Part shown: positions 1 to 44,329 of the stretch, piece by piece
Layout: each line of letters opens with the position of its first letter
Numbering within the stretch: position 1 is the first letter of the stretch
Origin: Chloroflexota bacterium
GTDB lineage: Bacteria > Chloroflexota > Limnocylindria > Limnocylindrales > CSP1-4
DNA: 44,329 bases
Reading direction: 5' to 3'
Assembly (NCBI GenBank): GCA_021783595.1
Contig: JAJXTS010000004.1
Span: 1-44,329 of the forward strand
Notes under the pieces: model-generated
What the model saw: only the letters and a program-made list of their open reading frames with translations
Told to the model about the DNA's origin: nothing
Database searches by the model: none
Position numbers and translations under genes: made by a program

Positions 1-2
1 TG

Positions 3-1475
3 TCAGCTCCTGCCGAAGCCCTCCGGCACGCCCGGCAGCGCCTCGCCCAGCCCGAACGGCGCCCCGGCCTCGCGCACGCGAGCGGCCATCGCCGCCGCGA
101 CGCCGGCGTCCACCGCAGGCAGCGGGTGCGTCGCCATGATCTCCTCGACCCGGCCGCGCGCCCGGCCGAACGCATCCTCGCCGCCGGCGTCGAGCCATGC
201 GCGCCGGGACTGGCGGTCGATGATCCGCGACGGCAGGTACTGCTCGGACTTGAACAGCCTCCGCGTCTCGGGCAGCTCGAGGAACCGGCCCTCGGGCCCG
301 GCCTCCGCGAACGACCCCGTCGCGAGCGTCTCGGTCGGCGTGCCGATCCCGCGGAGCAGCCGCTGCGCCATGCCGATCGCCTCGGCGTCCACGACGAGCT
401 TCTCGGCCGACTGCGCGAGCAGGAAGTCGAGCATGCCCGGGCCGGAGATGAGGTCCACGCCGGCCAGCGCGCCGACGAGCGCGGTCATCCCCGTCTCGAG
501 GCCCGCCTGCGCGTCCACGATCTTCGAGTCCGTGGCGCCCATGTAGGCGTGCGTCGGCAGGCCGAGCCGGTGCCCGACCGCGGCGTACCCGCCGTCGATC
601 ATCGCGGTCTCGATCGCGCCCATCGCCGTGGCGCCCGTCCGCATGTCCACGATCGCCGGGGCGCCGCCCCACACGATGGGGGCGCCGGGAGCGGCCAGCT
701 GGTTGAGCACGACGCCCGCGAGGCACTCTGCTGCGTGCTGCACAATCGACCCGATGAGCGTCACCGGCGCCGCGACGCCAGCCAGCGGCATCGAGACCAT
801 CTCGGAGGGCACCCCCGCCCGGCCGAGGTCCATGATGTTGCGGCAGGCGAACTCGGACCAGGTCAGCGGCGGCGAGGGGCACACGTCGAACACGGCTCGG
901 GGCTTGTCGGCGAGTGCCTGCCGGCCGCCCGCGTCGAGCGCCAGGAGATCGACCATGACGCCCGAGCCGCGCGGCGTGAACGCCCCGGTGACGATGGGCT
1001 TGTCCGAGTTGGCGAGGCAGACGAGGAGCCGGTACAGGTCGCCGATCTCGGTGGGCACGTCATGGCAGACGATCGCGGTCGAGACGGCGTCGTACGCCGG
1101 CAGCGCGTCGGCGACGCGCGTGAGCCGGGCGAGGTCCGCGGCCATCGACTGGCGGGCCTCGAGCGTGATCGGGTCCAGGTACGCCACGCCGGAGGAACCC
1201 GGGTCGAAGTGGACGGCGCCCGATCCGTAGCGGACCGCGGGCTTGCCCGACCGCGTGTACAGGTCGAAGGCGTGCGGGACGGTGTCGAGCGCCCGCTGGA
1301 CCATCGCCTGGGTGATCGCCACCCGGTTGCCGTCGGCGGTCCCGCCCGCGCCCACGAGCAGGCGGACGGCCTCGGGCTCCTCGACCTTGACGCCGGGGCT
1401 GGCGAGCAGCGCCAGCGCCTCGTCCACGACGCGGTCGATCAGGGCGGGATCGAGGAGCTCGAAGCTGGGTCGCAT
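3..1475 (-). CDS. trimethylamine methyltransferase (MttB) family protein, non-pyrrolysine type
   Basis: 490-aa ORF with MttB-family pattern (LLASPGVKVEEPEAVRLL..., FDPGSSGVAYLDPITLEARQS, GADIxSGPGMLDF-like segment); no in-frame amber codon; GGAGAT upstream of ATG. Confidence 0.9.
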   Translation of the reverse strand: MRPSFELLDPALIDRVVDEALALLASPGVKVEEPEAVRLLVGAGGTADGNRVAITQAMVQRALDTVPHAFDLYTRSGKPAVRYGSGAVHFDPGSSGVAYLDPITLEARQSMAADLARLTRVADALPAYDAVSTAIVCHDVPTEIGDLYRLLVCLANSDKPIVTGAFTPRGSGVMVDLLALDAGGRQALADKPRAVFDVCPSPPLTWSEFACRNIMDLGRAGVPSEMVSMPLAGVAAPVTLIGSIVQHAAECLAGVVLNQLAAPGAPIVWGGAPAIVDMRTGATAMGAIETAMIDGGYAAVGHRLGLPTHAYMGATDSKIVDAQAGLETGMTALVGALAGVDLISGPGMLDFLLAQSAEKLVVDAEAIGMAQRLLRGIGTPTETLATGSFAEAGPEGRFLELPETRRLFKSEQYLPSRIIDRQSRRAWLDAGGEDAFGRARGRVEEIMATHPLPAVDAGVAAAMAARVREAGAPFGLGEALPGVPEGFGRS

Positions 1476-1572
1476 GGGATCTCCGGACTGGGCGGGGTGG
1501 GGCGCCCGACCGGGCGGGGCCGGGCGCCGGGACTGGCGACGGGGTCGGCCCCGCGGCCAGTGGGATCAGGGG

Positions 1573-3036
1573 TCAGGCGCCGAGGGCGGCCTTGCGGTGC
1601 CCCTCGACGAGCCCGACGAGCTCGCGGTCGAGCGCCGGGTCCAGCGGTTCGGGATGGTGGTTCCGGATCAGATGCCGCGCTTTCTCGAGCGCGTCGCGGT
1701 GGTACTTGTCCGGGTCGTCGTGCCACTGGCCGTACGTGCGCCGGTCCAGGTAGCTGGCCTTCCACAGGCCCTTCATCGCCGTGCGCGTGTGCGGGAGCGT
1801 CAGGTACTCGCCGCCCGGCCCCACCTCGGCGATGGCCTCGAGCGAGAGCGCCTCGTCGTCGAACGGGATGCCGCGCAGCATCGCCTCCACGATCGACGCG
1901 ATCTCCGCGTCGAGGATCATCTGCTCGAACGACCAGATCCTCGACCCGTGCAGCAGGCCAACGCCGAGGAGCATGTCCGAGCCGGCGACAGAGGCCATGA
2001 ACGACGACAGCCCGTTCTCGAGGCCGGCCTGCCAGCCGGACGTCTTGTCGCCGGTGGCGAACGCGCCCATCGAGAGCGGCACGTTGTAGAAGTCCGCGAG
2101 GGCGTTGGTGGCCGCGCCGAACAGGAAGTCCTCGGGCCCGCCGCCGGTGTAGGCGCCGGTCCGCAGGTCCATCGCGGTCTGCGCGGCCGCGTAGTAGACG
2201 GGCGAGCCCGGGTACGCCAGCTGCATCAGCGCCATGGCGCTCACGACCTCGGCGTTGCCCACGACCAGCGACCCGGCGATGGTCGCCGGCCCGGAGAACG
2301 CGCACGACGCCATGGTCATGAAGCCCACCGGCACGCCGGCCTCGGCCGCGATCAGGGAGGCCTCGATCGGGCCGCCGTCGTGGGCCAGCGGGCTGATCGT
2401 GCACTGCATCAGCGAGAGCACGGGACGCCGGCGCAGGGCCTCGCGCCCGCCGGCCACCGCCGCCGCCATGGCGATCGCGGTGCGGGCGTCCTCGGCCGTG
2501 ACCACGGTCTCGGTCTGGACGTGCTTGGTGGAGTTGCGCCAGACGGCGAGCAGCTCCTCGTGGGTGCGCGTCGCCGGGTCCGAGTCCTGCGCGGAAACGG
2601 CGACCCAGTGGAAGCCCACCTGGCCGAGCGCGTCGGCGACGCGGGCGATGTCCGCGACGTCCTGCAGCGAGGACCGGCGGACCTGGAGCGTCCACGGGTC
2701 CAGCACCTCGATGCCGCAGCCGTCGGTGGCGATGTGGACGTGGTGGCCGTCGAGCGGCAGGTCCTGGGCCGGGTTCCGCGCGGCCAGGGTGTACGCCGGC
2801 GGGGCCGTCTTGAGCGCGGCCTCGATGACGTGCGCGGGCACCTTCACGATGCTCGTCGCGCGGTCCACGGTGGCGCCGTGGGCAGCCCAGATGTCGAGGG
2901 CCTGCTCGGACGGGAACTTGACGCCGACCTTCTCGATGACCTCGAGGGTGGCCTGGTGGATGCGGTTGATGGCGGCGGGCGAGAGCACCTCGAGACGAGG
3001 GCGCACCCCAGCAGCTGTTGCCGGTGCCGTGTTCAT
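1573..3036 (-). CDS. trimethylamine methyltransferase (MttB) family protein, second paralogue
   Basis: Internal start MNTAPATAAGVRPRLEVLSPAAINRIHQATLEVIEKVGVKFPSEQAL; paralogous to 3..1475; no in-frame amber codon. Confidence 0.9.
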   Translation of the reverse strand: MNTAPATAAGVRPRLEVLSPAAINRIHQATLEVIEKVGVKFPSEQALDIWAAHGATVDRATSIVKVPAHVIEAALKTAPPAYTLAARNPAQDLPLDGHHVHIATDGCGIEVLDPWTLQVRRSSLQDVADIARVADALGQVGFHWVAVSAQDSDPATRTHEELLAVWRNSTKHVQTETVVTAEDARTAIAMAAAVAGGREALRRRPVLSLMQCTISPLAHDGGPIEASLIAAEAGVPVGFMTMASCAFSGPATIAGSLVVGNAEVVSAMALMQLAYPGSPVYYAAAQTAMDLRTGAYTGGGPEDFLFGAATNALADFYNVPLSMGAFATGDKTSGWQAGLENGLSSFMASVAGSDMLLGVGLLHGSRIWSFEQMILDAEIASIVEAMLRGIPFDDEALSLEAIAEVGPGGEYLTLPHTRTAMKGLWKASYLDRRTYGQWHDDPDKYHRDALEKARHLIRNHHPEPLDPALDRELVGLVEGHRKAALGA

Positions 3037-3119
3037 GCGTGCCTCCGGCCGGGTCGGCTGGCGACCCGGCAGCGTGTGCGGGGCGGCGGGCCGCCCCGGG
3101 GATCGCTGCGCGAGGGCGG

Positions 3120-3767
3120 TCAGGCCCCGACGAGCTGGCGGACGAGGGCCACCGCCCCGATGGCATCCTCGCTGTACCCGTCGGCGCCGATCTCGGCCGC
3201 CCAGGTCGCGGACGCGGGGGCGCCGCCGACGATGACCCGGCACTTGGGGCGCAGGCCGGCCGCGTCGAATTTCTCGACCACCGTGCGCTGGCCGGCCATC
3301 GTGGTGGTCAGCAGCGCCGACACGCCGACGATGTCCGCGCCGTGCTCCTGCGCCGCCGCGACGAAGCGGTCCGGGTCCACGTTGACGCCGAGGTCGTGGA
3401 CCTCGAAGCCGCTCGTGGCGAGCATCATGCCCACGAGGTTCTTGCCGATCTCGTGGATGTCGCCCTTGACCGTGCCCAGCACGACCCGGCCCAGCACGTG
3501 GCGCTCGGTGGCCTCCGCCTTCATGACCGGCTCAAGGATGGCGACGGCCCTCTGCATCGCGCGGGCGGACAGCATCATGTCGGGCAGGAAGAGCTCGCCG
3601 ATGGCGAACTGCTCGCCGACGTACGTCAGGCCCGGCACGAAGCCCTTGTCGATCGCGTCCAGGGGCGGGACACCGTTCGCCAGCGCCCGCTCGGCCAGGG
3701 CAGCCGATGCAGCCGCGTCGCCGTCGATGACCGACTGGCGCATCTGGGCGAACAGTTCCTCGCTCAT
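3120..3767 (-). CDS. corrinoid (B12-binding) methyltransferase protein, MtbC/MttC-like
   Basis: MSEELFAQMRQSVIDGDAAAS...VLGTVKGDIHEIGKNLVGMMLATSGFEVHDLGVNV: the DxHxxG motif (DIHEIG) of cobalamin-binding proteins; GAGGA upstream of ATG. Confidence 0.93.
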   Translation of the reverse strand: MSEELFAQMRQSVIDGDAAASAALAERALANGVPPLDAIDKGFVPGLTYVGEQFAIGELFLPDMMLSARAMQRAVAILEPVMKAEATERHVLGRVVLGTVKGDIHEIGKNLVGMMLATSGFEVHDLGVNVDPDRFVAAAQEHGADIVGVSALLTTTMAGQRTVVEKFDAAGLRPKCRVIVGGAPASATWAAEIGADGYSEDAIGAVALVRQLVGA

Positions 3768-3814
3768 GTCGTCATTCCTCCGGTCGCCGCGCCGGCACGC
3801 GCCGGCGGTGGGGT

Positions 3815-3828
3815 GCGTCACGTGACGC
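3815..3828. promoter_or_regulatory. perfect 14-bp palindrome GCGTCACGTGACGC, candidate operator upstream of the corrinoid protein gene
   Basis: Exact self-complementarity, about 48 bp upstream of the corrinoid-protein start in the divergent intergenic region. Confidence 0.4.
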
Positions 3829-4114
3829 GGATCAGGTCCCGAGCGGCGTCCGGGGTGGCGGGACGGCGGGTTCGTGCCCGTGCCCGACACGGCCGACGGC
3901 CGGCGCCCATGGCTCCGGCGACCGGCACGGACAGTCGCAGGATGATGGATATCACCTTATTGGCACGGCGGGGACGGCCTGATGCGCGGCAAGGAACGCC
4001 CTCCCGCGTGGCGCCGGAGCGGCGGCTGCCCGGCGGGGGAGCCGAGGCGGAAGGTCCCATCCCCGCGGGCCGCACGGCTGGGCGGGTTGCGGGGGTCCCA
4101 ACTAGACTTCCCGC

Positions 4115-5734
4115 ATGCCCGATTTCGTCCACGGGTCCGAGCGGCGCCCGCTCGTGCCCGGCCAGACCATCTTCGACGTGGCCGGCGAGCTGTCCGTGGT
4201 GGTTCCCGCCTCGTGCAACAAGACGGGCCGCTGCCACGAGTGCGTGGTGGAGATCCGGTCGGGCGGCAGCCAGCTCGCGCCGCGAACCGAGGAGGAGTCG
4301 TTCCTCGGCCCCACGTTCCGCCTCGCGTGCCAGGCGCGGGTGGCCGCGGCCGAGGAGGACGTGGAGTTCAGCGTCCTGCGCCGTCGCCTGCGGATCCTGC
4401 TGGCGCCGGACGAGCAGCGAGCGGACCTGGACCTCGACCCCGCCGTGCGGGAGGTGAACGGCCACCTCGTCGCGGACGACGGCACGGACCTCGGGGTCGC
4501 GGGCGGGGCGCCGGTCGGGGTCGCCGTGGACATCGGGACCACGACCGTGGTGCTGGAGCTGGTGGACCTGCGGACGGGCGCCGTGCTGGCGATCGCGTCC
4601 ATCGAGAACCCCCAGCGCTTCGGCGGCAGCGACGTGATGACCCGCATCACGTACGAGGCCGAGGTGCCGGGCGAGCTCCGCCTCTCGTTGCGGCGGGCGC
4701 TCAACCACGAGCTCAAGCGGCTGTGCGCGGACCTGGGCCTGGACCGCAAGCAGCTCGTGGAGATGGTGATCGTCGGCAACCCGACGATGCGCGACCTCGC
4801 GCTCAACCTGGACATCCTGCCCATCGGCCGGCTGCCGTACCGCTCGGTCACCGAGACGGCGTGGCGCGACGGCACGGCGCCGTCCACGATGGTCTCGCGG
4901 CGCGCCCACGAGCTGGGCCTGCTCATCCACCCGCAGGCACGGGTGGTCGCGGGGCCCCTCATCGCCTGCCATGTTGGCGCGGACGCCGCCGCGGACCTCG
5001 TGGCGGTGGACGCGATCGAGCGGGGCGGCTCGTTCCTGCTGGTGGACATCGGCACCAACACCGAGATCGTCGCCTCGGACGGGCACCGCATCCTGGCCGC
5101 CTCCAGCCCGGCCGGGCCCGCGTTCGAGGGCGGCGGCGTCCGCTACGGGATGCCCGGCGCCGACGGCGCAATCGAGAAGGTCGGCCTGCGGGACGGCCGG
5201 TTCCAGATCGAGGTCATCGGCGACGCGCCGCCCGAGGGGATCTGCGGGTCCGGCCTGGTGGACCTGCTCGCGGTCCTGCGGCGCTCGGGCCGGATGACCG
5301 ATCGCGGAGCCTTCGCGGACCGCGCGGACGAGTTCCGGATCGTGGACCAGCCCCGCATCACCCTCTCGCGCGCCGATGTGGGCCACCTCTCGATCGCGAA
5401 GGCGGCGACCGCGGTCGGCCAGCGCGTCCTGCTCCGGCGGCTCGGCCTGCGGCCCGAGGACCTCGACCGCGTGTACCTCGCCGGCGGCTTCGCCAATGCG
5501 CTCGACATTCGCACCGCGGTGGAGATCGGCCTCCTGGTGGACGCCCGTCCCGAGCGCATGACCCGCGTGGGCAACGCGTCCATCGCCGGCGCCCGAGCGC
5601 TGCTCCTGTCCCGGCGCCGTCGGGCCGAGCTCGACGACATCGTTCGCCGCATCGAGCACGTGGAACTAGAGTCCGAGCCGGACTTCTTCGACATGTTCAC
5701 CGACGGCTGCCTGTTCGACCCCATCGCTGTCTGA
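4115..5734 (+). CDS. [2Fe-2S]/ASKHA-domain corrinoid activation protein (RACo-like, DUF4445 family)
   Basis: N-terminal 2Fe-2S pattern CNKTGRCHEC...CQARV, then VAVDIGTTTVVLELVDL and LLVDIGTNTEIV nucleotide-binding motifs. Confidence 0.92.
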   Translation: MPDFVHGSERRPLVPGQTIFDVAGELSVVVPASCNKTGRCHECVVEIRSGGSQLAPRTEEESFLGPTFRLACQARVAAAEEDVEFSVLRRRLRILLAPDEQRADLDLDPAVREVNGHLVADDGTDLGVAGGAPVGVAVDIGTTTVVLELVDLRTGAVLAIASIENPQRFGGSDVMTRITYEAEVPGELRLSLRRALNHELKRLCADLGLDRKQLVEMVIVGNPTMRDLALNLDILPIGRLPYRSVTETAWRDGTAPSTMVSRRAHELGLLIHPQARVVAGPLIACHVGADAAADLVAVDAIERGGSFLLVDIGTNTEIVASDGHRILAASSPAGPAFEGGGVRYGMPGADGAIEKVGLRDGRFQIEVIGDAPPEGICGSGLVDLLAVLRRSGRMTDRGAFADRADEFRIVDQPRITLSRADVGHLSIAKAATAVGQRVLLRRLGLRPEDLDRVYLAGGFANALDIRTAVEIGLLVDARPERMTRVGNASIAGARALLLSRRRRAELDDIVRRIEHVELESEPDFFDMFTDGCLFDPIAV

Positions 5735-5744
5735 GGTTGTTGCC

Positions 5745-7490
5745 ATGAGCCCCGCGCCCAACCCCGCCGACGCCGCGTCCGCCCCGGCAGCCCCTTCCGC
5801 CGGTCCCGGCGCCCTGCGCGCGGCCCTGTCCTCGCCGGCCTCGTTCGCCACCGTGGTGGAGCTGGTGCCCTGGGCGGGCGAGCTCGTGGACCCCAAGGGC
5901 GCCTCGCAGCTCAAGGCCGCCCGGGAGCTGGCCGGCAATCCGCGGGTCACCGCGATGTCCATCACCGACAACGCGGGCGGCCACGCCAAGCTCTCGCCGT
6001 CCGCGCTCGGGGCCGAGGTCGCCAAGCTCGGCCATGACGCCATCGTCCACGTCGCCTGCCGCGACCGCTCGCGCAACGCGCTCCAGAGCTTGGGCTGGGA
6101 GCTGCTCAGCCGCGGGCTCACCTCGGTGCTCGCGCTGACCGGCGACTACCCGGAGTCCGGCTACGAGGGCCTGTCGCGGCCGGTCTTCGACATCGACTCC
6201 GCGGCGCTGCTCCACATGTATCGCGGCCTGGGCGAGGAGGCGGCGGCCAAGGCCGCGGCGGCCGACCCGGAGGCGGACCCGAACGCCCACCGGTTCCTGC
6301 TGGGCTGCGCCATCGACCCCTACAAGCGCGTCGAGCGCGACCTCGTGCCGCAGTACCTCAAGCTCGCGCTCAAGGTGCGCAGCGGGGCGGACTACGCCAT
6401 CGCGCAGGTGGGCTACGACGCGCGCAAGCTGGCCGAGCTGCTGGCGGTCATCCGGCGCGACAGCCTGGGCATCCCGGCCGTCGCCAACGCGTACATCCTC
6501 TCGGCGCCGGTCGCCCGGGCCTTCAACGCCGGCAAGGTCCCCGGCTGCGTGGTCACCGACGACCTGCTCGCGGTGGCCGAGCAGCAGGCCAAGGCGGCCG
6601 ACAAGGGCCGCGCGTTCTTCCTCGAGTTCGCGGCCAAGCAGGCCATCGTGGCGCGCGGGCTCGGCTTCAAGGGCGTCTACTTCTCCGGCCACCGCAACGC
6701 GGGCGAGATCGCCAAGATCCTCGAGCTGATCGACGCCCACCCGGCCGACGACTGGAAGGCGCTCCTGCCGGACGTCTCGTGGGCGCTGCCGGCCGCGTTC
6801 CAGCTGTTCGAGCGCGATGGGGACGGCCTGCCCACGGGTGCGCCCGCCAAGGCCTACGCCCGCTCGATCACGCCAGCGGCCCGCAAGGCGGCCCGGTCCA
6901 AGGTGGACCCGCTCTACCGCTTCAGCCGGATCGTGCACCAGCGCGCGTTCGAGCCGGGCGTGCCCGGGTTCAACGCCTGGGGCAAGGTCTTCGAGCAGAT
7001 CGAGCAGCACAAGCTCGACAAGCCGGTCCACGTGTTCGAGCAGGCCGTCAAGCTGCCCATGTACGACTGCCGGGACTGCGGCGACTGCTCGCTGCCCGAC
7101 ATCGCCTACCTGTGCCCCGAGAGCCACTGCCAGAAGAACCAGCGCAACGGTCCGTGCGGCGGCGCGCACGACGGCCTGTGCGAGGTACCGGGCCACACCT
7201 GCATCTGGGCGGACGCCTACAAGCGCCTCAAGCCGTACGGCGAGGAGCTCGCGATGCTCGACCGGGCGCCGGTGTTCCAGGACAACACGCTGCGGCGCAC
7301 CTCCGCCTGGGGCAACGCGTTCCTCGACCGGGACCACATCGCCAAGCGGCTGGGCCGCGCCAGGCTCCCCGAGGCCGCGCCCGCGCCGGCGCCCAAGCCT
7401 GCGCTGGCGGCCCCGAAGCCGGATGCTGCGCCGGCCGGCCCCAAGCCCGACGCCGAGGGGCCGGCCCCCAAACCCGACGCGACCAGGTGA
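5745..7490 (+). CDS. methylenetetrahydrofolate reductase (MetF-like) fused to a C-terminal MTHFR_C-type Cys-rich domain
   Basis: MetF-like TIM barrel (ELVPWAGELVDPKGASQLKAA...SITDNAGG...LALTGDYPE) and Cys-rich domain YDCRDCGDCSLPDIAYLCPESHCQKNQRNGPCGG; Pro/Ala/Lys-rich tail. Confidence 0.88.
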   Translation: MSPAPNPADAASAPAAPSAGPGALRAALSSPASFATVVELVPWAGELVDPKGASQLKAARELAGNPRVTAMSITDNAGGHAKLSPSALGAEVAKLGHDAIVHVACRDRSRNALQSLGWELLSRGLTSVLALTGDYPESGYEGLSRPVFDIDSAALLHMYRGLGEEAAAKAAAADPEADPNAHRFLLGCAIDPYKRVERDLVPQYLKLALKVRSGADYAIAQVGYDARKLAELLAVIRRDSLGIPAVANAYILSAPVARAFNAGKVPGCVVTDDLLAVAEQQAKAADKGRAFFLEFAAKQAIVARGLGFKGVYFSGHRNAGEIAKILELIDAHPADDWKALLPDVSWALPAAFQLFERDGDGLPTGAPAKAYARSITPAARKAARSKVDPLYRFSRIVHQRAFEPGVPGFNAWGKVFEQIEQHKLDKPVHVFEQAVKLPMYDCRDCGDCSLPDIAYLCPESHCQKNQRNGPCGGAHDGLCEVPGHTCIWADAYKRLKPYGEELAMLDRAPVFQDNTLRRTSAWGNAFLDRDHIAKRLGRARLPEAAPAPAPKPALAAPKPDAAPAGPKPDAEGPAPKPDATR

Positions 7491-7567
7491 CCGCGGCGCG
7501 GGGCGCGACCGCCCTCGCCCCGCCGCCCGCCGCGACCGGGTGACCGCGACGCGTCGCGCGGGCGACG

Positions 7568-8311
7568 TCAGGCTGCCGGGACCGCCTTGACGACGCCCTC
7601 GTCCCAGCTCATCGCCAGCCGCTCGCCCGGCTGGAGCACGAGCATGTCGTCGTCCCACTCGCCGTAGACCAGCTTGCGCAGGAGGACCATCGAGCCCTCC
7701 ATCTGGTCGAACGCCCAGCCTCGCCGATCTGCCTGCTCGCGCGCGTACGCCGCCGAGGCGGTCTCGTCGGCCACGCCCATCTGCACGAAGGCCGCCCGCT
7801 GGTAGTGCGACTTCCAGGCCCCCATGACCTCCATCAGGTAGTCGGCGTTGTCCTCCCCGTACTTCTCGACGTACTCGGCGCGGATCGCGTCCATGTCGTC
7901 GTCGGCATCGCCGGACACCCCGAGCCCGATGGACTTGGCGTTGTACCCCTGGTTCCGCTCCACCTGGTCGTTCACGTACCAGTACGTGGTCGAGGCCCCG
8001 AACTCCGAGGCGTATCGCTCCCGGTCGCCCAGGAACAGCGTGATGCAGTCGTGGGCGCGGGGCAAGACCACCGGCGTGGCGCGGGCCACGATCCCCGCGG
8101 TCGCGCCGCCGCACAGGCCGTAGCCGAGGACGATGGCGTCGTAGCCCGGCTCCACCGCGTCGATCTCGCGCTGGAGGATGTCGCGCAGCTTGATCGGCTC
8201 GTTGTGCAGGCCGCGGGCGAAGAGCCGGATGTCCACCACGTGAGGCGAGCGGGCGGCGTTGAGGTAGACGGGTCGGGCGACGACGTCGCACGAGATCACG
8301 AGCAGCTTCAT
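7568..8311 (-). CDS. DUF1638 domain-containing protein
   Basis: MKLLVISCDVVARPVYLNAA...YDAIVLGYGLCGGATAGIVARATPVVLPRAHDCITLFLGDRERY pattern of the DUF1638 family. Confidence 0.8.
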   Translation of the reverse strand: MKLLVISCDVVARPVYLNAARSPHVVDIRLFARGLHNEPIKLRDILQREIDAVEPGYDAIVLGYGLCGGATAGIVARATPVVLPRAHDCITLFLGDRERYASEFGASTTYWYVNDQVERNQGYNAKSIGLGVSGDADDDMDAIRAEYVEKYGEDNADYLMEVMGAWKSHYQRAAFVQMGVADETASAAYAREQADRRGWAFDQMEGSMVLLRKLVYGEWDDDMLVLQPGERLAMSWDEGVVKAVPAA

Positions 8312-8469
8312 CGGGTGGCGGTCCTCATGGGCCCGATCGTAGCAGCGGCCCTCGCCGACCCGGCGCGTGGGCCTGGCCGGGCCGACGCAGTCCCGCGCGG
8401 TCTCGGCGAGCTCTGGCGGCGGTCCCGCGGCCGGGGCAGGTTTCGACGACGCGGGGCATGCTTGGCGCG

Positions 8470-9624
8470 ATGACCGAACCGCACCGACCCTCCCGATCCT
8501 GGAACCCCGCCCCCGCGGAAGACCTACCCGCACCGCGTCGGCGGCCCGCCGAGGAGCGGGCGGCCCTCGCCGCATCGTCCCGCCGCGCCACGCGCCTGGC
8601 GGTCGTCGCCATCGTGGTCGCCGGCATCGCGCTCGGCCTCACGGTCTGGCGCGCGACGGCCCCGTCCGGCGCCTCGTGCCTGACCGACGTCTGGAGCGCC
8701 CAGCCCGCGGCGAGCGAGATTCCCAGCGGGTGGGTCATGGCGGGCACCACGTTCGACACCAACCGCCGCACGACGCAGTACGTCGGCCCGGCCTCGAGCG
8801 CCGGCTCGGGCAGCCCGAACGTGCTGGCCACCGTCACGTGCTTTCCGGACGGCGCGGCCGATGCCGTGGCGCGCGCGGAGGCGGCGGCCCGCTCCATCGG
8901 CCAGCTGGTGAGCACGAAGAGCGACCTCTCCGACGGCGGGTTCGAGGCGACCGACACGTCTGGCGCGATCTTCCTGGAGTTCCGCCGAGGCGCCATCGTG
9001 GTGGACCTCGCGGCAGCCAACGGCGCCACGCCCACCGACATCGAGACCGTGGCGTCGGGCTTCGACAAGGCGCTCGGCGGTGACGGCGGGGCCATCGCCA
9101 CCCCGGCGCCCTCGAGTTCCGGCGCGGCGGCGTCCTCGGCCCCGGCCGCCTCCGGGAGCCCGACCGGGCTCACGCACGACGCCCCGGAACTGGAGAAGCT
9201 GCTGCCCACCCAGATCGCCGGCGTCACCCTCACGGTGGACAGCGCCCTCGGCGGCACCGTGCTGACGTCGGACGCGGGCGGCCGGGCCGCGATCGCCGCC
9301 CTCAAGGCCAAGGGCAAGGTCCCGAACGACCTGCGCTACGCCGAGGCCCTCGACCAGACGCAGACCCTGCAGGTCAGCGTGGTCGCGCTGTCAGTCAACG
9401 GCCTGAGCGCCGCGGACACGAAGGCGATGCTCCTCGACTGGTTCCAGCTCTCGGGGCCGGGCGTGACGCACGCGGAGGTCACCCTGGCCGGCAAGACCTG
9501 GACGAAGTACGACCTGGGGGACGAGGGCGCGATCAACTACTTCCGCACCAGCGGCACGGCGGTCATCGTGATCACGACCGCCGACCCGGCGCTCGCCGCG
9601 GAGGCCGCCGCGGCGATGCCCTGA
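8470..9624 (+). CDS. hypothetical membrane-anchored protein
   Basis: N-terminal hydrophobic segment (LAVVAIVVAGIALGLTVW) followed by an extracytoplasmic region with Ala/Ser/Pro linker; codon structure consistent. Confidence 0.65.
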   Translation: MTEPHRPSRSWNPAPAEDLPAPRRRPAEERAALAASSRRATRLAVVAIVVAGIALGLTVWRATAPSGASCLTDVWSAQPAASEIPSGWVMAGTTFDTNRRTTQYVGPASSAGSGSPNVLATVTCFPDGAADAVARAEAAARSIGQLVSTKSDLSDGGFEATDTSGAIFLEFRRGAIVVDLAAANGATPTDIETVASGFDKALGGDGGAIATPAPSSSGAAASSAPAASGSPTGLTHDAPELEKLLPTQIAGVTLTVDSALGGTVLTSDAGGRAAIAALKAKGKVPNDLRYAEALDQTQTLQVSVVALSVNGLSAADTKAMLLDWFQLSGPGVTHAEVTLAGKTWTKYDLGDEGAINYFRTSGTAVIVITTADPALAAEAAAAMP

Positions 9625-9676
9625 CGCCCGAGCGGGTCTCGGGCCGCGCAGCGGCGATGTCCCGGCCGTGCGGCAC

Positions 9677-9705
9677 CTGACGTCCGGGGCCGACCCGGCT
9701 ATGCT
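9677..9705 (+). promoter_or_regulatory. putative promoter: CTGACG - 17 nt - TATGCT
   Basis: -35/-10-like hexamers with optimal spacing upstream of the 9757 ORF. Confidence 0.5.
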
Positions 9706-9756
9706 GCACCGACGCGGGCAGATGAACCGTCGCACCGGAAGTCTCGGGGGAGCGCC

Positions 9757-10266
9757 GTGCGTGAGCCACTCGTCGCGTGGGCCGGGGACTGCGTCGTCCG
9801 GGGTGACGTCGCCCTCGGGGACGGGCGCCTGAGCGATCAGGTCAACCGGTTCGAGGTCATGACCTTCTTCGGGGCGGTTGTCGATTCCCTCGATGACGGC
9901 CGCCGAGTCGCGCTGGACGAGCTCGAGGTGGAGCGGCACGAGCTCCACATCATCGAGGTGGCGGGCCACCGCGGTGACCCGGCCCGCCGGCTGCGCACGG
10001 TCCCGGAGCGCGTGCGGCTGGAGGTCGGCCCGTTCGACGTGACGGGCTATGTCCACCGGGCGCCGAGTGCCGCTCCCCTGGCGGCGCTGTCCCGCTGGGC
10101 CCGGTTCGTGCCGGTGACCGATGCCGAGTTCCGGTGCGCGGGCCGTGACGACGAGCCCACCCGGCGCGAGGTCGTGCTCGTGAACCGCGACCGGATCAGC
10201 CGCGTGGCCGAGGTGGCGGTGCCCAGCTTCGAGCCCGACCCGCGCTCGGCCGACGCCCCGGTCTGA
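9757..10266 (+). CDS. conserved hypothetical protein
   Basis: GTG start after GGGGGAGCG; preceded by a good promoter candidate; 169 aa. Confidence 0.6.
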   Translation: MREPLVAWAGDCVVRGDVALGDGRLSDQVNRFEVMTFFGAVVDSLDDGRRVALDELEVERHELHIIEVAGHRGDPARRLRTVPERVRLEVGPFDVTGYVHRAPSAAPLAALSRWARFVPVTDAEFRCAGRDDEPTRREVVLVNRDRISRVAEVAVPSFEPDPRSADAPV

Positions 10267-10476
10267 GCGAGGCCGGTCGGGCACCCCGGGCCGCCGGCGC
10301 AGTCCCGCGCCTGACGCCGTCGGCGACGAGCTCGTCGGCCTCGTCCCCAACGGCCTGCGGCCCGCGGTCGCGCCGCGCCCCGGAGCGCGGCCCTCCGGGC
10401 TGACCCGCGAATGGCGCGCTCCGTTTCGGGCCGTTCGGCACGTCTGGGTCGGGCCTCTCTGGCCGACGCTACCCGC

Positions 10477-12876
10477 ATGGCTGCAACCGTCCACCCGGAC
10501 GCGCGCGTCCCGGCCGCCGATCCTCACCGTGTCGCCCGCGCGCTGATTGTCGAGGGCGTGGTCCAGGGCGTCGGCTTCCGCCCGTTCGTCTGGCGCCTGG
10601 CCACCGAGCTCGGGCTTGCCGGGCGCGTCCGAAACGCGGCCGGGCGGGTCGAGGTGGAGGCTGCCGGGTCCCGCGAGGCGCTGGACGCCCTGGCCCGCCG
10701 GCTGCGCACGGACGCGCCGCCTCGCGCCCGCGTGGAGCGGGTGACCGCGCGGCCGCTGGACCCCGTGCTCGCCGCCGGGCTGCCGGCCGGCTTCGAGATC
10801 GACGAGAGCGTCGTGGCGGCCGCGCAGGACCGGCTCTTCCCGCCGGACATCGCCACCTGCGACGACTGCCTGTCCGAGCTGTTCGACCCGACCGACCGCC
10901 GCTACCGCTACCCGTTCACCAACTGCACCAACTGCGGCCCGCGGGCCACGATCATCGACGAGCTGCCGTACGACCGCGCCCAGACCACGATGCGCGAGTT
11001 CCCGCTGTGCGAGGCCTGCGAGCGCGAGTACCGGGACCCGGCGAACCGCCGCTTCCACGCCGAGCCGGTGGCGTGCCCGGTCTGCGGGCCGCGGCTCTCG
11101 TGGCGGGCCACGGGCGCGCCGGCGCCATCGGCAACGGGCGAGGCGGCGCTGGTCGCGGCGATCGGCGCCCTGCGTGACGGGCAGATCGTCGCGGTCAAGG
11201 GCCTGGGCGGCTACCACCTCGCCTGCGACGCGACCGACGAGGCCTCCGTGCGTCGGCTCCGCGACCGCAAACGGCGCTGGGCGAAGCCCTTGGCGGTGAT
11301 GGTCCGCGACCTGCCGGCGGCCGAGGAGCTGTGCCGTGTCGGCGCCCTGGAGCGACGCCTGCTCACCGGACCGGCGCGGCCGATCGTCCTGCTGGAGGCG
11401 CGGCGGTCCGCCCGGCAGGCCCTCGCCCGGTCCGTTGCCGCGGGCAACCGTCGCCTCGGCGTCTTCCTGCCGTACACCCCGCTCCACCACCTGCTGCTCG
11501 CCCACCTCGGCCGGCCGCTGGTCCTGACGTCGGGCAACCTCACCGACGAACCCCTCGCGACCGACGACGAGGAGGCCCTGGTGCGCCTCGCCGGCCTCGC
11601 GGACGCGTTCCTCGCCCACGACCGCCAGATCCGGGCGCGCTACGACGACTCGGTCACGCGGGTGGTGGCAGGCCGCGAGTCGCTGGTCCGCCGCGCCCGC
11701 GGCTACGCCCCGGAGCCGATGCCGCTGCCGATCGCGACGCCCGTCCCGCTGCTTGCCGTGGGCGCCGAGCTCAAGCACACGTTCACCCTCGCGCGCGGGT
11801 CGCGCGCCCACGTGGCCCCGCACAACGGCGACCTCGAGGACCTCGCCACGCACCGAGCCTTCACCGACGGCCTCGCCCACCTGTCGCGGCTGCTCGCGAT
11901 GGAGCCCGAGGTGGCGGTCCACGACCTCCATCCCGAGTACCTGTCCACCAAGTACGCCGTGGCGCGCTTCGCGGCCGCCAAGCGGATCGCGGTCCAGCAC
12001 CACCACGCGCACCTCGCCTCGTGCGCGGCGGAGCACGGAATCACCGGGCCGTTCCTGGGCGTCGCGTACGACGGCCTGGGCATGGGCGACGACGGCACGC
12101 TGTGGGGCGGGGAGGTGCTGCTGGCGGACCTGCGCGGCTACCGACGCCTCGCCCGCTTCGCCCGGGCGCCGCTCCCCGGCGGGGCGCTGGCGGTCAGGCG
12201 GCCGTACCGGATGGCGCTCGGCTACCTGTTCGGCGGCGAGGCGTTCGACGACGACGCCGTCCCGGGGCTGGCGGATGCCGAGGGGGCCGCGGCCGCGTTC
12301 CTGGCCCGCCTCGACCCGCGCGAGACGGCGCTGGTCCGCACCCAGATTGCGCGCCGGCTCAACGCCCCCGTGGCCTCGTCGGCCGGCCGCCTGTTCGACG
12401 CCGCCGCGGCGCTGCTGGGCATCCGCGACGTGGCCGAGTACGAGGCGCAGGCCGCCGTGGACCTGGAGCTCGCCGCCGGCGACCGAAGGGCCCCCGCGCT
12501 CCCGTACCGGCTCCGCTACCAGGACGGGCTGCTCGTCTACGATCCGCGGCCCACGCTTGCCGCGCTGCTCACGGCCCCGGGGCCCGCCGGGACGCTCGCA
12601 GCCGCCTTCCAGGCGACGATCGCGGAGGTCACCCGCGAGCTGCTCTCCGACGCCCGCGCGCGCACCGGGCTCCGGACGGTGTGCCTCTCGGGCGGCGTGT
12701 TCCAGAACCGCCGGCTGGCGTCCGCGCTCCTGCGCGAGCTTGCGTCGGACGGCTTCGAGCCGAACATCAACCGCCAGGTCCCGGTGAACGACGGCGGGGT
12801 GAGTTATGGTCAGGCCGCGATCGCCGCGGCGCGACTCGCAGCCGGCGCCACGGGTGCGCCGCGATCGGAGGGCTGA
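10477..12876 (+). CDS. hypF: carbamoyltransferase HypF ([NiFe]-hydrogenase maturation)
   Basis: Acylphosphatase domain [18 protein letters not shown], zinc-finger [30 protein letters not shown]-terminal [14 protein letters not shown]; start placed at [11 protein letters not shown] within ORF 10411..12876. Confidence 0.95.
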
Positions 12877-12879
12877 ACG

Positions 12880-13230
12880 ATGTGTCTGGGGATCCCGGGG
12901 CGGATCACCGAGATCCGCGACGAGGCCGGCCTCGCCATGGGCAAGGTGGACTTCGGCGGCGTGCGCAAGGACGCCTGCCTCGCCTACCTGCCGGAGGCGC
13001 GGCTGGGCGACTACGTCATCGTCCACGTGGGCTTCGCGATCAGCCGGGTGGACGAGGCGGAGGCCCTCAAGACGCTCCAGATCCTCGACGAGATGGGCGT
13101 CATGGAGCCCGAGCTGATGACCCTGGGCCCCGGCATGGAGGAGCCCGCCCTCATCAGCGACGACGACCCGTCGATCTACGTCTTCGACCCGGCGCAGCCG
13201 CCGTCCAACTTGGCCGGCCCCACGGCATGA
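12880..13230 (+). CDS. hypC: HypC/HybG/HupF family hydrogenase maturation chaperone
   Basis: N-terminal MCLGIPGRI signature, 116 aa, between hypF and hypD. Confidence 0.95.
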
Positions 13231-14381
13231 AGTATCTCGACGAGTACCGCGACCCCGTGCTCGCGAAGAGGCTGGTGGCCGAGATCCACCGGATCACCAC
13301 GCGGCCGTGGACCCTCATGGAGGTCTGCGGCGGGCAGACGCACACGATCGTCAAGCAGGGGATCGACGAGGCGCTGCCCGAGGGCGTCCGCATGATCCAC
13401 GGGCCCGGCTGCCCCGTCTGCGTGACGCCGCTCGAGCAGGTGGACAAGGCCCTCGCCATCGCCGCGCGGCCGGACGTGATCTTCACCAGCTACGGCGACA
13501 TGCTGCGCGTGCCCGGCTCGTCGACGGACCTGCTGGCCCTCAAGGCCCGCGGCGCCGACGTCCGCATCGTGTACAGCCCGCTCGACGCGCTCAAGATCGC
13601 GCTCGCGAACCCGGACAAGCAGGTGGTCTTCTTCGCGGTCGGCTTCGAGACCACGGCGCCCGCCAACGCGATGTCGGTGGCGGAGGCTGCCCGGCGGGGG
13701 ATCGACAACTACAGCGTGCTCGTGAGCCACGTGCTGGTGCCCCCGGCCATGACCGCGCTGCTGGACTCGCCCACCAACCGGGTCCAGGGGTTCCTGGCCG
13801 CCGGCCACGTGTGCGCGGTCATGGGCTGGACCGAGTACGAGCCCATCGCCGAGCACTACCGCGTGCCGATCGTGGTCACCGGCTTCGAGCCGCTGGACCT
13901 GCTCGAGGGCGTCTACATGGCCGTCCGCCAGCTGGAGGAGGGGCGCCACGAGGTGGAGAACCAGTACGCGCGCGCCGTCACCCGCGAGGGCGTGCCGCTG
14001 GCCCAGCAGCAGATCCAGCGCGTGTTCGAGGTCGGGCCGCGCAAGTGGCGCGGCGTGGGCGAGATCCCGATGTCCGGCTACCGCCTGCGCCCCGAGTACG
14101 CCCGCTTCGATGCCGAGGAGAAGTTCGACGTCGGCGACATCCGCACCAACGAGCACCCTGCCTGCATGGCGGGCGCCATCCTGACCGGCGAGAAGGTGCC
14201 GCTCGACTGCACCGCGTACGGCACGCTGTGCACCCCGCAGCGGCCGCTCGGCGCGCCGATGGTGTCGTCCGAGGGGACGTGCGCGGCGTTCTTCGCGGCC
14301 GGGCGCGGGCTCGGCGCCGGCCGCGGCTTCTCGGCCGCGCTGCCGCTGGTCCAGGTTGTGCCGGCGGAGGGCGGGCGATGA
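13227..14381 (+). CDS. hypD: hydrogenase maturation protein HypD
   Basis: [16 protein letters not shown]...[11 protein letters not shown]...[15 protein letters not shown] overlap with hypC. Confidence 0.96.
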
Positions 14382-15457
14382 CGGCCGACCGCGAGGCCGG
14401 GGCCACGATCGACGCCGAGGGCATCGCCTGCCCGGCGCCGATCCCCGAGGACCAGCGGGTCATCCTGGGCCACGGATCGGGCGGCCAGCTGTCCGCGGCG
14501 CTGATGCGGGACCTGCTCGCCCCGGCCCTCGCGGCCGCGTCCCCGGGCGGCGTGCTCAACGACGCGGCCGTCGTTGAGATCGGCGGGGCGCGGCTCGCGT
14601 TCACCACGGACTCCTTCGTGGTCTCGCCGATCCGCTTCCCCGGCGGCGACATCGGCGAGCTGGCGGTGAACGGCACGCTCAACGACCTCGCCATGATGGG
14701 CGCCACGCCGGTGGCGATCAGCCTCGCCTACGTCATCGAGGAGGGGCTGCCGCTCGAGGAGCTGCGCACGATCACCCTGTCGGCGGCGGCTGCGGCGCAG
14801 CGGGCGGGCGCGCAGATCGTCACCGGCGACACCAAGGTGGTGGGCCGCGGCGCGGCGGATCGGCTGTTCGTCAACACCGCCGGGATCGGCCTCATCCGCG
14901 ACGGCATGGAGCCGGCGGCGGACCGGGCCCGGCCGGGCGACGCGGTGATCCTGTCGGGGCCCATCGGCCTGCATGGCGTGGCGATCATGAGCGTCCGCGA
15001 GGGGCTCGAGTTCGAGGTGGAGATCGCCTCGGACACGCAGTCGCTGGCCGGCCTGGTGGCGGCCATCGCGGCGGTGGCGCCCGACGTCCACGTCCTGCGC
15101 GACCCCACGCGCGGCGGCCTCTCGTCGGCGCTCAACGAGATCGCGCAGGCGTCAGGCGTGGGCATGGTCCTCGACGAGCCGGCCATCCCGATCCCGGGCC
15201 CGGTGCGAGCCGCGTGCGAGTTCCTGGGCCTGGACCCGCTCCACGTGGCCAACGAGGGCAAGCTGGTGGCGATCGTGCCGGCGGCCTCAGCGGACGCGGT
15301 GCTCGCCGCGATGCGCGCCACGCCCGAGGGCGCCGAGGCCACGCGCATCGGCGAGGTCGTGGCCGACCACCCGGGCATGGTCACGATGCGCACGATCGTG
15401 GGCAGCGAGCGGATCGTGGACATGCTGGTGGGGGAGCAGCTGCCGCGCATCTGCTGA
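14378..15457 (+). CDS. hypE: hydrogenase maturation protein HypE
   Basis: [19 protein letters not shown]...NDAAVVEI; canonical C-terminal PRIC; ATGA overlap with hypD. Confidence 0.96.
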
Positions 15458-15471
15458 TGGCTGGGCGCGCG

Positions 15472-15524
15472 GCGCTCGCGCGCCCCGGCGGGTCGGCCGC
15501 GCTCGCGCGCCCCGGCGGGTCGGC
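15472..15524. repeat. two copies of GCGCTCGCGCGCCCCGGCGGGTCGGC, period 27 nt
   Basis: 15472-15497 and 15499-15524 identical. Confidence 0.8.
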
Positions 15525-15539
15525 GGCCCCCTGTCCGCC

Positions 15540-16517
15540 TCAGGCCGCGACCGCTGCCTCGACCGGCTCCGGCGCCTTGCGCCGCGTCGGCACCAGGGTC
15601 GCCGCCGCGATGCCGAGGATCACCAGCCCGAAGCCGGCCAGGTCCGCCAGCTCGAGCTTCTCGCCCAGGATGAGCGCGCCGGCCACGAGCCCCACGATCG
15701 GCGTGGCGAGGAAGCCCATCGCCGATGAGATCGGCCCCAGCGAGCGGGTGATCGACTGGCTGGCCCAGTACGCGAAGGCGGTGGCCAGGGGACCGCTGTA
15801 GAGGAGCACCAGGACCGCCCCGACGTCCCAGTGGATCGGCGCCCCGGGCTCGAACAGCAGGGCGGCCACGAGGACGGGCACGAGGGCGGTCAGGAGCATC
15901 CAGGGCTGGAGATCGAGCGGGGTCGAGCGCCACGTGTGGCGCCGGATGTGGATCGTGACGACGCCCCAGAGCATCGCGTCGATCACCAGCGCGACGGTGC
16001 CGCCCACCTCGGCCGGCCTGCCCCAGTCGATCACCGACGGGTTGACCAGGATCACGATGCCGATCACGCCCAGCGCCAGCCCCAGCACCTCCGCCCGCCG
16101 GGGCGGCACGCGGAAGCCCAGCCACAGCAGGACGGCCACCCACAGTGGCATGGTGTAGACGAGCACGGACGACCGCCCCGCCGGCACGACCTGCAGCGCG
16201 AAGTTCATGATCAGGATGCCCGCGGCGATCTGGAGGATCGCCACCGAGGCGATGATCGGGAAATCCGCGCGCGGCGGTCGGCGCAGGTTCCGGCTCGGCC
16301 CCAGGATCACGAGCAGCGTCAGCAGGCCCGTGCCGATCCGCAGCGCGGCGTAGGTGAGGGGCGGGAAGTAGTGCAGCCCCTCCTTGACGACCACCCAGTG
16401 GACGCCCCAGACGAGCGACAGGAGGGCCAGCAGCACCAGCGCGGCCGGCCGGCTGTGGACTGCGGGGACAGGGCGGCGCGGGGTCTCGGCGGCGGGCCGC
16501 GGGGCTGGGCTGGTCAC
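15540..16517 (-). CDS. EamA/DMT-family transporter
   Basis: 325-aa protein with multiple TM segments, LLALLSLVWGVHWVVVKEGL, RIGTGLLTLL, two EamA-like halves; GTG start. Confidence 0.85.
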   Translation of the reverse strand: MTSPAPRPAAETPRRPVPAVHSRPAALVLLALLSLVWGVHWVVVKEGLHYFPPLTYAALRIGTGLLTLLVILGPSRNLRRPPRADFPIIASVAILQIAAGILIMNFALQVVPAGRSSVLVYTMPLWVAVLLWLGFRVPPRRAEVLGLALGVIGIVILVNPSVIDWGRPAEVGGTVALVIDAMLWGVVTIHIRRHTWRSTPLDLQPWMLLTALVPVLVAALLFEPGAPIHWDVGAVLVLLYSGPLATAFAYWASQSITRSLGPISSAMGFLATPIVGLVAGALILGEKLELADLAGFGLVILGIAAATLVPTRRKAPEPVEAAVAA

Positions 16518-16593
16518 CCGGTGAGCGTACCGCGGATGGCCGCAGAAATCGATTACCTACGGGTGGCGAGCGCCGCCGGGCGCTTCCCCGCGA

Positions 16594-17001
16594 CTACCGG
16601 GAGCGGCCGGCGACCAGCCGCATGGCGCCTCGCCCCGCGGCGTAGCCCACGACCGTCGGAGCGCCGAAGAAGCCCGCGGCCACGACCGCCGAGAACCAGT
16701 CCAGCGGCACGGGGTTGCCCCCCATCTCCGAGAGCATCAGGATGGCCGTCATGCCCACCGCCATGCCGACGAGCGACACCAGAAGCCCCGTCCAGCCCCG
16801 GGTGGCGAGGCCGGCGAGCACGCCCCCGGCGAGCAGCACCAGCGGCGACACGAAGATCACGGTGAGCTCGCAGGAGCCGCTGAAGTCGGTGTGGCCGACA
16901 CAGCCGAGGTTGGCGCCGCCGAACACCGACGTCGGGCAGGCGACGGCCACGACCAGGAACGCGATGAAGTCACGGACCGGGCTGGGAAGCGGCATCTTCA
17001 T
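16594..17001 (-). CDS. hypothetical small membrane protein
   Basis: MKMPLPSPVRDFIAFLVVAVACPT... with several hydrophobic segments, 135 aa. Confidence 0.6.
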   Translation of the reverse strand: MKMPLPSPVRDFIAFLVVAVACPTSVFGGANLGCVGHTDFSGSCELTVIFVSPLVLLAGGVLAGLATRGWTGLLVSLVGMAVGMTAILMLSEMGGNPVPLDWFSAVVAAGFFGAPTVVGYAAGRGAMRLVAGRSR

Positions 17002-17168
17002 CGGGGGGACACCTCCATCGCGGCAGGATAGCGTCTCGACAGTGACGTGATCGGGCCCGCGCGAACCTGCCCGACCTCTCAGGGGGCTGCGGCCTGGCCC
17101 GAGGCGCTCCGCCAGCCACTCCGCCAGCCGCATGCGCGTGCCGGCGCCGCCCCCGCCCGGAACCCCGG

Positions 17169-17537
17169 TCAGACCGTGCCGAGCGCCTCGTCCTCGACCA
17201 GCCGCAGCAGCTCCACGTTGCTTGCCAGGCGCGAGTTGTGGATGCGCCTCGCAACGTCGAGCAGGTCGAAGATCGCCTCGTCCGCCACGGCGTAGATGAT
17301 GGTGGTGCCGTGTCGCTCGGCCGTCACGATCCCCTGCCCGCGAAGGATCGACAGTTGCTGCGACACGGAGGACCCGCCGCTCGAGGTGGCCTCCTGGAGC
17401 TCGCCGACGGAACGCGCCCCGGATCGCAGGAGCTCGAGGATCCAGATCCGCAGCGGGTGGCCAAGGGCCCTGAAGAACTCCGCCTTGAACCGACGGAGCC
17501 GGTCCGCGTCGTCCGGGCGGCTGGCGGTGTCGCTCAT
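17169..17537 (-). CDS. ArsR/SmtB-family (winged-helix) transcriptional regulator, cysteine-free
   Basis: FFRALGHPLRIWILELLRSGARSVGELQEATSSGGSSVSQQLSILRGQGIVTAERHGTTIIYAV. Confidence 0.93.
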   Translation of the reverse strand: MSDTASRPDDADRLRRFKAEFFRALGHPLRIWILELLRSGARSVGELQEATSSGGSSVSQQLSILRGQGIVTAERHGTTIIYAVADEAIFDLLDVARRIHNSRLASNVELLRLVEDEALGTV

Positions 17538-17566
17538 CGGGCCGAGTGTCGCCCATAGGTCATAAC

Positions 17567-17599
17567 TTCGCAAGATACGAACTTCACGGTATTCTGAAG
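17567..17599 (+). promoter_or_regulatory. putative hydrogenase-operon promoter (TTCGCA - 17 nt - TATTCT) overlapped by the inverted repeat CTTCA-N8-TGAAG
   Basis: Hexamers with 17-nt spacing; inverted repeat 17582-17586/17595-17599 and ATAC-N10-GTAT 17575-17578/17589-17592 in the ArsR-hydrogenase divergent gap. Confidence 0.5.
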
Positions 17600-17601
17600 C
17601 C

Positions 17602-17643
17602 ATGCCTCTGCGTCCCCGTCGCGGCTCAGGTCGATGGACCTGA
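17602..17643 (+). CDS. putative leaderless short ORF MPLRPRRGSGRWT overlapping the start of the hydrogenase operon
   Basis: ATG exactly 6 nt after -10-like TATTCT; its TGA (17641-17643) lies inside the first codons of the 17634 gene. Confidence 0.35.
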   Translation: MPLRPRRGSGRWT

Positions 17644-19670
17644 CAGCCGCCGCCGCCTGCCTCCCGCCCGCGATCGCAGCCCTGCTCGCCCTCGCGCTGG
17701 TGGCTGCGGTGCTGCCGGCGGGGACACGCGCGCGATCCGTCAGCTACGGCGCGGCGGCGGCGGCATCGGCCGTCATGGTGGCGCTGTCCCTCGCGGTCCT
17801 GGCGGGCGCGGCGCCGGTCGCCTTCTCGTGGGGTGCCGTCCTGGGCTTCTCCCTCATCGACGTCCGGATCGACAGCCTGGGCGCCGTCTTCGTCCTCATG
17901 CTCGGGCTCGTGGGCACCGTCGCGTCCGTGTACGCCATCGGCTACGCACCGCACCCGGACGCCAGCGGCGCCCACGACGCGCCGGTCCGCTGGGCGGATC
18001 CGGTCCTGGCCGCCTATCCCGTGTTCCTGGGCAGCATGTTCCTCGTGTTCGGCGCGGCGGACCTCGTGGCGTTCCTCATCGCATGGGAGGCCATGGCCGT
18101 GGCGTCCGCGGCGCTCGTGGTGGGCGGGCGGCCGACGCCCGGCCAGGCGCGGGCCGGCTACCTCTACCTCGTCCTCACGCACCTCGCGACCGGCGCCCTC
18201 GTGGTGGCGTTCGCCGTTGCGGCGGCCGCCGGCGGCACGGCCCTCGACGGTCTGCCGGCCGTCGCGCGCTCCATGTCCGGCCCGACGCGGGACCTGCTGT
18301 TCGTGCTGCTCGCCGTGGGGTTCGCGACCAAGGCCGGCGCCGTGCCGCTGCACGTCTGGCTGCCCCGCGCCCATCCCGTCGCGCCCTCGCCCGTGTCGGC
18401 CCTGATGTCGGGCGTCATGGTGAAGGCCGGGATCTACGGGCTGGTCCGGTTCGTGCTGGTCGGTCTCGGGCCGGGACCCGAGTGGTGGGGCATGGTGGTG
18501 CTGGCGATCGGCACCGTGTCGGCGGTCCTTGGGGTGCTGTACGCGCTGATGGAGCACGATCTCAAGCGGCTCCTGGCCTACTCGACCATCGAGAATGTCG
18601 GGATCGTCCTGATCGGCGTGGGCACGGCGATGCTGGCCCAGGCGGCCGGCCTGCCTAGCCTTGCGACGCTCGCTCTCGCGGCGGCCCTGCTGCACGCCCT
18701 GAACCACGCGGCGATCAAGGGGCTGCTGTTCATGGCTGCGGGCTCCATCGCGCAGGCGGCCGGGACCCGCGACCTCAACCGGCTCGGCGGCCTGTGGCGC
18801 GGCATGCCCGTGACCGCCCTCGCGTTCGGCGTCGGCGCGGCGGCGATGGCCGGGGTGCCGCTGCTGGGCGGCTTCGCCGGCGAGTGGCTCACCTTCCAGG
18901 CGCTGCTCGGCGTGGCCGCGTCGGGCGGCGTGTCGGCGGAGGTTCGCTCCGTGCTGCTCCTGGCCGCGGGCGGGCTCGCCCTGGCCGCGGCGCTCGCCCT
19001 GGCGACCTTCGTCAAGGCGACGGGGACCGGCTTCCTCGCGCTTCCCCGCAGCCAGCCGGCGGCGCTCGCCCGCGAACCGGCGCGAGCGATGGTCTGGGCG
19101 ACGGCCGCCCTCGCCGGGGTGTGCGTCGCGATGGGCCTCGCCGCGGCGCCGATCGCCGGGGTGCTGGCGGGAGCTGCCGGGCCGCTGCTCGGCGTCCTGG
19201 GCGGCGCCGAGCCGGCCGGGCTCGTGCTGGGCGGGCCCGGCGGCGCGGGCTACGGACCCCTGGCGGTCGCCGTCGTGCTCGGCGTGGTGTTCGCCGTCGT
19301 CGGGCTGGCCGGTCGTCGGGGCCGTTCCGTCCGGCGTGTCCCGACCTGGACGTGCGGCATCTCGCCGGAGCCGTCGTTCGAGTACACGGCCACCGGCTAC
19401 GCCAAGCTGCTCCGCCTGTACTTCGGGCCGGTCCTCCGCCCGCAGCGCGAGGTCGAGGTGGAGCTCCATCCCGGCACGCCGTTCCCGCGCGCGGTGAGAT
19501 ACCGCGGCGGCGCCCGCCACCTGATCGACGAGCGCCTGTACGTGCCGCTGCACCGGGCGGCCGTGGCGGCCGCGCAGCTCGCCCGCCGGATTCAGAACGG
19601 CAGCCTCCAGCTGTATCTCGCCTACACCGTGATCGCGCTGGTGGTCCTCCTGCTGGTGGCGCGGCCATGA
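17634..19670 (+). CDS. HyfB/HycC-like (NuoL-type) proton-translocating membrane subunit of group-4 hydrogenase
   Basis: 678-aa antiporter-like subunit (FATKAGAVPLHVWLPRAHPVAPSPVSALMSGVMVKAGIYGLVRF; EHDLKRLLAYSTIENVGIVLIG; HALNHAAIKGLLFMAAGSI). Confidence 0.93.
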   Translation: MDLTAAAACLPPAIAALLALALVAAVLPAGTRARSVSYGAAAAASAVMVALSLAVLAGAAPVAFSWGAVLGFSLIDVRIDSLGAVFVLMLGLVGTVASVYAIGYAPHPDASGAHDAPVRWADPVLAAYPVFLGSMFLVFGAADLVAFLIAWEAMAVASAALVVGGRPTPGQARAGYLYLVLTHLATGALVVAFAVAAAAGGTALDGLPAVARSMSGPTRDLLFVLLAVGFATKAGAVPLHVWLPRAHPVAPSPVSALMSGVMVKAGIYGLVRFVLVGLGPGPEWWGMVVLAIGTVSAVLGVLYALMEHDLKRLLAYSTIENVGIVLIGVGTAMLAQAAGLPSLATLALAAALLHALNHAAIKGLLFMAAGSIAQAAGTRDLNRLGGLWRGMPVTALAFGVGAAAMAGVPLLGGFAGEWLTFQALLGVAASGGVSAEVRSVLLLAAGGLALAAALALATFVKATGTGFLALPRSQPAALAREPARAMVWATAALAGVCVAMGLAAAPIAGVLAGAAGPLLGVLGGAEPAGLVLGGPGGAGYGPLAVAVVLGVVFAVVGLAGRRGRSVRRVPTWTCGISPEPSFEYTATGYAKLLRLYFGPVLRPQREVEVELHPGTPFPRAVRYRGGARHLIDERLYVPLHRAAVAAAQLARRIQNGSLQLYLAYTVIALVVLLLVARP

Positions 19671-20623
19671 CGTGGGACGCAGCCTCGCTCCTCCTCGGGC
19701 TGACCCAGACGGCGCTCGCCCTGGCCATCGCCCCGCTCCTGCTGGGGGTGGCCAAGCGCGTCAAGGCGCGTCTTGGCTACCGGACCGGCGCGCCGCTGCT
19801 CCAGCCCTACCGGGATCTCGCCAAGTGGTGGCGCAAGACCCCCGTGGAGAGCGAGGCGTCGAGCGCGGTGACCGCCTGGGCGCCCGCCGCAGTGGTGGCC
19901 GCGATCGTCACCGCGACGCTGCTCGTGCCGCTGGTGGGGGAGCGCCCGCTGCTGGGCGGCTCGGGCGACTTCCTGGTCGTCGTCGGGCTGCTCGCCGGCG
20001 CCCGGTTCCTCATGGCCCTGCTTGCCCTCGACGCGGGCAGCGCCTTCGGCGGCATGGGCAGCAGCCGCGAGGTGGCGATCGCCGCGCTCGTGGAGCCCGC
20101 GCTGCTGCTCGCGCTCGCCGTGGCCGCCGTCGCGGTCGGGAGCACCGACCTCGCGGTCATCGCCGGCGCCGGCGTGGCGCGCGGTCTCGCCTGGCTCACC
20201 CCGTCGCTGCTGCTTGGCGCCGCGGCGTTCGCGCTGGCGGCCGTCGCCGAGACGGGCCACGAGCCGTTCGACAACCCCGACACGCACCTTGAGCTCACGA
20301 TGGTCCACGAGGGGATGCTGCTGGAGGCGTCCGGGCCCCGGCTGGCGATGCTCGCGTACGCCGCGCAGCTGCGCCTCGTCGTGGTGGCATCGCTGTTCGC
20401 GGCCGCGTTCTTCCCGTTCGGCATGACCGTCGCGCTCACGCCGCTGTCGGTCGCCGTCGCGCTCGCCGCCGCGGTCGCCAAGCTGCTCGCCGCGGCCGTC
20501 GCGCTGGCGCTCCTCGACGCCGGGCTCGCGAAGCTTCGGATCCTGGCGCTGCCGGGCCTGCTCGGGTTCGCCTCCACGCTGGCCGTGATCGGGCTCGCTG
20601 CCCGCCTTTGGCTGCCGGCATGA
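19667..20623 (+). CDS. HyfC/HycD-like (NuoH-type) membrane subunit
   Basis: PLLQPYRDLAKWWRKTPVESEASS...ETGHEPFDNPDTHLELTMVHEGMLLEASG; ATGA overlap. Confidence 0.94.
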   Translation: MTWDAASLLLGLTQTALALAIAPLLLGVAKRVKARLGYRTGAPLLQPYRDLAKWWRKTPVESEASSAVTAWAPAAVVAAIVTATLLVPLVGERPLLGGSGDFLVVVGLLAGARFLMALLALDAGSAFGGMGSSREVAIAALVEPALLLALAVAAVAVGSTDLAVIAGAGVARGLAWLTPSLLLGAAAFALAAVAETGHEPFDNPDTHLELTMVHEGMLLEASGPRLAMLAYAAQLRLVVVASLFAAAFFPFGMTVALTPLSVAVALAAAVAKLLAAAVALALLDAGLAKLRILALPGLLGFASTLAVIGLAARLWLPA

Positions 20624-21285
20624 TTCTCGACCCGAGCACCGCCTCGCAGCTCGTGGACGCGGTCGCCGCGGCGGTCGTGGTCCTGGGCATCGGCATCGCC
20701 TCCACGCGGTCGCTCGGCCGGATGATCTGGGTGACGGCCGCCCAGTCCGCGCTGGTGGGCGCCGCCGCGCTCGTCGTGGCGGCCGCGACCGGGGCCGCCC
20801 ACCTGGCGCTTGGCGGCGTGCTGGCGATCGGCGTCAAGGGCGTCGTGGTGCCCCTGGTGCTGGGGTCCATCCTGCGGCGGTCCTCGGTGCGTCAGGAGCG
20901 CCGCCCGGTCGTGGCGCCCCGCGTCACGTTCGTGCTGGCCGTGGTCATCGTGTTCGTCGCCACCGCCGCCACCCACGACGTCCGGCTGCCCGTGGCGCTC
21001 GACGCCGCCCGTGCGCTGCCCGCGGCCATCAGCACGCTGCTCACGGGGCTGCTGATCGTCATGACCCGGCGCAAGACGCTGTCGCTCGTGGTGGGGCTGC
21101 TGGTGTTCGAGAACGGGATCGCGCTGGCCGCGTTCTCGCTCGTGTACGCCATGCCGATCGTGGTGGAGCTGGGCGTCCTGTTCGACCTGCTCATCGCCGT
21201 TGTCGTGGCGTGGGTGTACTCGCGCCGGATGCTCGACGTGCTCGGCACGCTGTCCACCGACGAGCTGCGGAACCTGCGCGGATGA
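20620..21285 (+). CDS. HyfE-like membrane subunit
   Basis: GLLIVMTRRKTLSLVVGLLVFENGIALAAFSLVYAMPIVVELGVLFDLLIAVVV; ATGA overlap; operon position. Confidence 0.9.
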   Translation: MILDPSTASQLVDAVAAAVVVLGIGIASTRSLGRMIWVTAAQSALVGAAALVVAAATGAAHLALGGVLAIGVKGVVVPLVLGSILRRSSVRQERRPVVAPRVTFVLAVVIVFVATAATHDVRLPVALDAARALPAAISTLLTGLLIVMTRRKTLSLVVGLLVFENGIALAAFSLVYAMPIVVELGVLFDLLIAVVVAWVYSRRMLDVLGTLSTDELRNLRG

Positions 21286-22769
21286 CCGAGCTGCTGACCC
21301 TGGCCATCGCGCTGGCGCCCGTCCTCGGGGCCCTCGCGGCGTGGTCCGCCGGGAAGGGGGGCAGGGCGCGCCTGGCGATGGGCATCGGCATCACCGCGAC
21401 CGGCACCTCCATGGCCGCGGCCGCGGCGCTCGGGGCATGGGTCTTCGCCGCGGGGACCGAGACCGCGTTCTCCGGGCTGGTGACCGTGGACGCACTGGGC
21501 GCGTACATGCTGCTGCTGGTGGCTGCCGTGGCCGCCATCGCGTTGGCGGCGTCGCCCGGGTACCTGGCGCGCCATCGGGCCGACGGCACCCTGCCGCCGC
21601 TCGAGGAGGGAACCTACTGGGCGCTGCTCGCGCTGTTCGCGGGCGGGCTCGCGACGGTGCCGCTGGTCGACAATCTGGGCCTCGTCTGGGTGGGGATCGA
21701 GGCGACGACCGCGGTGTCCGCGCTGCTGGTCGGCTTCACGCGGTCGCCGCGCGCGATCGAGGCGGCCTGGAAGTACCTGATCCTCGGGTCGATCGGGATC
21801 GGCTTCGCGCTGCTCGGCACGATGCTCCTGTTCGCCGCCGCGGGCCCGGCCGCGGACGCCGGCAACGCCCTCGCCTGGACCGAGCTGGGCCGGTCCGCGG
21901 CGAGCCTGGACCCGGAACTGCTGCGCCTGGCGTTCGTGTTCGCGCTCGTCGGCTACGGGACCAAGGCGGGTCTCGCGCCCTTCCACACGTGGCTCCCCGA
22001 CGCCCACAGCCAGGCGCCCGCCCCGATCTCCGCGCTGCTCTCGGGGGCCGGTCTGGCGGTGGCCCTGTACGCGCTGGCGCGGTTCCACCACATCGTCGCG
22101 ACGGCGCTCGGCCCCGGCTTCTCGGGGACGCTCCTGGTCGCCTTCGGCCTGCTCAGCCTGGCCGTGGCCCTGCCGTTCATCGTGGCGCAGGGAGACCTCA
22201 AGCGGCTCCTCGCGTACTCGTCCATCGAGCACCTCGGGCTCGCCACGCTCGCCCTCGGGTTCGGCGGCCGCCTGGCCCTGGCCGGCCTCGCGCTCCACCT
22301 GTTCTGCCACGGGCTCGCCAAGGCGTCCGCGTTCGTCGCGGCCGGCCGGCTCGTCGAGGAGGCGGGCAGCCACCGCATCGGCCGGCTCCGCGGCAGCCTG
22401 ACCCGATCGCCCGCGGCGGCGCGCGCGCTGGTCGTCGCGTCCCTGATGCTGTCGGGCCTGCCGCCGTCGGGCATCTTCGTGGCCGAGCTGGCGATCCTGT
22501 TCGGCGGGGTGGCCGCTGGCTGGGCGCTGGCCGCGGCCGTGGCGGCCGTGCTGCTGGCGCTCGCCGTGGCGGGGCTGCTGTTCCACGTGGCGCGGGTGGC
22601 GGTCGGACCCAACCGCGCGCGCGGGCCGCGAGTCTCCATCCGCGCCCGGACGGCGCTGGCGCTGGCGGCACCGCTGGCGCTGGTGGCGGCAGCGGGCCTG
22701 TGGACGCCGTCGCCGGTGGCGGCCGCCATCGCGCAGATCGTGGCCGTCCTCGGAGGCGGCCATGGATGA
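21282..22769 (+). CDS. HyfF-like (NuoL/M/N-type) membrane subunit
   Basis: YGTKAGLAPFHTWLPDAHSQAPAPISALLSGAGLAVALYALARFH; QGDLKRLLAYSSIEHLGLATL; ATGA overlap. Confidence 0.93.
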   Translation: MTELLTLAIALAPVLGALAAWSAGKGGRARLAMGIGITATGTSMAAAAALGAWVFAAGTETAFSGLVTVDALGAYMLLLVAAVAAIALAASPGYLARHRADGTLPPLEEGTYWALLALFAGGLATVPLVDNLGLVWVGIEATTAVSALLVGFTRSPRAIEAAWKYLILGSIGIGFALLGTMLLFAAAGPAADAGNALAWTELGRSAASLDPELLRLAFVFALVGYGTKAGLAPFHTWLPDAHSQAPAPISALLSGAGLAVALYALARFHHIVATALGPGFSGTLLVAFGLLSLAVALPFIVAQGDLKRLLAYSSIEHLGLATLALGFGGRLALAGLALHLFCHGLAKASAFVAAGRLVEEAGSHRIGRLRGSLTRSPAAARALVVASLMLSGLPPSGIFVAELAILFGGVAAGWALAAAVAAVLLALAVAGLLFHVARVAVGPNRARGPRVSIRARTALALAAPLALVAAAGLWTPSPVAAAIAQIVAVLGGGHG

Positions 22770-24279
22770 GACGAGGGCCGGCGCGTGCGCGCAGGTGCCG
22801 GCGAGCGGCTTGGCCGAGGCGGTGGGCAGGAGCGTTGCGGCAGGCGGCCGGTACGCCATGCTGGTCGGTCTCGACGAGCGCTCGCTGGGCGGCGCAGGGC
22901 TCGGCCTGGAGGCGGTCCTCGTTGGCCCCGGCGGCGACCTGGAGCGGATCCGGGCGGCGGTGCCGCTGGACGCGACGGGCTACCCCTCGATCACGCCCCT
23001 CGTGCCGGCCGCCCACTGGGACGAGCGCGAGGCGCGCGACCTGCTGGGCACCGTCCCGGTCGGCCATCCGGACCCGCGGCGGCTCGTGCTTCACGAGCGT
23101 TGGCCGCGCGGCTACCACCCGCTGCGCAAGGACGTGCCCGTCGGGGCGCGGCCGCCGCTCGCGGACCGTCGCTTCGCGCCGTTCGAGGTGCACGGGGAGG
23201 GGACGTACGCGCTGCCGGTCGGGCCGATCCACGCGGGGATCATCGAGCCCGGCCACTTCCGCTTCTCCGCCATCGGGGAGCGCGTGCTGCACCTCGACCC
23301 GCGTCTGTTCTTCGCCCACCGCGGCCTCGAGAAACTGGCGGAGGGGCGGCCGCTGGCCGGGGCGACGCCGCTCATCGAGCGGGCCTGCGGCGTGTGCGGG
23401 GTGGCGCACGGCGTTGCCTGGGCCAGCGCGGTCGAGGCGCTCACCGGCACCCGGGCCCCGGCCCGTGCCGCATGGGCGCGGGTCCTGCTGGCCGAGCTCG
23501 AGAGGCTCTACAACCACGTCGGCGATCTCGGGAGCATCTGCGCCGGGATCGGTTTCGGGTCCGGCGCGGCGCGCCTGGGGCTGCTTCGGGAGCGCCTGGT
23601 GCGGGCGAACGACGCGCTCGTCGGGCACCGCTACCTCGCGGGGATCGTCGTTCCGGGCGGGCTCGGCCGGCCGCTGGACGCCGCCGCCCTGGCCGCGCTG
23701 CCCGGCCTCGTCGCCGACATCGAGGCCCAGGTGGCCGCCGCGGTGCGGTCGATCGTCCGCTCGGACGGCGTGATGGCCCGCCTCCGGACCACCGGCGCGG
23801 TCCCGGCCGAGACGGCAGCGGCGCTCGGGGCGACCGGCGTCGCCGCGCGGGCCAGCGGGATCGATGCCGACCTGCGTCGCGACCGCCCCTACGCCGCGTA
23901 CGCCGAGCTCGACGTGTCGGTGGCCACCGCCGCCTCGGGCGACGTCGCGGCGCGCTTCCACGTCCGGGCGCAGGAGGCGGCCGCGTCCGCTCGGCTGGTG
24001 GTCGAGGCCGCTCGCAGGCTGCCCGTCGGCGAGGATCGGGTGCCGCTCGGTGAGGCTCGTGCCGGCGAGGTTGCGATCGCGGGTGTCGAGGGGCCGCGGG
24101 GCGCGTCCTGGCTGTGGCTGCGGGCGGGTGACGCCGGGACCGTGGACCGCGTCCGGCTGCGCTCGGCGTCGTTCGCCAACTGGCCCCTGGTGGCGGCCGC
24201 CATGCCCGGCAACGTGGTGCCCGACTTCCCGCTCATCAACAAGAGCTTCGAGCTCTGCTACGCCTGCACGGACCGCTGA
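22762..24279 (+). CDS. group-4 [NiFe]-hydrogenase large subunit (HycE/HyfG-like; NuoC-NuoD fusion)
   Basis: NuoC-like N-terminus (PAAHWDEREARDLLG), NuoD-like body, L1 motif ERACGVCGVAH, terminal L2 motif SFELCYACTDR-stop. Confidence 0.94.
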   Translation: MDETRAGACAQVPASGLAEAVGRSVAAGGRYAMLVGLDERSLGGAGLGLEAVLVGPGGDLERIRAAVPLDATGYPSITPLVPAAHWDEREARDLLGTVPVGHPDPRRLVLHERWPRGYHPLRKDVPVGARPPLADRRFAPFEVHGEGTYALPVGPIHAGIIEPGHFRFSAIGERVLHLDPRLFFAHRGLEKLAEGRPLAGATPLIERACGVCGVAHGVAWASAVEALTGTRAPARAAWARVLLAELERLYNHVGDLGSICAGIGFGSGAARLGLLRERLVRANDALVGHRYLAGIVVPGGLGRPLDAAALAALPGLVADIEAQVAAAVRSIVRSDGVMARLRTTGAVPAETAAALGATGVAARASGIDADLRRDRPYAAYAELDVSVATAASGDVAARFHVRAQEAAASARLVVEAARRLPVGEDRVPLGEARAGEVAIAGVEGPRGASWLWLRAGDAGTVDRVRLRSASFANWPLVAAAMPGNVVPDFPLINKSFELCYACTDR

Positions 24280-24281
24280 CC

Positions 24282-25112
24282 ATGCCCTTCGACGTGCTCG
24301 ACCGCTACCTGCGACCGCTTCGCCACGGCCGCGCCACCAGCCGCTATCCCGCCGAGGCGCCGGACCTGTCGCCGGCGTCGCGCGGGCTGCCGGCCCTCGA
24401 CGCGGCAGCGTGCGACCGGAGCGGCTCGTGCGCGGCCGTCTGCCCGACGGGCGCGATCAAGCTGGAGTCGGACGGCTGGCGGCTCGATGCGGGCTCCTGC
24501 CTGCTGTGCGACGCCTGCGTCGCGGCCTGCCCGACCGGCGCGCTGGGCCACACCGGCGAGATCGAGCTGGCGACCCGTCGCCGGAGCGACCTGGTGGTGC
24601 TGGGCGAGCCGCCCTGGGCCGTCGAGGGGGGCGCCGCCGGCAAAGCCCTCGCCGAGGCGAGAGCCCTGGCCGACGCGAACGCCCTCGCCACCGCGATCGA
24701 CCGTCGCCTGGGCCGGTCGCTCCACGTCCGCCACCTCGACGCCGGCTCCTGCAACGGGTGCGACTGGGAGATGAGCGCCCTGCTCAACCCGTACCACGAC
24801 GTCACGCGGTTCGGCGTGGACTTCGTGGCCTCGCCGCGCCACGCGGACGTGCTCCTGGTGACGGGCACGATGACCCGCAACCTCGAGGAGGCCGCGGTGC
24901 GGACGTACGAGGCCATGCCGGAGCCGCGGCTGGTCGTGGCGGTTGGCGCCTGCGCCATCGGCGGCGGGGTCTTCGCCGGCAGCTACGCCGGGCGGGACGG
25001 CATCGGCGAGGTGCTGCCGGCGGACGTGCTCATCCCGGGCTGCCCGCCGCGCCCGGAGGCGCTGATCCAGGGCCTGCTGCTGCTTGCCGACCGCTGGGTC
25101 CCGCGCGGGTAG
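24282..25112 (+). CDS. hydrogenase small subunit (NuoB/HycG-like) fused to N-terminal 2[4Fe-4S]-ferredoxin-like domain
   Basis: Ferredoxin motifs CDRSGSCAAVCPTGAI and CLLCDACVAACPTGAL, then SCNGCDWE, GACAIGGGVF, PGCPPRPEALIQGLL. Confidence 0.93.
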   Translation: MPFDVLDRYLRPLRHGRATSRYPAEAPDLSPASRGLPALDAAACDRSGSCAAVCPTGAIKLESDGWRLDAGSCLLCDACVAACPTGALGHTGEIELATRRRSDLVVLGEPPWAVEGGAAGKALAEARALADANALATAIDRRLGRSLHVRHLDAGSCNGCDWEMSALLNPYHDVTRFGVDFVASPRHADVLLVTGTMTRNLEEAAVRTYEAMPEPRLVVAVGACAIGGGVFAGSYAGRDGIGEVLPADVLIPGCPPRPEALIQGLLLLADRWVPRG

Positions 25113-25172
25113 ACCCCCGGCCACGCCCCGGCGCCCGCGGCCCCGGCCGGTGGCGACCCCATCCGGCCAGGA

Positions 25173-26858
25173 GTGCGAAACTGGCGGCCGGCCCCGCCGC
25201 CTCCCCGTCCCAGTCCGCAGGTGACCGTGTCCCGCAGCGTCCGACTCCGGCCCTGGCAGCACGCCGCCCTGGCGCGCTTCGCCGCCGCCGAGCACCCCGA
25301 CTTCCTGGCCGTCGCCACGCCCGGAGCCGGCAAGACGACGTTCGCGCTGGCGGCCCTGCGGACATCGCTGGCCAAGCGGCCGGGCCGGGTTGTGGTGGTG
25401 GCGCCGACCGCGCACCTCAAGGTCCAGTGGGCGAGCGCCGCCGCGGGGCTCGGCCTGCACCTGGACCCGGCCTGGTCGCCCGCCGACGGGCCGATGCCGC
25501 CCGACATGCACGGCATCGTCACGAGCTACCAGCAGGTGGCGCTGTCCGCCGACGCGATCCGGGCCCAGGCGGCGGGCGCCCACGTCGTCCTCGACGAGGT
25601 CCACCACGCCGGCGAGGACCAGGCGTGGGGCGACGCGCTCCGGCACGCGTTCGCCACCACGCACCGCCGGATCTCGCTCTCGGGCACGCCGTTCCGCTCG
25701 GACACGCGGGCCATCCCGTTCGTGCGCTACGTGGCCGACGAGGCCGTCCCCGACTTCGAGTACGGCTACGGCGACGCCCTCCGCGACGGCCGCGTGGTGC
25801 GCCCCGTGTACTTCCCGCGGACCGGCGGCGAGATGGAGTGGAGCGCGCCCGACGGCGTCGTCCACCAGGCGACCTTCGACGACCCGCTCGCCAACCAGCT
25901 GGCGAACCAGCGGCTGCGGACCGCGCTCTCCATCGAGGGCGACTGGCTGCCGTCGGTCCTGCGCGAGGCTGTCGCCCGTCTCGAGATCGTCCGGCGGCAG
26001 CAACCGGACGCGGGCGGCCTCGTCATCGCCATGGACCAGGACCACGCCCGGGGGATCGCGCAGCTGCTGCGCAGGGAGATCGGCGCGCCGGCCACGGTGG
26101 TCACCTCGGACGATCCGGACGCGTCCGAGAAGATCGCCGCGTTCGCCGTGGGCAGGGACCCCTGGCTGGTGGCCGTGCGGATGGTGAGCGAGGGCGTGGA
26201 CATCCCGCGCCTGCGGGTGGGCGTCTACGCGACCACCGTGACCACGGACCTGTTCTTCCGCCAGGCCGTGGGCCGCTTCGTGCGCTGGGTTCCCGGCGTG
26301 CGCGACCAGCGCGCCTGGCTGTTCATTCCCGACGATCCTCGGCTCCGGGTCAGGGCCGCGGAGATCGCCGAGCAGCGCCGGCACTCGCTGCGGCGGCCGG
26401 TCCACCCCGGCGAGGAGGACGATCCGGAGGAGCAGCGCCGGGCCGCTGCCGCCGAGCTGGCGGCTGGCGAGCAGCTCTCGCTGTTCGCCGCGCTGTCCGC
26501 GGTGGCCGTGGGCGACGCGTCCGCGGGCGAGGCGTGGAGCGAGCCCCTCCCGGGCGACTGGGATTCGGGCGAGGACCCGACGATCGAGCTGGAGCTCGGG
26601 CCGCCCCCGCCGCTCGTCGCGCCGCCGGCCGGCCTGCCGATGGACGGGGCGACGCGCCGGGCCGCGAAGGACCGGCTGAGGGTGGCCAACGCCGAGGCAG
26701 CCAAGGACATCGCGCGCTGGTCGGGGCTGACCTACGCGGCGGTGAACCTGGAGCTGAACCGCAACTCCGGCATCCGTCGCGTGACCGAGGCCACCGAGGC
26801 CGAGCTGGTGGGGCGTCTCCAGGCGGCGCGCCGCTGGCAGTGGCGACTGGGGAAGTAG
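25173..26858 (+). CDS. DEAD/DEAH-box (SF2) helicase
   Basis: Walker A ATPGAGKT, DEVHH, SLSGTPFR, RQAVGRFVRW motif VI; start may be GTG at 25221. Confidence 0.87.
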   Translation: MRNWRPAPPPPRPSPQVTVSRSVRLRPWQHAALARFAAAEHPDFLAVATPGAGKTTFALAALRTSLAKRPGRVVVVAPTAHLKVQWASAAAGLGLHLDPAWSPADGPMPPDMHGIVTSYQQVALSADAIRAQAAGAHVVLDEVHHAGEDQAWGDALRHAFATTHRRISLSGTPFRSDTRAIPFVRYVADEAVPDFEYGYGDALRDGRVVRPVYFPRTGGEMEWSAPDGVVHQATFDDPLANQLANQRLRTALSIEGDWLPSVLREAVARLEIVRRQQPDAGGLVIAMDQDHARGIAQLLRREIGAPATVVTSDDPDASEKIAAFAVGRDPWLVAVRMVSEGVDIPRLRVGVYATTVTTDLFFRQAVGRFVRWVPGVRDQRAWLFIPDDPRLRVRAAEIAEQRRHSLRRPVHPGEEDDPEEQRRAAAAELAAGEQLSLFAALSAVAVGDASAGEAWSEPLPGDWDSGEDPTIELELGPPPPLVAPPAGLPMDGATRRAAKDRLRVANAEAAKDIARWSGLTYAAVNLELNRNSGIRRVTEATEAELVGRLQAARRWQWRLGK

Positions 26859-26882
26859 CCCGCCCGGCTCAAGCGGACATGA

Positions 26883-26912
26883 CGAGGCCCCCCCGTTGCC
26901 GGAGGGGCCTCG
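26883..26912. terminator. bidirectional terminator-like hairpin CGAGGCCCC-N12-GGGGCCTCG
   Basis: Perfect 9-bp inverted repeat between two convergent genes; no strong T-tract. Confidence 0.6.
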
Positions 26913-26938
26913 AATCGCGCCAGGGCGGACCGGCGGGG

Positions 26939-28489
<1,551 letters not shown>

Positions 28490-28697
28490 AGAGCCTCCCT
28501 CCGGGTGTGACCGATGCCTCGCACCTACGACGGGCGACACCCCGTGCCCCTCCGCCCTAGCGCCCCCCTGCCCGCGTCCTCCCCGCGAGCGGCACCAGGA
28601 GCGGGCGCGCGGGACGCGCCCTGGGGTCAGGCGTCGGGCCCTCGAAGGCCGGCAGGGTGCGGATTCGCGTGGTTCGCCAGGCAGGGACCGGACGGGC

Positions 28698-28734
28698 GCC
28701 TCCGCTCGACGGAGCGTCGAGACGAGTCGGAGGC
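28698..28734 (-). other. nested stem structure in the preA-NCS1 intergenic region (candidate structured RNA)
   Basis: Outer GCCTCCG/CGGAGGC (7 bp) enclosing CTCGACG-GAG-CGTCGAG (7 bp, 3-nt loop) with a 6-nt one-sided bulge. Confidence 0.35.
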
Positions 28735-28981
28735 TCGGCGGCCAGTGTCTGGTGCACCCTCACCCTTGCGCGATCGCGGACCGCGACGACTGGACGTCGC
28801 AAGTCGGCCCTGGTACCCGGCCGAGCGGCCGGGGCTGGACCTTGGCACGGGATTGTGCGCTGCTGCTGCATGGATTTCTCGGTGTTCCCGCACGGCGCGC
28901 CCGGCCACTCCGGGGCAGTGCGGCCGGGTGGCGGGACGGCCCCCCGCCGGCTGTGCGCCTGACCCGTCCCGCGTCCCCGGG

Positions 28982-30109
28982 CTAGGCGGACGCGGGCGCG
29001 GGGGCGTAGCCCTCGGCCTCCTCCTCGTGCCCGCCGTGGTAGTCGCTGCCGCTCGGGCGCCGGATGTCGCCCTGGGCCACGATCCGGTCCCGGCGGAGAC
29101 CGCGGAAGTCGTCGAGGCTGGCCCAGCCCCGGTCGGCGTGCCGGTCGAGGAAGGCGGCCATGCCCTCGGTCAGGTCCCGGATCACGTTGGGCCCGATCGC
29201 GTGGTCGAGCATCGCGGCCGTGGCCACCTGGACGGTCCCGCAGCCGAGCAGGAAGTAGTCCAGCGCCTGCGCCCAGCCGGAGATGCCCCCGATGCCCGAG
29301 AACTCGCGGTCCGGGAATGCTTTCGTCATCTCGGCCATCTTGGCCAGCGACAGCGGCAGGATGGCGGGCCCGCCCATGCCGCCGGAGGAGACGTAGCCGT
29401 CCACGTTGATCTCGAACTCGAGCGTGTCGGGGTCCACCAGCGGCAGAGCCGGGAAGGTGTTGGACGACACGATCGCGCTCGCGCCGCCGAGGAAGGTTGC
29501 CTCCGCCTCCTCGGCGATGTTCGCGGTGGCCGGGGTGAGCTTGACCCAGACCGGGACCTTCGCCACCTGCCGCACCGCCATCGTGGACGTCGAGCACAGG
29601 ACCGGGTCCTTGCCCAGGTTGGAGCCCATGTCCACCCGGTCCATGTGCGGGCAGCTGAAGTTGAGCTCGATCGCGTCGGCGCCGGCCTCCTGGACGCCAC
29701 GCGCCAGCGTCTGCCAGTGCTCGAACTCCTTGTCGTCCCCGGAGCCGGCCATGATGGAGGCCACCAGCACGCGGTCCGGCCAGTTGCGCTTGAGCCGCTC
29801 GATGCGCGGCATCCACCAGTCGAGCGACTTGTCGCTGATCAGCTCCCAGTTCCACGACGCCATCAGCGGGGCTTCGGGGCGCTTGGCCATCGACGTCCGT
29901 CCCGTCGCCGGGTCGGTGCGGAGGAACTTGGTCCGGGGACCGGCGACGTTCTCGACGGGGTGCAGGCCGATCGTCTTGGTGACGACGCCGCCCCAGCCGG
30001 CCTCGAAGGCCCGCTCGATGTTGCTCTCGGATTCCGTCGGGGGCGCCGAGGCCAGCAGGAAGGGGTTGACGAATGGGATCCCGGTGAAGCGCGTGGACAG
30101 ATCGGCCAC
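28982..30109 (-). CDS. preA: NAD-dependent dihydropyrimidine dehydrogenase subunit PreA-like
   Basis: STRFTGIPFVNPFLLASAPPTESESNIERAFEAGWGGVVTKTIGL...ELNFSCPHMDRVDMGSNLGKDP...GIGGISGWAQALDYFLLGCGTVQVATAAM; GTG start with AGGAG upstream. Confidence 0.9.
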   Translation of the reverse strand: MADLSTRFTGIPFVNPFLLASAPPTESESNIERAFEAGWGGVVTKTIGLHPVENVAGPRTKFLRTDPATGRTSMAKRPEAPLMASWNWELISDKSLDWWMPRIERLKRNWPDRVLVASIMAGSGDDKEFEHWQTLARGVQEAGADAIELNFSCPHMDRVDMGSNLGKDPVLCSTSTMAVRQVAKVPVWVKLTPATANIAEEAEATFLGGASAIVSSNTFPALPLVDPDTLEFEINVDGYVSSGGMGGPAILPLSLAKMAEMTKAFPDREFSGIGGISGWAQALDYFLLGCGTVQVATAAMLDHAIGPNVIRDLTEGMAAFLDRHADRGWASLDDFRGLRRDRIVAQGDIRRPSGSDYHGGHEEEAEGYAPAPASA

Positions 30110-30368
30110 TGGGCTCGCTCCTGAACGTGCCGCCAGTCGGGCGCGGCAACGGAAGGCGAGATGGTTGTATGCCGACTGGCCTCGCGAGTAGGGCCACTTG
30201 TCACATCGTGCCCCGTGTCGCGGAGCGTGAGCCGGCACGGGCCGCGGGCGGCGGGCCGAGGGCCGCGGGCCGAGGGCTGTCCCAACCGGCCCTCCCGGTC
30301 GGCGCGCCCCGATCGGTACACTCGGCCACGAGGCCCGCTGCGGGGCCGCAACCAGGAGGGAGCGCGCC

Positions 30369-31352
30369 ATGGAGCACCGCAGGCTCGGCAAGACCGGCCG
30401 TGCCGTCTCGGTCGTCGGCTTCGGGGCGTGGGCCATCGGCGGCGACTGGGGGTCGGTGGACGACGCGACGGCGCTCCGGGCGCTCCACGCGGCCGCCGAC
30501 GCCGGCGTCGACCTGATCGACACGGCCGACGTCTACGGCGACGGGCGGAGCGAGCGGCTGATCGGCCGGTTCCTGCGCGAGCGCCCGGGCGAGACGTTCT
30601 TCGTGGCCACCAAGATGGGCCGCCGCGCCCCGCAGCTGCCCGAGAGCTACAACCCGGACGCGTTCCGCGCCTGGAACGACCGCAGCCGCGAGAACCTGGG
30701 CGTGGACACGCTCGACCTGGTCCAGCTGCACTGCCCGCCGACGCAGGTCTACTACACGCCGGAGGTCTTCGCAGCGCTCGACGAGATGGCGGCGGAGGGG
30801 CGGATCCGCAACTACGGCGTGAGCGTGGAGAAGGTGGAGGAGGGGCTCAAGGCGCTGGAGTTCCCGGGCGTGGCGACCGTCCAGATCATCTTCAACATGC
30901 TCCGCCAGCGGCCCGCCGAGCGGTTCCTGGGCGACGCCGCGCGCCGCGGCGTGGGCGTCCTCACCCGGGTGCCCCTCGCGTCCGGCCTGCTCACCGGCAG
31001 GCTCCGGCCCGACACGGCCTTCGAGGCGACCGACCATCGCGCCTACAACCGGCAGGGCGCCGCGTTCGACGTGGGCGAGACGTTCGCGGGGGTGGACTAC
31101 GAGACGGGCCTCGAGGTGGTCGAGGCGTTGCGCGAGCTGGTCCCCGAGGGCGCCACGCTGGCCCAGGTCGCGCTGCGCTGGATCCTCATGCACGAGGGCG
31201 TGACCGCGGCGATCCCGGGTGCCAAGTCGCCGGAGCAGGCCGTCGCGAACGCCGCCGCCGCGGACCTGGCGCCGCTGCCGCCCGCGACGATGGCGCGCGT
31301 GGCGGAGCTCTACGACGCCCGGGTTCGCCCGCTGGTCCACCAGCGCTGGTAG
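30369..31352 (+). CDS. aldo/keto reductase
   Basis: MEHRRLGKTGRAVSVVGFGAWAIGGDWG...DLIDTADVYGDGRSERLIGRFL; AGGAGGGAG upstream. Confidence 0.94.
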   Translation: MEHRRLGKTGRAVSVVGFGAWAIGGDWGSVDDATALRALHAAADAGVDLIDTADVYGDGRSERLIGRFLRERPGETFFVATKMGRRAPQLPESYNPDAFRAWNDRSRENLGVDTLDLVQLHCPPTQVYYTPEVFAALDEMAAEGRIRNYGVSVEKVEEGLKALEFPGVATVQIIFNMLRQRPAERFLGDAARRGVGVLTRVPLASGLLTGRLRPDTAFEATDHRAYNRQGAAFDVGETFAGVDYETGLEVVEALRELVPEGATLAQVALRWILMHEGVTAAIPGAKSPEQAVANAAAADLAPLPPATMARVAELYDARVRPLVHQRW

Positions 31353-31377
31353 CGCGTCGGCCCGACCTCGCCGGTCG

Positions 31378-32190
31378 CTAGCGGCGGCTGCCCCTCACCG
31401 ACGAGGTCAGCTTCGACCCGTCCATCGTGACGGCCGCGCAGGCCACGTCGCGCGAGCCGGCGTCCCAGGCCACCTGCGTGGGGATCACCGGCAGGATGTC
31501 CAGCCGGGACGACGCGAAGGCGACGCCGACGTAGTCCTTGAACAGCGGCGGGCACCGCTGGCCCGCCTCGCCGGCGAGCGCGGTCTCTCCCGGGTACGCG
31601 GCGGCGTCGGCGGCCGCGTACGTCCCGACCACCTCGGCGTCGTGCGGGGCGTCGCACGCGACGGGCGTCGGCGCCCGGGTCACCAGGTCCGTGCCGGGGG
31701 TGAGGCCGGACAGGCACGTGCCCACGGTGTACGACACGCTGGCGCTGCCCATCGTCGTGAGTGCCGACCCGACCGTCGCCCATGCCCCGCCGGCGGCCAC
31801 CAGCACGGCGACCATGACCAGAGCCCGGGCCGGGGCCCGCAGGGGCGTGCGCCCGACGATCGCGTTCAGCGCCGTGGCGACCGCCCCCAGCGCGACGCCG
31901 ACCAGGCCGCCGATGACGAGCGCCAGCGGCAGGACGATCAGGGCGCGCGACCAGAGGGGCACCGGGGCCTCCAGCGGGACGTCCCAGCCGTCGGCGATCG
32001 CCCGCAGCCCGGTCCACGCCCCGGTCACGCGCAGCAGGTGCGCCTGCCCGTCCGCGCCCGGGACCTCGTAGACCCCCCGCCGGCCCGGCACGCGCTCGCC
32101 GTCCACGATCACCCGGATGCCGCCGATCGCGGTCCGCCGGATCAGGATCTCGGGCGCGTCGGAGTCGGGCAGGCGGTAGTCGAAGTCCAC
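31378..32190 (-). CDS. membrane protein with septum-formation-like C-terminal domain
   Basis: Central TM segments plus C-terminal VGTCLSGL...CDAPHDAEVVGTY pattern; GTG start after GAGG. Confidence 0.6.
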   Translation of the reverse strand: MDFDYRLPDSDAPEILIRRTAIGGIRVIVDGERVPGRRGVYEVPGADGQAHLLRVTGAWTGLRAIADGWDVPLEAPVPLWSRALIVLPLALVIGGLVGVALGAVATALNAIVGRTPLRAPARALVMVAVLVAAGGAWATVGSALTTMGSASVSYTVGTCLSGLTPGTDLVTRAPTPVACDAPHDAEVVGTYAAADAAAYPGETALAGEAGQRCPPLFKDYVGVAFASSRLDILPVIPTQVAWDAGSRDVACAAVTMDGSKLTSSVRGSRR

Positions 32191-32289
32191 GGGCGCCTCG
32201 CTGGGGCATGGGGATGCTGTCTCGGAGGATACGGCCGGTCTGATCCCGGGCGCCGGCCGGGGGCAATTCGGGCAGGGTAGAGTGGCCCC

Positions 32290-33522
32290 ATGAGCGTGAC
32301 CTTCCGCGTGCCCGGCGCGGTCCTGACCGAGCGCGAGCACCTCGTCCCCCTGGCCCACGGCGACCCGTCTCGCGGCACCATCACGGTGTTCACCCGCGAG
32401 GTGGCGGCGCCCGACGGCCTCGACCGCCCGTACCTGGTGTTCCTCCAGGGCGGCCCGGGCATGGAGGCCGCCCGGCCGACCAGCCCGCTGTCCGGCTGGA
32501 TGGCCCGTGCGGTGGCGGACTTCCGGGTCCTGCTGCTGGACCAGCGGGGCACGGGACGCTCCACGCCGGTGGGCCCGGAGCTGCCGGGCGCCTCGGCGGC
32601 GGAGCAGGCGGAGTACCTCACGCACTTCCGCGCTGACTCGATCGTGCGCGACCTGGAGCTGATCCGCGCGGAGCTGGGCGTGGGGCGCTGGAGCCTGCTG
32701 GGGCAGAGCTTCGGCGGGTTCACCTCGCTGACCTACCTCTCGATCGCGCCGGAGGGGCTGCGCGAGGCCCTGATCACCGGCGGGCTCGCGCCGATCACCA
32801 ATCGGCCGGCCGACGACGTCTACCGCGCCACGTGGATCCGCGTCCGCGAGGCGAACGAGCGCTTCCGCGCGCGCTACCCGGGCGACCGGGACCGGCTGGC
32901 GAGCATCCTCCAGCGTCTCGACGCGGAGGACGTCCGGCTGCCCAACGGGGATCGCCTCACGGCCCGTCGGTTCCGCCAGCTTGGGATGTGGCTGGGCGAC
33001 AGCGCGGGGTTCGAGAAGCTGCACCACGTGCTCGAGCTGCCGTTCGGGTCGCTCGCCTTCCTCCGCGACGTGCAGGACGCGCCCGGCTGGGAGCGCAATC
33101 CCATTTACGCCACGCTTCACGAGAGCTCCTACGCCGACGGCGGCCCGACGCGCTGGTCGGCGCACCGGCTGGCCCCGGAGGACGCGGTCTCCGGCGACCT
33201 GCTGGGCGCCGAGCACGTCTTCCCCTGGATGTGGGAGGACTACAGCGGCCTGCGCCCGCACCGCGAGGTGGCCGAGCTGCTGGCCGAGCACCCGTGGCCG
33301 CGCCTCTACGACGCAGACCGCCTGGCGCGCAACGAGGTGCCGGTGGCCGCCACGATCTACGCGGACGACGTCTACGTGGAGCGGACATTCGCCGAGGAGA
33401 CCGCGCGAGGCGTCCGGGGCCTCCGGCCCTGGGTCACCAACGAGTACGCGCACAACGGCCTGCGGGCCGACGGCGAGCGCGTCCTGGGTCGGCTGCTGGA
33501 CCTGGCGCGCGGGCGCCGATGA
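32290..33522 (+). CDS. alpha/beta-fold hydrolase, prolyl iminopeptidase-like
   Basis: FLQGGPGMEAARP, LLLDQRGTGRSTPV, SLLGQSFGGFTSLTYLS nucleophile elbow. Confidence 0.92.
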   Translation: MSVTFRVPGAVLTEREHLVPLAHGDPSRGTITVFTREVAAPDGLDRPYLVFLQGGPGMEAARPTSPLSGWMARAVADFRVLLLDQRGTGRSTPVGPELPGASAAEQAEYLTHFRADSIVRDLELIRAELGVGRWSLLGQSFGGFTSLTYLSIAPEGLREALITGGLAPITNRPADDVYRATWIRVREANERFRARYPGDRDRLASILQRLDAEDVRLPNGDRLTARRFRQLGMWLGDSAGFEKLHHVLELPFGSLAFLRDVQDAPGWERNPIYATLHESSYADGGPTRWSAHRLAPEDAVSGDLLGAEHVFPWMWEDYSGLRPHREVAELLAEHPWPRLYDADRLARNEVPVAATIYADDVYVERTFAEETARGVRGLRPWVTNEYAHNGLRADGERVLGRLLDLARGRR

Positions 33523-34796
33523 GCGGCCGGGTCGGCGCCACCGACGACCGCGGCGCCAGCCCGGGCATCGACCGCCGCGACGTCGCGCTGCTGTTCGGGA
33601 CGCGCGTCCTGCGGATGTTCGGCTACGGCTTCCTCGCGGTCGTGCTGGTCCTCTACCTCCACGCGATCGGGCTGTCCGGCGCCGAGGTGGGGCTCTTGCT
33701 CGCCCTCACGCTGCTCGGCGACGCCGGCGTGTCCCTGTGGCTGACCACGCACGCGGACCGGATCGGCCGCCGCCGCGTCCTGGTCGCCGGGGCGGTCCTG
33801 ATGCTGGGCGCGGGCGTGGCGTTTGTCGCCACCTCGCTGCTGCCCGTGCTGATCGTCGCCGCGACGCTGGGTGTGATCAGCCCGTCGGGCAACGAGGTCG
33901 GGCCGTTCCTCGCGGTGGAGCAGGCGTCGCTCTCGCAGCTGGTGGCGGACCGGGAGCGGACCGGGCTGTTCGCCTGGTACCAGCTGGCGGGGTCGTTCGC
34001 CACCGCGGCCGGGACGCTCGCCGGCGGGGCCGTTGCGCAGCTCGCCATGGCCCGCGGCGCGCAGCCGGCCGACGCGTACCGCGCGGTCATCATCGGCTAC
34101 GCGCTGGTGGGCATCGTGCTCACCGGGCTGTTCCTGCTGGTGTCGCCTCGCGTGGAGCTGCCGACCGCCAAGATCCACGACGAGACCGTGCGCGGCCGGC
34201 TGGGCCTGCACCGCTCCAGGGGCGTCGTGCTCCGGCTGTCGATGCTGTTCGCGCTCGACGCGTTCGCTGGCGGCTTCGCGATCCAGAGCTTCATCGCGTT
34301 CTGGTTCAACCAGCGCTACGGCGTGGACCCGGCGGCGCTGGGCGCGGTGCTCGCGGGGGCGAACATCCTTGCCGGCTTCTCCGCGCTGGCGGCGGGACGG
34401 CTGGCCAACCGCTTCGGCCTCGTCAACACCATGGTGTTCACCCACCTCCCGTCGAACGTGCTGCTGGCGCTGGTGCCGCTCATGCCCACGCTGCCGCTCG
34501 CGATCCTCGCCCTGTTCGCGCGTTTCGCGATCAGCCAGATGGACGTGCCGACCCGCCAGAGCTACACCATGGCGATCGTGGCGCCCGACGAGCGCTCGGC
34601 CGCGGCCGGCGTCACCGGCATCGCGCGTTCCCTGGGCGTCGCCGCCGCGCCGCTGATCGCGGGACCGCTGTTCGCGACCGCGGCCCTCGCGTCCGCGCCG
34701 TTCGTGATCTCGGGCGGCCTCAAGATCGTCTACGACCTGTTGCTGTACCGATCGTTCCGGCGCCTGCGCGCGCCCGGGGAGACGACGGTCCGCTAG
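33519..34796 (+). CDS. MFS transporter
   Basis: 12-TM-like protein, LWLTTHADRIGRRRVLVAGAVLM loop motif; ATGA overlap with upstream gene. Confidence 0.88.
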   Translation: MSGRVGATDDRGASPGIDRRDVALLFGTRVLRMFGYGFLAVVLVLYLHAIGLSGAEVGLLLALTLLGDAGVSLWLTTHADRIGRRRVLVAGAVLMLGAGVAFVATSLLPVLIVAATLGVISPSGNEVGPFLAVEQASLSQLVADRERTGLFAWYQLAGSFATAAGTLAGGAVAQLAMARGAQPADAYRAVIIGYALVGIVLTGLFLLVSPRVELPTAKIHDETVRGRLGLHRSRGVVLRLSMLFALDAFAGGFAIQSFIAFWFNQRYGVDPAALGAVLAGANILAGFSALAAGRLANRFGLVNTMVFTHLPSNVLLALVPLMPTLPLAILALFARFAISQMDVPTRQSYTMAIVAPDERSAAAGVTGIARSLGVAAAPLIAGPLFATAALASAPFVISGGLKIVYDLLLYRSFRRLRAPGETTVR

Positions 34797-34805
34797 CGCG
34801 ACTGG

Positions 34806-35609
34806 TCAGGGGGCGGCGGGCGCCGGCACGAGGAGGTGCCCGGCGACCCGGGCGGGCAGGCCCGCCGGCAGGACCGCCCCGGACGTCCCCGAGGTCGCGG
34901 CCGGCGCGGGCGAGCCCGACGGCGCGGGCGCGCCCGACGCGGCCGGCGCCGGCGTTGGGGCGCCGGACCCGACACCCGCCGACGGCGACGGGGAGGCGAA
35001 CAGGTACTGGAACTCGGGCCCGTTGTGGCAGATCCAGCAGTTGTCGCCGCGGTTGGCCATGTTTGACGGCAGGGGCGCGTGCTTGGCCGGATTGTGGCAG
35101 TCGGTGCACGCCTCGCCGGTCATGTGCTCGGGGCGCGCCGGCACCTGGCTCATGGAGGTCAGGTTGGGGTTCTCCTGGTGGCAGATCAGGCACTGGCTCG
35201 CGTGGAGGCTGGAGTGTCCGGGAGCCGTCTTCACCAGGCCCGTCGGGTTGTGGCAGGCGGTGCAGTTGGTGAACCCCTGGAGCGGGTGGCCGAGGTACGG
35301 GATCGGCTTCGTGCCCACCCCGCCGGTCGAAATCGTGTGGCAGGCCATGCAGTCGGCGTTGGGCGGCATCGCGATCCCGATCGCCGAGAGCGCCATGGCG
35401 GAGCTCGGTTGCGGCGAGCCGCTGGGACCGGCGCCGCCCCCGCCGGGGGCAGGCGTGCCGGAGGCGCCGGTGCGGAGCATGTTCGGCAGCGCGACCGTGA
35501 CCACGAACCCCCCAGACACGAGGATCGCCACCAGCAGCGCGAGAAACGCGACCGGGAAGGCGAGCCGCTCCGCGGAGCGCGGCAGGGGGCGCATCACGGG
35601 CCGCCTCAC
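34806..35609 (-). CDS. membrane-anchored pentaheme cytochrome c-like protein
   Basis: Five CxxCH motifs (CMACH, CTACH, CLICH, CTDCH, CWICH), N-terminal TM; GTGA overlap with upstream gene (alternative ATG at 35594). Confidence 0.88.
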   Translation of the reverse strand: MRRPVMRPLPRSAERLAFPVAFLALLVAILVSGGFVVTVALPNMLRTGASGTPAPGGGGAGPSGSPQPSSAMALSAIGIAMPPNADCMACHTISTGGVGTKPIPYLGHPLQGFTNCTACHNPTGLVKTAPGHSSLHASQCLICHQENPNLTSMSQVPARPEHMTGEACTDCHNPAKHAPLPSNMANRGDNCWICHNGPEFQYLFASPSPSAGVGSGAPTPAPAASGAPAPSGSPAPAATSGTSGAVLPAGLPARVAGHLLVPAPAAP

Positions 35610-36964
35610 GGGACGGCCTCCGCGGCGGCTGCGGGCGCGAGGCCCGACTCGGCCGCCGCCGGGGCCTCGGGAGCGCCGCCGCCCGCGTCCGCCTCTTCGC
35701 CGTGCTCGTGGTGCCTGAGCCACGGCCACGGCCAGAACAGGTGGACGTCGCCCTCGCCCATCGGCAGGTACCGCTCGCACAGGGAGTAGGCCATCGCCAT
35801 GAACGAGGCTGCCCCGACTAGGATCCCGATCTCGACCAGCGACGGCGTGTACGCGACGTACGGGTAGGCCACCGTGCCCGCCATCGTGGTGCGGGGCACG
35901 AACTCCCCGGCAACGACGAACAGCGACCGGTCCACGAAGATGCCGAGCAGGGCCAGCCCGGAGGCAAGGCCGGTGAAGCCGACGGTCCGCAGGCGCGGCA
36001 GGGCGAGGATGGCGAGCGGGGCCACAAGGCCGGCCGCAACCCGGAGACCCCAGAAGGCGGGTGCCAGCGGCCCGGCCACCATCGCCAGCGTGGACGGCCG
36101 GAAGCCGGCGACGTCGCTGGTTAGGCCGTCCGCGACCTGCCGGGCCAGCAGGGCGGCGACCACCAGCAGGCCGCCTGCCAGCAGCAGGCGCACCGACCCG
36201 AGCGCCACGCCGGACCGGCCCCAGTCGGCGAGGCGGAAGCGGCTGACCGCCCAGAACACGATCCCCAGCAGCGAGACCCCGCCGACGAACGCCGAGGCGA
36301 CCATCAGGATCGGCGTGAAGACCCCGGCCCAGAGCGGCTTGGCGGCGACCATGCCGAACACCGCCCCGAGCGTGGTCGGCGCCGCAATGCCGATCATCGC
36401 GGCCCCGGTGCAGGCGTACTTGTGGATGACCGGGTGGTTCGTGAACAGCGTCCACACCTCCACGATGAGGACCACCAGGTACCCGCCGTAGAAGACGCCC
36501 ATCCACCACATGGGCGAGCTGGGCGAGATCACCAGCACGGCCCCGAAGACCATCCGGACGGGGTACTGCAGCTCGAGCGCGATGACCCCGAAGGCCGTGG
36601 ACAGCGAGAGGATCGCGAGGATCGCGTGGCGCTTCTCGAGGGGGAGGAAGCGCTCGATGCCGAACACCGTGCCCAGCGAGGACGCCAGGCACAGGCCGCT
36701 GGTCATGATGGCGAAGAAGACATAGCCGACGATGAGCATGCCCCACTCGATCGACGGCGACGTGCCCATGACCTCCCAGCCCGGCGGCAGGGCGAGGATC
36801 GCGGTCACCGCGCCGATCGCGAGACCGGCCAGGAGCAGCGCATACCAGACCCGGGTGGCGAGGGGCATGGCGCTGACTTCCCGCGCCAGCGCGGCGCGGA
36901 TCGCGCGGGGGCTGGCGGGGAGGGCCAGCCTGCCGACGTGGAGCGTGCTGTCCACGACCTGCAT
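35606..36964 (-). CDS. NrfD/PsrC-family polytopic quinone-interacting membrane subunit
   Basis: TSPSIEWGMLIVGYVFFAIMTSGLCLASSLGTVFGIERFLPLEKRHAILAI and repeated TM segments; operon with FeS and cytochrome genes. Confidence 0.9.
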   Translation of the reverse strand: MQVVDSTLHVGRLALPASPRAIRAALAREVSAMPLATRVWYALLLAGLAIGAVTAILALPPGWEVMGTSPSIEWGMLIVGYVFFAIMTSGLCLASSLGTVFGIERFLPLEKRHAILAILSLSTAFGVIALELQYPVRMVFGAVLVISPSSPMWWMGVFYGGYLVVLIVEVWTLFTNHPVIHKYACTGAAMIGIAAPTTLGAVFGMVAAKPLWAGVFTPILMVASAFVGGVSLLGIVFWAVSRFRLADWGRSGVALGSVRLLLAGGLLVVAALLARQVADGLTSDVAGFRPSTLAMVAGPLAPAFWGLRVAAGLVAPLAILALPRLRTVGFTGLASGLALLGIFVDRSLFVVAGEFVPRTTMAGTVAYPYVAYTPSLVEIGILVGAASFMAMAYSLCERYLPMGEGDVHLFWPWPWLRHHEHGEEADAGGGAPEAPAAAESGLAPAAAAEAVP

Positions 36965-36967
36965 CGC

Positions 36968-37984
36968 TCAGGACTCCTGGAGGGCGGGCCCGAGGTACAG
37001 CGCGCGGGGCTGCGTGCCGTACTCGGGGTGGAGGGGACGCGCTCCGGCGGCCAGCGCCGCCGTGCGGATGTCGTCATTGGGGTCGTTGGCGTTGCCGAAG
37101 CGCCGGGCGCCGACCGGGCAGATCTCCACGCAGGCGGGTTGCTGCCCCTTGCTGATCCGCTGGTAGCACCAGGTGCACTTGTCGGCGACCCCCGGCGTGC
37201 CAGCCGGCGTGTCCTCGCCGGCCGGCGTGATGTAGCGGGCGCCGTAGGGGCACGCCACCACGCAGTAGCCGCAGCCGATGCACCTGCGGGCGTCCACCAG
37301 GACGATGCCGTCCTGGGTCGTGTAGGTGGCGCTGACCGGGCAGACCGAGGTGCACGGGCTGTCCGCGCACTGCATGCACAGCCGCGGCTGGAAGTAGGCG
37401 GACTTGACGGTCTTGCCCCCCGCGCCCGGTGCCGTCGAGGTGGGCGGGAAGCCGTTGATGCCGGCGTCGGGCGAGTCCACGTAGACCGTGCCGTCGGTCA
37501 TCGTCACATGCCGCTCCACCCACGTCCGCGTGAACGCGGCGGACTCGGGCACGTGGTTCTCCTCCTTGCAGGCGACCACGCACAGCCCGCAGCCGATGCA
37601 CTTGGAGGTGTCCACCACGAACGTCCACGCCTTGGTGGCCGGGTCGTAGTTGGGGACCAGCGGCGAGACCTGGTCCCCGGCGCTCGCGAACACCGGGAAC
37701 AGCTGCCCGAGGACCGCGGCCCCCGCCACCCCGCCCGCCAGCGCCAGCCCGAAGCCGAGGAAGGCGCGCCGGGACAGGGAGGCCTGCCGGATGGCCGGGG
37801 CGATGGCCTCGAGCGGGACGAGGACGGCGTCGGCCGGGGCCTCGCCCGCCGTCGCGGCGGCCCGCCCGGGCGCGGTGGCACCTGCCACGGCCGGCTCCGC
37901 AGGGGGCGCTGACGGCTCGCCGACTGCCGGCTGCGGCTGGTCGAGCGGCTCGAGGCGGTCGAGGGGCTCCGACGGCTCGGTCAC
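36968..37984 (-). CDS. 4x[4Fe-4S] ferredoxin-type electron-transfer subunit (NrfC/HybA/DmsB-like) with Tat-like signal
   Basis: Four Cys clusters (CIGCGLCVVAC, CMQCADSPCTSVC, CIGCGYCVVAC, CTWC-N11-CVEIC); SRRAFLGFGLALAGG; GTGA overlap with upstream gene. Confidence 0.92.
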   Translation of the reverse strand: MTEPSEPLDRLEPLDQPQPAVGEPSAPPAEPAVAGATAPGRAAATAGEAPADAVLVPLEAIAPAIRQASLSRRAFLGFGLALAGGVAGAAVLGQLFPVFASAGDQVSPLVPNYDPATKAWTFVVDTSKCIGCGLCVVACKEENHVPESAAFTRTWVERHVTMTDGTVYVDSPDAGINGFPPTSTAPGAGGKTVKSAYFQPRLCMQCADSPCTSVCPVSATYTTQDGIVLVDARRCIGCGYCVVACPYGARYITPAGEDTPAGTPGVADKCTWCYQRISKGQQPACVEICPVGARRFGNANDPNDDIRTAALAAGARPLHPEYGTQPRALYLGPALQES

Positions 37985-38727
37985 GGTGCCACCTTGCTCG
38001 GGCTGGGCTGCGGGCTGGGTACGGCCCCCCCGCTCACGGTCGGCTGCGGCGTGGGCAGGGTGAGCTGCTGCGGGCCGCGCCCCGCCTGGTGGCACTGGAG
38101 GCACTCGTTGTCCGTCAGCGGGCCAGAGGGGTGGCGCTCGTTGCGGGCCTTGAAGCCGTCGGGGCCGTGGCACGTCAGGCAGGGCGGCAGGTTGGCCAGC
38201 GGATGCGAGACGACCGGCGGGTGCAGGGCCCAGGTCGTGTGCGGGTCGTGGCACTGGAGGCACTGGGAAACGTAGTGGTTGGCCGGGACGATCGTCTGGA
38301 TGGTGGCGGGGCGGCCCTCGGTGGCCTCGTGGCAGCGGATGCAGACCGCGTCGGTCGGCATCGCGATCGCCGCGCCCGTGGTGATGCCGCGCTTGGCCGC
38401 GTCCTCGTGCGCCAGCATTGGGCCGTGGCAGCTCTGGCAGCCGATGCCGGCATGGGTGTGGCTGGCGAGCCGGCTCGCCTCGGTGAGGTGGCACGCCACG
38501 CAGTCCGACGAGGCCGCGAACGACATGTCCAGCGCCGCCCACTGCTTGGCGTTGCTGTCGCGGTGGAGGGCGAAGTCCAGGTACGGGCTCCACGCCATCG
38601 CGGCGCTCGCGAAGATCGCGACCGCGATCACGGCCGCGCCGACGAGAACGCCGGTGGTGCCGATCAGCCAGCCCCGGCGGGAGCGGGGCCGGACGGATGC
38701 CCAGAAGCGGCGCGCGCGCGTCCTCAT
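37981..38727 (-). CDS. membrane-anchored hexaheme cytochrome c-like protein
   Basis: Six CxxCH motifs (CVACH, CQSCH, CIRCH, CLQCH, CLTCH, CLQCH), N-terminal TM; ATGA overlap with upstream regulator. Confidence 0.9.
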   Translation of the reverse strand: MRTRARRFWASVRPRSRRGWLIGTTGVLVGAAVIAVAIFASAAMAWSPYLDFALHRDSNAKQWAALDMSFAASSDCVACHLTEASRLASHTHAGIGCQSCHGPMLAHEDAAKRGITTGAAIAMPTDAVCIRCHEATEGRPATIQTIVPANHYVSQCLQCHDPHTTWALHPPVVSHPLANLPPCLTCHGPDGFKARNERHPSGPLTDNECLQCHQAGRGPQQLTLPTPQPTVSGGAVPSPQPSPSKVAP

Positions 38728-39437
38728 AGGACCGACGGGTTCAGCAGGCCGCGCCGAACCGTGTACCGGAGGAGCTCGACCCGGTCGTGCAGGTCGAGCT
38801 TCTCCATGAGGCTGGCGCGACTGGAGTGGACGGCCTGCTCGGAGAGGTCCAGCGACCGGGCGATGTCGCGGTTCGTGTGCCCCAGGGCGGCCAGGAGCAG
38901 GATCTGGCGCTCGCGGTCCGTGAGGTGCTCGTACGGGTCGTCGGCCGCCGCCGGGGTCCGGCGGACGTACGTGTCCACCATGCGCGTCAGGATCGCGGGG
39001 CTCACGTACGTGTGGCCCGCGCTCACGGCCCGGATCGCGGCGACCACGTCGTCCGCGAGCGCCTCGCGGGTGAGCAGCCCGGTGGCGCCCGCCTTGAGCA
39101 CGGTGGCGAACTGGTCCGTGGCGCACCGGCAGTCGAGGGCGATCACCCGGGTCCCGGGGGCGGCCGCGCGGACCTCGTCGATCGCCTCCGGCACGCCGAT
39201 GCCGTCGGCGGCGAAGGCCTCGTAGCCCAGGATGACCACGTCGGGCGCCGCCGACCGCGCCTGGGCGAGGATGGCCTGGCGGCTCCGCGCCTCGGCGACG
39301 ACGGCCATGTCGCGCTCGTGGTCGACCACGGACCTGAAGGCGGCGCTGAGCATGGGGAAGTCGCCGATCGCGAGCATGACGCCAACCATGGCGCCATCGC
39401 GCGGCACTCCGGAGCTCTGGTCGCGGGCAGCCGTCAT
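38724..39437 (-). CDS. LuxR/NarL-type response-regulator-like protein with degenerate receiver domain
   Basis: C-terminal HTH LTDRERQILLLAALGHTNRDIARSLDLSEQAVHSSRASLMEKLDL; N-terminal receiver fold lacking the usual phospho-Asp; ORF may extend to GTG at 39497. Confidence 0.88.
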   Translation of the reverse strand: MTAARDQSSGVPRDGAMVGVMLAIGDFPMLSAAFRSVVDHERDMAVVAEARSRQAILAQARSAAPDVVILGYEAFAADGIGVPEAIDEVRAAAPGTRVIALDCRCATDQFATVLKAGATGLLTREALADDVVAAIRAVSAGHTYVSPAILTRMVDTYVRRTPAAADDPYEHLTDRERQILLLAALGHTNRDIARSLDLSEQAVHSSRASLMEKLDLHDRVELLRYTVRRGLLNPSVL

Positions 39438-39683
39438 CGGGACGCCGCCCCCCGGGTCTCGAGCCTGTCGCGGCCTGTCATCGCTCCACTCCCGCACGTG
39501 GGCCCACCTTCGACCCCACGTCCGTCATGGTCGGCTGACCGGACCGGCTCCCGACAGGCACCCCAGGGCGGATCTCACGGGCCCCGGGTGGGCAAACGCG
39601 GCCACGGTGGCGCCAACCCGCCACGCATCCGGGTGGCGTCTGGCAACGCTGGTGGGGTTCTCGACTCACCAGCATTGGCCGGC

Positions 39684-39699
39684 ACCCCCGTTCGGGGGT
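39684..39699. promoter_or_regulatory. palindrome ACCCCC-GTTC-GGGGGT, candidate NarL-type operator
   Basis: Perfect inverted repeat between the regulator/cytochrome operon and the cys operon. Confidence 0.4.
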
Positions 39700-39760
39700 A
39701 TCGCCGCCGCCTCGCCCCGCGCCTCGGGAGCCCTCCGTGCACGATTCCCGGGCTGGCCGC

Positions 39761-39766
39761 TATCCT
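39761..39766 (+). promoter_or_regulatory. -10 element TATCCT giving a predicted leaderless transcript starting at the ATG at 39773
   Basis: TATCCT-GCCCCC-ATG; same 6-nt spacing as other genes in the window. Confidence 0.5.
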
Positions 39767-39772
39767 GCCCCC

Positions 39773-39865
39773 ATGACCACCCGCACTCGTTGCCCCGGCC
39801 GCCGCGGCTGCTGCTCCTGTCCTGGGCGAGCGCCGGCAGCGAGCCCGGTCGCGGTCGTCCGCTAG
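39773..39865 (+). CDS. putative cysteine-rich leader peptide [30 protein letters not shown] upstream of cysE
   Basis: 30-codon ORF with Cys codons 7, 13, 14, 16; leaderless promoter arrangement; directly upstream of cysE-cysK. Confidence 0.6.
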
Positions 39866-39964
39866 ACCGTCGCCCCCCGCAGTCGGCCTCGCGCCCTTGC
39901 CCTGCCGCCCCGGCCGGCCCGAGGCCCGGGCGGCGCGTCCCACCCGCCGATTCGCCGTGCCGTG

Positions 39965-40022
39965 GGGGCGAGCGTCCCGCTCCTCCCGCCGCGGCGTCCG
40001 CCGACCCGCTGACCGGAGAGCG
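39965..40022 (+). promoter_or_regulatory. alternative hairpins at the cysE ribosome-binding site
   Basis: CGCTC 39978-39982 can pair with GAGCG 39970-39974 or with GAGCG 40018-40022 overlapping the SD; GAGCGTCC occurs at both 39970-39977 and 40018-40025. Confidence 0.4.
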
Positions 40023-40025
40023 TCC

Positions 40026-40880
40026 ATGCCCACCCAGATCGACCACGACCGAGACCACGCCTTCGCCGAGGTGCTCACCGGCGACCGCGCCGCCCACGGC
40101 CGCATCTACCCGCTCAAGCGCGACGTGGCCGCCTTCGCGGACGAGCTGCTCGGGATCCTGTTCCCGCAGCTCTCCGACAACGCGCTGTGCGCCGAGGACG
40201 ACCTCGCTGCCCGGCTGGTGCTGGCCCGGCGGGACCTGCGGCGGCTGGTGGAGCCGCTCACCGACGCCGAGGCCGCGGACCGGGTCATCGCCGCGTTCGC
40301 GGACGCCCTGCCCCGCGTCCACGCGGCGCTGCTCGAGGACGGCGAGGCGATCCTCGCCGGCGACCCCGCCGCCGAGTCGCTCGACGAGGTGGTGGCCGCG
40401 TACCCGGGCTTCCTCGCCATAGCGATCCACCGCCTCGCGCACGAGCTCTACGCGCTCAAGGTGCCCGTGCTGCCGAGGCTGCTCGCCGAGGTGGCCCACA
40501 CGCGCACCGGCATCGACATCCACCCCGGCGCCACGATCGGGCGCGGCTTCTGCATCGACCACGGCACCGGCGTCGTCGTGGGCGAGACCGCGGTCATCGG
40601 CGACAACGTCAAGCTCTACCAGGGCGTGACGCTGGGCGCGCTGTCGGTGGTCAAGGCCCTGGCCGGGCACAAGCGCCACCCGACCATCGGCGACCGCGCC
40701 GTGATCTACGCCAACGCGACCGTCCTCGGCGGTGACACCGTGGTCGGCAGCGACAGCATCGTCGGCGGCAACGTGTTCATCACCAGCTCGATCCCCGCGG
40801 GCTCGGTCCTGTACCAGACCAGCCGGTCCCGCGTCCGCCGGGCCGACGAGGGGTTCGACGGTATCGACTTCGTCATCTAG
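40026..40880 (+). CDS. cysE: serine O-acetyltransferase (EpsC/CysE family)
   Basis: [45 protein letters not shown]...[21 protein letters not shown] hexapeptide repeats; GGAGAG SD. Confidence 0.94.
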
Positions 40881-40946
40881 AGCGGCACGTAGAGCGGCAC
40901 GCGCCAAGCGCGGCACGCCGGCGTCCCAGCAGTGAAGGAAACCACC

Positions 40947-41876
40947 ATGCCCGTCTCCAGTGTCCTCGACCTCATCGGCAACACCCCGCACGTCCGGCTC
41001 AACCGGCTGTTCGACCCGCGCGTGACCGTCTGGACCAAGCTCGAGCGCGCGAACCCCGGCGGCTCGATCAAGGATCGAATCGGCCTGGCCATGATCGACG
41101 ACGCCGAGCGGCGCGGGGCGATCGCGCCGGGACGGACCACGATTGTCGAGCCCACCTCCGGCAACACCGGGATCGGCCTCGCGCTCGTCGCGGCCGTGAA
41201 GGGCTACCGCCTGATCCTGACCATGCCCGAGTCGATGTCCGTGGAGCGCCGCAAGCTCCTGGTGGCGTACGGCGCCGAGTTGGACCTCACGCCGCGCGAG
41301 CTGGGGATGAAGGGTGCCATCGCCCGGGCGAATGAGCTCGCGGCCGACATCCCCGACGCTTGGATCCCGATGCAGTTCGACAACCCGGCCAACCCCGCGA
41401 TCCACCGGGCCACGACGGCGGACGAGATCGCCCGCGATTTCCCGGACGGGCTCGACTACCTGGTCACCGGGGTGGGCACCGGCGGCCACATCACCGGTGT
41501 CGCCGAGGCGCTGAAGCCGCGCTGGCCGCACCTCAAGGTGTACGCGGTGGAGCCGACCGCCTCGCCCGTCCTGTCAGGCGGCGCGGCCGGGCCGCATCCG
41601 CTCCAGGGGCTCGGCGCAGGCTTCGTGCCGGGCGTCATGCGGACCGACCTGCTCGACGGCGTCCTGCAGGTGGATGGGCCGGCCGCGATGGACTACGCGC
41701 GCCGGGCCGCCCGGGAGGAGGGCCTGCTGGTGGGCATCTCGTCGGGCGCGGCGCTGGCCGCGGTGGCGCAGCTGGTGCCGTCGGTGCCGGACGGGTCGCG
41801 GATCCTCACGTTCGCGTACGACAGCGGCGAGCGGTACCTGTCCGTCGAGGCGCTGTGGCCCGCGCTCGGCGCGTAG
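40947..41876 (+). CDS. cysK: cysteine synthase A (O-acetylserine sulfhydrylase)
   Basis: [65 protein letters not shown] upstream. Confidence 0.95.
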
Positions 41877-41899
41877 CGGGGCGCCGGGGGGACACGCGA

Positions 41900-41929
41900 G
41901 GGAGGCCGGCGGACGTCCGCCGGCCTCCC
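41900..41929. terminator. 30-bp perfect palindrome, bidirectional terminator-like
   Basis: GGGAGGCCGGCGGAC/GTCCGCCGGCCTCCC between convergent genes. Confidence 0.75.
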
Positions 41930-41981
41930 GGCTGCTTGGCGGGCCGGTCCTGCGGCGCCGGCCCCGCGAAAGGGGGCGGGG

Positions 41982-42197
41982 TCAGCCGAACCAGGTTCGC
42001 GCCTCGACCTCGCTGACGTCGGGCATCGTGAGGATGCCGACGATCGATTCGTGGGGCAGGCTCGAGCGGCGGGCGACGAGGTCGGCCACCCGGTGCGGAT
42101 TGCCGCCGCAACGGCGCAGAGCGGTGGGGTCGAGACGGGGCCAGACGAGGAGTGCGCGACGGCGGATCGTCTCCGCCGCGATGTCAGCCTGAGTCAT
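41982..42197 (-). CDS. conserved hypothetical small protein (71 aa)
   Basis: MTQADIAAETIRRRALLVWPRLDP...; strong SD GGAGGTAACCG-ATG. Confidence 0.65.
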   Translation of the reverse strand: MTQADIAAETIRRRALLVWPRLDPTALRRCGGNPHRVADLVARRSSLPHESIVGILTMPDVSEVEARTWFG

Positions 42198-42429
42198 CGG
42201 TTACCTCCGCCACCCATGCTGCAACTCCAGTGTTGCCATTCCGCAATCGCCCGGTGAAGATCTGGAAACTCTGGGCAATTCTGGGTAGGTTCTCATGAAC
42301 CGGGCCGGCCGCCCGCCCGAACCGGCCGCGCGGGATGCCGCGCCGGCCCGCCTGCCCGCCGTCGGGCGTGGCACCCTAGTCACGTCCCGGCGTCGCGGTG
42401 TCGCGATCGGCGGCGACGCACGGGAGGCC

Positions 42430-42975
42430 GTGGTGGAGATCCGCAAGATCGTGCTCGAAGTGGAGGAGACGTACGCCGCCGCCGGGCGCGTGCTGGCGCG
42501 GCCCACCCGCAAGGCCGTCGCGTCGGCAGTGATCGCGAACCCGTTCGCCGGCCGCTACGTTGAGGACGTCTCGCCGCTGGTGGACCTGGGCGCCGAGCTG
42601 GGCCGGCTGCTCGCTGAGCGGGCGCTGGCGGCGCTCGGGCCGGACGCTGCCGTCACCGCCTACGGCAAGGGCGCGATCGTGGGGACCAACGGCGAGCTGG
42701 AGCACGCCGCGGCCATCCTGCACCCCAAGTTCGGCGCGCCCGTGCGGGCCGTGGTCGGCGGCGGCCCGTCGATCATCCCCAGCACCAAGCTGGTGGCCGG
42801 CCCCGGGACGCTCCTGGCGATGCCGCTGGTCAACCGTGACGACCTGTGGAGCTTCGACGAGATGGACGCCGCAACGGTGCAGATCCCCGATGCGCCGCGG
42901 GCGGACGAGATTGTGGTGAGCCTGGTCCTGGCCGCCGGGGGGCGGCCGGGCGCACGGACGAGGAAGGCGAGCTGA
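42430..42975 (+). CDS. amino acid synthesis (AA_synth, DUF1185-like) family protein
   Basis: VEIRKIVLEVEETYAAAGRVLARPTRKAVASAVIANPFAGRYVEDVSPL...AVVGGGPSIIPSTKLVAGPG; GTG start after GGGAGG. Confidence 0.83.
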   Translation: MVEIRKIVLEVEETYAAAGRVLARPTRKAVASAVIANPFAGRYVEDVSPLVDLGAELGRLLAERALAALGPDAAVTAYGKGAIVGTNGELEHAAAILHPKFGAPVRAVVGGGPSIIPSTKLVAGPGTLLAMPLVNRDDLWSFDEMDAATVQIPDAPRADEIVVSLVLAAGGRPGARTRKAS

Positions 42976-43280
42976 TGTTCAAGGCAATGATCCTGCTGAC
43001 GCGCAACGACGGGCTGTCCAGGGCCGACTTCCGCGACTGGATGCTCGTGGGGCACGCGCCGCTGGCCAAGCAGCTGCCGGGGCTGCGGCGCCTCACGTTC
43101 AACATCGTCGAGAACGAGGACGTGGCGATCGACGGCGTGTCCGAGCTGTGGTTCGACAGTCGCGAGGCGTTTGACGCCGCCTACGCCACGGAGATCGGCA
43201 AGGCGGTGGCCGGCGACTCGCTCGCGCACGTGAAGGCACGGGTCCGGCTGTTCGCCGACGAGCGACCGCAGGAGCTCTGA
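42975..43280 (+). CDS. EthD-domain protein
   Basis: MFKAMILLTRNDGLSRADFRDWMLVGHAPLAKQLPGLRRLTFNIV; TGATG overlap with preceding gene. Confidence 0.82.
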   Translation: MFKAMILLTRNDGLSRADFRDWMLVGHAPLAKQLPGLRRLTFNIVENEDVAIDGVSELWFDSREAFDAAYATEIGKAVAGDSLAHVKARVRLFADERPQEL

Positions 43281-43392
43281 GGGGACGGCGCCCGGTCGGC
43301 TGCTCCGCATCCGGCCGACCGGGCGGAACGCGGCGCGGCCGGGGCGATCGGGAGCCGGCGGGGTTGCGGCGGGGGCGATCGGCCGCTGCCCC

Positions 43393-43516
43393 GCCCCGAC
43401 GGCACGCGTCCGGCGCCCGGCTCGCCCCGACGGCGCTCGGCCGGCGCTCGGCTCGCCCCGACGGAACGCGTCCGGCGCTCGGCTCGCCCCGACGGAACGC
43501 GTCCGGCGCTCGGCTC
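43393..43516. repeat. four tandem 31-bp units (consensus GCCCCGACGGAACGCGTCCGGCGCTCGGCTC)
   Basis: Units at 43393-43423, 43424-43454, 43455-43485, 43486-43516; the last two identical. Confidence 0.85.
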
Positions 43517-43598
43517 GCCCCATCCACGGTTGAGGGCGGTGCATCGCGCGTCGGCTGCCCCAACGCGCCCTCGCCCACGGGTGTGAACCGTAGGTGAC

Positions 43599-43712
43599 GC
43601 GAGCCCCGGGCCGGATTGGCCGCGGATGCCGCCCTGAACCGTGGATGGGGCCCCCGAGCGAGCCCCGGGCCGGATTGGCCGCGGATGCCGCCCTGAACCG
43701 TGGATGGGGCCC
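43599..43712. repeat. two identical 55-bp direct repeats, period 59 bp
   Basis: 43599-43653 and 43658-43712: GCGAGCCCCGGGCCGGATTGGCCGCGGATGCCGCCCTGAACCGTGGATGGGGCCC. Confidence 0.88.
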
Positions 43713-43775
43713 GGGCGCCCATGGCGCCGAACGGCCAGCGCGCCACCCGGCCGCCCCACCGCGCCCGGCCCGGCC

Positions 43776-44329
43776 TCAGTCTCCGGCGAGCCAGCGCGAG
43801 CCGTCGGCCGTGACCTCGCGCCCGGTGTCGGCGGCCTCGGCCATGCGCAGCCCCAGCTCGTGGTCCCAGGCCGCGTCCGCCAGCGAGCAGCGCGACGGCC
43901 CGCCCTCCGTGCGCTCGGCCATCGACAGCAGGCAGCCGGCTACCGCGATCTCGTCGTCGGCCAGGCGCGCCGGCACCGTCGGATTGCGGTACGCCCAGCG
44001 GCCGCCGAGCGTGTAGCCGAGGTGGTGGAAGCCCTCGAGGTTGCCGTCCTGGCCGGCGTCGCGGCGCTCCAGGCGCTCGGTGACCGGCGTCAGCGCGTCG
44101 CGCAGGCGCCGCACGGTGTCGCCGTCGATCTCGCCGCGCTCGCCCCGGACGAGCACCCGCGGGGCGCGGATCCACGAGAAGTACTGGTCGCCGGTGAAGT
44201 CGTACACGCCGAGCCGACCGTCGAAGTCCAGCCAGGCGAGCGTCTGCTCGGAAGTGGCGAGGCGCTCCTCGGCGGGCGGGCCGCCGCGGTCCGGTCCTGC
44301 CACGATGGGCGCGCTGAAGCGCCGGGCCC
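43776..44329 (-). CDS. Gfo/Idh/MocA-like oxidoreductase, C-terminal part (truncated by window edge)
   Basis: Frame stays open to the window end; LDFDGRLGVYDFTGDQYFSWIRAPRVLVRGERGEIDGDTV resembles the Gfo/Idh C-terminal region. Confidence 0.55.
   Translation of the reverse strand, partial: ARRFSAPIVAGPDRGGPPAEERLATSEQTLAWLDFDGRLGVYDFTGDQYFSWIRAPRVLVRGERGEIDGDTVRRLRDALTPVTERLERRDAGQDGNLEGFHHLGYTLGGRWAYRNPTVPARLADDEIAVAGCLLSMAERTEGGPSRCSLADAAWDHELGLRMAEAADTGREVTADGSRWLAGD

Follow-up and report, generated by a model that had tools for sequence, protein, structure and literature searches.

In Escherichia coli, the large subunit HycE of the group 4a [NiFe]-hydrogenase is made with a C-terminal tail that the protease HycI removes, and the cut falls at the Arg equivalent to R505 of the protein described below. 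HypD and HypF are needed for building the nickel-iron centre itself. Natural large subunits that lack the tail have been published for groups 2b, 2d, 4c, 4e and 4g, together with a description of their canonical Hyp machinery (PMC7294309), and a 2025 review lists groups 2b, 2d, 4c and 4e as tail-less (PMC12134894). Group 4f is, as HydDB is cited in PMC9431212, a putative formate-coupled H2-evolving hydrogenase, and one survey put it aside as unvalidated (PMC9431212). Its reference protein is EhfE of Desulfosporosinus orientis (PMC7811984), and the enzyme of Ca. Jettenia ecosi has been published as 4f (PMC6828613). The Thermus 4f protein is cysteine-less, and its genome is without maturation genes (PMC13019369).

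The window analyzed here is a 44,329-nucleotide stretch from a Chloroflexota bacterium. Within it, a six-gene operon in the order hyfB-hyfC-hyfE-hyfF-hyfG-hyfI spans positions 17634–25112, with hypFCDE located 2.2 kb upstream; six genes are likewise reported for group 4f of Desulfosporosinus, Desulfitobacterium and Thermus (PMC7248197, PMC9888536, PMC13019369). The features are as follows:

10411–15457, plus strand: hypF (10411–12876), hypC (12880–13230), hypD (about 13263–14297) and hypE (to 15457)
17169–17537, minus strand: divergent ArsR-type HTH regulator, by similarity to the ArsR cluster of 4f loci
17634–19670, plus strand: HyfB-type antiporter-like membrane subunit, first of the six operon genes
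19667–20623, plus strand: 318-aa ORF for a HyfC/NuoH-type membrane anchor, identified from its place in the six-gene order
20608–21285, plus strand: HyfE-type membrane subunit (NF008556)
21210–22769, plus strand: HyfF-type antiporter-like membrane subunit; the coordinates are those of the listed ORF, whose true start may lie further downstream
22762–24279, plus strand: HyfG/EhfE-type large subunit (fusion of the 30-kDa and 49-kDa parts), 505 aa, ending CYACTDR-stop without a C-terminal extension (family scans)
23377–23409, plus strand: first CxxC region of the large subunit, ERACGVCGVAH (C209, C212, H216)
24240–24279, plus strand: 3' end of the large subunit, NKSFELCYACTDR-TGA, with the second CxxC (C499, C502) and Glu497-Leu498
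24282–25112, plus strand: small subunit (NuoB/HyfI type) with an N-terminal ferredoxin-like 2x[4Fe-4S] domain and the proximal-cluster cysteines C157, C160, C224 and C254

We assign the window protein to HydDB group 4f (Ehf), whose complexes belong to the complex I superfamily, as a large subunit; group 4f is here taken to mean the tree clade together with the six-gene layout. In the tree, one clade of 102 rows with a support of 100 holds the window protein and its Ca. Jettenia ecosi counterpart (L120), apart from HycE and HyfG. Clade and layout are shared with D. orientis (EhfE/Desor_1265-1270), Ca. Jettenia ecosi and Desulfitobacterium (ACL22288-93), the tree set containing several Desulfosporosinus proteins other than D. 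orientis EhfE itself, and no feature distinguishes the window protein from the published 4f complexes. An AF2 model of the large subunit (mean pLDDT 90) finds HycE as its best PDB match (7z0s_E, TM 0.94), and with the E. coli proteins HycE and HyfG it shares the fold (35% identity), the 30K-49K fusion and both CxxC pairs. NuoD of complex I lacks the Ni-binding cysteines, and the Ehr complexes of the same superfamily have lost them, as has group 4f of Thermus brevis, whereas the window protein keeps all four.

The 505-aa large-subunit ORF ends in VVPDFPLINKSFELCYACTDR and then TGA. In an alignment to the HycE chain, the two sequences close on CYSCTDR (HycE) and CYACTDR (window protein), and R505 falls on the last residue ahead of the 32-residue tails of HycE and HyfG, which start MTVVDVRKK... 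and VTLVDVRKR..., respectively. The window protein therefore ends in CTDR as the mature E. coli proteins do, but has no counterpart of the tail that HycI cuts from HycE. All five NuoD proteins (5/5) stop at this same column, and tails of 15, 21 and 25 residues are present on the other three [NiFe] large subunits encoded by this genome. The stop column is the same in all loci of the protein's own family (60–73% identity, blastp), in all C-termini that can be read at 80 further loci spread over about ten phyla (Chloroflexota, Bacillota, Acidobacteriota, Myxococcota, Planctomycetota, Nitrospirota and others; L121, cut by a contig end, is outside this count) and in 24 more Chloroflexota loci wherever the C-terminus lies within the contig. 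The shared end is CY[AS]CxDR-stop, with CYSCTDL-stop in the Jettenia/Brocadia branch. The original prediction that the subunit stops exactly at the maturation-cleavage position, directly after the Arg and with both CxxC pairs kept, is borne out by these alignments, and the tail-less hydrogenases to which it alluded are a published class (PMC7294309). As that list lacks 4f and the 4f protein is tail-less here, the sequences extend the known tail-less groups to 4f.

A search of the organism's own genome places no HycI-family gene within the window, in agreement with what had been noted earlier, and the full-genome search for HycI/HybD-type proteases that had been suggested returns two PF01750 (HycI-family) genes on other contigs (C130 and C61). 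Each adjoins a tailed group 1 large subunit, which argues against a hidden dedicated protease for 4f. Beside 88 other group 4f loci we found no HycI homologue, and the homologues examined show neither the extension nor, beside the operon, the dedicated protease that the original prediction had named as evidence against itself. To compare genomes, we separated those with a four-cysteine 4f protein and no further [NiFe]-type large subunit (sole-4f; n = 11) from 43 that hold a 4f protein and another [NiFe]-type large subunit; the table is made up of four-cysteine 4f carriers plus two genomes with a CGVD variant, one genome is apparently counted twice in it (G033 and G061), and genomes reached through loci carry no completeness values. 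A PF01750 protease is present in 0/11 sole-4f genomes and in 39/43 of the others (Fisher p = 1.4e-8), and phylogenetically independent pairs split about 8:0 (sign test p about 0.008). Independence of the 4f large subunit from a maturation protease is thus well supported, both by sequence and by genome distribution, because the tail is absent group-wide, no protease lies beside the operon and none occurs in the sole-4f genomes.

The same two sets of genomes differ in their Hyp machinery. Of the Hyp proteins, HypD and HypF were searched genome-wide. HypD occurs in 0/11 sole-4f genomes vs 35/43 with another large subunit (p = 7.9e-7), and HypF, scored by its finger domain, in 0/11 vs 34/43 (p = 1.8e-6); for HypD, independent pairs on the tree split 6–7:0 (median p about 0.016). 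Among the 11 is G021, with a completeness of 96% and a 4f protein that shares 71% identity with that of the window. Additionally, a set of 399 Chloroflexota genomes, sampled at a completeness limit of 90%, yielded ten newly read four-cysteine 4f proteins, and seven of their genomes (G116, G120, G175, G213, G274, G319 and G400; 92–96% complete) have no HypD, counted irrespective of other large subunits. The groups 2b, 2d, 4c, 4e and 4g resemble 4f in their tail-less large subunit and differ in this respect, as their Hyp machinery is described as canonical while 4f often occurs where HypD and HypF are missing. Neither a decoupling of four-cysteine 4f from Hyp nor a family-wide decoupling of 4f from HypD, HypF and the protease is stated in the literature searched.

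The comparison set is an imperfect control. HypD is also missing in 8/43 genomes that hold another [NiFe]-type large subunit, so a gene that an assembly lacks may still exist in the organism; the objection that the HypD search overlooks real genes is upheld to that extent. The implied rate of assembly gaps or an unknown route is near one in five, by which 0/11 would be very unlikely, although not impossible because the carriers are related. A 3b-like subunit is present in five HypD-less genomes (G075, G064, G087, G099 and G023), and in Jettenia ecosi (G075), which has such an enzyme, a lone HypE is the sole Hyp find. The 3b-like subunits L209/L219 (Jettenia ecosi, G075:C67), L210, L213, L215 and L100 carry the motif CGICPVAY, and no HypD or HypF was found in their genomes; in Jettenia ecosi the lone HypE lies upstream of the 3b-like subunit.

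The hypFCDE genes of the window are where they had been reported, near the large subunit, and the organism is therefore one in which the enzyme and Hyp genes occur together. This adjacency is not conserved: the search beside the 88 other 4f loci returned no hypF, hypC, hypD, hypA or hypB homologue, a HypE-like neighbour occurring in L096/L097 only, and the window genes cannot serve as proof of Hyp maturation. In relatives, HypD lies on a contig other than that of 4f (G002, G004, G029, G033 and G007), and in G033 and G017 its contig also carries a group 1 subunit together with the protease of that subunit. On these grounds the enzymes that the window cluster supplies are probably those of groups 1 and 3 in this genome. 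Of the protease-independent maturation route proposed originally, the protease part stands, and the part in which hypFCDE assist [NiFe] maturation is weakened by this lack of adjacency and by the Hyp-less sole-4f genomes.

Most residues of the active-site pocket are kept. Four-cysteine members, the window protein among them (C209, C212, C499 and C502), keep all four Ni-ligand cysteines, the glutamate of E-P-G-H, the canopy Arg and mostly the His, and the kept residues suggest a bound metal. The canopy Asp is the exception. HycE Asp529 is, according to PMC9474812, strictly conserved across hydrogenases and complex I, and Asp-Pro is kept in HycE, HyfG, the Ech-like proteins L023–L025 and NuoD; in the window protein Glu497-Leu498 replaces HycE Asp529-Pro, and among four-cysteine 4f proteins the Asp position is Glu in 79/80 and the following Pro is Leu in 80/80. 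Relatives that have lost the cysteines partly or fully still keep the operon, and the cluster cysteines of the small subunit are kept in nearly all loci, with four-cysteine or cysteine-less large subunits alike. In L019 and L021 (G007 and G008, same genus) CGVD stands for CGVC, the second Cys of the first pair being Asp with the three others kept, and in L124 (Anaerospora hongkongensis) and L138 (Desulfosporosinus UBA8487) the motifs are SGVC/SGIC ... SYAC, with Ser for the first Cys of each pair and the second kept.

Because relatives in many bacteria occur without the protease, HypD and HypF, the window protein may not be an ordinary hydrogenase. The account we favor, with modest confidence, is that the 4f large subunit is made at its final length and independently of Hyp, with a pocket that holds no NiFe(CN)2CO or some other centre. 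The subunit is translated directly at final length and, as its stop sits at the NuoD end and at the HycI cut site of HycE, needs no endopeptidase step, a view supported by sequence and genome distribution; a lack of dependence on the Hyp pathway would be the most likely reason for the missing tail. The four cysteines would line the old [NiFe] pocket, which either lacks the NiFe(CN)2CO cofactor or holds another centre, such as a simple metal ion, a small Fe-S centre or a redox disulfide. Electrons could pass from the ferredoxin-like domain to the proximal [4Fe-4S] cluster and on to the pocket, and this flow could power the antiporter-like arm in the membrane. A canonical Hyp-made NiFe(CN)2CO site appears doubtful for group 4f, and we infer that the pocket can dispense with this cofactor, something else or nothing taking its place in hosts without HypD and HypF. 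This organism, which has hyp genes, may nevertheless load it. More tentatively, it is possible that four-cysteine 4f complexes are not [NiFe]-hydrogenases at all and that they use a centre made without HypD, HypF or the protease, act on a substrate other than H2 and pump ions, as intermediates between group 4 hydrogenases and the cysteine-less complexes.

Calls of H2 production from 4f, which are repeated in genome papers, would be unsafe if four-cysteine members live without HypD and HypF. On the same condition, the family would offer a natural setting in which to test the function of the four-cysteine pocket in the absence of NiFe(CN)2CO, and that of the C-terminal tail.

An alternative that we consider unlikely is a genuine [NiFe]-hydrogenase with ordinary HypA-F maturation, tail-less in the manner of groups 2b, 2d, 4c, 4e and 4g, in which the protease step alone has been dropped. 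The four cysteines and most pocket residues, the hypFCDE genes upstream and the published precedent of tail-less, Hyp-dependent enzymes (PMC7294309) are what such a protein would show; set against them are the missing HypD and HypF in all 11 sole-4f genomes, the seven further HypD-less Chloroflexota genomes, the 88 loci without adjacent hypF, hypC, hypD, hypA or hypB and the Glu in place of the canopy Asp. Somewhat less probable again is a mixed group, in which hosts with Hyp load NiFe(CN)2CO and make H2 while hosts without it use another centre or none. The window genome and 34 others in the table do hold both a 4f protein and HypD, and partial cysteine losses occur in the family (CGVD in L019/L021; SGVC..SYAC in L124/L138). 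Sole-4f and other genomes nevertheless interleave on the tree (10 changes), their 4f proteins have the same pocket residues, and the small clade of the window protein includes L015, a protein 71% identical to it whose genome has neither HypD nor HypF. A sequencing error or frameshift that conceals a C-terminal extension, raised by the original prediction against itself, found no support and can practically be dismissed, as homologues from independent assemblies share the end wherever it is readable and the operon spacing is intact, the HyfI ATG at 24282 following 2 nt past the large-subunit stop.

The neighborhood of the operon gives little indication of a redox partner. Clustering of 4097 ORFs shows no clear conserved redox-partner neighbor (FDH, CODH) beyond the core operon, a result blurred by spurious ORFs in GC-rich DNA. 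ArsR-type HTH genes adjoin group 4f operons in 16 loci from several phyla; a sulfide-sensing ArsR was considered and rejected, as the neighboring ArsR proteins have no conserved cysteine pair. Positions 3–7490 of the window encode two MttB-type methyltransferases, a RACo/AcsV-type corrinoid activator and an MTHFR fused to DUF5981, a gene set that is methylotrophic or Wood-Ljungdahl-like. Cysteine-less 4f-like subunits (SGDE ... SYAG[TN]DL) occur in family f10, among them L195, L197, L201 and L203; HypD is present in their genomes, which are 1.4–2.1 Mb in size, mostly single-contig and 99–100% complete. At one locus, L144, two 4f-like large subunits occur together, one with four cysteines and the other with none.

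Follow-up and report, generated by a model that had tools for sequence, protein, structure and literature searches.

A candidate cysteine-responsive leader ORF with competing RNA pairings upstream of cysE-cysK in an uncultured Chloroflexota family

Results

The leader ORF and its genomic context

We analyzed a 44,329-nucleotide stretch of a Chloroflexota genome, hereafter the window, in which a short cysteine-containing leader ORF precedes the genes cysE and cysK (Table 1). An initial annotation had placed this ORF, with Cys codons 7, 13, 14 and 16, at 39773–39865 and a TATCCT hexamer ending 6 nt before its ATG; the ORF agreed with both the sequence and its translation, and the hexamer could be read directly, GCCCCC forming the spacer up to the ATG at 39773. 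The serine acetyltransferase and cysteine synthase that the annotation had named as the next genes are backed by family models, and cysE is preceded by the Shine-Dalgarno (SD) sequence GGAG. From the position of the −10 element, we infer that the transcript begins with the leader ATG or immediately beside it. A search of Rfam with positions 39200–40200 returned a chance match only and no known element.

The surroundings of the operon were also inspected. On the minus strand, between 34806 and 39497, genes for a LuxR-type response regulator, a multihaem cytochrome, a 4Fe-4S protein and an NrfD-like membrane subunit lie in a row; judged by these predicted products, they form a respiratory cluster oriented divergently to the cys operon. 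Shortly 3′ of cysK, positions 42325–42972 of the plus strand encode a protein of the PF06684 'amino acid synthesis' family (E=5e-66).

Table 1. Leader, RNA segments and downstream genes in the window
Feature	Position	Strand	Description
Weak −35-like TGCACG	39738–39743	+	17 nt 5′ of the −10 element; 3/6 matches to TTGACA
−10 element TATCCT	39761–39766	+	Ends 6 nt 5′ of the leader ATG
Leader ORF	39773–39865	+	30 codons; predicted leaderless by −10 spacing; Cys codons 7, 13, 14 and 16, C-x-C being codons 14 and 16
C-x-C codons TGC TCC TGT	39812–39820	+	Putative sensor codons and part of the H1 5′ arm
H1 hairpin (segment 1:segment 2)	39813–39844	+	Arms 39813–39827 and 39832–39844; loop GAGC 39828–39831
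Segment 2, GCGAG-C-GCCGGC	39826–39837	+	Common to H1 and H2
Segment 3, GTCGGC-CTCGC	39882–39892	+	3′ of the leader stop; H2 with segment 2, 11 bp with one bulge
Segment 4	40008–40018	+	GCTGAC 40008–40013 complementary to 39882–39887; adjoins cysE GGAG 40015–40018
cysE, serine O-acetyltransferase	40026–40880	+	First gene under proposed control; TIGR01172 E=9e-48, Hexapep
cysK, cysteine synthase A	40947–41876	+	Second operon gene; TIGR01139 E=8e-118, above cut-off

Conservation and distribution of the leader

When the cysE upstream region was aligned across relatives, a check suggested in the initial annotation, the ATG-initiated ORF and its clustered Cys codons were found to be kept. Genomes of the same genus (G002, G003, G004, G006, G007, G008 and G009) retain the start, the −10 element, the C-x-C and the position of the stop, as does G029, of the same family. 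The cysE leaders of the genus follow the peptide pattern M(T/N)TRxRR...G.CCSCPRR..., and that of G029 has RCSCPRR. A second leader in G002, VIGIAREGRTGRCCSCPRREPEAVERAVVRA, begins with a GTG 6 nt after TACGCT and lies 5′ of a gene for a DUF4395 protein (PF14340, E=3e-24).

The leader set was widened beyond the genus by a core pattern search and then by a model built from the core, the hairpin and the post-stop region, with the −10 element and the start codon left out. Applied to 177 class genomes, this model gave 32 matches at E<1e-3, every one in a single family (f1), and among 399 genomes of the phylum beyond the class only one marginal match (E=0.0096). DUF4395 and/or cysE/cysK lie 3′ of 30 of the 32 strong matches. 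At least four gene orders occur, among them leader-cysE-cysK, leader-DUF4395, leader-DUF4395-cysE and leader-DUF4395-cysK. A TANNNT motif stands 5–10 nt 5′ of an in-frame ATG or GTG at 27 of the 29 loci checked, against a background of 0.0008 per nt, and a near-consensus −35 box (5/6 matches: TTGACC, TTGACG or TCGACA) is found at a spacer of 16–17 in 6/25 leaders. Spacing is regular: in most leaders the first C of C-x-C lies 39 nt from the start, other distances differing by whole codons, and the end of the stop codon 54 nt further on.

We also scanned 85,462 species genomes for the combined −10, start, C-x-C and hairpin pattern. This yielded 19 loci, 18 of them Chloroflexi MAGs with DUF4395, cysE or cysK genes 3′ of the leader, a count that includes one locus without a tagged gene (L130) by way of its apparent longer twin (L108, the G022 C52 site, with DUF4395). 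The remaining match, in Bauldia (L116), was rejected as a chance hit with an in-frame stop. Separately, a match in G022 C79 (L109), with no −10 element and a different gene, was excluded from the leader set. In the same 85,462 genomes the core pattern had no Mycobacterium or Streptomyces match.

Short multi-Cys ORFs are common in DNA of 70% GC, and unrelated ones turned up in upstream regions, so an accidental ORF had to be considered. Since promoter, ORF, codons and gene context are conserved together across genera, we regard this explanation as having almost no credibility: by its conservation in sequence, the leader ORF is more than chance.

DUF4395 genes (e.g., 1653–2153 of L040) repeatedly share both the cysteine leader and operons with cysE/cysK. 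This association suggests a role for DUF4395 in cysteine or sulphur metabolism.

Variant and decayed leaders

Several loci depart from the common arrangement. In one (L107, G004:C59) the leader has decayed: C-x-C has become C-L-G, the −10 position reads CACGCT so that TANNNT is lost, and DUF4395 is gone downstream. At three others (L080, L084 and L089, in G071, G082 and G098) cysE follows the leader with traces of DUF4395 in between, its start surviving as a remnant in L080 and L089 and only its ribosome-binding region being recognizable in L084, which suggests that a deletion of DUF4395 moved cysE next to the leader. Two short, divergent C-x-C leaders (L013 and L014, in G010 and G012) lie 5′ of a second type of cysE and have a CATNNT placed 6 nt 5′ of their ATG; one of the peptides is MASQRLTCACPGRH and the second has 19 residues. 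Finally, a separate and unrelated-looking leader, MNTPMRFGAAAPDRHVSTACCCCRRRPRSREDVVRKD, stands 5′ of DUF4395 in two species (L136, G008:C95, and L137, G006:C121). It contains CCCCRRR, with four consecutive TGT codons and a TAGTCT 10 nt before the ATG, and the two loci share nearly identical DNA that spans the Cys run and most of the 3′ leader.

Constraint on peptide and codons

The C-x-C-x-R-R motif is common to nearly all leaders, while the remaining peptide varies freely between sub-families. At the codon level, the second Cys of C-x-C is TGT in 25/25 leaders, as opposed to 1.5% of the Cys codons in the cys genes of the same genomes, and the second Arg is CGA in 24/25 leaders versus 9% usage. 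The fixation of TGT and CGA at synonymous sites indicates that the RNA, and not the peptide alone, is constrained. Differences by codon position within the leaders were uninformative as coding evidence (66/27/61 and 35/42/27 by position), so the coding status rests on the conserved start, length and stop.

The conserved C-x-C-x-R-R motif is what one would expect of a functional small protein that acts in trans through a C-x-C metal or thiol site. We consider this very improbable, given the constraint on synonymous sites together with the RNA pairing described below, the free variation of the rest of the peptide, the position of the leader in cis, 5′ of cysteine genes, and the lack of a match for the leader peptide in Pfam and NCBIfam searches. 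Leaderless upstream ORFs can also alter downstream translation (PMC9031893), and the leader might thus be constitutive, feeding ribosomes to the operon or damping its translation independently of cysteine. With the leader stop about 87–166 nt from the gene, too far for coupling, and with Cys codons that are kept and fixed in position, such a role is equally hard to credit.

Three competing pairings in the leader RNA

Numbering RNA positions from the first Cys of C-x-C, three mutually exclusive pairings, H1, H2 and H3, emerge from sequence comparison across the leader family. H1 is a hairpin with arms at approximately +1 to +15 and +20 to +35 around GAGN; its 5′ arm carries the Cys codons, so that two or three of them lie within a hairpin ahead of cysteine-making genes. 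In permutation tests, which here and for the other pairings do not fully remove relatedness, matched H1 arms paired better than species-swapped ones (p=0.03, n=14 at 75% identity; p=0.0005, n=18 with four more divergent leaders added), and in its fixed register 83% of cells were paired compared with 34–61% when it was slid. Double compensatory changes are few (2 cells), and H1 covariation did not reach significance when the subset was smallest and most divergent. The window genome (G000) keeps H1 in an altered register.

H2 joins GCGAG-N-GCCGG (+14 to +24) to CCGG(x)CUCGC at +71 to +90. The CUCGC is present in 25/25 leaders, in most of them 17–36 nt 3′ of the leader stop, and matched duplexes outperformed swapped ones (p=0.006); since CUCGC was used as the anchor, this gain comes from the flanks. 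In H3, the post-stop element pairs instead with the region around the SD of the gene that follows (p=0.0014, matched versus mismatched), as in the DUF4395 transcript of G002 (GCUCCGGG:CCCGGAGC) and in G022 (GGCCUCGCG:CGCGAGGUC). In a window scan over the mRNA, H3 pairing was strongest between −18 and +6 relative to the start codon, and no signal was seen upstream of −36. Both H2 and H3 persist when sequences are clustered at 60% identity (n=6, p=0.038 and 0.018, respectively), and four control cross-pairings at n=14 were not significant. Two other readings of the switch were tried and discarded on these tests: Cys codons of the 5′ arm pairing directly with the SD showed no covariation (p=0.32), and segment 2 with the SD gave p=0.15.

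Segment 3 pairs with the SD itself in G002, G003 and G004, and H3 also covers the SD in the DUF4395 leader of G010. The H3 of the window genome is weaker than that seen family-wide, consisting of 6 bp (39882–39887 with 40008–40013) that adjoin the SD and do not cover it, and single-sequence folding of this copy pairs the SD with a local CUCCUCC (39981–39988). Release of the SD is thus better supported for the family than for this copy. Predicted SD accessibility increased in the stalled state in 16/25 sequences only; both for G000 and overall, this prediction was set aside as too noisy in RNA of 70% GC.

Discussion

A proposed translational attenuator

The best account of these features is attenuation of the cysE-cysK operon by a leader ORF that responds to cysteine, probably at the level of translation and in a way resembling ermC; we assign this account a probability of roughly 0.65. 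That the leader senses cysteine seems to us highly probable, and a translational output through release of the SD is slightly favoured. With ample Cys-tRNA, the ribosome would move past the Cys codons and H1 would re-form, leaving segment 3 to pair with, or beside, the cysE ribosome-binding site (H3) and keep expression low. With scarce Cys-tRNA, the ribosome would stall at C-x-C, cover the 5′ arm of H1 and free segment 2, which would pair with segment 3 (H2), expose the ribosome-binding site and raise expression. Going by the usual ribosome footprint, a ribosome whose A site holds the first C-x-C codon would extend to about +12, so that the first arm of H1 would be covered and segment 2 free, favouring H2 over H3 and exposing the SD.

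The initial annotation had proposed a Cys-tRNA stalling sensor analogous to mycobacterial leaders. The sensor is supported by the conserved ORF, the promoter spacing, the C-x-C, the cysteine genes and the RNA pairings, and the decay of both C-x-C and TANNNT in the leader that has lost DUF4395, as well as the separate CCCC leader 5′ of DUF4395 in G006 and G008, also speaks for it; we infer its translation, its stalling and the direction of its response from these sequence features. The analogy holds less well, as the layout is not simply mycobacterial: the Cys codons lie mid-ORF within a hairpin and form no run near the stop.

The same cysteine-sensing leader could have a different output, namely Rho-dependent transcription attenuation, in which naked C-rich RNA behind the stop codon would recruit Rho after normal termination at the leader, and a stalled ribosome or H2 would hide that RNA. 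Such a mechanism has been proposed for mycobacterial cys leaders (Seliverstov 2005, PMC1262725), and the region between stop and SD is 49% C and 28% G, with C exceeding G in 25/25 leaders, while the region upstream of the promoter has 36% of each; composition, however, cannot prove a Rho site. An intrinsic terminator was sought in the window between the leader stop and cysE (39866–40025) and none was visible, as no T-run there exceeds 2. By itself, Rho leaves the SD-specific covariation with segment 3 unexplained, and we think it unlikely as the main output; Rho-dependent attenuation, alone or together with SD release, is possible from the sequence features. As for the SD-release scheme taken whole, an ermC-like 1:2/2:3/3:4 attenuator reading Cys-tRNA on a leaderless mRNA, confined to one uncultured Chloroflexota family and with DUF4395 in the cysteine regulon, we put its chances at about even.

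Relation to known leaders

Within the collection of papers searched, none on cysteine leader ORFs in Chloroflexota was found. Cysteine leader ORFs as a kind are known; relative to these papers, the RNA architecture, the phylum and the link to DUF4395 are new. Among the papers examined, cysteine-sensing leader ORFs have been described in Actinobacteria and Rhodobacterales, the mycobacterial ones without a visible RNA switch. Because the present family shows competing RNA segments, the step from a slow ribosome to gene output becomes testable by point mutations. If the proposal is right, a ribosome short of cysteine at the leader would probably switch on the cysteine-making genes of these uncultured Chloroflexota. 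The leaders also tie DUF4395, for which no function is known, to cysteine supply.

Polycysteine-encoding leaderless short ORFs of mycobacteria are reportedly the subject of work by Canestrari in 2020. Leaderless short ORFs with clustered Cys codons 5′ of sulphur/cysteine genes were described in mycobacteria by Shell 2015 (PMC4633059). A slowing of ribosomes on such ORFs under cysteine scarcity has been proposed. The Chloroflexota leader is likewise a short Cys-codon ORF 5′ of cysteine genes, here cysE, cysK and DUF4395. The mycobacterial Cys run, however, lies near the C terminus and the stop, whereas the Chloroflexota C-x-C is mid-ORF, in most leaders 18 codons from the end, and belongs to a conserved hairpin that has a pairing partner 3′ of the stop. 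In Streptomyces lividans, a leader annotated as metL (PMC8079986), MSTTSDRTPATEATTTPGARCMCRRMCAF, contains C-M-C-R-R-M-C and, to go by this peptide, might in fact respond to cysteine instead of methionine.

Candidate leader peptides of this kind were predicted by Seliverstov 2005 (PMC1262725) in Mycobacterium, Propionibacterium and Bifidobacterium. These too are Cys-codon ORFs, there 5′ of cys/cbs genes, and lack an intrinsic terminator; no conserved hairpins were found in them, while three competing pairings are visible in the Chloroflexota leaders. The LEU element before leuA of Actinobacteria (PMC1262725) is similar in that its regulatory codons pair elsewhere in the leader, including with the SD, but it involves leucine codons, a pseudoknot and another gene and phylum. 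The uORFC-8-2 motif of Rhodobacterales cysS (PMC8632094) places two Cys codons, at about 14–15, in a stem, as in Chloroflexota, but it precedes cysS, not cysE, cysK or DUF4395, and its 3′ end is an intrinsic terminator whose U run has no counterpart in the window.

The closest parallel to the proposed output is offered by ermC-type translational attenuators (e.g., PMC5118997), in which stalling on the leader refolds the mRNA and exposes the next SD. Stalling in ermC depends on a macrolide and the nascent peptide, whereas here it would occur at Cys codons on a putatively leaderless transcript. The 1:2, 2:3 and 3:4 pairings of ermC, with the SD in segment 4, have family-supported candidate counterparts in H1, H2 and H3, and in the window segment 3 adjoins the SD.
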